A stretch of DNA of 64,000 nt. It comes from Loxodes magnus (lineage: Eukaryota; Ciliophora; Karyorelictea; Loxodida; Loxodidae). Shown in pieces: positions 1 to 64,000 of this stretch (positions within the stretch are counted from its first letter, which is position 1; each line of letters starts with the position of its first letter). The DNA is taken from assembly GCA_946699065.1 (NCBI GenBank), contig CAMPDV010000534.1, forward strand, positions 62,001 to 126,000. Reading direction: 5' to 3'. The position numbers were made by a program, and so were the translations under genes. A model generated the notes under the pieces. It did no database searches, was not told where the DNA came from, and worked only from the letters and a program-made list of their open reading frames with translations.

Positions 1-315
1 GAATAATGATAATATTTGAATAATAGATTTTTAAAGATGTTTAGATAAAATTTGATTCTTTATTTATTTCAGCTTTAAAAAGAGCTAGTAAGGAAAATAA
101 TCTTTATTGTCAACTATATAGCTATAACTACATTACCATATCAACATCATATATACACTTAAACATACAAAAAAACTTATAAAAATACAACATTAATAAG
201 TATAGATTAACCATATTAATAAGTAGTAACATATTTACTATAGATATTTAAACTACTTACATATAAAACTATATTTATTATCAATAATATTAATCATATC
301 AATATTATTATTATC
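1..315. other. AT-rich 3' flank of the RING-Kelch gene
   Basis: Nearly pure A/T sequence with short T/A runs. I see no domain, RNA gene or repeat here. It lies just beyond the TGA that ends the neighbouring minus-strand gene and probably holds its 3' UTR. Confidence 0.5.
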
Positions 316-1761
316 TCAGTTATCCCCTTTAATACTTCTATAACTCAACTTTTCTAAATCAATCCTCATTATTGAAATTCTTTTCTATTCATAGCCAAAA
401 ACATATCCATAGACACCTCTTATTTTCATCTCCGTTAAAGCTGCAACATCTTTAAAAATTTAACTTTATTGCCATTATTCTTTTCTTCTTTTATATATTC
501 TTCTTGAATATTCTACTGTAGAACAATTTTTTATACCTCCGATTACGACAAAAGGTTCTAAAGAAACTATAGGACAAGCAACAGCTTCAGGAAGATTCAA
601 ATTTTACTTACTCCATCTATCATTCTATATGTTATACTTTCATATATCTTTTAAAGCTTATCCTTTCTAATCTCCACCTCCAAAAGAATAAATATTTTAT
701 TCATCTTTATCTACTACTAAAGTTTAGCCTGCTATTAAGAATGAAAATTAAGAGCATTTTTATCATTTACTTTAGTTTCCTATCTTTAACTTTTCTACTG
801 ATTATAACTTTTGATAATTATTAATAAATCCCCCAACCCCATAAAGATAATTTTAAGCTGCTGCTAATCCAAAATCACTTCTTCCCTCATTTAGATCACT
901 AAGTTTTGTATTATTACCTTCGAAATCGAACTATCAAGTTTCTTTTATTCCTTTCTTTTAATTTTAGTTTTATCCTCCAATTAAATATAACTTATTTTAA
1001 TATTCTATACTTTAATTGCCTTCATAAATTATAATTTAAACTTAGACTTATCGTAATTACTCAGTTTAAATATTAAATAAACTTAATTTTTAAATTCCTC
1101 AATTAAAAAAGTGAATATAGTTAGATTGAATAAAATGTTGCTACTAGGTTAGTTTATGTTAATTAGTCTGTTTAGTGTTTAACTGTTGTTACTTAGTATT
1201 GTATTATAGTTAGTTTCTTATTTGTGTGATATAATTTGAAGTTAATTTAGGGTTTAGTACTAAAGGTGGTTATATAGTGGAATATAGTTAGACTGTTATA
1301 GTTTGGATTTGAGTTGGTTTTAGATATTAGTAAATAGGGAATTAGGATGATTGTATAATATTTTAGTGTTATTAGTTGTAGTTAATGGTAGTGTATTGGA
1401 TGATATTAGTATATGGTATAATGAGAGTATTAGTAATGTTAGATAATTTGGTTGTAATGGTTTTAGATTTTTGCATAATTTACTTCCTTATCTCTTTTAA
1501 TTTCTATCTAGCATCTTAAATCTTTTATATGTATTATTAGTTTTAAAATATCATTCTTATTAAATCACTTTCTTAAGGTAAGTCTTCAAATCTAAAATGG
1601 AATCCTTTTTAACAAATAGGACATTACATTATGCCTTATAATCAGAACTGAGTATTCAAACACAAACCACAGTAAATATGTCCACAAGGTAAGACAGTTG
1701 GAAGAGCATTAGTTAAGTTGTAATCTTCTTAGCAGATTAAGCATTTTGGTAACGCTTACAT
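316..1761 (-). CDS. RING finger-coiled coil-Kelch repeat protein (probable E3 ubiquitin ligase)
   Basis: Read with TAA/TAG=Gln and TGA=Trp this is one uninterrupted frame of 481 residues plus TGA. The start is ATG at 1761-1759; RING, Kelch and stop codons are all in that phase. Residues 7-50 form a canonical C3HC4 RING: C7-x2-C10, C26-x-H28-x2-C31-x2-C34, C47-x2-C50, with 'PCGHIYC' and 'CPIC' clearly readable. A Lys/Gln-rich helix follows (about 75-110), then a Gln/Asn/Thr-rich linker to about 210. The C-terminal half has Kelch blades with 'KLYLIGGQNQN' near residue 260, 'NYLYGVGGF', 'IYSFGGGD' and 'VVIGG'. Family knowledge: RING recruits E2-ubiquitin and Kelch propellers bind substrates, so ubiquitin ligase activity is inferred. 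In-frame TGA gives the expected Trp in 'ETWQFD', 'SKWQKC' and 'DIWK'. The downstream limit is the first TGA after the last Kelch-like segment. No intron is needed. Confidence 0.88.
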
Positions 1762-2379
1762 TTTTATTATTATTTAGATTAAAAAAGCTTATAAAGGTAA
1801 TTTATAACAGTTACCATCAAAAATTATAATTAACCATTATAAATTCAAATATCTATCATTACATACATACTACAATATTAACCTCTTATATCAAGTACCT
1901 ATCTACAATCCGCACCAATACATTTTGCTAAATTTAAAAAACCAACCAGCTTTACAACTTAATCACATTTTTTATTCTATAAATAACAAAAACATCTCTA
2001 TCCTAAAATCTTTAAAAACTACTAGGAGCAATGCACTAAAAAAGGGACACAATCTTTAACTAATCTTAATATCAAAAAAAGTAGCTAAGTTAGAACATTT
2101 ACTAAGACTAAAGCTCTTTGGAAATCTTTAGAATGTAGGAAGAAAAGAATGAGAAAAAATAGACGATAATACGAAGCTCGGAACTGCTAAAAGAGAAAAA
2201 TTTATAAATTTAAAATTTTTTAGAAGAAAATAACTACAATCAAAGAATATTTCAAGAAGAAATGCAAACAAATGAAATTATTCAGCATTTCTCAGAAATC
2301 TTAAGTAAGAATATGGTAAAAAGAATGAGAGTGCAGAAATCCTTAGAAAAGGCAGAATGGAGTTTTTATTCAAAGTCTT
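1762..2379. other. AT-rich intergenic stretch
   Basis: Upstream side of the RING-Kelch gene. It starts with T/A runs likely to contain that gene's 5' UTR and becomes more complex towards 2100-2380. Short plus-strand peptides can be read, but no domain or paralogue supports them. The last part grades into the satellite. Confidence 0.4.
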
Positions 2380-5045
2380 ACTTAAAATCTTCTAGGAACT
2401 TCAGCTTTATCATAATGAGACTCCTTTCGAGAACTAGACCAAAGCTCTCAAGTAGAAACTATTTTTGACTCAATGTTCATCCTTAAAATTTTCCGCTTTT
2501 AAAATTTTCACTAATGATTTTTAGAACTGGAACGAAACTCTCAAATAGAATGAAGTTTTAATCAAAGTTATTCATTCAAAATTTAGGTTTTTCAATTTTA
2601 TCTCGATATAAATTTTTAGAACTAAACACTGGCTCTCAAGTGAAATGGAGTCTATACAATAAGTTGTATTTTCGTTCTTTAAGTACTTACACTTATTCGT
2701 AACTCAGACGTATTTTAATAAAAAGAAAAGAGAAATCCAGAAAATGGATTCCAAACTTAAATTCTTCATAACGTATTGAAGTTCTTAAGCTTATCATCTA
2801 GCCAGACATTTTTTGAAAACTTGATAAGAGTTCTCACGGATAACAGATTCCATACTTAAAGTTCTTCTTAAAGTCTTACAGTTCTAAAGCTTAATCTCTA
2901 CCCAGACTTTTTGAGAGCAGTATCAGAGTTCATAAGGATTAACGGATTCATAACTTAAAGTTTCTCTTACAGAATTTTAATATTTAAGCACTCTCAATTC
3001 TCAGTTCAATGGCATAATTTAAACAAATCTAAAGGATAACGGATTCCTAACTTAATTTCATCTTAAAGTCTTTTAGTGTATCAGCATTTTCGATATTCAG
3101 ATATAATTATAGAAAGAGATCCGAGCTCGCAATGTTAACGGTTTGCAATCTTAAAGTTCTTCTTACAGTTTCATAGTTCTTAAGCTTTACATCTTACTTG
3201 TCTCTTTTTGGAAAACTTGATTAGAGCTATCAAGGATTAACGGATTCCAAACTTAAAGTTTCTCTTACAGATTTTTAATATTTCAGCACTTAAGCTTCTC
3301 ATTTTAAATTATTAGAATTTGATCAGAGCTCTCTTTGAAAACTGATTAAAAACTTAAATTTCATCTTACAGTCATATAGTTCTAAGTTTTACATTTATCT
3401 GTTTTTTTTTTGAAGAACTGGATAAGAACTTTCAAGGATAATGGCCTCCAAACTTAAATTTCATCTTACAGTCTTACAGTTCTAAGCTTTACATTTATCT
3501 GTTTGCTTTTGGAGAACTGGATAGGAACTTTCAAGGATAATGGTCTCCAAACTTAAAGATTTTCTTACAGTCTTACAGTTCTATAGCTTAATCTCTACCC
3601 AGACTTTTTTGAGAGCAGTATCAGAGTTCATAAGGATTAACGGATTCCAAACTTAAAATTCTTCTTTAATCTTTTATTTTTTCATCATTTTCGATATTCA
3701 GATTAATTATTATTTTTATCAGAGTTCTAAATGGAAACGGATTCTGATTTTATATTTTTTCTTACAGTCTTTTAGTTCTTCAGCTTTAACTTTACCCAGA
3801 TTTTTTTGAATAACTTGATCAGTACTCTCAAAGAAAACCGATTCCAAACTTAAAGTTCATCTTACAATCTTTTAGTATTTCAGCACTTTCGATATTCAGA
3901 TTAAATTTGAATAAAAGATCATAGCTCCTATGTATGACGGATTCTTTACTTAAAGTCTGTTAACAGTTTTTTTAAGTTTATCAGCATTATGTTTGTCAGA
4001 TTTTTTAGAACTAGTGCAGAACGCACGTTTATCTGAGTCTTAACTCAAAGATTTATTTCAATACTTTAACTTAATTAGCTTTTTTGATACTTTTAATTTT
4101 TTGGAAATAGTTCAGATCCCTAAAATATATCGGATTCTTCGCTTAAAGTCCGTTTTTTTAGTTTTTAATTTCTTAAGTTTTACCTCTATCATGCTCTTTT
4201 TATAATTAGATCAGAGCTATTAAGTATTTCTGTTCTATTCACAAAAATCTTGATTCAGTTTTTTAAGATTTTCAGCTTTAACGTAACTCTGAATTGCTTT
4301 ATAAACTATTTCAGAACTCAAAAAATATCGGAGTTTTCTCTCAGATTTTCTATTTCTGTAGTTTAACTTCATCATCTATTCGACACTCAGCCTAATTTTA
4401 AGAACTCTAATGTATGTCTGAGTCTTTACTTAAAGTCTGTAGTTTTAATAGTTGGTCAGCAATATGTTAATCAGACTTATTTTCATACTGTGAAAGGTTC
4501 TAAAGAGAATCGGAGTCTTCGCTCATTTTTTTTATATCAGTATTTTAACTTCATCAGCTTTTCGATACTCAGACTTATTTAGAGAACTAGATCAGAGTTC
4601 ATAAAATGAATAGATACTAAACTCAAAGTTGTAATTTCAGTCTTTTAACTTCTTCATTTTTTTGATGCTCAGATTTTTTAATTATTTGAGCATGCTCTTA
4701 AGTAGAACGGAATCTTATATCAACTTCTACTTTCAAACTTTTCAGATTTTCAAACTTTTTTAGATTTTAGACTTTAGACTTATTTTGTGAACTAGATTAG
4801 AGCTCTTAAGACGAACGGAGTCTTAACTATAAGTTCATCTTTCAGTTTTTTAAATTCTTCGGTTTTAACTCAACTCAGACTTATTTTGAAAACTAGATCA
4901 GAGCACTCAAGTATTTCGTAGTCATAACTCAACTTCTACTTTCAGACTTTTCAGCTTTATTAATTCTTAGACTTATTTTGAGAACTAGTTCATAGATCTC
5001 ACGCTGAACGGAGTTTTAACTAGAAGTTCTAGTTTCTGCTTTTTT
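2380..5045. repeat. Degenerate tandem satellite, monomer about 100 bp, about 26 copies
   Basis: A recurring block, roughly 'GATAACGGATTCCAAACTTA' then 'AAGTT.ATCTTACAGTCTTT' and later 'CCCAGACTTTTTTGAGAACT', repeats through this stretch. The 'AACTTAAA' anchor occurs near 2754, 2853, 2952, 3049, 3147, 3250, 3351, 3451, 3550 and 3650, giving steps of 97-103 bp. Step sizes are not multiples of three, so this is not a protein repeat. Copies are well conserved in the middle and decay towards 4000-5045. Nothing else is embedded. I cannot tell whether it is transcribed. Confidence 0.85.
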
Positions 5046-6067
5046 CTAAAGTATTTCTAGAGAGCTATAACTATCTTTCATTTTTCTTTTGATTCATGAA
5101 TATAGTCTTAGAAGCTAGTTTTGCTGTCTTATTTCTTTTTTAATAGCAATTTTCTTGTTTAGCATCAGGTTAAATACGTTCAGAAATAGCTCCTTAGATT
5201 AAGCTGAAATAATCGTGAAAAATCCACCTGAAAAAGCCTGGCTGGAGTATTCAAACCTTTTGAAAAGGACAGAAGATTAAGAATTTATTAAGTAAGTTAA
5301 AACCAGTTTTACAACCCTCTTTTGCTTTCAAATATCCCTTAAATCGAAGGGTTGGAACTTAGAAAGAAAATTTAGTTTTAAAATACATTAAAGAGTTAGA
5401 GACTCAATTTTAGGCTGAAAAGTTAAAGTATTTCTAGGTAAAGAAAAGAGTATTGAGATTGAAAAGCCAATCTAAATGAAGGAAAGATTTGAGAGATCAG
5501 TCAGCTATCAATTAAGTTGAGGAATGCAATTATAATATAGCGATTGAAGATTGTTAGTAATAAAATCCAATGTTAGAAGTGAAAATTATTATTCAGTCTA
5601 GCTCTAAAGAAGATGGAAAACGAGTTAATTTTCAGCAGTAGAAAAATATAAAGCTAAGAATAATTATGATTTTTCTATGAAGCGTAAGCACGGAAAAGCA
5701 TTTTTGATTGGTCTTAAATCTTCATAGTACTCCAAGTAGAAAATAAAGGCATTCTCTCGTTTATAATAGTGTAGTAGAATCAAAAAAAATACAAAGCTAT
5801 TATGAAAGGGTCTTGGTAGGAAAAAAATCGAAATCATTAATCAGAAGGGAAAACATCTAAAGCCGTCCTTTAACCCTACTAAGGCATATGAGTGAGAAAG
5901 TAATTCTAAAAGTTACTCTCTCAAGTAGCAACACTAGAAGAGACTTGGATTATTAAAGTATTTAGATTTATATTAATTTTAATTGATTTTATAGTTAAAC
6001 GATATGGTCTATTTAAACCTATCCTTAGCTTCTTAATATTAAATCTTATAGAGAACTTAAATAAATA
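5046..6067. other. Unassigned stretch, possibly coding
   Basis: Base complexity is higher than in the surroundings at about 5160-5895, and a plus-strand frame running to a TGA at 5892 reads as a plausible Lys/Gln-rich protein. An alternative frame is almost as good, and there is no domain or paralogue, so I do not call a gene. Confidence 0.25.
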
Positions 6068-6340
6068 TAGATACTTCATTTCATTTCTCATTTGGATAAA
6101 TATATCTTGCTCATTACCATCTCACTTTCTACTAAACTCCATACATTTCTTTTTTATTTTTATTCTATTTTAAACTAGACCTTATATCTGATTTACACTT
6201 TTTAAATACTAAAGATAGCTAGAGATTTATGCTTATAATTAAGGAAAATAGAAGATAGAGATAGCTAGAGAAGATTAAATTAATAGATGATACTCAGTTT
6301 AAGTTAAATAGATGCATAAAGCTATTAATTCACTAGGATC
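6068..6340. repeat. Dispersed 270-bp repeat, copy 1
   Basis: Closely matches 39508-39776 in the same orientation, by eye near 90 percent, from 'CTTCATTTCATTTCTC' through 'GATGCATAAAGCTATTAATT'. Single-base indels separate the copies, which argues against conserved protein coding. No terminal repeat or poly-A tail is obvious, so the nature of the repeat is open. Confidence 0.75.
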
Positions 6341-7434
6341 CAGATGCCCCTAAAGTTTATTTAAGAAACTTCAGGACTTTCTTCTTCAAATTAATTAGTG
6401 ACTATTTCCAGTTGTCAACATTTTCTAAAGTAATGATGCTAACTATTTCAAATTAAAAACCCTCTTTCTAGCACTCAAGCCCATGAATCTGCTTTTCTTA
6501 ATTCTTCAGAATTTGCAAATAAACTTACAAGTTTCACTTAAATTTATCATTTTTCCTGTCAAGCATTACTATCTCTATATTAATTACTTTAGCATACTTT
6601 CTCTTTTTTATTAATTAGATCTGTACTTTATATATTATCTTAAAAATTCCAAATCACTAGTGAGGAATTAAGAACATTTGAGATCTAACTTTTTAAAAGA
6701 AAAGTCTTATTTTCTAATATCTAATTAAAGATACTTAAAATCACTGAACTAGTTCTGCTCGGATTGGAATATTCGGACCTTATCACCTTTTTTCCATACT
6801 TATTTTTGGTTGAAAGATAGTTCAGAATCCATTTCTTTTCACGCTCTGAATACTGTAAATGTCGTGCTTTTAAGAATATTCTTTTTAGGATTAAAAGGTA
6901 ATTTCATTCTTTATTAATCAGAAGTAGATACGATAAAGACTTCTCTTTATTTCTTCTTTCTATTTTAGCTATAGATCTTTTTACGTAGATAAAACCCTCC
7001 TAGTATTTTTTCCGAGCAAAAGTATCAAATGTGCTATAAAATAAGATCTTGTATCAATTTAGTTATTTTAAATAGAAAAATTCATCTTACATCTCTTCTT
7101 TATTTTCTAAATATTTGCTATTCTATATTTTGGATATAGATAAGTGTTTCTTTAGTTGTGATTGAATATTTTCCATTTTATTTGGCTTTCAAATTTTAAG
7201 ATTAACTAAAATTAAAAAAGTTATTAAGCTAGATTACATCTAAAGCATTTAAAGAGTTAAAGTTAAAGTTAAAAGATAATAAAAGTGATTTAATTAAGCT
7301 ACTATATTTAATATCAAAAATAATCTTAAATTAAAGGAAAACTTTAGCTCTTTAGAAATAATTACCACCACTCTAGTTTAATGTCCTAAGTTTCTTTTTG
7401 CTATTATAAGCTTGTAAGTCTAGCTTAATAATCA
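6341..7434. other. AT-rich unassigned stretch
   Basis: No RNA gene, repeat or recognisable domain. Minus-strand peptides around 6360-6620 read plausibly but have no homologue that I recognise. Confidence 0.3.
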
Positions 7435-9789
7435 TCAGCTATGTGAACTACATAAATAATTAAGTTTCAACTTGTAGATTCTATTATTCAGTCTTATATT
7501 ATATCCAAAGTTAAGATGTTATTTAAATACTTGAGGTAAGTAAATTTACCATAGTTTGCTATATTAGTGATTAGATCTATATTTATTTTATTCATTTATT
7601 CTAATTGTGTCTCAAGCTCAGTAGTTCATATATTTTATTTTAAAATCTTTTGTATCTTTCTAATATTTTAAGATAATTTTCAGCTAATGTAGTTCGTTCA
7701 ATTCTTTTAATGGAAATATTGTTTAATAAGTAAAAATAAATAGAATGTTAATAAATATATAGTAATAATAGAAGTTTTAGATATCTATTGATTAAGATAA
7801 ATTTAAGAAAGGAATATTTAATTTATTAGTTAATTTTAAAATACTAAGCTTCTTAATACTAGTTATTTAGCCTTAGCTAAATTACTTATATAAACTTACT
7901 AATACTATTATTTGTAAATTTAATTTTATTATTAGTTTCCTTTATTTAGTTTATAATAATTTATTATTTTTGCTATAGATTTTTCCTTATAATTAAATGC
8001 ATTTAATAGTTATAGATTAGTTAGTGCTTCTTTTATCTATTATTTATAAAGTTTATATTTTTAAGACTGCTAAGAATAATAATTTAAATATAGTTAACTA
8101 AAAGATTTATATTCTGGCATTTATCTTTTTTAAATTTCTTCAGCTTTTTGCAAGATACAAAGGTTAATTTTATAATTCTTAATTTAGCTTAAGATATCTT
8201 CAATAATTTTGTGAAATCAATGTTTGAGATTCCTCAGTTCCTTTCTATCAGTACATGCTAACAAAATTTTATTAGAAGAAATAAAAATAGGCTTTCTAGG
8301 TTGATTTTGATTTTTAGATGCTTCTATTTGAGTCTTATTTCCTTAATTTTTTCTTATTCTATACATTAAAAGTCTTCCTCTAAATTCTATTTTTTCACTA
8401 CCAATTTTTGAACTAAAGGCTGTAATTCATTCTATGGTCTAAAGATATCTTGCTTCGCTATTTTTGTAATTATTTAATGAGGCATTTCTTTTGTTTTGCT
8501 AAGATTTTTCTGAATTCTCAAAAACAGAATTCAAACTGATTATAATATTTCCTATTTGTTTATTTATATTTCTTAGATTTTACTTTTAGCGGGTATTTTA
8601 TAGTGTTTTGCTCTTATTCTGCTCTACTAATCCTTTTTCACTTTCAAATAAAAATAATTTCCAATAGCTTGAGTAAGCCTTAAAGTCTTAAGATTTTATT
8701 TATTGATGTCTATTAATTTCTTTTTTATTTATGACTTATAATTTCTAATTTGCAAATTATAATTGTTATTCTTCTTTACTTGCTAAGTCTCAAATCCTTA
8801 TTTTGGGAGAGTTTTTCAGTCAGTTTAGATGGAGTTAAGATTTCAGTGAAATTTAGAAGGCATTCAAACATTTATTGTTCCCAGTTAAGTGTTTTATTTC
8901 TTTAATTTAAATGAAATAGGAAGCTTTCTTTTATTTAATAAAGATTTATATTAAATTAAAGGTATACAATTAATATATTAATAGAAATGCTTTAGTTAAG
9001 AAGTCTTCTATAATTATTATTTTCCTTATTCTTAAAATTATACTCATTTCCTTTATCTAAACTTGAGTCTTATTATTATTATTTTAATCCACCTCTTATT
9101 TTTAAATAAGATGATACTAAGATTTTTCTCTAATGCTTTATAACTAAAAGATTAAAATTTAAATATTATTAAAAGATAATCAAGCAAAATAATGTTCTTA
9201 TTCTAAATAATTCAATGAATGTTAAAGGTATTAGATAAATCAAGTTCACTTGAAGGCTTAAAACATTATTTCATATCTATAACTTATTCCTAAATTCTTC
9301 CTTTTTCCCCTTCTATTCCCTTTTATTTATTTTTGCTTTTTGGAGTTCTTGATGTCCCAGCAAATAGGTATTTGATTTCTATAAAATCCTTGAATTTAAA
9401 TTAAAATCTTCAACTGATCTCTTTAATCTACTTCGATGCTTTTGAACATCTTCTTTGGAATCTTCTTTTCTACTTTAAAATTGTCTCTTTAATTTAAGTC
9501 CAGATATTTTAAGGCTTGATATCTCAGCATAGTACCATATAAGAATTTTCAGTATAGTTTGAACTTTATTCCTTTAAGTTGTATTTCATTAGGTTATAAA
9601 TGTACATATTAATGATATTATAGTGCTCTTGTCTTAGTCTTCACTTGACCCTTCTAATGTTTATATTATTCTATCTAAGAATTAAATCTCTTCCCCAATC
9701 TTGTAAGCTAACTGTTCACAACTTGCTTATGAATAGTATTACAAAAAATTTAAGGTTTTACTGATTCTATAACTAATTTATAATAACAT
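7435..9789 (-). CDS. Long unrecognised reading frame (doubtful gene)
   Basis: With all three stop codons potentially sense, the minus strand can be read from ATG at 9789 to a tandem TGA-TGA at 7437-7432, 784 codons. The first 200 codons favour G at codon position 1 and read as a Lys/Glu/Gln-rich helical protein. The end also reads well ('NYWAWDTIRINEQNKYRSNH'). The middle is ambiguous: around 8150-8400 a different frame looks more coding-like, so short introns, a frameshift or no gene at all are possible. I recognise no domain and cannot assign a function. Treat this as a candidate for transcript mapping. Confidence 0.25.
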
Positions 9790-11455
9790 TTAGTCTCTAC
9801 AGCTAATACAATTGCTTAGTAAGTTTTATTAAGAAGATAATTATTTACTTGCTTCAATAAATTAAGGATGAAACTTTTTTCTTTTTTTAATAATTTTAAT
9901 TTAAAAATTAATAAAATGTAAGTGTTTATTTATTAAAATAGAGCCAAGAAAAGAGTTCATAGTAACCCTTCATTACAGTGAAGGTTTAAATTATTAAAAA
10001 TTAATAAAGTAATTTAAACTTTTTAAGTAAGCGGAACATAGATAGTCGAAGACTCCAATTATAAAAAAAATTAGCCTGAATATTTACCTATACAGCTAAA
10101 CATTCCTATAGAAATATCTCATTGGAGATTAGATGAGAAGTAAAATTTATAAAAGACGGAACTGTATAAAAATGTAATAATATGAAAGACAATCTATATT
10201 GCACGAGGCTTAAAATAATAAAAGAGTAAGTATTTGTAAACTTAGAAAAATTAGAAGCATAAAGCTAATTAAAATCTTAATTGTTAAGATATTAAGACTA
10301 ATTAGTTCATCAATTGAAGAAAGTTTTAATAAAGAAAGTAAAATTTATAATAAATCAGAGGAAGCTGTATTATTAAGGAAATTTAAGAAAATAAGCTAAT
10401 ACCTATAGGTACTAAAAGATAATAACCTGCTTATATAAATTAGTCTTCATTGATCTTCAAATTAATATCCTAAGATCTATTGTCAGATATTATATTTTTC
10501 AGCTGATGGAATATTTTAATGCAAAAATTATAAAGTTAAGAAATAGAAGAACTATGAAAATGTACAAATTTAATTGAGAAACACTTAAGAAATAAAAAAA
10601 TATGCAATTAATTTTGCTAGAATAAATAAAGGCAAAAAATAAATTAATATTTAGGTTTGAAAAAACTCTAAAGGCTTAAATAAACCAAAGCACGCACTCA
10701 AAATTATCATAACTTTTTTATAAATCGCAATTAGAGATCTAATTCTTCTTCTTTTAAGTTTTGTGCAAATTTCTACAATGATATATCGAATGTAAGTTCT
10801 ACTCATTAGAGATTTGTATTGTTTGAATTTATGGTTATTAAACTTTTTTTCTAGTTTTCTTTTCATAGTTATGTTTATATTCAGCATGCATTATATTTCT
10901 TTTTCTTTTAGCGCTTATATCAAGCAGAAAAATTACACAAAATAACTTTATCAATAGATTTAGGCCTTCTTTTAATTTTATAGCATCTTAGTTTTTTTCT
11001 TAAATTTTTCTTTTTATTATTGTTGTTTCTCTCATTTTATCTTTTGTTTTATTCTATTTATTTTCCCTAAATTTTAATTATGTAATAGCTATTTCATACT
11101 AATTTTCAGCTTTTGAAGGTAATTTTCATCATAATTGCAATCTCAAATTCCAGTTTTAACTTAAATATAATTTACTTAGTTTGAAACTTTCTAGGTGTAA
11201 TTTATTTTGGTTGATTTAATGAAGTTCTTATCTTATTAGATTATAGATTATAGATTTTAATTTAGCTTTTAATCATATTAATCTTGTTAGCTTTATCTTG
11301 AATTATGTTTAACTAGCTCCAATTTTATTGTTTAACAGCAACACCTAACATGCTTAAAAATGTGATCCTTAATTTGATAAAGTAAAATAGCTTATAAATA
11401 GAATAAATTGTTAGTCTTAGTTAAAGAGATGTAAAGTAAGTTAAAGCTAAAGTCT
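9790..11455. other. AT-rich unassigned stretch
   Basis: Mixed A/T-rich sequence without a recognisable domain, RNA gene or repeat. It ends in an (AAAT)n run that is the tail of the neighbouring SINE-like element. Confidence 0.35.
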
Positions 11456-11955
11456 TAAATAAATAAATAAATTTGATTATAGAGCGCGTAGCACTCTCGT
11501 TGGTGTGCAGCTCTTTAAAAAAAATGTTCCATACTAACAAGAATGTTTGCTACTGATAAAATTATCAGATACTGATAAACCTTGTTCAATACTGGTATAA
11601 TTATTCAGTACTGATAAAAATGTTAAATACTGATATAATTTTAGAATACTCGTAATCTTTAATACTTGCTGGAGGTCCAAGGACATGGCAGGATTGTGTC
11701 TCATTACATCACCAAAGCAGAGGACGACATGTGTCAATTATGGGTACTTAAATTCCCCACCTCTGATGAAGCTCGCAATATTATTTCTTTTTCGTTCCAG
11801 AATTAAAAATAAACGAAGCCAAGCCAATGCCGAAGGTCTAAGAATCTTATGTCTCGAGGCCAAGCCAAAGCAGAGGAAGACATAAAGTCGATTATGGGTA
11901 CTTAACTTCCCCGACCTCTGATGAAGATGACCTTGTTGTTCACCTTCGAACAACT
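11456..11955 (-). mobile_element. SINE-like retroelement, copy 1
   Basis: About 500 bp, near-identical to 21703-22245 in the opposite orientation. In its own direction it has: a 5' hairpin (GTTGTTC, six-base loop, GAACAAC); two copies of a 48-nt hairpin motif (11871-11920 and 11718-11765); the 'CCTGCCATGTCCTTGGACC' segment; a run of short repeats around 'TACTGATAA' (11550-11650); the 3' stem-loop at 11482-11513; and an AAAT/TTTA tail. The 3' end matches the LINE 3' end at 34478-34530. G+C is higher than the flanks. Short standard-code ORFs inside it are incidental. It resembles a composite SINE that borrows LINE replication machinery; no tRNA-like A/B box was seen. Confidence 0.82.
11482..11513 (-). 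other. 3' stem-loop of SINE-like element
   Basis: In element orientation the outer stem is GAGC/GCTC and the inner stem GCAC/GTGC, here with one substitution in the inner arm, followed by TATAAT and the TTTA tail. The same structure occurs at 16154-16184, 22147-22178 and 34478-34508. Its position suggests the reverse-transcriptase recognition signal. Confidence 0.7.
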
Positions 11956-14302
11956 ATGGCGGTTTTAAAAATATATTTAATATTAAGAGAGATAGTAAAT
12001 TTAGTAAAAATAAGTAATTTTGAAAGGTTTAATACATAGCTATTATATAAGGTAGCCTGTTTTTAGTAGTTAGAGACTTAATTTTAGTTTTGTTTATTGA
12101 TTTTATAATGGTAATTGATGTGAGTATCTGAGTAGTAGAAATGAGATAATGCAATCTAATACAATTTAAATAAAGATAAGGGGTTAAAATAAGATTATAA
12201 TTTTAGCTTACGCTTCGCTTTTAATTAAGCATAATATATATAATTAATTAATTTAAAAATTTTTTTACGCTAAATTTGTGATCTTAATTCATTTTCACTA
12301 TCTATTAATCTTTTTTTCACTTATCTTAGATTATATTCAACTTTTCTCTAAAATTTCTCTTGTTCTCCCTTGCTTAGTTTCTATTTCTTTTGTTTAGTTA
12401 ATTCATTATATAATAACGTATGTTCATAAGATTCCAAATCAATATTTGCCAATTACTTTTTAATATGACAAAATGCTTTCAATGTATATTTTCTTCCTTT
12501 TTTCTAATTTTCTTTAATGCAATCTTTTACTATAAAATCTATTTATTACCTCAGTTTTTCTTATTGATTACGTATTCAGTATTCAAATTTGTAACTGCCT
12601 TGTATTATGCTATTAGTTAAAAGTTTGGTAGATCTATTAGTTCTAACCTGTTATTGAAGTAAATGTTGTACAATTAAGATTTACATCTTTCTCTTTCTTG
12701 CATTTACTTATGATATGAGTTTCGTCTTATACTCCAATATTGCAGAATTTACAAATTATGATGTGCTATAAAGCAAAAAATAAAGAATTGTTGATTAGGA
12801 ATAATAAGATATATAATAATAGTAGATAATAAAATGTATTAAGAGTAAGTTATAATCTGCTAGATTAGTTTTAAATAACTTATATTAGCTAATCTAATAC
12901 TTATATTATCTCATACTACAAAGAAACATAATATGTTAAGTTTACTCTTTCTATTAATTCAGAAAATAATAATAGAAGATAGTAAAAATATGCTTCCTAT
13001 CTTAAAAGCTTATAATTTTCTTAGTAATAAACAAGTTATTTTAATAAAGAGAGTATTAAAAGTGTAACAATATAATTTCTATTTGTATAGAATAATAGAA
13101 TTAAGTTTTTATCTTTAAATAATCTAGAATAATTTAGGTATTACTAATTAGAAATGATAATTACAAAAATAACATAAATAATAAATATAATATTAGTTTG
13201 CTATAACAAGAGAAAGTTATCTAAATGTATTAATTATAACTAATCTAATATATTAATTAAAGAGAAACTAAATTTAAATTAATAACTAATAAAGCTAAAA
13301 GGATATAAGTATTTAATAGAAATAATTAAACATATTTAAGCTTATTTTAATAATAAAATTAAATATTACTATTTAATAATTGTAAGATAAAACTAGTGAT
13401 ACACCATTTCTAGTTAGTTTAAATATTTACTTTCTAATACTTCTATTTATTACATTTATATAACATGTTTTACTTAGAATCAGCATTATAAGAATAAATT
13501 ATATTAGTTTATTATTTTAAGAGAGACCTTTATAAATAAAAAGTTTTAATAAAATAATAGTAAGAAAAGTGGATAATTAAAAGATTCTATCTCATAAATT
13601 CTAAAAATGCTTTGCTTTAAATAATTTGATGTTTTATATATATAATCCCTATTCAAACTAATTAATAAGAAACTTATTTTATTTCATTTTTTTAATTAGT
13701 AAAAAGCTTAAAGAACTCATTTTTTCGATTAATTTTAAGTGTATAATAATAATTAATAACAATAGCTTTTAAAAAATGGTAATATTTTATTTATCATTTA
13801 AAAGGATCTATAAAGAAATAAGGTTTTCTTATTAAAAGTCTTTGATTTAAAACACAAATAAGTTGTAATTAATAAATGTATATTAAAGTTATTATAATAA
13901 GGATATAATTGTTCGTTATAAAACTTTTGATATAATAATTTATCCTTATTTTTAAAGTAAAAGATATAAAATAATTAAAATTGTAAAAGCTTGTACCCAA
14001 TTAGTTTAATATCTGTCTTGTTTTAAGACAAAAATATAATTAAAAAATAAATGTATTAGAAATAAGATATTTATAAATATGCTTAATAAATAATTTTATT
14101 GTTTAATTTTATTGAAATTAAGTCAGTATAATTTATTGAGTTATTTAAATTAAATAGTTATTGAAGTAAGTTATAAAAATTAAAATGGAGAAAAAATAAC
14201 TAGAGAAAAAAGAAAAGCAATTTACTAAATGTATTTTTTTAAGAAAACTCCTAAGAGCGAGAAACCACATTTTAGGGAAAATATCTCTACTTCATTTTAA
14301 GT
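11956..14302. other. AT-rich intergenic stretch
   Basis: Mostly A/T with frequent TTA/TAA runs and little complexity, especially 12780-14200. No domain, RNA gene or repeat family seen. The last few hundred bases presumably carry the WD40 gene promoter and leader. Confidence 0.45.
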
Positions 14303-15271
14303 ATGAAATTCTGCCCAACTTATGTTTTTAAAAACTAATAAACTAAATCAGTTATGACTAAAGTAAAGGTATTTCTTTAATATTTTTTAGACTAAGTACT
14401 CACTGGTCACACTTCTCCTGTTAGATCGGTATCCATATAAAGTGACCTGAATTGAATTGTATCAGGCTCAGGATATCTTGAATATTTGATAAAGATCTGG
14501 AATTTACAGACAGGTGCTCTCCTAAGAACTATAACAGGACATACCGGCTCAGTTTCATCGGTAGTAATCTCTCTTGACTCTAACTATATAATATCAGGAT
14601 CTGAAGATACAACCATAAAGATCTGAAATTCCCACAATGATGTTCTCATAAGAACTTTAACGGGACATACTCACTGAGTTAGATTGATAGTAATCTCCCC
14701 AGACTCTAGCTATATAGTATCGGGATCTAACGATAACACCATAAAGATCTGAAATTTCTACAATGGTGTCCTCCAAAGAACTATAACGGGACATACTCGC
14801 TATGTTATATCGGTAGTAATTTCTTATGACTCTAGATATATTATATCGGGATCTCGGGATACAACCATAAAGATCTGGGACTTCTAGACTGGTCAGCTTG
14901 TGCGAACTCTTACTGGGCATTCAGGCTGAGTTTTATCGGTAATATTGTCTAAGGATAATAGGTATATAATATCTGGTTCTGGTGACAGTACTATTAAGAT
15001 ATAGGACTTCTCTTCTGGTTAGTGTATTCGTACTCTTTAAGGTCATACAAGTGGTGTATCAAGTATTCAGTTAAGTGTTGATTCAAGTGTTATCTTTTCT
15101 GGTTCAAGTGATAAAACAATCAAGATCTGGAGCTTTGATAAGGGTGAGTGTATATAGACTTTGTAAGGGCATACAAGTTTAATAGAATCTATAGCATTGA
15201 GTGTTGATAATAGATGGCTGGTATCAGGAGGACTTGACAATACGATAAGAAAGTGGAGGATTTCGAGTTGA
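14303..15271 (+). CDS. WD40 repeat beta-propeller protein, seven blades
   Basis: Under the reassigned code this is 322 residues plus TGA (15269-15271). Seven consecutive WD repeats fill nearly the whole protein, each starting 'GHT' or 'GHS', with a central 'SGSxDxTIKIW'-type strand; the last ends 'SGGLDNTIRKWRIS'. Seven blades are enough for one closed propeller, so the protein is probably complete and acts as a scaffold; partners cannot be inferred. The 'IKIW' Trp of repeats 2 and 3 is TGA, as are the Trp of 'GHTHWV' and 'GHSGWV'. Gln in 'CIQTLQGH' is TAG then TAA. Blade 1 has extra residues before its terminal 'IKIW'. An alternative start is the in-frame ATG at 14354. No nearby gene suggests a pathway. 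Confidence 0.9.
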
Positions 15272-15849
15272 GTAACTTATAATTTACTTAATTAAATTTT
15301 ACGATTAAAGATATAAATTATTGGTTATGTATTTAAATGAATTTTTGGTAATTATGTTTGTTATTTTATGAATTGTTTGCTTTATATTTATTGAAAAATA
15401 GTATATTCTTAAATGTTCTTGGTTTAAAAAAAAGGTTGAGTAAATAATATAGGTTATTAAATTAGTGAGGTATGTGATTTAAAAGTGGTTATTTTAAAAA
15501 ATATTTTAAATATAATTTTGTAAATGAAGAAAAATAATAAATTTAAGTTTAATTTTATTCAATAAAATTTTATAGATTTATTTTAGATTTTGTAAAAATT
15601 ACAAGTTAAGTAAAAATTTTAAATTCTTTTTTTTGTGAAGTAGTTAAAATATTATTTATAAGGGCAAAGTTAGTTATAATCTTTATTATTAATTAAAAAA
15701 TTTAATAAAGTGTTTCATTTTATTTATTTTAGTTTAAATTAAATTTTGTTTTTGATTATTTATTATTGATTATTATTGATTATTATTGATTATTGATTAT
15801 TATTGATTATTATTTATTAATATTATTATACAATATTGTTTTTAAATAG
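15272..15849. other. AT-rich flank with minisatellite
   Basis: Downstream flank of the WD40 gene. Apart from the GATTATTATT minisatellite at 15753-15825 I see nothing but A/T-rich sequence. Confidence 0.5.
15753..15825. repeat. GATTATTATT minisatellite
   Basis: Imperfect tandem repeat of a 7-10 bp unit (TGATTATTAT) directly upstream of the SINE-like element at 15850. Confidence 0.8.
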
Positions 15850-16205
15850 GGTGGAAAGCCCTCTCCTTCGGATGCTACTTGGAGGCCCAGCAAGGCAATT
15901 AAAAAATGAGCGCGGACGAGGATAAATCGGAGGAAGAGAAACAAATAACAAGAGAAGGATGATACGACAAGCTGGAGAACTCTGAATGCCAGGAGGAAAC
16001 TTTCTTCATCATAGGTTGGGGAAATGTACCCGTAATCGCATATTGCATCCTATGCTTTGGAAGGAAAAATTACAGGGACGTACCGCAGGAAGAGGAAACA
16101 AGGAAAGAGAGACCTATAAAAAAAATTTCGACATTAAATGAAATTAATTTAAAGAACTGCGACAAGCGAGAGTGCTACGCGCTCTATAATTCAATTTATT
16201 TATTT
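15850..16205 (+). mobile_element. SINE-like retroelement, divergent subfamily
   Basis: A G+C-rich island of about 355 bp in AT-rich DNA. The 5' part is unlike the other elements. The middle carries the shared hairpin motif (16010-16054), here with stem CATAGG/CCTATG instead of CAGAGG/CCTCTG, followed by the same CTTTGG. The 3' end has the family stem-loop (16154-16184), then CTCTATAATTCAATTTATTTA. It is a distinct subfamily using the same 3' end. No protein coding is evident. Confidence 0.75.
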
Positions 16206-18284
16206 ATAAAATTTTTAATTTTATGCTTAACACAAATAGTTTCCGTTTAGAAAAAAAAATTTATGTTGGTAAATTTTTTTAATTATTTTTAAATTTTAGG
16301 AAGAAACAAATTAGAAAAACAACCTCTATAAGAGTTCTTAAGTTACCTTTTCTAATAGGTATTCTGAATTGTTAAAAAACTAATCTAAAAGGAGTTTAAA
16401 AATTCATTTATAAAAATATCAATAATCAAATAGAAAAAATGAGATATAATGCATCTATAATAAAAAAATTTAGGCCAATTTACAAAGAATCCAAAAAATT
16501 AATTAAACAAGGATCTAAAAAATATATCTAACCTAACTATATCAAATATACAAATAAAAACTTATTAATCAAGTTTAAAAAAATCGTTATATTATAATAA
16601 TAAGAAAAACATAAAAAATTTAAAAAGATGAGCAAAAGTGCTTTAAAAAGAGCTTACTAAGAGCAATTTATCTGTTTTTTAGTTTGCGAAAAGATGCTAA
16701 TTTAGAAGAGAAAAACGAGTTTTTAAAAAAATTGCTATATTAAGTGTTTTTTTCTTTAATATTTTTTTCATTTCGTAATTTTAAAGGAATAGTTTTAAAT
16801 ATAAACTTTCTGATTATAAGCAACTTAAATTTATCTACTGTGCATGATGAAAATTGATTTCATTATTTAATCTTAAAATTTGAATTCCTAATGAAGTTAT
16901 TTTATTAAAGTTGAAAACTTAAAAAAAATTGATTTATTGCTTATCATATAAAAAACATTTGCTAGTAAACTATATAAATAATTTGAATATATGCAAAATT
17001 ATAAAAATTTTCACTTTCTTGTAAAATATCTTATATTTCCATCTAAAATAAGAATAAAATTATATTCTAATATTAAATAATCGAATTACCAAAATGAAAG
17101 TGTAAATAATTAAGAAATCAATATAGTTTTTATTATATCAAAAAAGGTTAAAAGAAAAGCTTTAATCTTTTGTATTAATTAAAATAATATACAAAGTGTA
17201 AGTTAATAACTATTAGAAATATATCTATAAAAATGGGAAATATTTCGTACAATATAAAAAGAATACATATAGCATAATAAAAGCAAAGCTTTTACTAAGC
17301 CGATAATGCTAAAGTACACAATTTCATAAATAACCTTAATAGAAAGCTATTTTTGTTTTATTCTAAATTATTAGACACATAAATTATAATTTATAATTAA
17401 TAATTCCTTTAATAAATGATTTATTTAATATACAATATAATATTTTTTATTTTAAGATACTAAATATTCATAAACATAATAATATTCAAAATGCTTTATT
17501 TAATATAATTTTTAAAAGATTAAACACTTATTTCAATTTAAAAGATCATATCAAGAAATTAAATTAAAGTGTTTTCATATTCATTTTCTAATTAAATAGT
17601 CCTTATTTATTGTTCATTTATCTATTTGATTGATATTTTAAAGATTGTAATTATATTTATTCATAAAGTATGATATCAACTGAAAATTGCTAAATATTTA
17701 AAGATAAAAACTTAATTATTAAAACAATTCTTTTATAAGATAAGCACTAATAAGATGATACTATAGTTTAAAAATAAATTTTCTCTTGCAAATTGATTTA
17801 TAAAGCAAAACTTAATTTTATATGAGATTAATTGAAGATGTGCAAGAATTTGAGGAAATATAAAATAAATAGGTTATAAGATGCAATAGATCGTCAAAAA
17901 TATTTAGGTATTCCTGCAAACTTATCTAGAATTCTTTTAGATAGATTAAGATAATCTTGAACATTAATATGAATTTATCAAAAATAACATCTAATACAAT
18001 GCTGATTAAAAATTAGGATCCCTTATTTCAGACTCAATTTATAACAAATTTCCTCGAGATCTTACTAAGAAATACGTAGGTCTAAAAGGGCTAACTCAGT
18101 ATATAAAGAAGCACACATTATATCTGGAAGAATAAACTAATAAGTAACTAATCTTCATGAAACAGCGAAACGACTTTGGAAAGATTTCAAGTCTAAGTTG
18201 TGAAAATTTAAAAAAATAAAATAAAAAACTAAACATTAAGAAACTAAAAAAAAACTCTTTCGCCTAATAAAAATAACTACCTTT
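16206..18284. other. AT-rich intergenic stretch
   Basis: Low-complexity A/T sequence. I see no domain, repeat family or RNA gene. The segment at 17820-18180 is somewhat more complex but gives no recognisable protein. Confidence 0.4.
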
Positions 18285-19614
18285 ATTACTCTCATTTATA
18301 AATTATTTCTATATTCTATTCATATATCCTATCCATAAAAAAAATTCAGAAATTTTAATTCTTAACTTAAAAACTTTTTTTTACTCATAAAATTTTTATC
18401 AAAAAATTCAAAAATTATTATTTTTACCAACTCTTTATTAAAAATACCTTAAAAATCCTCCTATACAAAAAAAAGCCTTAAATTAACAATATTTTCCCTC
18501 TTTTTAACTTTAACCCACAAATGTTACAAATAATAATTACAGTCTTATATAATATAATAGCATATATTATAACATATATAATAATTTAAATTACTTATTT
18601 AATTTTTATTTAAATCTCATATACTTAATTCTCTACTATCATTCAACTTTTATTTAATATATATATCTAAATTAATATATATACACATTACTTTATAACA
18701 TACAATTACTCTCATTAATCTCAATAACCATTTAAACCTTATTACATACCCCTTTTAACTAAAAAAATAAAACTAATTACAAGCAATAAAATCCTTATTA
18801 TACTCACTTATAAATATATACACATTCTAAAATCCATATTAAATTTAACACACAATATCTAACTTTTAAACAATCTCATTAATATAAACATTTAGCATTA
18901 AATAAAAATAACACCATCCTTATAAACTATATTTTAAACACTTATTATTAAATATATCAACCAAAATCTTAAAAATACTTATATACTATTTTCTTAAGTT
19001 GGTAAATGTAAAGAACATAACAATATTATTATTATTATTAAACACTCTTTAGTTCCTCATTTAAAACGTATCATATAATATTTAAATACCATAGTAATTA
19101 AAACAATGCATCTTAATATCTATCTAAACAATATACTCAACAACAGAAATATATGCATTATATATATAAATTATATAATATACTTTCATATACTTTTATA
19201 CACTTTTATATACCTAACATATAAATATGTAATTGCATATCTATACCTTTAAATACTACTTTTATACTAATACAAAACTACTAAGTCATATATTAAATTA
19301 AGTAGAGTTTTAAATAAACTATTTAAAGTAAATCCTTCTCTCATTTAGTCACTATAACTATGTAATATTGATCCTCACGTCCTATTTTAACTCATAAATG
19401 GCAACTCACCCCCTTATTTATTACTTTAAACATAACATACATTCTATAAAGCAATTATAAACAACTTACCTCCTATATCAAAGATTATTTTAAAAATAAC
19501 TTTTACGAACTAATAATAGAAAAAGAAACTATAAATACCCCTTACATTCTATTTATATTAATAAAACCATTACGAGCTAAATTGGAAACTTAAAATGATA
19601 ATTACGATCTATAT

Positions 19615-19965
19615 GTATAACAATATTAAAATACTTAACTTACCTATAAGTTAGGAATATTAAAATACTTACTTCCTATAAGTTTAGAATATTAAAATAC
19701 TTACGATCTATAAGTTTAGAATATTAAAATACTTACTAGCTATTAGTTAAGAATATTAACATACTTACGATCTATAAGTTTAGAATATTAAAATACTTAC
19801 TAGCTATTAGTTAAGAATATTAAAATACTTACCAACTATAAGTTAAGAATATTAAAATACTTACGATCTATAAGTTTAGAATATTAAAATACTTACTAGC
19901 TATTAGTTAAGAATATTAGCATACTTACGATCTATAAGTTTAGAATATTAAAATACTTACCTATA
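19615..19965. repeat. 32-bp tandem repeat downstream of ORF-B, copy 1
   Basis: About 11 copies of a unit like 'GAATATTAAAATACTTACGA' followed by 'TCTATAAGTTTA'. The period of 32 bp is not codon-phased. The equivalent site in the other duplicate (32585-33005) has longer monomers of about 38-40 bp, so the array was amplified separately in each copy. Confidence 0.85.
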
Positions 19966-20077
19966 AAATTATAAACTTTACTCTCTGTAATAGAAATATG
20001 TTTTGAAATTTGTATTACTTCCTAATTATATTAGACTAGAAATTTTTATTTACCATATCCTTTAAATAGTATAACAC

Positions 20078-21236
20078 TCACCACCTATTATTTTATAAAT
20101 AGAACTTACTCAATACCATTTTAAGACTATCTCCATTTACTATTTTGGTTTAAGCTATCGTTTAAGATTTATCCAAGATTTAACCATTCTTTAATAAGTC
20201 TAAATAAGGTGGCCATAACTTAGTTTATTATAAGATCTATTTTTTTATCTAACCGATAGTTGTATTTTATTTGACCTATAACTATAACGTCTTATTGTTT
20301 GGCGATATTATTGTTATATAGATAACCTAACTCTACTAAAGCTTTTATTAAGGCATAACTTAAATACTTTATTACTGATAACCTTATTAGTACTAGATAG
20401 ACTATTATTAAGGTTGCTATTAAATCTATTATTAAGGTATTTGAGGCTATTATTAATAGATCTACTATGTTTAGATAAACTAAGATGGAATCTATTATGA
20501 AACCTAAGTCTATTATTAAGAATATTGAATCTAAATGCTTTATATCTAACTCAACTATTTCGTAAGATTCTTATTCTCCTCAATGTATTTTTTTATTTAA
20601 CTTTCTAAAACACCTTTCTCTTATTAGCTAACCTAAACTTGATAATTTAATTTCTATAACTAATCCTAGTATTAACCATTAACCTTAGTTACTTATGTTA
20701 AAGAACTCTTAACATTCTCTAATTCCTCAAATATCCTTGTCGATATCTAAGATAACTATTAGATGACTCTTTAAGATTCATTAGTTAACTATGATATTCT
20801 CTAACTCAATTATGGATTGTCATAACTTAACTATTAAGAATTTCCTTACTGATTCTTCTTTATTTAGCTCTACCAGATTCTCAGAAGATTTAACTACTAC
20901 TTGATAACCTTAACTGATTATTTTAAGTCCTTCTATACAGCTAAACTGTCCTTGAAGACGAATAAATTGATATGCTATATCAACTACTAGATGAAAGTTG
21001 CTTATTACTTAACTAACTAAATACGAACTGATTTGACCGAAGCCTATTAACCTTCTAGCAAAGTTATGCTATCGAACAATCTCTTTGATTCCAAATAATT
21101 CAACAACTACGTATCCTTCTGTAAGTTTACGGGATGTATCTTATGAGGTAGTTAACATGATTACTAAACACATCTAATGGTCATAGTTCTTTAATACTAA
21201 TCAGATGAACAAGTGAAACAGATGTTGTGGGTACAT
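20078..21236 (-). CDS. Orphan protein ORF-B, copy 1 (C-terminal frameshift)
   Basis: Starts at ATG 21236 ('MYPQHLFHLF'), aligned with the start of the copy at 33118-34287 ('MLAQHLCRMF'). The copies align along the protein: 'DTSRKLTEGYVVVELFG' here versus 'DKSYKLIEGYSVVEVFG', then 'SYLVSQVISNFHLVVDI', 'EGLKIISQGYQVVV', 'LVELNKEESVRKFL', 'YLYNNNIAKQ'. Many differences are synonymous under the ciliate code, including CAA/TAA and TAA/TAG exchanges at Gln, which supports coding. Residues about 239-300 are very Ile/Leu-rich and could span membranes. The TGA matching the stop of copy 2 (20078-20080) is one base out of phase here, so the C-terminus differs or the gene is damaged. I recognise no domain; function unknown. 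Confidence 0.62.
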
Positions 21237-21702
21237 GGGAGAACTATAGGAACTTTCATCTAGCTCTCGAAATCTCCTTAACACGATTAACATCTAATGT
21301 TTTAGGACATTTCTTTTATTATTATTATGAAAATTTTACCCTTGATGTAGTAATAATTAATCACTGAAATTTACTAATTTTAACAGAATTAAATAAAAAT
21401 AAATAATAAATATTATACTTAACCATTTAATTTTTAAATATTATAAAATAAATTTAAATTTAAATTACTAATATTAATTTATAATATTTAAGATTATTAA
21501 ACTAAAATAGAATTATTAATATAAAAATATTTAAATATATAAAATTAATAAAAAAATTAAACATTTTTTAAAACTTTATTATTAAAAATAAAGAATTTAA
21601 AAATATAATAATAAATAATGATATAATTATTACTTCTTACTTAATTTTAAATTATAAAATAAAATAGCTATAAACCATTTATTACTATTATTATTATATT
21701 TT

Positions 21703-22245
21703 TTAAAGCTGCCATAGTTGCTCAAAGGTGAACAACAAGGTCATCTTCATCAGAGGTTGGGAAGTTAAGTACCCATAATCGACTTTATGTCTTCCTCTGC
21801 TTTGACCTCGAGACATAAGATTCTTAGACTTTCGGCACTGGCTTAGTTTAGTTTTAATTCTGGAACGAAAAAGAAATAATATTGCGAGCTTCATCAGAGG
21901 TGGGGAATTTAAGTATCCATAATTGACACATGTCGTCCTCTCCTTTGGTGATGCAATGAGACACAATCCTGCCATGTCCTTGGACCTCCAGCAAGTATTA
22001 AAGATTACGAGTATTCTAAAATTATATCAGTATTGAGCATTTTTATCAGTACTGAATAATTATACCAGTATTGAACAAGATTTATCAGTATCTGATAATT
22101 TTATCAGTAACAAACATTCTTGTCAGTATGAAACATTATTTTTAAAGAGCTGCGCACCAACGAGAGTGCTACGCGCTCTATAATCAAATTGATTTATTTA
22201 TTATTTATTTATTTATTATTTATTTATTTATTTATTTATTTATTA
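21703..22245 (+). mobile_element. SINE-like retroelement, copy 2
   Basis: Same element as 11456-11955, opposite strand, similar length. It has two hairpin motifs (21751-21799, 21895-21942), the TACTGATAA-type repeats, the 3' stem-loop 22147-22178 and a long TTTA/TTATTTA tail (22190-22245). The paralogous segment at about 35635 lacks it: there 'TTATTATTATTAG' runs straight into 'AAATAAAATACTTTATAA'. That empty site shows the element is a discrete insertion. No clear target-site duplication can be delimited in the A/T-rich flanks. Confidence 0.85.
22147..22178 (+). other. 3' stem-loop of SINE-like element
   Basis: The best-preserved copy of the stem-loop: GAGC, TGC, GCAC, an eight-base loop, GTGC, TACGC, GCTC, then TATAATCAAATTG and the TTTA tail. 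Outer and inner stems both pair perfectly. Confidence 0.75.
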
Positions 22246-22374
22246 CTTTATAAATAAAATTAATTAGAACTTTATTTTAATAATTAACTAAAAATATATA
22301 TATAAAAAATAAAGAAAATTATTAAAAATAATTTAAATATATATTTAATTAATTTTATATATGAAAATTATTAA

Positions 22375-22690
22375 AATAAGAGAATTCGTAAAATTTACCG
22401 CTGAATAGATAAAAAATCTTTTATTTCGACTCATCCAGTAATGTTTCTTCTTTTTCTTTATAGTCTTCCATTATATAATCAACCAGTAAAGCTAAAATTC
22501 TTCAACTTTAAATAATCTTTGATAGATCAAAGTTTCCTTAAAATGCAAAGGCTTATCGCTCGAGCCAGTATCTAAGTTTCCAATAGTAAGATAGTCAAAT
22601 GAAGCTGATATACCGCTGAATCAACCCCCTTGATAATTTTATATAATAAAATATGTAGAGCTAGATGAAATTTAATTATATAATTAAAAA
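22375..22690 (-). pseudogene. ORF-A coding remnant, copy 1
   Basis: Paired with 35797-36112. In minus orientation one frame reads 'YLTIGNLDTGSSDKPLHFKE' then 'TLIYQRLFKVEEFQLYWLI', and the other copy keeps 'LDTSSSEMSLQFSKTLIYQR' with mostly conservative changes. After a TATATAATGGA sequence (ATG at 22471) a second frame reads 'MEDYKEKEETLLDESKQK' versus 'MDDYKVKDEKLLNKLKQK' in the other copy. Both copies therefore share the same frame change. I do not recognise the protein. It lies on the same strand as ORF-B and upstream of it, separated by the SINE and A/T-rich DNA. It could be a fragment, or exons of a gene with a very short intron. Confidence 0.45.
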
Positions 22691-24009
22691 TATAAATGAT
22701 TAATACGTTCTTTTATTAAATATGTATTAATAAAAAATGATATTAAAATAAAAATTATAATTATCAGAGTTTTTATAATTCTTTATATTGTTTCCAATAT
22801 TGCTAATTTAAGAATTTTATTAGATATGAAATATATTTACTATCTTTTTAGATTCTATTTGATATAATTATCCTTTTATATATTTTTTAATTTAGCAACT
22901 TTATCTTTTAATGCCTTTATTAATTAATATTAATTTTTTATTTTTCAATATTAATTTCTTCAAATCGATTTATATTTTAAATTAAACTAATTTACTTATA
23001 AAATTAGTTTTTATGGAAACACTTAGAAGAAAATTAAAAAAATGCTTTAGTTTTGAAAAAAGAAATATAATAAATTTTAGTTTAATTAATTAAATTTAGT
23101 ATTATTAATGTATATTTTCTTAGGAAGCATATTTTGCTTAAATTTATTTAAAAATAAATGTATATATAAAATAATTTATACTTTCCTTTTACCTTTTTCA
23201 ATTTTTTTTAAGTTTGTAATAAATTTAATTATTATTATTTTACTATATTATTTATTTGAGTTATTTTAATAAAGCTATAAATTTAAAATTTTAATATATA
23301 TAGCATTATTTTATTATGCTCTAATAATGAAGATCTTTCTGCCTTTAATCTAATAATTATGGAATTTAATTTTATAACTGATAAAAGATAATAATTCTTT
23401 ATTTAAGCATATTTTTTATATTTGCCATATTCAATATTTATAAAATAAAAGATTTACTAATTATAATTCTACCTTTTTATCTTATATTTTTAATTTTTTG
23501 CAAACTAATTTAATTAATTTTCTATTTTATAATTTAATAGTTTTTAAAAATAATTTCATTTTAATATTTGTATTTTTTGTAAAACATAATTAATCATTAT
23601 TTTTTATTTATTTAAATCTAAAAGTTTATAATTTTTACAATAGACTAAAATTATTATCTCATTTCGGTTAAATTTACATTTTTTATAACTATATAAATTA
23701 AAATGCCTATCAATCATTATCAAATGTAACTGCTTTAAATCCATTTTTTTCTTTACAATTAAAAAATTTTTCAAAGTTTTTAAGAAAGATAACAAAAAGA
23801 AATTAGATTTACTATATTTTAAAATTTAATTCAATTTAAATTTACTTCAATTAAGTCTCAAATTATTTAATAATCATTAGAACTTTTCAAATTTATCCAA
23901 AAATTCCGCTGTTCAAGATAATTTCTTAATTAGAAACTAGCCAAGAAAAGTTTTAATAGGGAATTTTATTTCAAATAATCTCTAATTCTAAATTTAATTT
24001 ATTAAAAAT
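22691..24009. other. AT-rich intergenic stretch
   Basis: Low-complexity A/T sequence with no recognisable feature. Confidence 0.45.
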
Positions 24010-24262
24010 TTAAACTTTATTAAAGTGCGCATAGCAGCTCGATGCCACACACCACTCTAAAAAAACACTATTATTCAAGTCTCTCTGGATTCAATTATTC
24101 CCATGAAGTTCCCTCTTCTAATTGGGACCAAAATTGCATCTCTTAGTCTCAAAAGCACTGCCTACAGACGATTACAGGGTCATTTAGCAACCTATGATGT
24201 GGTGACTAATCCGATCCAGCATTTAGAGTCAGTATTCCTCTGTCAGGTTGGTGTTTAGAAGA
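24010..24262 (-). mobile_element. Divergent SINE-like element
   Basis: A G+C-rich island. In minus orientation its 3' end (24022-24058) resembles the family stem-loop in degraded form ('AGAGTGGTGTGTGG' to 'CTGCTATGCGCAC', then TTTAATAAAG). Its interior (24156-24196) shares 'CATCATAGGTTG', 'AAATG', 'ACCC' and 'GTAATCG' with the hairpin motif at 16010-16054, although the closing arm is lost. It is probably an old member of the same superfamily. The 5' limit is estimated from the drop in G+C. Confidence 0.5.
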
Positions 24263-27200
24263 TTCTTTTGAGTCGCCTTTAAGGTTAAGATCTATTGTAT
24301 TTAAAGGATATTAAATAGTTAGCATTTAAAGTACGTAATTTTTCTAGATTTAATCTAATAGATAAAGATTGTAAAGTGGAGAAAGGAAGATCTTAGTTAA
24401 GTCTTGTATTAAAGTGTAATGACAAGACTGTTGAAGTTAAATTTAGATTTAAAGTGTAAAGATGATTTGATCCTTAAATAGTAAATTTGAAATTTAATTT
24501 AGTAAACATTTAGTTAAATAAAGATTTAACTAAGTTTAGCTATTTTGTTGCTAATAGATTTTCTAATAATTAGGGTTAATTTAGTAATAGATAGGGATAA
24601 TGAAGTGTGTGATAGATTGATATAATAATAAAATTAGAAATAGTAGTAAATAAGAATAAGTACTATAATTGTATAGAGATTGATTAGTTTAAAACAATAT
24701 GCTTAAATAAATAGTTTTTACTATATAAAATGTAATTTGATAATAAATAACTGCAAATATATATATTTAGAATCTAAATATAGAAAATTAAAATTATATG
24801 TAATTAAAACTTTATTGTCAAATTATTATATCAATGATATGTTTTCATTTATGCTATTTTATTCTAAACACACTTCATTTTAATTAACTAATGCTAAACA
24901 ACTATTAAGTTTAACCCTTTCATTCATCATACCAGTATAAATCTTTCAAAATTACAGTTTCTTAAAATCTGAAATATAAATAATGAATAGGTGATTATCA
25001 TAAGAATTTACCAACCATAATATTTAATCTAAAAGAATATAATAATCACAATTTAATAATAATACTATAGCAAAATTTATTTAAATAAATAAATACTAAA
25101 TAATATATTTTGAAAATATTTAGAATCTAGCAATCTATAAATAAATTAACATTAAAAAATAAACAATCAAAATTATCTTTAATGGAATATAATTAATTTA
25201 ATTATTTTATTTATTATATAAAATACTATTATTCATTTATTATTACTATTTACATTTTTACTGTGCTTATTATTTTAAATATTATTCAAACTTTTCATAA
25301 GTATAATCAAATTTTAAAAATACTAAACCATCAATTCTATATTTTCTTTAACTTATTTTATTTACACTAATTCAACATTTTAATCATAAATATAAACTGT
25401 TCTTATCATTTTTTTCAAGTAAAATCATTTATTAATTTCTTTATTTACTATATCCATTTTTCTATATACTATCTATACATTTACATCATATCATGCTCAA
25501 ACTTTCAAATGTCTTTTATTTTTTTATTTCTATATATATTTTAAAATATCATAAATGTACTATTTGCTATCATATAATTAAATAGCACATCTCTTAATTA
25601 AAAGTAAACATTTAATTTTACTGTATCAATTGGATAAGATTCTTAATTTATTATAAAAGAGATTTTATTATTTAGTCTGAAATGTTTAGAAAAATAAGTT
25701 TCTATGTTAGTTTAAATAGAAACAGATATATTTAAATTAATAATAAAAAGTATTCTTTATAAATAAATACTAATTTAAATATTTATCTTATATCAATATG
25801 ATCTTAATTTCTCTAAATTTGCTTCAAAGATTTATTTGATTTATTTTAGCTCACTGTATGTTAAAACCTCATAATTAAAGACACTTCTTAAATAATTTAA
25901 TCAGCACTCTTATAAAATTTTATTATATTTGCTTTATCTAAAACTTTGCTAGTCAGAGAATTTTAACTTTTATTAGTTATTTTCATTTTATTATAATTAA
26001 TAATAGATTATGTTCACATATTTAACTTTACTTAATAAAAATTTAAGTTGCTTAATTCACTTAATATTATAAAGTTTATTCTATAAGAACTTGAAAAGAA
26101 AAATGTTAGTAAATTAAATAAAATCTCTATGTAATTAATTATTCGTTTATTAATTATTAATTTTAACGTATTTTACTCTAAGAAATTAATAACTACCACC
26201 AACTCATTATTTCAAGTTAATTTCCCACTAAGAAACATTTTGAAGATAAAATTTTAACCAAATTTTATTAAGGAGCTATATAACGTTGCAGAGATATGAT
26301 GAAATAAATACTATAAGAAAAATACGAATTAATTTAGAAACTTCCTAAAATTATCCATATTAAACATAAAAAGTAATATAGGAAAAAATAATCTTAATCT
26401 TTAATTTATTAACTGATTCTTATATTCTTTAAATATGATTTACATTTATAGTATTTTCCTTTGAAAAATTATCTCAACTATAAATGGAGGAAAAATAATG
26501 TTTATACATATTCTCAAATGTTTCTTCTATTTTTATTTACTTAAAAATCTTTCTGATAGATTTCTAACTAGAAATTTGTAAAGAATAACAATATAAAGCT
26601 AAATCTACTAAAACTAGAAAATTACTTCGTTTCAATAATTAGAAATAGACCCTCAAATTAAAATTTTCATAAGAATTTACTTGAAAAATAAACTAAAAAA
26701 TTGAAAGTGTATTTCAAATTAAACTGAGCCGTAGTTAGAATGAAATGAAGCTTTAGGATAGATGATGGAAAATAAAAAGTGAAAAAATGAGAAAAAGAAA
26801 TCTACATTAATAAACTTAAATTTATATAAATTAAAGTATCTGAATTAAATCGGAAGTTTCATACAATAATAATTTTATTAAAGTTAACTAATTTATAAAT
26901 TTTATACTTTTAGGCTTGCTTAATTATTGTTAAAGTCTTTTTGCTTAAAAATTTTATTTAAAATTAATTTAGTATGAAATGTACTAATTTAAACTTATTT
27001 TATTACATCTTATGGTTTCATTAGTTATCTTGGCCTTACATAAAATAAACATAAAACTTATTTTTCTTTTATGGAATAATCCTCAAAGATTTTTTAGTTC
27101 ATAATTAAAGAAATTTATTACTAATCCTTTAATTATACGTTGACTTAAAGGACATATTTCGTACTTTATTATTTTTTAAATGTTCTAAAATTATCTAATA

Positions 27201-28040
27201 ATTATTTTCATAAAATTAATGAATTTAAAGCATTTATTTTTTATAATACAACATAATAAAATTAAAAAAGTTATCAATAAAAAAACATCAAAACTTTGAT
27301 ATAAGATTCTAGATTACGATTTTTTAATTTTTTGTTTTTATTGAGGTTTTATAATTTACGCACTATAATAAAATTATAATTATTTTGTATGTAATTTTAT
27401 TAATTTATTAGAAATAGCTTTTTTATTTTTTATTTATTATTAATATTTTATTTTTCTATTTATTTATTTATTTTTTATCTACAGATATCTTGATTTTACA
27501 ATTTTAAATAATTTATTCCCTTTCTTATTAACTATTTTTTTATATGATATTATGGTTTTGTAAAGAGTTTTTATTTTCAATTTATTCATTTTATAATTAC
27601 TTTAAAAGAAGAATTTAAAATTTATTTTTTAATTTATGTGAATAAATTAAAATAGATTAGATATTAATAAATTATTATTTATTTTTATTTTTTATAATAT
27701 TTAATTTTGATGTTTTTTGTTTACTCTAAAATAAGTTAATGCCAATAATTTATTAATTAAGCTTTCAAATATTATTTAATAAATGACTTCATTAGTTATA
27801 AGCAATGCAATTCTATCTTCTTATTTTTCTTTTATATTTATTATATAGGAAATGCAGAGCAATTACCTTATTCTATAGTTTTAGCCTCAAACTTTATTTT
27901 TTCGTTTTTAATTTGTATATTTTTTTAACTTATTGAATGATTTATCCTGAAGCAAATAAAGCATATTCTATATTTTTTTGAAAATATGTACCCGTTATTA
28001 AATAAATAAATTTTATTTAATATAATAATTTAATATAATA
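24263..28040. other. Long AT-rich stretch
   Basis: About 3.8 kb of mostly A/T low-complexity DNA. Slightly more complex patches occur at 24300-24660 and 26650-26850, but no domain, RNA gene or recognised repeat appears. Confidence 0.4.
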
Positions 28041-28335
28041 ATTGAAAAGTCGGTGGAAGCTGATATTGACCTTCTTGACTAAACTTTCTGGTTTTATGGC
28101 TAGGAACAAGTTCCTTTCCTGTCACTGAGAAAATCCGTGATCAGAGCCATTTTCTTAAAGAGTGAAGAGAATGCTGTCTATTAGATTATCCGCTCTTGGT
28201 AGGAGCTTGAAGCCTTGTTGCTTATAGCGATGAAGCTCCCTAGCAGCTGTGTCTGGAACACAACAGAATACCCATTATTCCATAAAAAGATAGCGTCGGT
28301 TCGTATAATCGGAAAGGATTTTCTGGCCCCAAAAA
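28041..28335. other. G+C-rich island, possible exon or structured RNA
   Basis: About 290 bp with far higher G+C and complexity than the flanks. The plus strand reads 'LPSSCVWNTTEYPLFHKKI' in one frame; a minus frame reads 'FPIIRTDAIFLWNNGYSVVF'. Both are plausible and neither matches a family I know. I also compared it mentally with RNase P, SRP and U-type RNAs and found no convincing signature. It lacks the SINE hairpin motif and 3' stem-loop. Confidence 0.4.
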
Positions 28336-28429
28336 CTCATATAATTAAAATAAAATAATTTAATATAAATTTATATTAATAAATTAAAATATTTCATAGA
28401 ATACTAAAATCAATAAATATTCAATTGCT

Positions 28430-28795
28430 GAAAACGGAAAAAACTTAAAAGGAAAAAGTAAAAGAGTCAAAGGAAATAAGAGTGATGATGAGATTTAAGG
28501 CATAATTAAAAATAAAAATAATGGCAGGAACGAGACTATTATCTATACGATTATATCTCTATTTTAAGAGAGATTCTTGCTTGGATTCAAGACCTTGAAG
28601 GGAACGATGTCTGAAGATTATCTGAACATGATAAGCGTTTGAAGTTTATTATTTTCGAATCTAGATTCATTACTCAAGATATTTTTTGTTTAAAGAAGCA
28701 AATTAGAAGAATTCCTGTTATATCCATTAAAAAATCCGTTCAGAGAAAACAGCATGGTGAGAACAGCCTTTCTCAAACATTCTAAATTAATAATT
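28430..28795 (+). other. Possible coding segment
   Basis: Complexity rises again after about 95 A/T-rich bases. One plus frame reads 'YDYISILREILAWIQDLEG' and 'IIFESRFITQDIFCLKKQIR', another reads 'SEDYLNMISVWSLLFSNLD'. It may belong to the same gene as the preceding island, with the A/T-rich spacer as an intron, but frames and domains do not settle this. Confidence 0.3.
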
Positions 28796-30329
28796 ACTAT
28801 AAAAAAATTCCCAAACATTTTTTGTATGAAAGTATCTCTTAAATTAAAAATTTAAAAAACTTTGTTTTTATTCTAAATTTAAAATGAATAAGAATCTTTT
28901 ATTATGTTATGAGATTAAATCTCCGCAGATCTAGTTCAAATTTAAAATAATCATCAATATTTATTTTTGTCTTATAGATTAAAAAGAATAATTTTTTCAT
29001 AATAGAATTAGAAAAAAATTTAATTATTTTTAAATAAATTAGAAAATTGCTTTATTTAAAAAAATATAAAGGCTAACTAAAATTTAATTATTAACTTTGC
29101 AGCTCATATTATCAGGCACTAAATGTAATTAAAAAAATTGCTGTAGATATTTATATTTGCAAATAAATAGATTTAAACTCAATATATTATGAATTTTTAG
29201 AATGGCTTAACATCAAAATAAAAAATAATATATATTCTATTAAAATATACTTTTTCATTATATAAGAATAAAAATTGTAATTTTTAATTGGTAAATGAAT
29301 AAATAACATTCAAAAGATCAAGCCTGCAAAGAATTTAATTTTTTTACTATTTAAATTATTTCTTTCATCTAATTATTTAATATTTTATAATTAATTAATT
29401 TTTCGAAGAAATGTAGCTTTGTTGTGTGTTACCAAGCTTCAATTCGTAAAATGCATGAAACATTTATCTTTTTCTGCTTTTTTTATTATTAGATTAATCA
29501 TCTCTATCTATATTAAATAGCAAAATAAGTTAATAAATTATTATTTAAAAATAAGTTAATAAATATTGTATAACATCAATTTAATAAGCAAATATTCCTA
29601 TTAAAAAACAGAGATATAATAAAAAAATATTGTTAAATTAAAATTTTTATACATTATTAAAAATATCCAAAATATTCACTTTTTTAGTATATATCTACCT
29701 AAAAAAATTTTCTTTTTCCATCCTTAAAATTCCTGTAGTAAAAATCTCTGAGCAAAAACAAAAAATTAATTATAAAAATATTTTTTATATTCCTAATCTA
29801 TCTTATATCTTATCTAAAAAAATTAATTTCAAATGATTTACTTTAATAAGAATAATTATAAATTTAAAAATTTGATTCAAAATTTCAAAAATTTGTAGTC
29901 CGTCCGAAAAATATTCTATAATGTAATACGCTGAGCGAATTACAAAAAAAAATTTTTCCAACTTTTCTTTTTACAAAAAAAAATTTATTTTCAAAGCTTT
30001 TTAGTTATTACGTTTTCAAAATTTTCAAAATTATTTAAAAAAAATTCCATTATTAATTATTTTTGGTCTGTCCGAAATTTATTACTTCCAAAATTCTATC
30101 ACCATTCATTTCCCTTAAGTACTTTTCATTTTTTTTTGTTCTGTTTAAAAAATTTTTATTCCAATTTTCACAAATTTATTCCGTCCCCAAATTTTCCCTA
30201 AAAATAATCGCTGGGCAAAAACAAATTTAAAATTTTCACAAAAATTATAACTCAAAGAAATATTTAAAAATAGAAAAACAAAAAATAATAGCAAAAATTA
30301 AAAATGCATTCGTATAAAAAATACTTGTC
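28796..30329. other. AT-rich intergenic stretch
   Basis: Low-complexity A/T DNA with several A-run/T-run blocks at 29690-30260, including a recurring phrase near 29897 and 30065 ('GTCCGTCCGAAAAATATT' and 'GTCTGTCCGAAATTTATT'). No gene seen. Confidence 0.4.
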
Positions 30330-31149
30330 TTTTTAACTCTCATTATAAATCTTTATTTTAAATCCTATCATAAATTCTATCCATAAATTTAGATCAGAAA
30401 TTTTAATTTTTAACTTAAAAAAATATTATTTTTTACATATAAATTTTTTAACCTTAAATATAAAAACTATTTTTTACCTTTTTAATGTTAAAAAAAACTT
30501 TAATAACTTTTCTATCCAAATGCTTTCTCTTTTAATTTAGATTATATTTTTTCCTCTTACTAACTTTAACCTCAAAATTACCAAAAAATTTTTCACTCAT
30601 AATATATCAAATAGTATAACTTAAATAATAATATAAATTATTTTAAAATCTAAATTAGAATCTCAACTATTTTAAATTTATTGCTCTACAAGATTTTATT
30701 AGAAATGAATCAAATTAAAAATTATACACAACTATTCTTAAAACATACAATATCATATAACCTCACTTATCATTTTAAATATAAAATACCTTTTTTTACT
30801 CAATACCTAAACTCATAACAAACAAAAATAAAGCCTTTACTATTCTCACAAAATTTATACTTTATATACTCTAACCTTTTAAATTTAAATACACGATAAA
30901 CTACATTAAAGCTATATTTTAAATAGAACTATAGAGCATTAATAAAAAAACACTTATATAACCATAACCATAAATTTAAATGCATAATATTAAATAAATC
31001 ACTTAAATCTAAGCATACTAAATACTGCTTTCTTAAATTGGTAAATTTAAAGAACATAACTAATATTATTATTATTGAACACAATAAACTTCAAAATCTT
31101 TTAAATCATGCCATAGAATATCAACACCTTAATAATGAAACTAATATGA

Positions 31150-31160
31150 AATGACTAATT
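31150..31160. repeat. Target-site duplication, left
   Basis: AATGACTAATT, repeated exactly at 32132-32142 on the other side of the coiled-coil element. Paralogous copy 1 lacks the element at this position. Confidence 0.8.
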
Positions 31161-32131
31161 AATAATAATATTAATTTTGAGTTTTCCGTTTTAGGGATTT
31201 CCAACCCCGTCAGGAGGACAGCAGTTCATGCTCCCTGCTGTTAAATATAAATGTTTGGGACGTCCAATTTTAAAGAGATTGGGAACTCGGATTTCTCCAG
31301 GTTTTTCTTCCTTTTACTTGATATGGTTCCATCTTGATCTTGTATATTGAATCATCCGGGTTGCAATACATTCTTTTCATTATTGCTTCTTCATTTTTCT
31401 TCTTTTGTTGTTCTTTTATCCAATAGCTTCTTTTTTCTATTAGAATTTCTAACACTTTCGATAAAAATGTCATACGCTTCCATAGCAGAAACATTTCTTT
31501 TTTATTTTGAATTATTTTCCTTGATTTATTTGCTCTTTCTAGGCTTCGATTTCCATTTGTATAGCTCCAGTTTCGCTTTACTCTTTCTTAAAAGTTTACA
31601 ATTTCTCTTCTACTTTTCCGAGTGTTCTATCCAGTTCAGTCTGTTTCTAAAGCTAATTTTAGGATTCGTTACTCTGACTTTGTGAGATATTCCAAAAGGC
31701 GTTAAAATCTCTTTTCTAGGACATAAATCTTGACTCAATTCCTTTTGCTAGGTCTAGCTTTGCCATCAGCATATCATTGTCCTTCTTCAATCTCTTGATC
31801 TCTTTCTGGAGGTTCAGTACCACTTTGATGAGCTACTCCATGTTCATCTGGCCAGAAGGGTTGAACTCTGATACCTCCTGGTGGAGAACAGACTTCATCT
31901 GTTTCTTCGGTTTCTCGCTTGAGGTTGGAGTTTCCGTGTGTATATTCTTCAAGGTTGGCTTTCGTTCGTTTTGTTAGATTCCAAGTTGTTAGTTCAGTAT
32001 TGGTTAAGGTTGTGATAGAGAAGATTGTTAAGATTATTAAGACTTGGTTTCTTGCTTCCTCCCTTCCCTTTTGGCTTAGGAAGAGGTGGTATAGAAGCCT
32101 GACTTGAAGCCTTCAACCATTTTTTTGATGC
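31161..32131 (-). mobile_element. 971-bp coiled-coil-encoding retroelement insertion
   Basis: Bounded by the 11-bp direct repeats at 31150-31160 and 32132-32142. In minus orientation it starts just upstream of an ATG, encodes a coiled-coil protein, and ends in a short ATT-rich tail (31161-31175), as expected for target-primed retrotransposition. A related copy lies at 59095-60132. No reverse-transcriptase motif is present, so it is non-autonomous or an ORF1-only unit. Confidence 0.75.
31190..32120 (-). pseudogene. Coiled-coil protein (ORF1-like), frameshifted
   Basis: From ATG at 32120 the central part reads as a long amphipathic helix: 'EVSEFNPSGQMNMEQLIKVV', 'LNLQKEIKRLKKDNDMLMAK', 'LDRTLGKVEEKLQTFKKEQ'. 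Gln at several heptad sites is TAA or TAG. The relative at 59095-60132 conserves this core ('EITEFNLSSQMSMEQLIKVV'). The N-terminal part and the last 250 bases read best in other frames ('AMEAYDIFIESVRNSNRKKK', then 'FPISLKLDVPNIYIQQQGA' before a TGA), and the other copy has different breaks. This suggests decaying copies rather than introns. By family analogy, LINE ORF1 proteins are coiled-coil RNA chaperones; assignment to ORF1 is inference. Confidence 0.6.
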
Positions 32132-32142
32132 AATGACTAATT
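32132..32142. repeat. Target-site duplication, right
   Basis: AATGACTAATT, identical to 31150-31160. Confidence 0.8.
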
Positions 32143-32584
32143 TAAATAAAAAAGAACTTTAAATGCTCAAAAGATAAATTAAATTAAATTTACCCTATAT
32201 ATAATATACTTTTATATACCTTACACAAAAATATATAATTGCATGCCAATACCTTTAATAAACTCGTTTATTAGTTGCAAAGATATTATATAATTTTTTA
32301 GATTAAGTAGAGTCTAAATAAAGTATTAAAAGCCATTCATTCTCTCAGAATATTTCACAGTTATTTTCAAGAAATCCTTGTTTCTATAAATCACCTTACC
32401 CCCTTATTAATAGTTTTAACAAATACAACATACATTCTATAAACAATAATAAATAAATAGCTTACTTTCTAATTAAAGATTATATTAAAAATAACTGTTA
32501 CGATCTAAATAGTAAAAACTATAAATACCTCTTACATACTATTGATATAAATAAAATATTACGATCTAAATGAAAACTTAAAAT

Positions 32585-33005
32585 GTACCCCCTATATGTT
32601 AAGAATATTAAATACTTACCATCTATAAGTTTTAAAGAATATTAAATGCTTAACTTACATACTATAGATTTTAAAGAAATTAAATGCTTAACTTACGATC
32701 TATAAGTTTTAAAGAATATTAAATCCTTACCAGCTAGTTTTAAAGAATATTAAATGCTTAACTTACTCACTATAAGTTTTAAAAAGAATTAAATGCTTAA
32801 CTTACATTCTATAATTTTAAAGAATATTAAATGCTTAATTTACCCCCTATAAGTTTTAAAGAATATGAAATGCTTAACTTACATTCTATAAGTTTAAAAG
32901 AATATTAAACTGCTTAACTTACACACTATAAGTTTTAAAGTATATTAAATGCTTAATTTACCCCCTATAAGTTTTAAAGGATATTAAATTCTTAACTTAC
33001 CTATA
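32585..33005. repeat. 38-40 bp tandem repeat downstream of ORF-B, copy 2
   Basis: About 10 copies of a unit like 'TATAAGTTTTAAAGAATATT' followed by 'AAATGCTTAACTTACA'. It occupies the same place relative to ORF-B as the 32-bp array at 19615-19965 and shares its core, but has a longer monomer. Confidence 0.85.
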
Positions 33006-33117
33006 AATAAAATTATAAACTTTACTCTCTGTAATAAAAATATGTTTCAAAATTTGTCGCACCTCCTATTATATGGACTAGAAATTTTTATACCTTCGGC
33101 TTTAAATAGTATAACAC

Positions 33118-34287
33118 TCACCACCTATATATTATTTAAAATAGAACCTACTCAATTCCATTTGAATAGTATCTCCATTCACTATTTCAATCTCAGCTAT
33201 TGCTTAAGAATCATTATCCAAGATTTAACCGTTCTTCAATAAGTCTAAATAATATGGCCATAATTAAGTTTATTATTTGATATATTCCTTTATCTACTTG
33301 ATAGTAGCATCTTATTTTACCTAGAGCCATAATGTCTTCTTGTTTGGCGATACTATTGTTATAGAGATATCCTAACTTTACTACTATAGTTGCTAAGACT
33401 GTTAAGGCTACTATTAAGCCTATTATTAAGTCTATTATTAAGACTTTTATTAAGATTTTTATTAAGATTTTTATTTAGGTATCTAAGGTTATTATTAATA
33501 GTTCTACTTTGCTTTGATAAGCTAAGATGGGAGCTATTATGAAGCCTAAGTCTTACTCTTCTATTATTGAATCTAAGTGCTTTATATCTAACTCAACTGT
33601 GTCGCAAGATTCTTATTCTCCTCAACTAATATCTTTATTTAATTTTCTAATGTACCTTTCTCTTATTAGTAAGCCTAGACTTGATAATTCAACTATTATA
33701 ACTAAACCTAGTATTAACCGCTGACCTAAGTAACTTAAGTGTAAGAACTCTTAACATTCTCTAAATCCTCGAATACCTTTTTCGATACCTAAGATAGTTA
33801 TTACATAACTCTTTAAGCCTCATTAATTAACGATTATATTGCCTAGCTCAATTGAGGATTATCGTAACTTAACTAATAGAATTACTATGAATTTCCTAAC
33901 TGATTTTTCTTTATTTAGTTCTACTAGATTCTTAGAAGGTTTAGTTACTACTTGATAACCCTAGCTGATTATTTTAACTCCTTCTATAAAGCTAAGCTGT
34001 CCTTAAATACGAATAAATTGATATTCTATATCAACTACTAGATGAAAGTAATTTGCTACTTAGCTAACGAAATATGAACTGATTTTATTGAAGCCCATTA
34101 ACCTTCTAGTAAAGCTATGCAATCGGGCAATCTATTTGACTCCAAATACTTCAACAACTGAGTATCCTTCTATAAGTTTATAGGATTTATCTTATGAGAT
34201 AGTTAACAATTTTAGTTGAAACATTTGATACTACAATTTTACTAGTGCTGCTAAAAGGAACATTCTGCACAGATGTTGTGCTAGCAT
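33118..34287 (-). CDS. Orphan protein ORF-B, copy 2 (intact)
   Basis: Uninterrupted 389 residues plus TGA (33120-33118) under TAA/TAG=Gln, TGA=Trp; start ATG 34287-34285 is conserved with copy 1. Readable landmarks are 'MLAQHLCRMFLLAALVKLQ', 'SSYFVSQVANYFHLVVDIEY', 'FIEGVKIISQGYQVV', 'NKEKSVRKF' and 'LGYLYNNSIAKQEDIMALGK'. A very hydrophobic Ile/Leu region precedes the last 100 residues and is encoded by TTAATAATA-type repeats, so low-complexity DNA contributes to it. TGA as Trp occurs three times near the C-terminus. Conservation of frame between copies, with synonymous Gln exchanges, indicates selection on protein at some time. No family recognised; it could be a host gene duplicated with its surroundings or an accessory gene of an unknown element. 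Confidence 0.68.
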
Positions 34288-34477
34288 GGTAGAATCATAG
34301 GAATCTTGTCCTACCCATCGAAATTTCCTTAACATGAATAACATATAATGTTTTAGGACATTTCTTTCATTATTATTATTTTTAGAAAATTTTGCCCTTG
34401 ATGTGGTAAAAATTAAACATGGAAATTTACAATTTTTAACAGAATTAAATAAAAATAAATAAATAAATTTGATTATA

Positions 34478-34508
34478 GAGCGCGTAGCACCTCGTTGGTG
34501 CGCAGCTC
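34478..34508 (-). other. LINE 3' stem-loop
   Basis: GAGC...GCTC outer stem and GCACC...GGTGC inner stem, nearly identical to the SINE-like 3' stem-loops at 11482-11513 and 22147-22178. The shared block also extends upstream ('GAAACATT', 'TTAAAGAGCTGCGCACC'). Confidence 0.8.
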
Positions 34509-34521
34509 TTTAATAAATGTT

Positions 34522-35307
34522 TCAATACATGTCTATTTCTTCAAGTAAGCCTTCAGGTAATAAAAATTCTTCTCTTATTAGTTCCATATCTTCATCATTT
34601 TCTTCTTCAATATCTCTTGTTCTTCTGTCTTCTATCTATCTACGTTTTATTGATTCTTCGTTACAAGCGTCCATTGTTTTTTTTACATACTTTGCTAATT
34701 TTCGTTTCTAATTCTTTTTTTCTTAATCAAGCTTTTATAAACTCATAAAAATTATCCTTTTCCTGCTCTATAATATTTTCCTATTTCTTTTTTTCATTCA
34801 ATTTTCTTTTCTAAGTATCCTTTTTTTCTTTTTTCTAATATGTTTTTGATATAATCTTTTATTATCAAGTCAGTTTTAGCTCTTTTTTACTCTTCTTAGG
34901 TTCTAATGAATTTTTTGAATTTTGCCGTACCTCATATTATATCAAATAGTTCCATTCCTTGTCTTTCTACTCCTATTGTTCTTAACTTTCTAATACATAT
35001 TTATCTACTTTCTTTGTATTCTGAGCATTTTTCTATGATATGCCTTTCGTTTTCTCTTGTATCATTACAGAAAGGGCATTTGCTTGTCGCAACTAGGTGT
35101 CTTTCTTTTAAACAATCCTGGCTCCCATTACATCTCGTTCTTATTCTAAATATGTAGCATATTTCTTCTTTTCTATTTTTATTGTATCTCAGGTAGTTGG
35201 GTGGTCCTACTACATATTCATCAAATCATGTTTTTCTATACTGTAGAGTTGTTATCATTTACTCCATTCTTTCTCTATCTTCTATGTATACTCTATGTTC
35301 TCAAATT
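34522..35307 (-). pseudogene. LINE ORF2 C-terminal fragment with zinc knuckle
   Basis: Reads 'LVATSKCPFCNDTRENERHI' then 'IEKCSEYKESRQICIRK', a C-x2-C-x8-H-x4-C zinc knuckle (35024-35078) typical of the region after the reverse transcriptase in LINE ORF2 proteins, preceded by 'GPPNYLRYNKNRKEEICYIF' and 'RIRTRCNG'. The extreme C-terminus is acidic ('RDIEEENDEDMELIREEFLL', 'PEGLLEEIDMY') and ends at TGA 34524-34522, 14 nt before the 3' stem-loop. Between the zinc knuckle and the acidic tail the frame changes once, so this copy is damaged. Gln codons here include TAA, and TGA appears at 'RKTW' and 'DIIWG'. Reverse transcriptase and endonuclease domains are missing through truncation. Confidence 0.85.
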
Positions 35308-35796
35308 GCACGATTAATAATAAATATAATACTTAAACATTTATTTTTACTAATATTACAAAATAAATTAAAAATTTAAATCACAAACATAACTTTACTA
35401 TTTAAGATAATCAAGCTAAAATACAAAAATTATAAAAAATTAAATAAAAATTAATAACAAATATTGATAAAAAATATATAATTTATGAAATACAAATAAA
35501 AAACATTAATTTAAATTTTTAAAACCTTATTTCTAAAAATAAATATTTAACAATATGATTAAAAAAAGTTACACCATAATAATTACTTCTTACTTAATTT
35601 TAGATTAAAATAATTATTAATTTTTTATTATTATTATTAGAAATAAAATACTTTATAAAAAAAATTAAAAAAATAAATTAGAGCTTTATTTTAAAAAATA
35701 AAATAAAACAAAAAATATATAAAAAATAATCAAAATCTTAAATACAAAAATATAAATTAATAATTAAAATATATATTTAGTTTATTTTAATTTTAT

Positions 35797-36112
35797 ATAT
35801 GAAAATTATTAAAATAAGAGAGTTCGTAAAATCTACTGCTGAATAGATAAAAAGCTTTTATTTCAACTTATTCAGTAATTTTTCATCTTTCACTTTGTAA
35901 TCATCCATTATATAGCCAGCCATTAAAGCTAAAATCCTTCAACTTTAGATAATCTTTGATAGATCAAAGTTTTGCTAAATTGCAAAGACATCTCGCTCGA
36001 GCTAGTATCTAAAGTTCCATAAATAAAATAGTCGATTATAAAGCTGATATACCGCTAAATCAATCCCCTTGATTGTTTTATATGACTAAATATGTAGAAT
36101 TAGTGCATAAAT
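35797..36112 (-). pseudogene. ORF-A coding remnant, copy 2
   Basis: Counterpart of 22375-22690. Minus-strand reading gives 'LDTSSSEMSLQFSKTLIYQR' and 'LSKVEGFQLQWLAIQ', then after TATATAATGGA (ATG at 35908) a second frame 'MDDYKVKDEKLLNKLKQK'. The frame change is at the same place as in copy 1. Protein unrecognised. Confidence 0.45.
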
Positions 36113-36124
36113 AGCTAAATTGAT

Positions 36125-37000
36125 TATTAATCATTTTAGGAAATCAAAATATAAAATATTCCAAGTCCATATTTCTTTAGTTTGTTAATATTAGTCTTAA
36201 AAACTGGATATTGACAATTATTTTCTGAGTCTATAACTGAATTTTATAACTTATACATATTAGCGATGGTTTAATTTGGTTATTACTAAGAACTCTATAA
36301 GGAATCGTTTTCTTATATGTAGTCTGTAGTTCTCGAAAGGTTTTGACAAGACGAGCGCAGAAAGTTTTCTTTAAAGAGCTTCATAAATTAAGGCCATTTA
36401 TTATAGTTAAGTAAATTAAAAGAATTTTGCTTCTATATTTAAATTAAACTTTAATAGACAAAACTCTGAACTAACTAATTATCCTTTTAATTTCTAAGAA
36501 TCTGCTTACACAACAAATCCTTTTAAAGCTTCAAGTGTAGATAGAAATGCTCATATATTAAATTATTGATAGCAGTGTTTATACAAAAGAACTTGATTTT
36601 GTAATATATGTCTTCGTTAATTCTTAAGAAACCTTTTTAAATTTGCTTATCTAATTTATAATTATAAGATTTATAACTAGATGTGTATTTAATTATTTCA
36701 TGTAGATATATCAATTTTATCTCTTCTAATAGTCCTTTAACTTACTAGTCATGCTAAATACTAACCTTTTTCTATTTTCTTCTAACTATTATTTAGTACC
36801 TAAAAGTTGAAATCCTCATATAAGAAAATCTAAAAATTAGAAAATTTAAAAGTTAATTACTTTAGAACTTTCAACAAGTTATGAGTTCTAAGGCATAAAA
36901 ATATATAAAATATCAGGTATCATAAGAATTACTAGCCTTCTTTGGTAATTTCACTCTGAAAGTTAAAGTTATCTAATATATAAGCCTTATATTTTGATTA
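36125..37000 (-). other. Duplicated segment with conserved minus-strand reading frame, copy 1
   Basis: Aligns with 42065-42935. In the common frame both copies read similar peptides: 'KLQKDLLCKQILRNQK' versus 'KLQKDFLRRQTLRKQK', and 'IANMYKLQNSVIDSENN' versus 'IANMYKLQNSVIDSESN', with synonymous TAT/TAC, TTA/CTT and TAA/CAA (Gln) exchanges. This suggests a Gln/Lys-rich protein gene that was duplicated, but other parts drift between frames, so introns or decay are likely. No family recognised, and gene limits cannot be set. Confidence 0.4.
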
Positions 37001-38610
37001 TTTAATTAATTATTTTCATTATAAACAATATCACTTTAGGAATTTTAGTTTTTTAAGTTAGAAGCTATATCTATTTTTATATTTTTAATTATAAAAGTAG
37101 CTATTTTAAAAGATCCAATTAATACATGTGTAATCTCTAAATAGAAATAACACTAAACAAAGAGAAAATAAATTGAAATAGAGAGATAATAATTTCTTTA
37201 AATGCTCTTTTGATCCTTTTAACCCTATTGATAAAGCAATATCTAATTTAAATTATTAAAAGATTGTAGAGATTTAAGAGTATTATTATTATTATTATTA
37301 TTAATCAAATATTTCATATAAACTTCATTCTTCTATTAATGTAAACTATTAAGATTCATTTAGTTAGATGAAATATTTTAATTAATTATTTAACATTATT
37401 CTTAAAAATTCTTTATCTGAATTTATTACTTGATTCATAGGTTTTGCTAAAAGAATAAAATATTATACTTTATAATTACCAATCAAGTTTATTAAGAAAT
37501 CAAATACACTTTATTTATTTTTATGAAAGGATAATCAACAGTGAGTAATCATTGCTACAGGGTTTTCTAATCTAAATAATAATTTATCTTAAAATGTTTT
37601 AGTTCTACTCCAATTATTAAGAATCTTATATCTTTATTCAAGTTCTTATGATTTAATAATGAAATAACAAATTTAATTAAACTTTTCTTGTTCAAATTAT
37701 TTTAAAATAGCTTTAGAAATATATCTAAAGAAAAACTTATTTTTTTACTCACTGATAGCTATTATATTTTTCACCAGTTTAAGTTTTCTAAGATAACTTA
37801 ATATTTAGCTCTTTTGTTTTAATATATTGATTAATTTTGTTCTTTCTATATCTTAAGCAAGATAGCTAGCTTAATAATCTTTAATCTAAGTTTTACATTT
37901 AATTATTAAATTTATCCCTTTAAGGTTCTAACTTTCTAAAGTCACCTTGTTTATAATCTATATTTCACTTTATAATTAAGAGTAAATTTATAGATTTCAA
38001 ATATTTCAAACAATTAGTAGGTTTAAATTATTTCCTATTTAAAAGAAAAAATAAAGTAACGAGCATTATATTATTATCCTATGATGCTTACTAAGCTGTT
38101 TTAAATAGCCAATGTATTTTCATTTATGACTAACTTTTTCTACGTAAGCATTTATACAAGTCTATATTTAGCCATAATTAATCATTAATAAAGAATAAAT
38201 ATTCTTATAAATTTAAGAGATTTAGATTGAAAGCTATTATAATAATTAAGCGATTTAATAATTAATAGATAAGTAATTTAGGATTTCTATCTATCCATTA
38301 TATAAATAATTGCTTCAATAGATAGATTTATGGATATAAATAATTATTTAAACCTATTTATAGCAATAAATATAGATTCATTATTTTATTTTAATGCTTA
38401 AATATCATTTAATTATCCTTTATATATAGAAAACCTATTACTTAGCTAAAATGTATACTTTACTATTGGTTTTCATGGTTATCTCTCTAAAAAGTATATA
38501 AAATTAAATAAAAATTAATTTTAGTATGCTATAGAAAGTATGGTAAATAGAGTTGCCTTTTAAATTACTAATACTTTAATTTTTAATAAGTAGCTTATAT
38601 AAATAATAAA
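37001..38610. other. Unassigned AT-rich stretch before tRNA-Tyr copy 1
   Basis: Part of the duplicated block but poorly alignable with 42936-43495. No domain seen. Confidence 0.35.
37281..37303. repeat. (ATT)n microsatellite
   Basis: Seven to eight perfect TAT/ATT units. Confidence 0.8.
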
Positions 38611-38694
38611 CCGGCAATAGCTCAGCTGGAAGAGCATGAGACTGTAGAATTAGTGGAAATCTCAGGGTCCTCGGTTCAATCCCGAGTTGCCGGA
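38611..38694 (+). tRNA. tRNA-Tyr(GTA) with 11-nt intron, copy 1
   Basis: Cloverleaf is clear: acceptor CCGGCAA/TTGCCGG with discriminator A, D arm GCTC/GAGC, anticodon stem TGAGA/TCTCA, loop CTGTAGA with anticodon GTA, T arm CTCGG-TTCAATC-CCGAG. An 11-nt intron sits directly 3' of the anticodon loop, the usual eukaryotic position. A T-run follows the gene, as expected for Pol III termination. Identical to 43496-43579. Confidence 0.95.
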
Positions 38695-41600
38695 TTTTTA
38701 TATTTAAATAATAAAAATAAAATAATAGAAACTAATGTCTAAATAACTAACTCTATCTATATTAATAAAGCAAGTACTTTAAATTAAATTTAGCTTAATA
38801 TTTATTAGCTTTAAAAATAGAAACGTTAGATAAGCAATGCATATTTAAATAAAAATGTACTATTATAAAATAATTAAAAAGCATGATTATGCTTATAACT
38901 TAAATTATAAACTCATTTGTATATTTTCTTAGAAATCCTTTAATAAGCTATATAAAAAGCTTAATTATTCTAATTTTGTTAGTTTAACTGTTTAGAAGCA
39001 TTTCTCACCATTGCTAGCTATGATTTACTATTAAAATTTTAAAAGTTAATTTTTCCTTAGTTACTATATTAATAGACTAAATATGTTTCTTTTGCTAGGA
39101 AAATAAACCCCTTAAAGCATTTAGAATGTATAGCTTACTACCTAAAATAGTGTTGAATAATAGCAGAGCAAAAGTATATAATAAAGTTTAAACTTTAATA
39201 TGCATACAAATGCTAGACAGTTTGCTACTCTTTTGCTACTAAAAAGTAAGAATAAATAAGAAAGTTTAAAAAGAAATGAGGTATAAGGTTATTAATTGAC
39301 TAGCTATTATTCTTATCTAAACTAAAATAAGAGATCTTCTAATATTAAATTAAAGCTATTGTTATAATTACCTAACTGCATTTAATTTAATACTTAGCTA
39401 AAATCTTATGAGAGCTTATATAATAAATCAGTTGAAAAGATTGATAAGATAAATGAAAGAAACTGATATTGATTATATAGTAAAACCTTTAATTTAGTTA
39501 TTAGATTATACTTCATTTCATTTCTCCTTTAGATAGTTATATCTTGTTCATTACCATCTCATTTTCTACTAAACTCTATACATTTCTTTCTTACTTTTAT
39601 TCTATTTTAAACTAGACTTTACATCTGATTTCCACTTTTAAAATACTAAAGGTAGTTAGAGATTTATGCTTATAATTAAGGAAAATAGAAGATAGAGATA
39701 GCTAGAGATGGTTAAATTAATAGTATGATACTCAGTTTAAATTAAATAGATGCATAAAGCTATTAATTCACTAGGATTTAAGTTAAATTATATTAATTCT
39801 TTACTTAATTCACTATTTACAGACATAAGATGAATCGTAAAAATGCTAGTTGCTATCATTAAAAGCTAGTCTTGTAAGAATGGGAATACATTTTGTAAGT
39901 AGCCTAGGGAGTAGTAAATACTAGAAACAAGAGACATGAAAATGGTAGACCATAATGTCTAAGTTTGATCCATGCGCATTAAGAAGATATTCAAAGATGA
40001 AGATGATTCTAGAGCTTGTTTTAAAGGAATTTAATAGTTTTTTCAGACAGAGGGAAATTTTGAATAGAGACTTGAGAGGCAAAATAATGGGTTTAGTAGA
40101 AGAAACATATTAGTTAGATGGAAGCTTTTAAAACTTTTAACGCTAAATATGCGAGAAATAATATAAAAATAAAAAACCTTCAACTCGCATATTTCAGCTA
40201 TTCCTATTTCTTAAGATTAGGAAATGAGGCTAACTCATAAAAATTAGCAAGCTTAATTTTAGAAATCAATTTTATTAGTCTATAATTAAAAAAATCCGCT
40301 ATAAGCTTTTAAAAATGAAAAAAGAGTTTATTCCTCAAGATAGAAGAAGACACAGACAAAGAAATAGTGCAAGCGCATAATTTTATTTTGGAATGTATTT
40401 AATACTTTTAACTCTTTAAATTTAAATCATTTAACTTGCTCTTTTTTACTAAAAGCTTATTAATAGTTAACTATTTCAAACTTAAGTGATAAAGATAAAA
40501 GCTTGTAGATATTCCATCATAATTCAAATGTAAAATCATTTAATAATATAAAGTTTAATATCATTATATATAATTTTTATATAAATTGACTAAGTCTAAT
40601 AAGCATTAAATCCTTATTATTTAATTCTAATTAAATTGCTATTTATAAGAAACTGAGTTAGATATGATAAACTCGTTAGCTCTATTTTTATAAGTTATAT
40701 CCTCTTTTATTAATAAATAATCTAATCCTAAATGACTATAATTTATTTAGTTATTTGCTTAATTTATTTAACCAAAATCCTTTAAAGAATGAAAGAATCA
40801 TTTAAGCAATTATAAATAATAATATTAGACTAGCTAGCTTAATTGTCTTTAATGGATCATCTTTGTGAACATTTTTTTAAATAAATAAGTTTCGATTCTT
40901 TGAATTAATGCTGACTATATGCTATTTATGTTTATAGTATACACTATATTTCTTGAACAATCATCAATAACTTTGTTTATATGTTCTTTTGGAATAAACT
41001 TAAATGCTAGAGTTTCTTTTTAAGATAGAATATAAACAATCTTAAAAGAAAATTATTATATAAGCATGATGTTATTCATTTGTAATCTAAGCATTCATTA
41101 GAAGGATTTAGTTTTAATCCCTTACTTTTATTTCTTGGTTTCTAATCTAAACACATTTATTAACTTTATATTTGTAATTTATTTTAAGGAGTTAATTATA
41201 TCAGTCTTTATCTATTGAGATTTATAAATGCTATATTCTTATAGTTTTAGCTATAAAATAGATTTTATTTATGGAGCATTAATTAACTTAGTTATTCTAA
41301 ATCTCATACCTAAATGTCAAGTTATCTTCAATCTATTTTTGCTTATTTTTATTTAACCTTTATTACCCGTTAGCTCTAACTTAAGTCTAAAAGTGGTAAA
41401 CATCTCTTAATAATGAACTTATCATCAAAATTCGAATGTCTAAGAGGAATTAGGTACTAGCTTTTTTCAAAAGCTTATAGTTAACTTATTTATAGTAAGA
41501 ATCATTCTATTTATTGTAAAGCAAGTTGACTAAATAATAGATTTATGCATAAGGCTTGATTTAGATTTGTAAATATAGCTTTATTTTATCATTTAAGGCT

Positions 41601-42064
41601 TTTTTATATACTCTGATATTTACTAACCTTTAGCTAGTCCTAAAGCTATTTTTGAGCATCATTGAAATCTATCAAAATGATTTGAGATTAAATATCAATT
41701 AAATTTAGAACTTACTCTTTTAATAGCTAGTCTGTTAGAAAGACTAATTATGTTTTAATATCTAGTCCAATATCTATCAAATAAAGGGAGTATAGTAATT
41801 ACTAGAGAAGCTAAACTTAAGAAAGATATTTGTAATTTTACTTAGAATGAAAGTTAGGAAATAAAAGGTAAATTGCTTAAATGACAAATATGTAAAAAAA
41901 GAAATTTCGAGCTTAGACTATAAATAAAGAATTAATGGGGTTCTAGAGATAAAGGTATCTACTCCAATAAAAAATTCGTTTTATCTTATTTAAATAAGAA
42001 TATAGTTAGATATAGTATAAGCAAGCTTTGCTTAAAGTAAAAGCAAAATCAATTTTATTAGATT
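38695..42064. other. Unassigned stretch containing dispersed-repeat copy 2
   Basis: AT-rich. The 270-bp repeat lies at 39508-39776. Immediately after it, 39830-40380 is more complex, and plus-strand readings such as 'EWEYILQVAQGVVNTRNKRH' look protein-like, but all three frames give comparable stretches and no domain is recognised. Confidence 0.3.
39508..39776. repeat. Dispersed 270-bp repeat, copy 2
   Basis: Counterpart of 6068-6340, same orientation, with scattered substitutions and single-base indels. Confidence 0.75.
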
Positions 42065-42935
42065 GCTAATTACTTAAGGAAATCGATATATAAAAATATT
42101 CCAAGTCAATACTTCTTTAGTACGTTAATATTAGACTTAAAAACTGAGTATTGAAATTACTTTCTGAGTCTATAACTGAATTTTAAAGCTTGTACATATT
42201 AGCGATAGCTTAGTAAGACTTTTGCTAAGATCTCTAATAGGAATCAGTTTCCTATATAAAGTCTGTAGTTCCTCTAAAGGTCTTGATAAGTTAGGCTAAG
42301 AAAGTCTTCTCTCAAAGCTTCATAAGCTTAAGTCATTTAAAATGTAAATCTACATAAAAAATATTCTTTATTATACTTAAATTAAATCAAAGAGTTAAAG
42401 GTTTAAACAAACCAAACTTTGAAATAACTAAGTCTGCTTTTATTTTCTAAGAGTTTGTCTACGCAAAAAATCCTTTTATAGCTTTATGTTTTTCTAAGAG
42501 TTTCAATGATTTTTTTAATTTTCACAGGATTAAGATAAAAAAATTTGAATTTAAGAAATAGTTTCTTTGCTATCTCTTAAGCAACTTATTTAAGTTTGCT
42601 TATTCAATTAAATATTTATTAGACTTAGATTCCAAGATTTATTTAGATTATCTAGTTGACATATTAACTTTTTCCCTTGTCAATAAACCTACCTCTTACC
42701 ATTTATGCTAGAGGCTATACTTTTTTCCCAATTTTTTCTTGAAAATATTTAGTTATAAAAATCTAGAAGTTCTCATATACGAAAATCTGAAGTTAATCAA
42801 GAACGAAATTCCAGAAATTTAGGATTTTAAATTTTTAGGTTTATATATATGATACCAGTTATCATAAGGATGTTAAGTCTTTCTTGGTATTTTAACTCAG
42901 AAAGTTAACAGAAATCCATCTATGAACTTTATTGC
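42065..42935 (-). other. Duplicated segment with conserved minus-strand reading frame, copy 2
   Basis: Counterpart of 36125-37000. The minus strand reads 'KLQKDFLRRQTLRKQK' and 'IANMYKLQNSVIDSESN'; upstream 'LQIFVYENFQIF' matches 'FQIFLYEDFNFQ' of copy 1. The start and any splice sites cannot be set. It lies in a direct duplication with the downstream tRNA-Tyr, so the whole block was copied together. Confidence 0.4.
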
Positions 42936-43495
42936 TTTTAAGTAATAAATTGGTTATCTTCTATATAAATACTTTCTCTTTCGATTTCCAGCTTTCAAGT
43001 TTAAAGCTATATCAGAAAATATAACCAAAGTCTTATGTATAAAAAGTAGGTATTTTAAAAGATCTGATAAATGGATTACTTCATCTTAAGAAAGAAATAA
43101 AGCACCCAAATATTGAGAAAATGCCTTTCATAGAAGCACAGTGATACTGATAGAGCGGTATCTAGTTAAAATAATTTAAAGTCTATAGAGAAATTAAATA
43201 CTACCATTAGGTGTTAACTATGGATTTATTTATCTTATTAGCTTAAATTTTATCTTCATTTGTCATTACAACATTTAGAAAAACTTTAAGTATAGAAAAT
43301 CTAGCATTAAGCTAAATTTAGTTGGGATACCTAAAGCAAAATAATTTATAGATTTTTATACTGTAGGCTATTTTGCTAAATATTTTACAGGGTGAATAAA
43401 GATTTAAGTGGATAATAAATAAAGTGAAAGTAAAGCATAGAGACTTATCTTTTGAATTCAGCTAGTTATAATAAGCAGCTTAGAGAAATAATAAA
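42936..43495. other. Unassigned stretch before tRNA-Tyr copy 2
   Basis: Shorter than the equivalent interval of copy 1. No domain or RNA gene seen. Confidence 0.35.
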
Positions 43496-43579
43496 CCGGC
43501 AATAGCTCAGCTGGAAGAGCATGAGACTGTAGAATTAGTGGAAATCTCAGGGTCCTCGGTTCAATCCCGAGTTGCCGGA
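43496..43579 (+). tRNA. tRNA-Tyr(GTA) with 11-nt intron, copy 2
   Basis: Identical over all 84 nt to 38611-38694, including the intron; about 11 nt upstream and 22 nt downstream are also the same, whereas the more distant flanks have diverged. Anticodon GTA, pairing and T-run terminator as in copy 1. Confidence 0.95.
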
Positions 43580-44114
43580 TTTTTATATTTAAATAATAAA
43601 AACTAAAATTGAATATCTAAGCATTTAAATACTTAGATCTAAATTAATAAAGCACTTCATTTAAAAATAAAACAAAGTAGTTAGAAAGTAAATTTACTAT
43701 ATTACTATAAAAATAGCTCTGCACATAATCATAGACGAAAGAAATAGATATTTAGTATTTACCTACTAGAGATTTTATATCTAAAGGAACTAATTTCTTG
43801 ACTTAGCTGTTCTTAGCATTACCGTTAATTCTATTGTTATAAAATAAAATTTTGGAAAGTGAATTTATCTGCAAATAATAAAAGTAAGCTAAACATTTTG
43901 AACCAAAATCAGATATTAGTACCTAATTTTATAATAATCAAGTAACTTTATTTTATAAGAGATTCTATTTGCTTAAATTAAAGAGGGAGGATTATTATCG
44001 ATTTATATTTTTGCATTTAGGTTGAAATGAAAATCTTATTATAAGCTGTTAAATATAAATCTTTCATATAATAAGTTTAAAAATATTGCTTAAATAAGAA
44101 TAATAATATAAAAA
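43580..44114. other. AT-rich spacer between tRNA genes
   Basis: No feature recognised. Confidence 0.4.
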
Positions 44115-44185
44115 TGGTCCCACCGAGACTCGAACTCAGATTGTTGGATTCAGAGTCCAAAGTGCTACCATTACACCATAGGACC
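44115..44185 (-). tRNA. tRNA-Gln(CTG)
   Basis: Acceptor GGTCCTA/TGGGACC with discriminator A, D arm GTGT/GCAC, anticodon stem TTGGA/TCCAA, loop CTCTGAA with anticodon CTG, T arm CTGAG/CTCGG. It reads the ordinary CAG codon. The Gln tRNAs needed for UAA and UAG (anticodons UUA and CUA) are not in this window. No intron. Confidence 0.95.
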
Positions 44186-47100
44186 TGATATTTAGTTACT
44201 ATATAACTTCTTAAGTACTTTAATAATAATTCCCTTGTTTATTATTTTAATAGAGCAATAAGATTCTTTTAAATCAAATTTTCTTTAGTCGCTATTATTT
44301 TTTGTTTATTATATATCTTTTTAAAAAAGAAAGAGTTAAGTACAATTTATCTAAAATTAGTCAAAAATTACGATAAAAATTTAGCATTATTTCATTTATA
44401 ATTTAAATACCTTTTTCTAAAGCTTTAAAGTGACTATCATTTAGATATATTATGTAAATTAATAGAGACCAAACTAAGAAATTTAATAGCTAAAGTTGAA
44501 AATGCTCGTTGGATTTAAGGATTGAAACTGTATAGAAAACTTAATCTATATTTTATCCAGTTTTGTGAATTTTTATTTTTAGATGTAATTTTACTTTCAG
44601 AAGTATATAACAAGAGGCTTTTACTTAATCTTTTTTTATATCCAATTACAAAAAAAAGTTCATCGCATTTTCATTCAAACCTCATTCTTATTAACTATGA
44701 TAACTTTTTTTTAAATACTAGTATGAAATCATTTCCTTGAGATATACGTAGCAAATGAAAGCTATTTTCCAAACAAGCTTAACTTCTTTCTCAGATAAAG
44801 ATAATAGAACCATAATTAGAGCTTTTAGATTTATTGAGACTATAAACTTTATTTTTCTTAATTTAGGTCTTTAGTAATTTTTATGTACAAATGTATATAT
44901 GTGGAGGAAAAGGCACGTTTAGACAAATTTTTGGATGTTTCTAATATTGGACATAGCTTGTAATCTTTCTGATACATTTCCTGGAAAAAACTGGAAGAGT
45001 TGATAACTCAACGCATAATATTCTTGAGCTAGCAACTAACTTATAAGCAATAATCGGAAATAGAATTACAAATCAAAATTTTTTATAGGAATTACAAAGT
45101 AAAAAGCAATATAATTAGGAAAAAGTACGTAAAGATAATTTGAGGCATGTGAAGAGCATTAATATTTAGAGAGACAATCGTTTGAAAAAAGAAGGGAAGA
45201 AATAAAGTGAGAGAAGGGGTGTGTGTTTATAAGCTTAAACTAAACTTAGTATCTGGTTTTAATAAGAATTTCATATAATAACTTCTAATTAAAGTGAATT
45301 ACTATTAAGATCAGTTACAGGAACAAGAATTTAATAACTTAATTTATAAAATTAGTCACTCTTATAAATTAATTTGTAAAGCATATTCCTCTTATTTTTT
45401 TTTAGTTAAGGGACTAATAATATTCTAAATTTATTATATTTAAGAGCTATCCAAGGTATCTGAATAAATGAATTTGCAAATTCTTGCTTATAATAAAATG
45501 CGAATTAGACTCCTTTTTTTATTTCTCATATTTTAGCTTTTTTTTCTTTTATCCTTCTTAAATTTTTACCTTTTATAGTTTTTCAATTACCGTTATTATG
45601 TTAAAATCAGTTTAGATAATTTTAACTTAATTTGCTAATTGACTTTTAAAAAAGTCTTATTATATAAATTTCTTCTTATAGTTGATTATATTTCAGTAGC
45701 TATAATTTATAGCCATATAATTAAGCCAATAAATCCTAATTTTTTTCTTTCATTAGCAATAAAAAATAAACTACCTTAATATATCCATAATCAATCATAG
45801 TTTAATTGGGTAGAAAATTAAGAGCTTTCTAATAGAGAAAATTACTTTTCGATGCTCATTCTTAAGGAGTAAAAGTAAAATGTTAATTAATCCTTTAAAT
45901 TATTTAGTTTAGTATGGAAGTTAGTTGATGTTTATCGGGTTAAGATGGAATTGCTTATTAAGTTAAGAACTTTATAAATTGTCTATCTATTTGAAAGGTC
46001 TGATTCTACTTATAGAGAGGTAGTAGTTTTATCTGAAGTTTTAGAAAAAAGCTTATGGAGGTCATTTGGCTTTGGAAGGAGTTTGAGTTCTATGCTTATG
46101 AGTAAATTCTCTTTACTCTTAGCAGTCCCTCTTTGTAGAAAATTACTAGTAGAATACTCCAGTTAGGTCCATCAAGGGATTACTTAGAGTACTTAGCACA
46201 GCAAAAGCTTAGTCATCTTCAAAAATTAGGATAGAGCTACTAGATAGTTATTTAAGTATTATTTCATTAACTCTATTTAAAAAATAAAGAACTTAGTCTA
46301 TCAACTCTAAGTAATATCTAGCTTAATGTGATATATAATAACCAAAGACAAAATTTATAAAAGTTGCACGCTCGAAGATTCTTTCAGATAAATTTATTTA
46401 TCTAAGTAAAGTAAAAAAATGGAAATGATCTGCTAATTTAGTTTCAATGAGGACAAAGTATAACTTAGTCATTTTTATCAGATTAAGCTAGCTATGGAAA
46501 GAATATAAGCGAATTAAGAAAGCTTATTGCTTGATCCAGTTCTTCTAAGCATGAATATTTATTCATTCTTCATAGTTGGAATGATTGAATTATTTTGGCT
46601 TATAAGTTTAAAGTCTTTGTAGTGCTTTTTATAAAGCACTTGTAAAGGTGAAACTAAGCTTTATTAATATCTCTTGTATATAATTCTACGTATTATGTCC
46701 AAATAAAAAAGGAAGTTTAAAGATGAAATAAAGATCATACCATACATCGAATTTCATTCTAAGTTACTTTTATATTTATTTAGTTAGAAATATAATAGAA
46801 AAAGCTTACCATTTCCCCCATTCAATCTTAGTTCTACTCAGTTCTAAAATATAAGTTAGACTATATCCAAAATTGAAGTCTATAATGAAGCTTATAGTTT
46901 TTTATTCTAACTAAGAGCTTTACTATTGAAAAATTAAGAGATTAGCACTATGTAAAAGAATTAGATTGAAATACTAATATTTTCATTTTGAAGCTTTGGT
47001 TAAAGTTTTTAAGGTTAATACTTACATTTTTGGAGGAGATTAGAACACCGCTTTTTTAATAAATTTTTATTAGTCATTGCTAAAATTTTTATTAGAAACT

Positions 47101-50100
47101 ACTTTCTTTTGAAAGAATAAAAATGAAAGGCGTAATAAAAAAATTAATTGGGATAATCGAAAGATACTAAAAAAGGCCTTTTTAGATAAAAATTATCAGA
47201 GAAAATTCTATCAAACTCTATTAAATTTGATATCTAGCCTTTATAAGAAGAAAACTAAAGGATGATAGCTAAGTGAAAGAATCCATAAAAATACATTGAA
47301 GCGAATCAAAATTGATAAAAAAATTTTGGATGATTGAAATGATTCTAGACATAAATTTCAAACTTTTAAGCTAAAAAGCGTTAAATATAGTCTAATTATC
47401 TTCTCAAAATTTTATTTGTAAAATTCTCTGGCTTAAAAAATAAAAAGTAGACTAAGAAGAGAGATAGTAAATCCTATATAAATAAGCAACTTTTAGTGTA
47501 AATTTAGAACAATTAAATTAAGTTTAAAGTTCAGGAGAAACCCCAAATCTTGGAATCTAAATATTAGATATGAAGAACAAACAGTATATCTAATTAAATA
47601 ATATCATCCTAATCCTTTTCTGTTATGAGGATTATTCTAATTAAGTCTTTTGTTATTTATAAAGAAAGCAGAAATAATTTACAAGTTACTAAGCAAAAAT
47701 AAAAAATGATGGAATAAAGCTAATAATAAAATTTTAGCAAGTCAATCCTTTGAAAACTGCTTGATATGCAAACTAGTTGTAAAAATTAAAAGGATTTAGA
47801 AAGAATGCCTTACGACATAAAGAACATAAATATAATGATTTGGAAACAAATTTTTTTTAAAGGAATAAGAAATGTTTAAATTAGCAAAATTTCTATGCTA
47901 GAACTGTATAAATATGAGATTTGTTTACCAAATTTTTTCAAGCATAACTTTAATAGATAAAAAGTAAAAATAATTAAAGAATCATAATTATGGTAACAAA
48001 GGTTGAGATTTATCCAGTTGAACAAAAGTAGTTGCAAAAGATAAAAAATCATATTTAGAATACTTTTGATAAGTTACTTATGGGTAAAATTAGAAAAGTT
48101 TATAGAAAGCAACTGGTAATTTTTAAAATAGTCAGTTAAATCCAATTAATAAAATGAAATATAAATTATTTCAAAAAAGAGTTAATCTTGAATATTTCAT
48201 AATAAGATACTTTTAAATTAAAGCTCTGCTTTGGCATATAAGAAACATAGAAAAAGCATTTTCTAATTCATATTTTCCCACTGTTTAAAATAATTCTATC
48301 ATTGATAGATTTTAAACTTAGATAGATTCAAAATTTAAAAATCCTGAAGTTTGTTAATAATTTTGAGATTTGAATTATATGAATTTGGAAATCTTAATTG
48401 AATTCTAAATTTCAGAAAAGATAGTTGGATAGATGGAAAATTTTGAGCTTTAAAAATCTATTTTAAAACTTTAAAGTAAAAGTAATAAGAGCATTTCAAA
48501 TTAATTTCTTTATGGGTTATAAGTAATTCTTTATATATTTTAAATTTTGGATCTCTTAAATTAACAATTTCTCAGTTTTTTTAAATGACTATCCCACAGA
48601 ATTACTAATTAGTGCTTATCTTTATTTTCCCAAGCTAACTAAAACATTCTTTTTTACCCCTAATTTATTATTATACTCTTTATTACCTTTTTGTTTATAA
48701 ACTGAGTTTATAATTCAAAATTAAAAAATCCTAAAATCTTTTCATTTGGTTTGATCAACATATTATTAAAAAGTTTTTGTAGCCAATCCTAGATTAAATC
48801 TTGGATTTATTATTAATTATTAATTAAAATATTTGCCTTACTTCTCCTTTATATCTGGTTAATTATTAAGATTAAATATTCTCTTTAAAAGATCTACTTA
48901 TTATTAAAGTCACTTCTACGCAATCTTTTTCACTTTTTTCACTTTTTTCACTTTTTTCACTTTTTTCACTTTTTTCACTTTTTTCACTTTTTTCACTTTT
49001 TTCACTTTTTTCACTTTTTTCACTTTTTTCTAATTTTATAAATGAATGCTCATTATCAAAAAGGAAATTACATTCTCTATATCTACGATAAAATTGTTCT
49101 TAGTACTTTCGCATTTATTTTATATTTAAAATACATTCTTTAGATATAATTCAATCGATTAGATGAAGAGTGTACTATCTAGTTAGAAAAAATTACTTTT
49201 TCTCTTGAAATTTGAATACATTTTCATATTTAAAGATCTTAAAGGCAGAATTTAGATTTAAAACAGGGACATTTTCTTAATTTTGACATGCTTAATGAAA
49301 AATAAATTAAGGAGGATCTAGATTTTTATCCCAAAGTGCATTATATTTGCACTTTTTTTATTATTTGAAAGATTAGAATTTTGAATAAGTCTGCTTAGAA
49401 TTTATCGTCCTAACTAAGCTTATTAAGTTCAAATAAAAAAGAAACTTGGGGAACTTTAAATTAAAATGAAAATACACTTACAATTCTGTTTTTAAAACTA
49501 GAAGGAAAGTACAGAAGGATCTTAAGATTTTAACCTGAAAATAGATAAATGATAGATATGTGTTTTTTAGTTTTCCTAATTAAAATAAAAATATAATTGT
49601 TCTTTAGCTTAATATACTTCTTGGTAACCTTTATATTTAGTACATAGAAAACTGGTAAATAAAAATTGGCAATACAAGTTATTAATGCAGACACTAAAGA
49701 TAAAAAATCTAAATCTGAAGAATCAATTTTTTAATTAGATCATTGATTTCGACATGATTTCGATGAGAAAGGGATTCTATATTTGAGTTTTGATTGATAA
49801 ACAAAATAATTAATAAAGTTGTGTTTGACAATGCAAAAACACCTAAAGTGAGAAGCTTTAAGTGTTTTACTTCTTTTATTTTCAAGTTTTCTCTCTTATC
49901 CTTGATTCTAAAGTCAATATCTGAGAAAATACACGTGGTATGCTTTTCAATTTTCCAGGCGTCTTTCATCTAATTTAATAACTTAAAGATTCATTCTTTA
50001 AGTTATAAGAGATTGAATCAGCTTCAGTATGCAAGCGAACGTGAATATAGCTTTTTATGGAATTTCTAAGTGAAAGCAAGAAAAGAAAAACTTCGATTTT

Positions 50101-53100
50101 TCAAGCATAAATTTTCCTTTTTGTGGTAAAACTTCGAAGCATTTTGAATGCTGAGCAAATAAAGTCAATTAATTACTCAACTCTCTGGCTTTTTCTTCAC
50201 TATTCGATCTTCTTTAAAAGAAAAAAGAAAACTCAGGCACTAGAAAACCAACTATAACTCTAAAACCTGACAAACAAACCATCATCTAACTATTTTAGAT
50301 GCTTAAAAGAGATAAAAATAGTTGAGCTATCATACTATATTAACACTCTTACAAATAAACCTAAAATTAGTGTTAGATCTAATTTTTATTGTTTCCATTT
50401 AAAATTTAATTTTTCTCAATAAAGCAATTTAGTAACGGAAATTAGAATATTGAATATAAATCAAGCTTACACTTATAAGTTAAAATCTATTAAATAGTTC
50501 TTCTATAGATAAGATATTAAGAAATCAAGCAATCTATTGATTATAATAATACTCATATTGAGCAATATTTTGGTTTTAATAGATTCTATACTGGTTATTT
50601 AGTTAGAATATAAGGAAAAAACTATCTATATCAGAAATATTCAAAGTATACAGATTAAGGAAAGGATACCTTTTAGTTATCTTCCTTCAAGGTTAACTCT
50701 AAAGACTTAGCTAAATCTAAGCTTATTACATTTATCCTCATCTAGTAAATAAAGATATTCCACTGTAATCAAGAACTATAACACTTAAAAAACGAATGCA
50801 GTACCTAAAAATTGAGTTTCTAGAACTATCGAAATAAAAGGAGAGATACTGCTAAATATCTATTAAGAATAGATTTCATAGAATGCAATCTAATATAATA
50901 AAAAGTCTTTATAAGATAGATAAAAGCGACAAGTATGCTGCTTAAATATTTTCAATTGATTACTTTAAATAAATTATCTTAGAAAGTTTATTTGTTAAGT
51001 ATTTAAAGAGAGCTTTTGGATTTTTTTTATAAAATGCTTTCAACTTAAATAAAAGCGATACCAACTAGCTCCTAGTAGTAGAATGTGTAGCTGAATTTTT
51101 ATAATAGTGTAGACTAATCTCAAGGACCTCAAGGTAATCAATCTTTCCAAAACTAAACAATGCCATTACCTTAATAGAGAATTATGAATAACTCGTATTC
51201 GCATCCTTCGCCTTAGTAGCATTATTAACCTGCTCACTAACTTTCATTAGACCAGTAATTGGTATCTAATAACTAGAGATATTAAACTTATTAATAATAG
51301 CCTCAAGTTTCTAGCTATCAGTAAAATTATGGCAATAAAAAGTAAACCAGATTTTAACCTTAATCAGTGGATACTTATTAGAACACAGAAGCTGAATAAA
51401 ATTTAACCACATAAAGAACTCAACGCCAAGATCAATTTCCAACTGAACCTGGAACTTATATACCATCAAGTGATCTTGTCTAGAATACAAGATAATATAT
51501 AGAAACAGATAATGTATAGTGGATTAGTGAGAAATACTAGTTGATTAGAAGAGAAGAAATAGTCAAATAAGGTATAAACCCTATAGCTAGATATAACTTA
51601 TGCATAGATGTTTATAACCTAAAAATAAATTAAGTTGATGAAATCGTTTTAAAGAAAATCCCTTCTAATTGTTGCATGAGCATATGCTTTGATTTGTATA
51701 TCTACTTTATGAAATGGGCATCTAAATTTACTTGTCAAGTAATAAAAGCATAATTAAAAAACGAAGAAGATAGAAATTGAAAAGATAGAACTAGGCTTTG
51801 GCTTTCAAAAATCATACTAGCAACTATAATCGTTGTTCCTTTTATTAATATTATTTTCCTGGCTATACATGGAATTTTTTTCTTTTATTGGCTTTTAGGT
51901 TGGATCATTCGTTTAAGCAATATGTCTAAGTTATCTGAGGACAAGATGTGGGTAAATGCGTTTTACACGATTTAGGGTTAAATGCTTGGAAATAACGTAA
52001 ACAGTTTCATAGATACTTAAAACTGTAATTGAAGTGGACTTTTAAGTGATGGGAATTTAAATGAATTAGAGAGATTTAAAGAGAAAGTTATAAGTGAAAA
52101 TAGACCCAGATTTATGATATATAGTATCGATTTTTTATATGAAGTACAAATTTTAACTAAGTTTTCTCCATTTTTTATTGCTTTTACAATTGGCCTCGTT
52201 GCGGTAGTTGTTTTCCTTATAGTGATTCCTTATAAATCTGTTTACACCCAAGATGATTCAGAAGATGAAGAAGGTGGTTATTCTGAAAACTACTGACCTT
52301 TTAAGTTACAATATGAATTGCAATTAAAGTGTTCAAATTTCTTTATTTCCATCAAATATAATTCTTCGTTTAAATTATATTTTTAGCTTAAGTTTCTATG
52401 AGAAGCGATTTTAAAGATCTTATATAAAGCTTTAATATCTAAATTACTACCTTCTCAATTATATTCTTACTTAGATATTCTGTTTAGCTTATTCAGTTAT
52501 TTATGGATGGCTTCTGATTTAAATTATTTCTATCCTTTTTAGCTTTTGTAGTGCTAATATATATCCATTTTATCAAAGGGAGCCTCATGAATAGTTTTAA
52601 CTTTAGTAGATAAAACGAAGCTTTTTTAATTTTTATCCATTCTTTGTCTGTTTTTTTTCGTTTTTGAAGCAAAGAATCTTTTTGTTTTTTGTGCCTTCTT
52701 ACATTTAAATTTCAAAAGAAAAGAACGCAAAAAGCTTGATTCTAGAATTTTATTTTCTTATTGTCAAAGCTGTGCCTGTAGTTGGCAAATCTTTATAAGC
52801 AATGCTTTTGCATTTCTGTAGTCTCTAATTTAAACTTATCAACCTTTTTTCTCATTTAATGGAGAGTTTTTTGTATAAGCTTTAGAACAAATTTCGATTA
52901 TAGAATTGCAAATTTTCAATCTAGAAATCGTAAATACCAAACAGTATGTTCTAGTGACCTGCTAATTTACTTTTCTTTAATTCTCCTTCTACATCCAATT
53001 AATATTCTCTATTACTACAAGCGACTAAATTTGGAATTACGTATTTTATGAATTAATACCTTCTTTAAGTGTAGCTTTATGATTGGCTATAAATAGCGCA

Positions 53101-56100
53101 TATCTGTGATAAATGAATTAGAAGTTAGCTAGGATTTATTTATATTCCCTTAATGAATCATCAGCTTTATTTAATCTCATTCTCATGTTTATATAATGAA
53201 GAATATGATCCAATTAAGTACCATCTAGTCTACTTCTATAGCCTTTCGGTAATATAGCTTAATAAAGTCTAGAATTATTTTAAGATATAAGAGTAGAATG
53301 AATAAACTAGAGATTATCAGTAGTCACCATCTAAAATTATTTATAGACTGAAGTTCTATTTCCTAGTCCTTGCTTTCATCTTCCTCCTTTTAATGGATGG
53401 CTATTCATATGAACGAAGCATAATCTTTTTAAACTAGATCGAAGATAAATAACTAGCGTACACTCTGCTTTTTCTTCCCTTTTTAAGAAATGAACTTTAA
53501 AAATCTTAGATGATTAACTAAGCTTCTGAGATCTAGATTTCCTTAGTATGAAGCTAAAAAGCAACTATCATGCTTTCTATTAAATTAAATAGGCTTAACT
53601 CATATATTTAAAGGCTTCAGCACTAAACTTAATCAAGAGATTGGTATAACTAAGGAAGGGGGTAAACTAGTATATCCCTTTATCTATTTAGCTTAGAAAC
53701 TAATAGTCATTCTATTAAATTGTAGACCGGGATGGCAAAATTAATTTTAGGGTATTATAATGCTATTCAAAGTATTATAGCTATCTACATAAATACGAAT
53801 TTCTATAATCTAAATAGAATTCAAACTTACAGGATAAAAATATAGATAAGGAAGATAGATTATATAAACTAGCTGCTCACTAGATTACTTTTTTGGCTTT
53901 ACTAAATCTTGCGAATTTAAGAGGAAATATAAGGAAATTTTTAAAGGATAGAAAGTCTGAAGAATTGTGATTAGCTTCTATTCCATAGGCTTTATATTTC
54001 CTAATTCAATTATCAAAAAAGAATCAAAGCTATTGTAATAAATTAAGCAGGTTGGCTTTTAAAGGAAAAAATTAAACTATGGTAATAAGAAAAAAAGGCA
54101 GTTTAGTATAAATTTTGAAGGAGCAGCTAGGAAAAATAAAAATCAGTACAAGTAGGTTGAAAAACTTGTTAAGTCGAATATTTAATTTAAAAGCATATTT
54201 GAAGGTAAAATAGTAACTTAAAAATAATAATCTAAAAGTGATAATTCAAGTGACTAAAGATTGCATGATAATCAAATTTTACAACTATAACTAAAAATTT
54301 TTGAACTGATATTTGAAAAGTAACTTAATAATGACGCTTAATATTAAAAAGGGAAATCGTCTTTAAATGTATAAAATAGTGAAAAATGAATAAATGAATG
54401 CTCCAGACTTTTATAATAAAAGTGAAATGAAGGATTAAGAAATAGTTTCTCTTTAGCTTTACAAAATCAAACTTAAGTTCATATTTATTGAGCAAAGCCT
54501 TTTTAAAAAATGCTTCCATTCTAAAATTATTAAAGAGTAAGGAATAAAATCTTATATTCAAAATCTTTGAAAACTAATGAGAACATGAAGCTATTTGAAT
54601 CTTTCTGAGAAACATACTGAAGCTTTAATACAAAGCAGGGGTATATAGTACCAATAAATAATTCTAACTAAGGTGAATTATAAAAGAAGCAGAAACTAGT
54701 TAGTAAAGGGAGAAGCTTAAGCAATTCGAAAATAAATTTGAATGCTTACTAAAATCACTTCAAATACAAATATCAAATGATTTGCATAAAATGAAAATAA
54801 TTAATTGGAGCTTAATTTTTCACAATAGGATATAATCTTAAATTTCATTATTTTAAGCATAATCATACATTTACTTAATCTCCAAATAATTAATGTATTT
54901 AAGCTATCAGATCTATATCTTATAGATTGTATATTTATTGAAGATTTTAAGCAAATTTTTTAATAAGCTTCTCTTTTTATTACTAAACCTTAGCCTATAG
55001 ATTAATTATCAATTCTAAGATAATATTTTTTCTTAGTTTGCTTATTATTTAACCTATCTAGTTTAAAAATAATTCAAATCTCTCTTTTTTAGTTTCTAAA
55101 GGATCAGAATTGCCAGATCCATATAGAGACTTCCAAATAAGCCTATCACTCTAGAATGTCTTCGAGTTTTGCTAGTGCTTAATTCTTATTTGAGTATCTG
55201 ATTGATATGGTTTATATTTCTTAGATATCTAAGAGAGCTTCTGAAGGGTATCTAAAGTATTATATACAAACACTTTTTCTAGTTAGATATTGAACCTCAC
55301 AAATATAAAGTTCTCACTAAATCCCACTTGGATAATTAGTACCTTAAAGTAGATCTCCAAGATAACTGATCTCACATTTAATAATTTCCTTTCGTTAAGC
55401 TATTGATTAGTGACCTAAATTATCATCCTAGTAAGATGTTAATTCAAATGGCAATAAAAGACAAAGAAGTATCATCTTATCACTTTATTTTTGAAAGAAG
55501 CTGGGGAATAAAATATTGCTCAAGTAGTCTAATTTACTTAATCTGGAGCATTCAAAGAACAATCTAGCTCGCTAAGAAATAATTATAGCACTAGATTGTT
55601 ACTATGGATAGATGTATTTATTTGCTTGATGGAATAATGAACTCTAAGTAAGCTAAATAATTTAAGCTTTTGAGTAAATTGATAAAAATGATAGCTTCTA
55701 AGATAATATAGCAGCTTTCGTGTAGGAAGGATGTTTGATGTAGTGATGTGAAGTTTGCTGGTAAAACTGATATTATAAATTCCAAGTTTTAGATTTAAAC
55801 GAAGACTAAAAGTTTAAAAGAGAACTGAAGAATAAAATAAAGGTAAAAGTAAATATCAAGCTAATAGATTGTAGAAGGAACAATTTGCATAGATATGGAA
55901 GTAGTTCCAGTTCCTGCATCATGGGAAGTAACCCTATTTTTTTAAGTTCACTATGCAGAAACATAATTTAATGCCATTTTATATTTGAATGGACAAAATA
56001 ATTAAGAGTATATTTACTTGAATATATTATGTAGCAGGAAGAGTATGAGATAGATTAGCAATAGAAGATGGAAGCTAAAGATGTTGATAATAATTCATTT

Positions 56101-56617
56101 AATATATTTTAATTTTCTCACATAGTTTATTTGATAAATGATAAGATTATATTATAAACTTTTAAATATTGATATACCATCCTCCTCGACTCAAGTATTT
56201 CCTTGGTATACCTCTCTACAATTAGGCAGCCTTTTTCATGTTAGAATTTTCTGGAATTATTGAATGGATAGCTGATCAGTAATACTTCAAAGAATAGTAT
56301 TAAACATTTTTAGGGAAGACTTTTTTTCCTTCTATACTTCTTCAAGTTTCATTTCATCACTCCAGTTTATAATCCTTAAATTTACTTCAGTACTATATCT
56401 GGCTCTAATTTTAATAAATAAGCAGCCGGTTTTGACTAATAAGATAATTCTTCCTTTTTTATTGTTTCACTTGCTATAATTGCCTTTTTATGTTAAAGAA
56501 AGCTCCATTTATCTTTTGATTCAAAAAATCGGTCTTTAATATTCCAAATCCACTCTAAAATTTCTTCATTCTACTATTTTTATATTTTAATCTCTTCCTT
56601 TTAAATATGCACAGCTT
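44186..56617. other. Long unassigned region
   Basis: About 12.4 kb with alternating AT-rich and more complex patches. Patches that read as possible protein in one or two frames are 45905-46300 (+), 49230-49970 (-, with a hydrophobic stretch 'LKLLTLGVFALSNTTLLIIL'), 51900-52300 (+) and 55500-55930 (+). None has a recognisable domain or a paralogue here, and with a code lacking unconditional stops I cannot separate genes from chance. The only clear structure is the minisatellite at 48931-49030. Confidence 0.3.
48931..49030. repeat. 9-bp minisatellite (CACTTTTTT)n
   Basis: About eleven perfect tandem units. The period is codon-phased and would give Lys-Lys-Val on the minus strand, but nothing shows that it is translated. 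Confidence 0.9.
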
Positions 56618-56795
56618 TAATGAACCACTCAGGTCTTACAGCTACCTGTCTTGACGTCCCATAGCCTTACCGTATTATCTCTACTTCTCGATACGATGAA
56701 CTCTGAATCACTGGATATAGCCACAGATAATACAGAATCTGTGTAACCACTCATGTGCTTACAGCTACCTGTCTTGACGTCCCATAGGCTACTCT
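56618..56795 (-). pseudogene. WD40 gene fragment
   Basis: The minus strand reads 'RLWDVKTGSCKHMSGYTDSV', 'LSVAISSDSEFIVSRSRDNT', 'VRLWDVKTGSCK': one full WD repeat plus the end of another. The sequence is almost identical at DNA level to the plus-strand repeats at 57235-57465. Neither flank continues the propeller, so it is an isolated fragment. Confidence 0.8.
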
Positions 56796-57234
56796 ATATC
56801 TATAAGTTCTTAATTGTTTTACTTTTTCAAGACTTTGTATTTACTTTTTTTCAAAATCTAGCCTTCAGTTAATTTTACGAAGTTAAAGTTAGAATCTTGC
56901 TTTCTTTTTTCCAATTTCACAAAATTGAGTTACCCATTGCTTTTTCTTATATATCTCCTTAACAAAAAGTAATTTTATCCTTTAGCATAAACTTGAAGAT
57001 TATTAAGATGATTATGTTTAAAAATCTTACAGCATTAGATAAAACTGGCTATAATCATATCCCATCAGTAACTTCCTAAGTAAGTATTTATTAACAACTT
57101 TTACTTTCAGTCAATTAATCCCTATAAGTGTGTACTTAGTTAAACTAAGTATTGTATCAATAAAGCTAAGGGAATTATGAAATCGTATTTCCAAGTTTTG
57201 AGTTACAATCTTTATATAATGTAATGATTTATCG
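56796..57234. other. Spacer between inverted WD40 fragments
   Basis: AT-rich sequence of about 440 bp with no WD40 motif. It would be the loop if the flanking fragments paired. Confidence 0.5.
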
Positions 57235-57465
57235 ATAATAATAAGTAGTGATTCAGAGTTCATCGTATCGGGAAGTGGAGATGAGATGGCAAGACTATGG
57301 GACGTCAAGACAAGTACCTGTAAGACTATAAGTGGTCACAATAGTTGTGTATCATCTGTTACTATATCCAGTGATTCAGAGTTCATCGTATCGGGAAGTT
57401 ATGATAAGACAGTGAGACTATGGGACTTCAAGACAGGTACCTGTAAGGTTCTAGGATGATAAGGG
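57235..57465 (+). pseudogene. WD40 gene fragment, inverted relative to 56618-56795
   Basis: Reads 'SSDSEFIVSGSGDEMARLWD', 'VKTSTCKTISGHNSCVSSVT', 'ISSDSEFIVSGSYDKTVRLW', 'DFKTGTCKVLG' and then TGA-TAA. These are two near-identical repeats, much closer to each other and to the minus-strand fragment than to the WD40 gene at 14303-15271, so they derive from another gene with homogenised repeats. Two repeats cannot close a propeller. It could be the 3' end of a gene, since a TGA follows, but no upstream repeats exist. Confidence 0.78.
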
Positions 57466-57693
57466 ATAATTATTATGCTGTTAGTACCATTTAAAGGTTT
57501 TTAGTTCATTTTCAATCAAAAATTATTTCCACTTTCATTTAAACTTAAATTAGTCTCAATTTGCTAAGTCTTATTATATTATAGTTAGTAGGAACTTTAA
57601 TCTGCTTATGTTTATAACTTCTAAGAATAGTATAATATAAATGTACATAATCAAAGTTAGATATTTATTTCTCAGTTGAGTATATATTTACAA

Positions 57694-57760
57694 AACAGTG
57701 TGGCCGAGTGGTCTAAGGCGCTAGTCTTTCGGGGCGTGGGTTCAAATCCCACCACTGTCA
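57694..57760 (+). pseudogene. tRNA-Leu pseudogene lacking the anticodon arm
   Basis: Matches eukaryotic tRNA-Leu: D arm GCC/GGC with AGTGGTCTAA, long variable arm TCTTTCGGGGC, T arm GTGGG-TTCAAAT-CCCAC, acceptor ACAGTG/CACTGT. Between 'GGCG' and the variable arm only CTAG remains where an anticodon stem-loop is expected. CTAG is self-complementary, so both arms of a CTAG stem are the same sequence; recombination or slippage between them would remove loop and one arm in one step. The first acceptor pair is also mismatched (A opposite C). A T-run terminator follows. Confidence 0.85.
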
Positions 57761-58010
57761 TTTTTTTTACTTTATAGCTTAATCAAACCTTGCTTATATA
57801 AAGCTAATTATAGTGGTAAATTAACTTAAGTCTTAGAGTCTAAATCATTTAAACTAATTTACTATTTTAAATTAAATCCGTTCTTTTTCTGAATTTATGA
57901 CTCATCAATTTCTTCTAGGAGAAGAAGCTTTTATATTTGGCTACAAGATTACTATATCTCACACTAGTTGCTTTACTAAAATTGACTTTTTTTATAAGAA
58001 TTTCTAAAAA
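57761..58010. other. Spacer
   Basis: Short AT-rich interval between two tRNA loci; begins with a T8 run serving as terminator of the tRNA-Leu pseudogene. Confidence 0.5.
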
Positions 58011-58091
58011 CGACACCAGCAGGATTTGAACCTGCGCGGGAGAACCCAACAGATTTCAAGTCTGTCGCCTTAACCACTCGGCCATAGTGTC
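58011..58091 (-). tRNA. tRNA-Ser(TGA)
   Basis: Acceptor GACACTA/GGTGTC with discriminator G, D arm GCC/GGC, anticodon stem ACAGA/TCTGT with loop CTTGAAA (anticodon TGA, reads UCA), long class-II variable arm GGGTTCTCCC, T arm GCAGG-TTCAAAT-CCTGC. No intron. It looks functional. Confidence 0.95.
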
Positions 58092-59094
58092 TTATAGAAT
58101 CTTCCTTTTCCTTTACTTAAGAATAAGAATATCGCTAATAGCAAAATCACTATCCTTTCATTCTACTTTACTCTAGACTTTTTTCTTTCAACTTTAGTTG
58201 AGAAATAAACTATAAATTTTAGTTTCTAAGTTAAAGGTAAAATAACTCTAGTAATACAGTTAATAATATACCCAAAAGGAAAATATAGGAATGCAAATTT
58301 TGCATCCTCTATTAGTTTTAAAAGGCTCCACTTTGCGATTTTTATACAAGGGACTAAAATAATAAATTTAGAAGCTTTGAAAATTACTAAAAAGCAGATT
58401 TTAAAAAGACATAACACATCCAGATTTTAAGGGCATTCGATGGCTATTTAAACCATAATATCAAAGTATAGCATACTAGGGTTGCTCTACCTTTATTACT
58501 ATATAATTCTACTATTTTTAATGGTTATCTGATCTCAGTTATTTTCAATTGCTAGTATTGCCTTAATTTTATTAGTATGTTTTAAAGCTTTAACAAGGAA
58601 TAAATTTAAGAGCTAAAGACTAAGAGATAAAAGTTTATAGAATGATATGATAAGGATAAAGAACAGTGAATATAGACTAGCAATTAAGATAATTTAATCT
58701 GACTTTTTAGGTTTAATTTTATATAATCTGTTCTACTAAAAATCATTTGGAAGCAAAAAGAAGCAGGAACTTTTATAAATTTGAAAAGGAATCTGAGGGA
58801 ATTATTTTTCGTTTTCGTGTTATGAAGATTTCAGAAATACAAGCAGGGAAAACTACAAAAAAGTTTTAGAAAAGAGTTAATATGAATGAATTAAGATATT
58901 TTTGGATTTTCATATGTTTATACGATGTTAATCTTAGATGAAATATTTAACTTAATCTTTTTACCGCTACTCAACTTTTTTTTGTTAGTTAATAGATAAT
59001 AATTTGAGCATCGATAAAATAAAATAAAGTTAAAATATTAGTTACGATATTAAGATTAAGTTTCATTATTACTATGAAAAAATGTTTGGTCTTC
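58092..59094. other. Unassigned AT-rich stretch
   Basis: No domain, RNA gene or repeat seen. Confidence 0.4.
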
Positions 59095-60132
59095 TTGTAA
59101 GTATTTCAACCTATTTCTAGCCTGCCTCCAGATTGCTCCGGAGGCTAAAATTAAATGTTCGCACTCCACCCATTGTCCTGTCTTGCTTGCTCGTAGAATC
59201 TCTAGTTTCTCTTCCATTACTAGTATCCTTTTTTCTTGTGTATATTCCCAAGAGTGTTCATCTATAGCTGTTCTCTATTCCTTCTAAATTTGAGCTATTG
59301 CTACCTCTTCCTTTTTTCCTACTGTTATCTTTGCTTTTTCCAGTAACTCTATTTGAAATTTAGGAAATTCCTACGCTTCCTTCACAAGTGTTCTCTTGAG
59401 TCATAGTAGTAGCAGAATTTCACTTCTCGCTTGTACAAAAGCTTGTCAACTTTAATTTTATCGATCTCCATCTTGTCTTAAAGCTAATCCCTTGATTCAA
59501 TTTACTTTTGCAATGTTTGCTGATTTTTTACTAGCTGTGCTAATTTGCCGTAAATTTCTCTGTATTTTTAATCTTGATTCTGGAATTAGCAGTTCTACTC
59601 TGGGATATGTTGCAGAAAGCGCTTAGATCTGTCTCCTGAGACATGAGCCTTGATTCAATTTCCTCTTACTTGTTCAGATTCTCCATTAGTTTGTCATTGT
59701 CCTTTTTCTGCTTCCTGACCTTTTCTGGAGGTTCAGTACCACTTTGATGAGCTATTCCATACTCATCTGACTAGATAGATTAAACTCTGTGATCTCCTAG
59801 TGAAGAGCAGACTTCATCTGCTCATTGGCTTCTCTTATGAGTTTGTAGTTATTGCTTGTGTTGTCTTCTAAGCTTGTTTTGTTCCTCTTCAAGTTATTAG
59901 GACTAAAAAAGAGGTTAGTATTGAGGGTAAGAAGACAATCTAAATTAAGATTCAGTTTTCCTCTCCAACTTATTGGAGGTGGTGCAGAAACCTCTTTAGA
60001 ATCCTTCCATCCTATTTTATACCAAAGATTAAGTTTCAATACAGCAAATTTAATTATGATTGTGCGTATAAAAATATAGCTATACTTATTTATGGTGATA
60101 TATATACGCTGGAATAAATTGAATATTGTCAA
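59095..60132 (-). pseudogene. Coiled-coil (ORF1-like) element, second copy, frameshifted
   Basis: Related to 31161-32131. The N-terminal frame (ATG 60132) reads 'KDSKEVSAPPPISWRGKLNL', then 'NNYKLIREANEQMKSALH', Gln (TAG), 'EITEFNLSSQMSMEQLIKVV', 'LNLQK'. One base lost after that moves the coiled coil into another frame ('LMENLNKQEEIESRLMSQET'), and a further shift gives 'KEEVAIAQIQKEQRTAIDEH' and 'WVECEHLILASGAIWRQARN'. The C-terminal part is longer than in the other copy. Multiple independent shifts indicate a decaying copy. A CCTCC/GGAGG hairpin lies at about 59126-59150. Confidence 0.6.
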
Positions 60133-60679
60133 GAACGAGAGTATAATTAACTAAAGCCCAGATAAGGAGAGCTTAACTTCAACGTTTCGAGTAATTTCTT
60201 AGATAATTAATCTAAATTTCCTTAACTCCCGCATACTCTCTTCTTCCCTCATTTTAATAGTTGTCTTCCTCTAAAATTTCTAATTAATCTAGACATTCAA
60301 AACAAATAGCGAAAAATATATCAAATTTGAAGCTTCGATTATAAAATCAGTTTAGCTTTATATGAACCAAATAAACAATTTCCCCGTTTAAAAGTCTCAA
60401 ACCTATCTTTTTTTATTTAAATAAGACTTATTTAATCTCTTTTTTCTATTATTTCTCATATAGTACTGTAGGTTATTTTAAGGACTTCGCTTGATTAATT
60501 TTGTTAAATAAGATGTTTATATAGACCAATGAAGCCGTCATTTTTATATGTTCTACTAGCACTGTAAAGAAGCTTATTAAAAGGAATGCATTATCAGTAA
60601 TGTGTGCAGTTAGGTATTTATTTATGATAATAGAAGTAATAGTAGTTTATTATTGTGGCTCTATCATTATTAGGCTAAC
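60133..60679. other. Unassigned AT-rich stretch
   Basis: No recognisable feature before the ATT microsatellite near 60680-60705. Confidence 0.35.
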
Positions 60680-61805
60680 CATTATTAATAATAATAATAA
60701 TATACTTAAAGTTAGTAGAGTTTTGCATTCTCTGGAATTGCAACCAGTTCCTGCGGACAGTTTTTTTAACGTGGGTGTGATCCACGACCTTTTTATTAAG
60801 TGGAAGGTTACCACTGTAACCGTTCAAGTGGTCTTGCAAAAAGCTTTTATTTGTAGATCCCTGTTGGAGTTATTCATAGTTTATTGAGTTGTCTCCATGT
60901 TCTTTTCTGCTCTTATTCGTTTATTTTCTTTCATTATCAACAGTTTTTTAAAATATGTTGATTTGATTTGCAACATCAACAAAGTTTGTATTATTGTCTT
61001 TATTTTGTTCTTTTTTATGATAATTTATTTTCTATATTTTCTAATCTTTTAATGAAACTTGTAGCAATCATTTCTTTTTCTGGATTCAATTCTGTTTTTA
61101 ATTCTATTGGTATTTTTTCTATTTCCATTTTTGTGTCATATTTAAAATTTTATTATGATTAAGTTCAGAGTTATTCTTCCGTTATTAATTTGCTACAAAT
61201 AAGTTATCTTCTAAGTATTAGTAATTCGTTGTTCTAATCTTCTATGTTACTCATTAGTTCCCGTATTTTTTCGCCTAAGTTGTAAGTTGTTTCTTCATAA
61301 TTTGAGATTACTTTTTACATTTGGTCTAATTAAATTTAAAGTTTTTGATTTGTTTCGTTTTTAGGTTAACTTATCTCTATTTATCCTACCATAACTTTAC
61401 CTTCTGAAGAAGAGCTTGACTCCTCCTATTGTTATTATTTTTTCTAAATTTCTTTTGCCGCTTTTTTCTTTAGGTTTCTAAGTTAATTTTTTGAGAGTCG
61501 AAGAGATTAATCCATTTTTTTTTTTTGCTAACCATTATTTTAGCTGTTCAATAGTGTTGTATAAAATTCATTTTTAAAATGGAATCATGGCAGGATGTAT
61601 CTCTTAGGATTTACAAAGTATTTCTCAGATGTCATCCATAGTCGGATTTCCAGATGAATATTGGCAGTATTGAAGATCATTCCAATCCAGGTCCTAATAG
61701 TAAGCAAATCGGAGGAAGATATAGTCAATTATGGGTACTTAATTTCCCCAACCTCTAACGAAGTTATCCTGTTCTTCGCCTTCGATTCATAGCCTTTTTT
61801 CTGTG
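60680..61805 (-). mobile_element. Retrotransposon 5' region with ORF1-like coiled-coil frame
   Basis: In minus orientation the first 235 bp (61570-61805) match the 5' half of the SINE-like elements: one hairpin motif (61709-61757) and 'ACATCCTGCCATG' versus 'CACAATCCTGCCATG'. Directly downstream an ORF1-like coding region follows, and the block ends in an ATT-rich tract at about 60680-60705. This links the SINE 5' halves to a longer, protein-coding element. Reverse transcriptase is absent. Confidence 0.6.
60715..61540 (-). pseudogene. ORF1-like coiled-coil protein, frameshifted
   Basis: Minus-strand readings include a basic N-terminus after 'MVSKKKKWINLFDSQKINLE', a coiled coil 'VISNYEETTYNLGEKIRELM' and 'SNIEDQNNELLILRRQLI', then 'MEIEKIPIELKTELNPEKEM' and 'IATSFIKRLENIENKLS', and a C-terminus 'TNKSFLQDHLNGYSGNLPLN' and 'KKVVDHTHVKKTVRRNWLQF'. 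These lie in different frames, with breaks near A-runs. The order basic region, coiled coil, basic C-terminus resembles LINE ORF1 proteins. It is not obviously the same protein as the coiled-coil elements at 31161 and 59095. Confidence 0.5.
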
Positions 61806-64000
61806 GAGGTTTCCTCACTAAAGCTTACCAACCTCCATATTTCAAATAATACAATAAAAGACATAAATCTGACAAAAGAGAATGATTCAAGAGGAGCTTA
61901 CACATTTAAAAGGTCTTTAATAAGCTAAATTTTAGCATTGACATCATCTCTTTATAATTGCATATATACTTATTCATCTAAAGCGAGCAAATTCTCAAAC
62001 GAACTGGCAAAGTTACTTCACAGATAAAAAATTGGAAAAAGTATTAAAAAACTATCCCCATAGAAGCCTTTTTTTAATTTACCTTTTGAATCTAAAGTAA
62101 CTTATTTCTAGCAAGCCTAATATACCAGTTCATCATTATACTTAGACAGTTCTGTCGATCACTTCATTTATATAGCTTTATTAGTATCAATTTAACAACC
62201 TTACTGAGCTTTTTTTCTAAAGGTTCCTGAGAAAACTTTTATTCGTCATTTAAAACTGCAAAATGTTTAAGGATCTTCTATGTACGCTAAGGGATTAGAA
62301 AATAAATAGATATATAAAGCTAATCCAATTTACTATCTCACGCTCCTTCACCGAAAAAAAAGTCTATAAAGCTAAAAATGTTGACGATAGGAGTTACTAG
62401 TACAGCGTTTGAGAAATTTGATTATGTAAGAAAGCACTTACAGGAAATAGAGTATCAGGATAAAAAATATATGAATAGAAATGCTTAAATGGAAATGGAG
62501 AAAGGGATAGTAATTATTTGAGCTTTGCAAGAACATATTACATCATAACTCTCTTTTCCATTATTGGAAATAAAGAAAAAGTTACTCAACTCTAAGAGAA
62601 TCTTAGCAAATGGTCACTCTGAAAAAAATGTGTTTGATTAGTTTAAGTAAAAATTAATTAATTTTATCATTTTTTCCAACAAAATTCTTAAATTTAAAAC
62701 CTTGGATCTGTCAAAAAATAAGAGCGGAGGGATATCAGTTGCTTTAGCTTTTTAATATAAGCTTTATAAGTTAATAAATCAACCCTTCAACGAATTATCA
62801 TAGTGCTGCTTAATATCTAAATAACATGAGATTGTATAATAATAGCCACCATAGTATAAGCTTCGGGTCTTATTAATTACAAGCAAAAAAACTTAATGAA
62901 GTTCTAGTAGGTTCGATATAGCTAAATTTCCGTGAGCGTATACTGAACTTTTCCCAGTGAATTATATCTTAAAGCTTATTTTCATGATTTATTTACACCT
63001 GAAGGTATGTAAACTGCATTTATCCTGCCAAAGTTTTTACGATACTAACTTCTTTAATTTAGCATCTAGAAATCTTAAAACTCATCATTCTAGGTAAGAA
63101 AAGTGAATCTGAAGCAGATAAATTTGATTGTTCCAGTACTAAGCAAAGTACTCAGAGATATCTATTCTATCTGCCAATTTTACAATAGCTTTATCATCTA
63201 ACGATATTTAAACTAGCTGTATAAATTAGAAAGAAAAGCAGCACTGGTATATTACAGAAATAGGGATATAGGTAAAAAATAAATAAAGGGATGGATTAAT
63301 ACCATTATTCGAACCCAAGCGCAATAGTGTGTGCAGCAGATTTTAAGTCTGGTTCCTTAAACACTCAGGATGAATTACTCTAACATTTGAGTTTTACTTT
63401 GTATTAAATAACTCTATCTGGTAAATTATTAGATAGGCTCAATAGTTATAAATAAGCCAATTCGTATATGTTTTGATAGAGCAACTGAATAGCGTAGAAA
63501 ACTACAAAGCAATAACAAGAAAATAGTTTTCTAAAGCCTCAAATTATACTAAAGTAATACATTCTAATGATATGACTAAAAAAGCTTTTAAGTAAAATAA
63601 AGAAACTTATAGCAAGTTATTGGAGCAAGGCTTTTTAGCGATTTTGAGTACAAGAACAATTTTTAACAGCATTGCCTATTTTCCAAACTATGCCTCTATA
63701 ACAACAACTCTTTTACTTATCTACTCATTAAGAAAATCTGACACTTTTAAGTAATTTTGTTTAGAAATTATTTTCATTTCACAAACAATAGAGAATCAAA
63801 GAACTGTATATAATATGACAACGATTTGTATAATATGAGAATATAAGCTAAATTAATTTAATTAGATTGATATTGAAATTAATCCTAGTAAATAAAGAAT
63901 GCTTAAACGAAGATATTCTCATACCTCACTCTTTCGTTTTCCACTTTCCGTTTTTTAAATAATAGCTTTATAACTTACTTTCAAAGTCGAATTAAAGTAC
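61806..64000. other. Unassigned stretch to window end
   Basis: Moderately complex but no domain recognised. The only feature is the tRNA-like relic at 63297-63377. Confidence 0.35.
63297..63377 (-). pseudogene. Degenerate tRNA-Leu(TAA)-like relic
   Basis: Minus strand shows a D-arm-like 'TCCTGAGTGTTTAAGGA' with paired TCC/GGA, an anticodon stem CAGA/TCTG with loop CTTAAAA (anticodon TAA), a long variable region and 'GGGTTCGAA'. The 3' side of the T stem does not pair and the acceptor stem pairs only at its outer four bases, so it is not functional. Confidence 0.5.

Follow-up and report, generated by a model that had tools for sequence, protein, structure and literature searches.

In the karyorelict ciliate Loxodes magnus, the published nuclear code is table 27, in which UGA is read as Trp or stop, and transcripts are reported to give UGA as the sole stop in Loxodes (PMC11441545). 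In a study of 943 gene families, karyorelicts stop at UGA and Loxodes reads UAR as Gln; for Kentrophoros, that study called the reassignment of UAA unclear (PMC6935857). The L. magnus somatic genome was reported by Seah and colleagues to span 706 Mbp and to carry thousands of retroelement copies (PMC11441545). For Condylostoma and Parduczia, sense has been proposed as the default, with nearness to the transcript end making a codon a stop (PMC4967479). All three stops are reported to be sense codons as well in the dinoflagellate Amoebophrya sp. ex Karlodinium veneficum. A code with three stops as sense codons is already in print, and the only thing new here would be a possible residual stop role of UAA. 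The wider question is how one codon stays sense inside a gene and is a stop at the gene end.

We analysed a 64-kb stretch of DNA (the window; bases 62001-126000 of contig 534) and searched the 705,730,643-bp assembly that contains it, focusing on a WD40-repeat gene in the window. We conclude with high confidence that this gene is written in the karyorelict nuclear code (table 27) in a genome that is almost certainly that of Loxodes magnus, with UAA and UAG read as Gln and UGA read as Trp inside the gene and as stop near the mRNA 3' end. That the codons have these meanings, and that genes use TGA as their end, is supported by the tests described below. Like the table 27 systems, Parduczia and L. 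magnus, the genes here have UAA and UAG as Gln and UGA as Trp inside and as stop at their ends; an AT-rich stretch past the stop and a likely 22-nt intron in a second gene family, ORF-B, also match karyorelicts, the latter falling within published sizes. Unlike table 27, an H3-variant gene, L058, appears to end at UAA, which is not a stop in that table. As in Condylostoma magnum (table 28), where the published meaning depends on the distance to the 3' end, the three codons are sense inside genes. All three are reported to terminate in C. magnum, whereas TGA ends 30 of the 32 genes counted here and TAG none. Blastocrithidia is similar in that three stops are reported as sense, UGA is Trp and Ser70 of eRF1 is changed (Gly there, Ala here), and differs in that it reads UAA and UAG as Glu and stops at UAA, in contrast to Gln and UGA here.

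The WD40 gene is open through all three stop codons

After the window was re-translated with table 27 and searched as protein, the WD40 gene (Table 1) was open over its whole length and showed seven WD40 repeats. Pfam WD40 (PF00400) matched the product in seven stretches (6.7e-74), and PDB WD40 chains matched with a best value of 2.7e-134. The frame contains 7 TAA, 4 TAG and 5 internal TGA codons under table 27 and ends at TGA. Thus, the claim of a sequence-only reading of this DNA, that the gene runs through TAA, TAG and TGA yet terminates at TGA, is borne out as an open frame. Under table 11, no complete ORF of at least 150 aa was found in the window, a warning for genome scans that the standard code can return nothing of that size in 64 kb where real genes are present. 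The gene has a GC content of 35.5%, and the 200 bp past the terminal TGA one of only 17.5%; these figures are close to those published for L. magnus, where coding sequence has 33.5% and the 3' UTR 18.6% (PMC11441545).

The same reading had placed TGA at the invariant Trp of WD repeats and of a GHTxWV motif. Among the seven WD-repeat Trp sites, four were TGG, two TGA (codons 108 and 150) and one TAG (codon 234, read as Gln); a further TGA (codon 51) sits at a variable site. Codons 125 and 209 are TGA at the GHxxWV position, and here the claim goes too far, as the Trp is not invariant: among the aligned PDB chains listed, 2ymu and the designed chains have Ser, and Tako8 has Ala at codon 209. The reading had also assigned TAA and TAG to Gln positions. 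In alignments read by eye, 6 of the 11 TAA/TAG codons fell within the PDB alignments listed; three of them (codons 240, 246 and 288) stood opposite Gln in at least one listed chain, as claimed, while codons 195 and 285 faced Lys or Arg and codon 234 faced Trp.

To identify the residue that best fits each codon, every in-frame TAA, TAG or TGA was replaced by each of the 20 residues and the alignment was rescored. With a 2ymu-type query, Trp was best for TGA (212.6 bits, n = 5), followed by Tyr (209.4 bits). For TAA, Ser was top (210.1 bits) and Gln lay outside the top six; for TAG, Arg was top (211.4 bits) and Gln fourth (208.1 bits). With Tako8 as query, Lys and Arg were top for TAA and TAG, and Ala exceeded Trp for TGA (383.8 vs 294.9 bits). 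This jump for Ala is probably due to domain joining, yet Tako8 itself has Ala at one TGA site. Because the scan is weak for TAA and TAG and did not put Gln first, the WD40 gene alone shows that these codons are sense and not which residue they give.

Table 1. Positions of the features discussed (window coordinates unless a contig is given)
Feature	Position	Strand	Remarks
WD40-repeat gene	14303..15271	+	table 27 translation, 322 codons + terminal TGA
WD40 gene, sense TGA (first bases)	14453, 14624, 14675, 14750, 14927	+	from codon numbers
WD40 gene, sense TAA (first bases)	14336, 14339, 14378, 14393, 14438, 15038, 15164	+	
WD40 gene, sense TAG (first bases)	14885, 15002, 15020, 15155	+	
WD40 gene, terminal TGA	15269..15271	+	
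RING-Kelch gene	316..1761	-	RING and Kelch profile matches; ends without homologue support, introns ignored
RING-Kelch gene, internal TGA (first bases)	1644, 1101, 936, 765, 642	-	
RING-Kelch gene, terminal TGA	318-316	-	
ORF-B copy 1	about 20078..21310	-	paralogue of copy 2; start approximate
ORF-B copy 2	about 33047..34361	-	start approximate; TAA/TAG-rich
Duplicated pair	19166-21417 / 32174-34477		76.6% identical
GT..AG block, copy 1	20060-20081		22 nt; likely intron
GT..AG block, copy 2	33100-33121		22 nt; likely intron
tRNA-Gln(CUG), ordinary	44115..44185	-	cognate to CAG, not TAG
tRNA-Tyr pair	38611-38694, 43496-43579	+	identical genes, 11-nt intron each
tRNA-like sequence	57694-57760	+	Rfam 42.3 bits
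Inverted repeat pair	11458-11986 / 21682-22202		~530 bp, 93% identity
Tandem repeat	48926-49030		11.7 copies
H3-variant gene L058	C327:221690-222034		end TAA TAA TAA

TAA and TAG behave as Gln codons in conserved genes

The genome contains two eRF1 copies (L013 and L014), both on contig C196; a frame on contig C2 (L009/L012) that was first taken as eRF1 reads as Pelota. The eRF1 product agreed with PDB chain 4d5n_A, which we take to be human eRF1, at 233 of 428 columns. TAA stood opposite Gln of this chain at 7 of 13 sites and TAG at 2 of 6 aligned sites. In the residue scan, Gln was the best of the 20 residues for TAA (522.9 bits, n = 13), with Glu next (514.4 bits), and was also best for TAG (511.4 bits, n = 7), again followed by Glu (509.8 bits). 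The margin of Gln over Glu was 8.5 bits for TAA and a small 1.6 bits for TAG, and eRF1 thus did not give the Glu reading of UAA and UAG found in Blastocrithidia. Of the two residue scans, only that of eRF1 is usable.

Histone H3 offered a comparison with ordinary Gln codons. In five H3 genes aligned to a reference chain, with a divergent stretch left out in three of the five, TAA was opposite Gln at 11 of 16 sites and TAG at 10 of 12; in the same genes, the ordinary codon CAA matched Gln at 11 of 16 sites, and CAG did so at all its sites (3 of 3). TAA and TAG therefore align to Gln in H3 about as CAA does. Read as sense, TAA and TAG open the frames of eRF1, H3, H2A, H2B and ORF-B.

For TGA, support for Trp came from few sites: one WD40 query of two, plus the NF-YC family. 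An NF-YC-like gene (L071) has TGA at the Trp of the RSW motif in NF-YC-3 (two chains, both NF-YC-3), and a second gene (L070) gave the same reading at TGA.

Tandem WD40 arrays were rejected as a codon test for Trp because their units are too homogenised, and they give no support for UGA as Trp. Across the window and 13 loci, 165 distinct units were compared: the Trp column held 144 TGG, 10 Cys, 3 TGA and 1 TAG, and TGG was absent from three other columns, in which 12, 45 and 27 units had TGA. These TGA columns also hold Ser, Arg, Leu, Phe or Cys, and a simple change of TGG to TGA is no explanation for them. WD40 arrays on contigs C1503, C119, C9, C620, C272 and C1832 have a spacing of ~126 bp over tens of kilobases, and some of their open frames exceed 2,000 aa.

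Most genes counted end at TGA

We counted gene ends in 29 histone-fold genes, the two eRF1 genes and the WD40 gene, paralogues included, with C-terminal motifs read from the translations. TGA ended 30 of the 32 genes, TAA two and TAG none. Ends lay near those of PDB relatives only in H3 (5/5 TGA), H2A (5/5), eRF1 (2/2) and the WD40 gene; in other families the end was set where relatives in the same genome agree or at TGA. The histone-fold genes are 29 of 31 matches, the other two (C243:303439-303753 and C699:138238-138534) having been left out since an examined match has the same score and stop counts. Pelota, RING-Kelch and ORF-B are outside the count.

The sense TGA nearest to any end was 40 codons away (n = 8), and none of the eight fell in the last 20 codons. 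Of 114 TAA codons, 4 lay in the last 20 codons of a gene, compared with 19 of the 193 remaining Gln codons (Fisher p = 0.045, paralogues counted separately). For the last 10 codons the figures were 0 of 114 and 6 of 193 (p = 0.088, paralogues again counted separately). In published L. magnus data, UAA is depleted ahead of stops and UAG is not (PMC11441545). Since paralogues are not independent, the depletion of TAA near ends seen here is weak support for that published effect.

An H3-variant gene appears to end at UAA

Six H3-variant genes (L055-L060) have most of their sequence in common, and four of them end at TGA. L058 has three TAA codons in a row at its end (Table 1), with no in-frame TGA for 176 codons past them, and its GC content, 40% up to the TAA, is 17% beyond it. 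L055 has TAA where its sister L056 has TGA; a TGA follows five codons on, so the end of L055 is ambiguous. Compared with its closest sister, L056, L058 has a dN/dS of 0.023 at a dS of 1.08, and compared with the other four H3 variants its dN/dS is 0.077-0.129. With these low values, L058 looks like a working gene rather than a relic.

An intron at the end of L058 could lead to a TGA downstream. No GT..AG block of 15-45 nt was found around the end, and longer blocks measured 47, 67, 69, 89 and 90 nt. With the 67-nt block spliced out, a TGA would be reached after 23 codons, and with the 47- or 89-nt block spliced out, after 59 and 52 codons, respectively; splicing of the 69- or 90-nt block brings no TGA into view. 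L. magnus introns are reported to have a mode of 17 bp, with 93% at or below 25 nt, and the published pipeline allowed up to 40 nt (PMC11441545), which makes such long introns unlikely in L058.

On the plain reading of its sequence, L058 appears to be ended by UAA. Other causes of such an end could be a mistake in the assembly, a haplotype not seen here or an intron of unusual length. A tentative reading, to which we give a little less than an even chance, is that near the mRNA 3' end UAA would act as a weak stop, that three in a row would end L058, and that UGA and UAA, not UAG, would be position-dependent stops while all three codons are sense. A weak stop of this kind would explain why UAA, and not UAG, is depleted before stops in the published data. 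L058 together with that depletion suggests a residual stop role for UAA. We found no report of a UAA-ended karyorelict gene in the literature searched, which did not include the 2022 karyorelict-code paper, and we make no claim of priority. With an end that appears to be UAA only, in a species taken to be UGA-only, L058 is a natural case in which to test whether a Gln codon can become a stop solely through its distance from the 3' end.

Alternative codes and a pseudogene

The same gene bears on whether the genome uses a Condylostoma-like code (table 28), in which TAA, TAG and TGA are each sense within genes and each a possible stop near the 3' end. Such a code would accommodate L058, a gene under purifying selection whose end reads TAA TAA TAA, with a GC drop and a long TGA-free stretch behind it, as well as the TAA of L055 at the place of the TGA of L056, and the published depletion of UAA but not UAG before stops (PMC11441545). 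We nevertheless consider table 28 unlikely, given that TGA accounts for 30 of 32 ends and TAG for none, albeit in a small sample, and that published transcripts give UGA as the only Loxodes stop (PMC11441545), in agreement with the 943-family study (PMC6935857).

That the WD40 gene is instead a pseudogene, with its in-frame TGAs as nonsense mutations in a genome using the standard code or table 6, we judge very improbable. Five TGAs would indeed break the frame under table 6, the literature describes a genome rich in retroelements, and the gene's own residue scan is weak. However, reading through TAA and TAG is needed equally for the frames of eRF1, H3, H2A, H2B and ORF-B, TGA stands opposite a conserved Trp in the unrelated NF-YC family, and five more internal TGAs occur in the RING-Kelch gene. 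We also hold it very improbable that the DNA is from a different organism with three stops as sense codons, such as Amoebophrya or a Blastocrithidia flagellate; for the latter, the eRF1 scores of Gln over Glu and the TGA ends speak against it. Taken together, eRF1, H3 and the ends at TGA support the karyorelict-type code of the sequence-only reading, with UAA and UAG as Gln and UGA as Trp or stop, a conclusion that is qualified by L058.

eRF1 and tRNAs

Both eRF1 copies keep NIKS and have RAQ in place of TAS (RAQNIKS). Both also have Ala in place of Ser at a site that we equate with human Ser70, assuming an offset between the chain's numbering and the human one. In L013, more in-frame TGA codons follow the stop (DEDFL-TGA-VG-TGA-V-TGA). 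In Blastocrithidia, UGA readthrough has been tied to changes at eRF1 Ser70; Ala at this Ser, numbered 67 in the source, is stated for ciliates with sense UGA (PMC12153298, PMC12440015). This is a paradox: eRF1 is altered at the Ser that senses UGA, and UGA nevertheless serves as the main stop. In our main reading, UGA is read as Trp within genes and as a stop close to the mRNA 3' end. Drawing on the literature, nearness of the poly(A) tail may decide between Trp and stop at UGA, and Ala at the Ser70 site may weaken UGA recognition such that a stop would be enforced only beside the tail.

The window carries an ordinary tRNA-Gln (Table 1). A genome pattern search gave 152 matches; in the 100 listed, every anticodon was CTG or TTG and none was cognate to UAA or UAG. 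A tRNA scan of the retrieved loci returned Gln(CTG), Gln(TTG) and Thr(CGT) only, and none for UAA or UAG.

Other genes and repeats in the window

A self-trained codon model gave 15 segments in the window, which are partly repeats; a second codon model and a model trained on known genes were used for gene finding only and not for counts. The sequence-only reading had named three further genes with the same codon pattern. The RING-Kelch gene has 5 internal TGA, 53 TAA/TAG and a TGA end, in a frame whose start and end are placed without a homologue anchor. For a LINE ORF2 end the claim was not confirmed, as no reverse-transcriptase match at E<=0.01 was found on the minus strand in 31000-36000 and 58500-64000.

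The third was ORF-B copy 2, and we took the duplicated pair in Table 1 to be the ORF-B of that reading. The layout is a RING-like start (read by eye), a Gln-rich middle and a C-terminal ubiquitin-like domain, which in copy 2 matched PF00240 (3.1e-7). Over 386 filtered codon columns, the two copies had the same residue at 270 and an identical TAA or TAG at 48. Swaps between the copies were TAA/TAG at 9 columns, TAA/CAA at 3 and TAG/CAG at 3; swaps with Lys codons (TAA/AAA 3, TAG/AAG 3) were as frequent as those with CAA and CAG. No TGA was found in the body of either copy or in any swap, and copy 2 thus fits the claimed pattern in being rich in TAA and TAG and does not fit it at sense TGA. Both copies carry the same 22-nt GT..AG block, which is likely an intron. 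Copy 2 ends at TGA (33049-33047) only if the block is spliced out. Copy 1 reaches a TGA (20080-20078) if unspliced and is without a nearby TGA if its block is spliced. We had considered copy 2 as a TAA-ended gene and dropped it, because the block is common to both copies and splicing leads to TGA.

TAG was seen at Trp sites more than once: the ORF-B copies have three TAG/TGG swaps, and the WD40 gene has TAG at 15002-15004, the Trp of repeat 5. These may reflect chance, Gln replacing Trp, or a rare Trp reading of TAG.

The tRNA-Tyr pair sits in a flanking repeat of ~200 bp with 87% identity. The tRNA-like sequence was missed by ARAGORN and has a shortened anticodon arm; it looks like a truncated Ser/Leu tRNA. 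The inverted repeat pair has coding-like scores in several frames and on both strands, and is therefore likely not coding; it is perhaps a short interspersed repeat. Finally, the window contains a perfect nine-base tandem repeat, TTTTTCACT.
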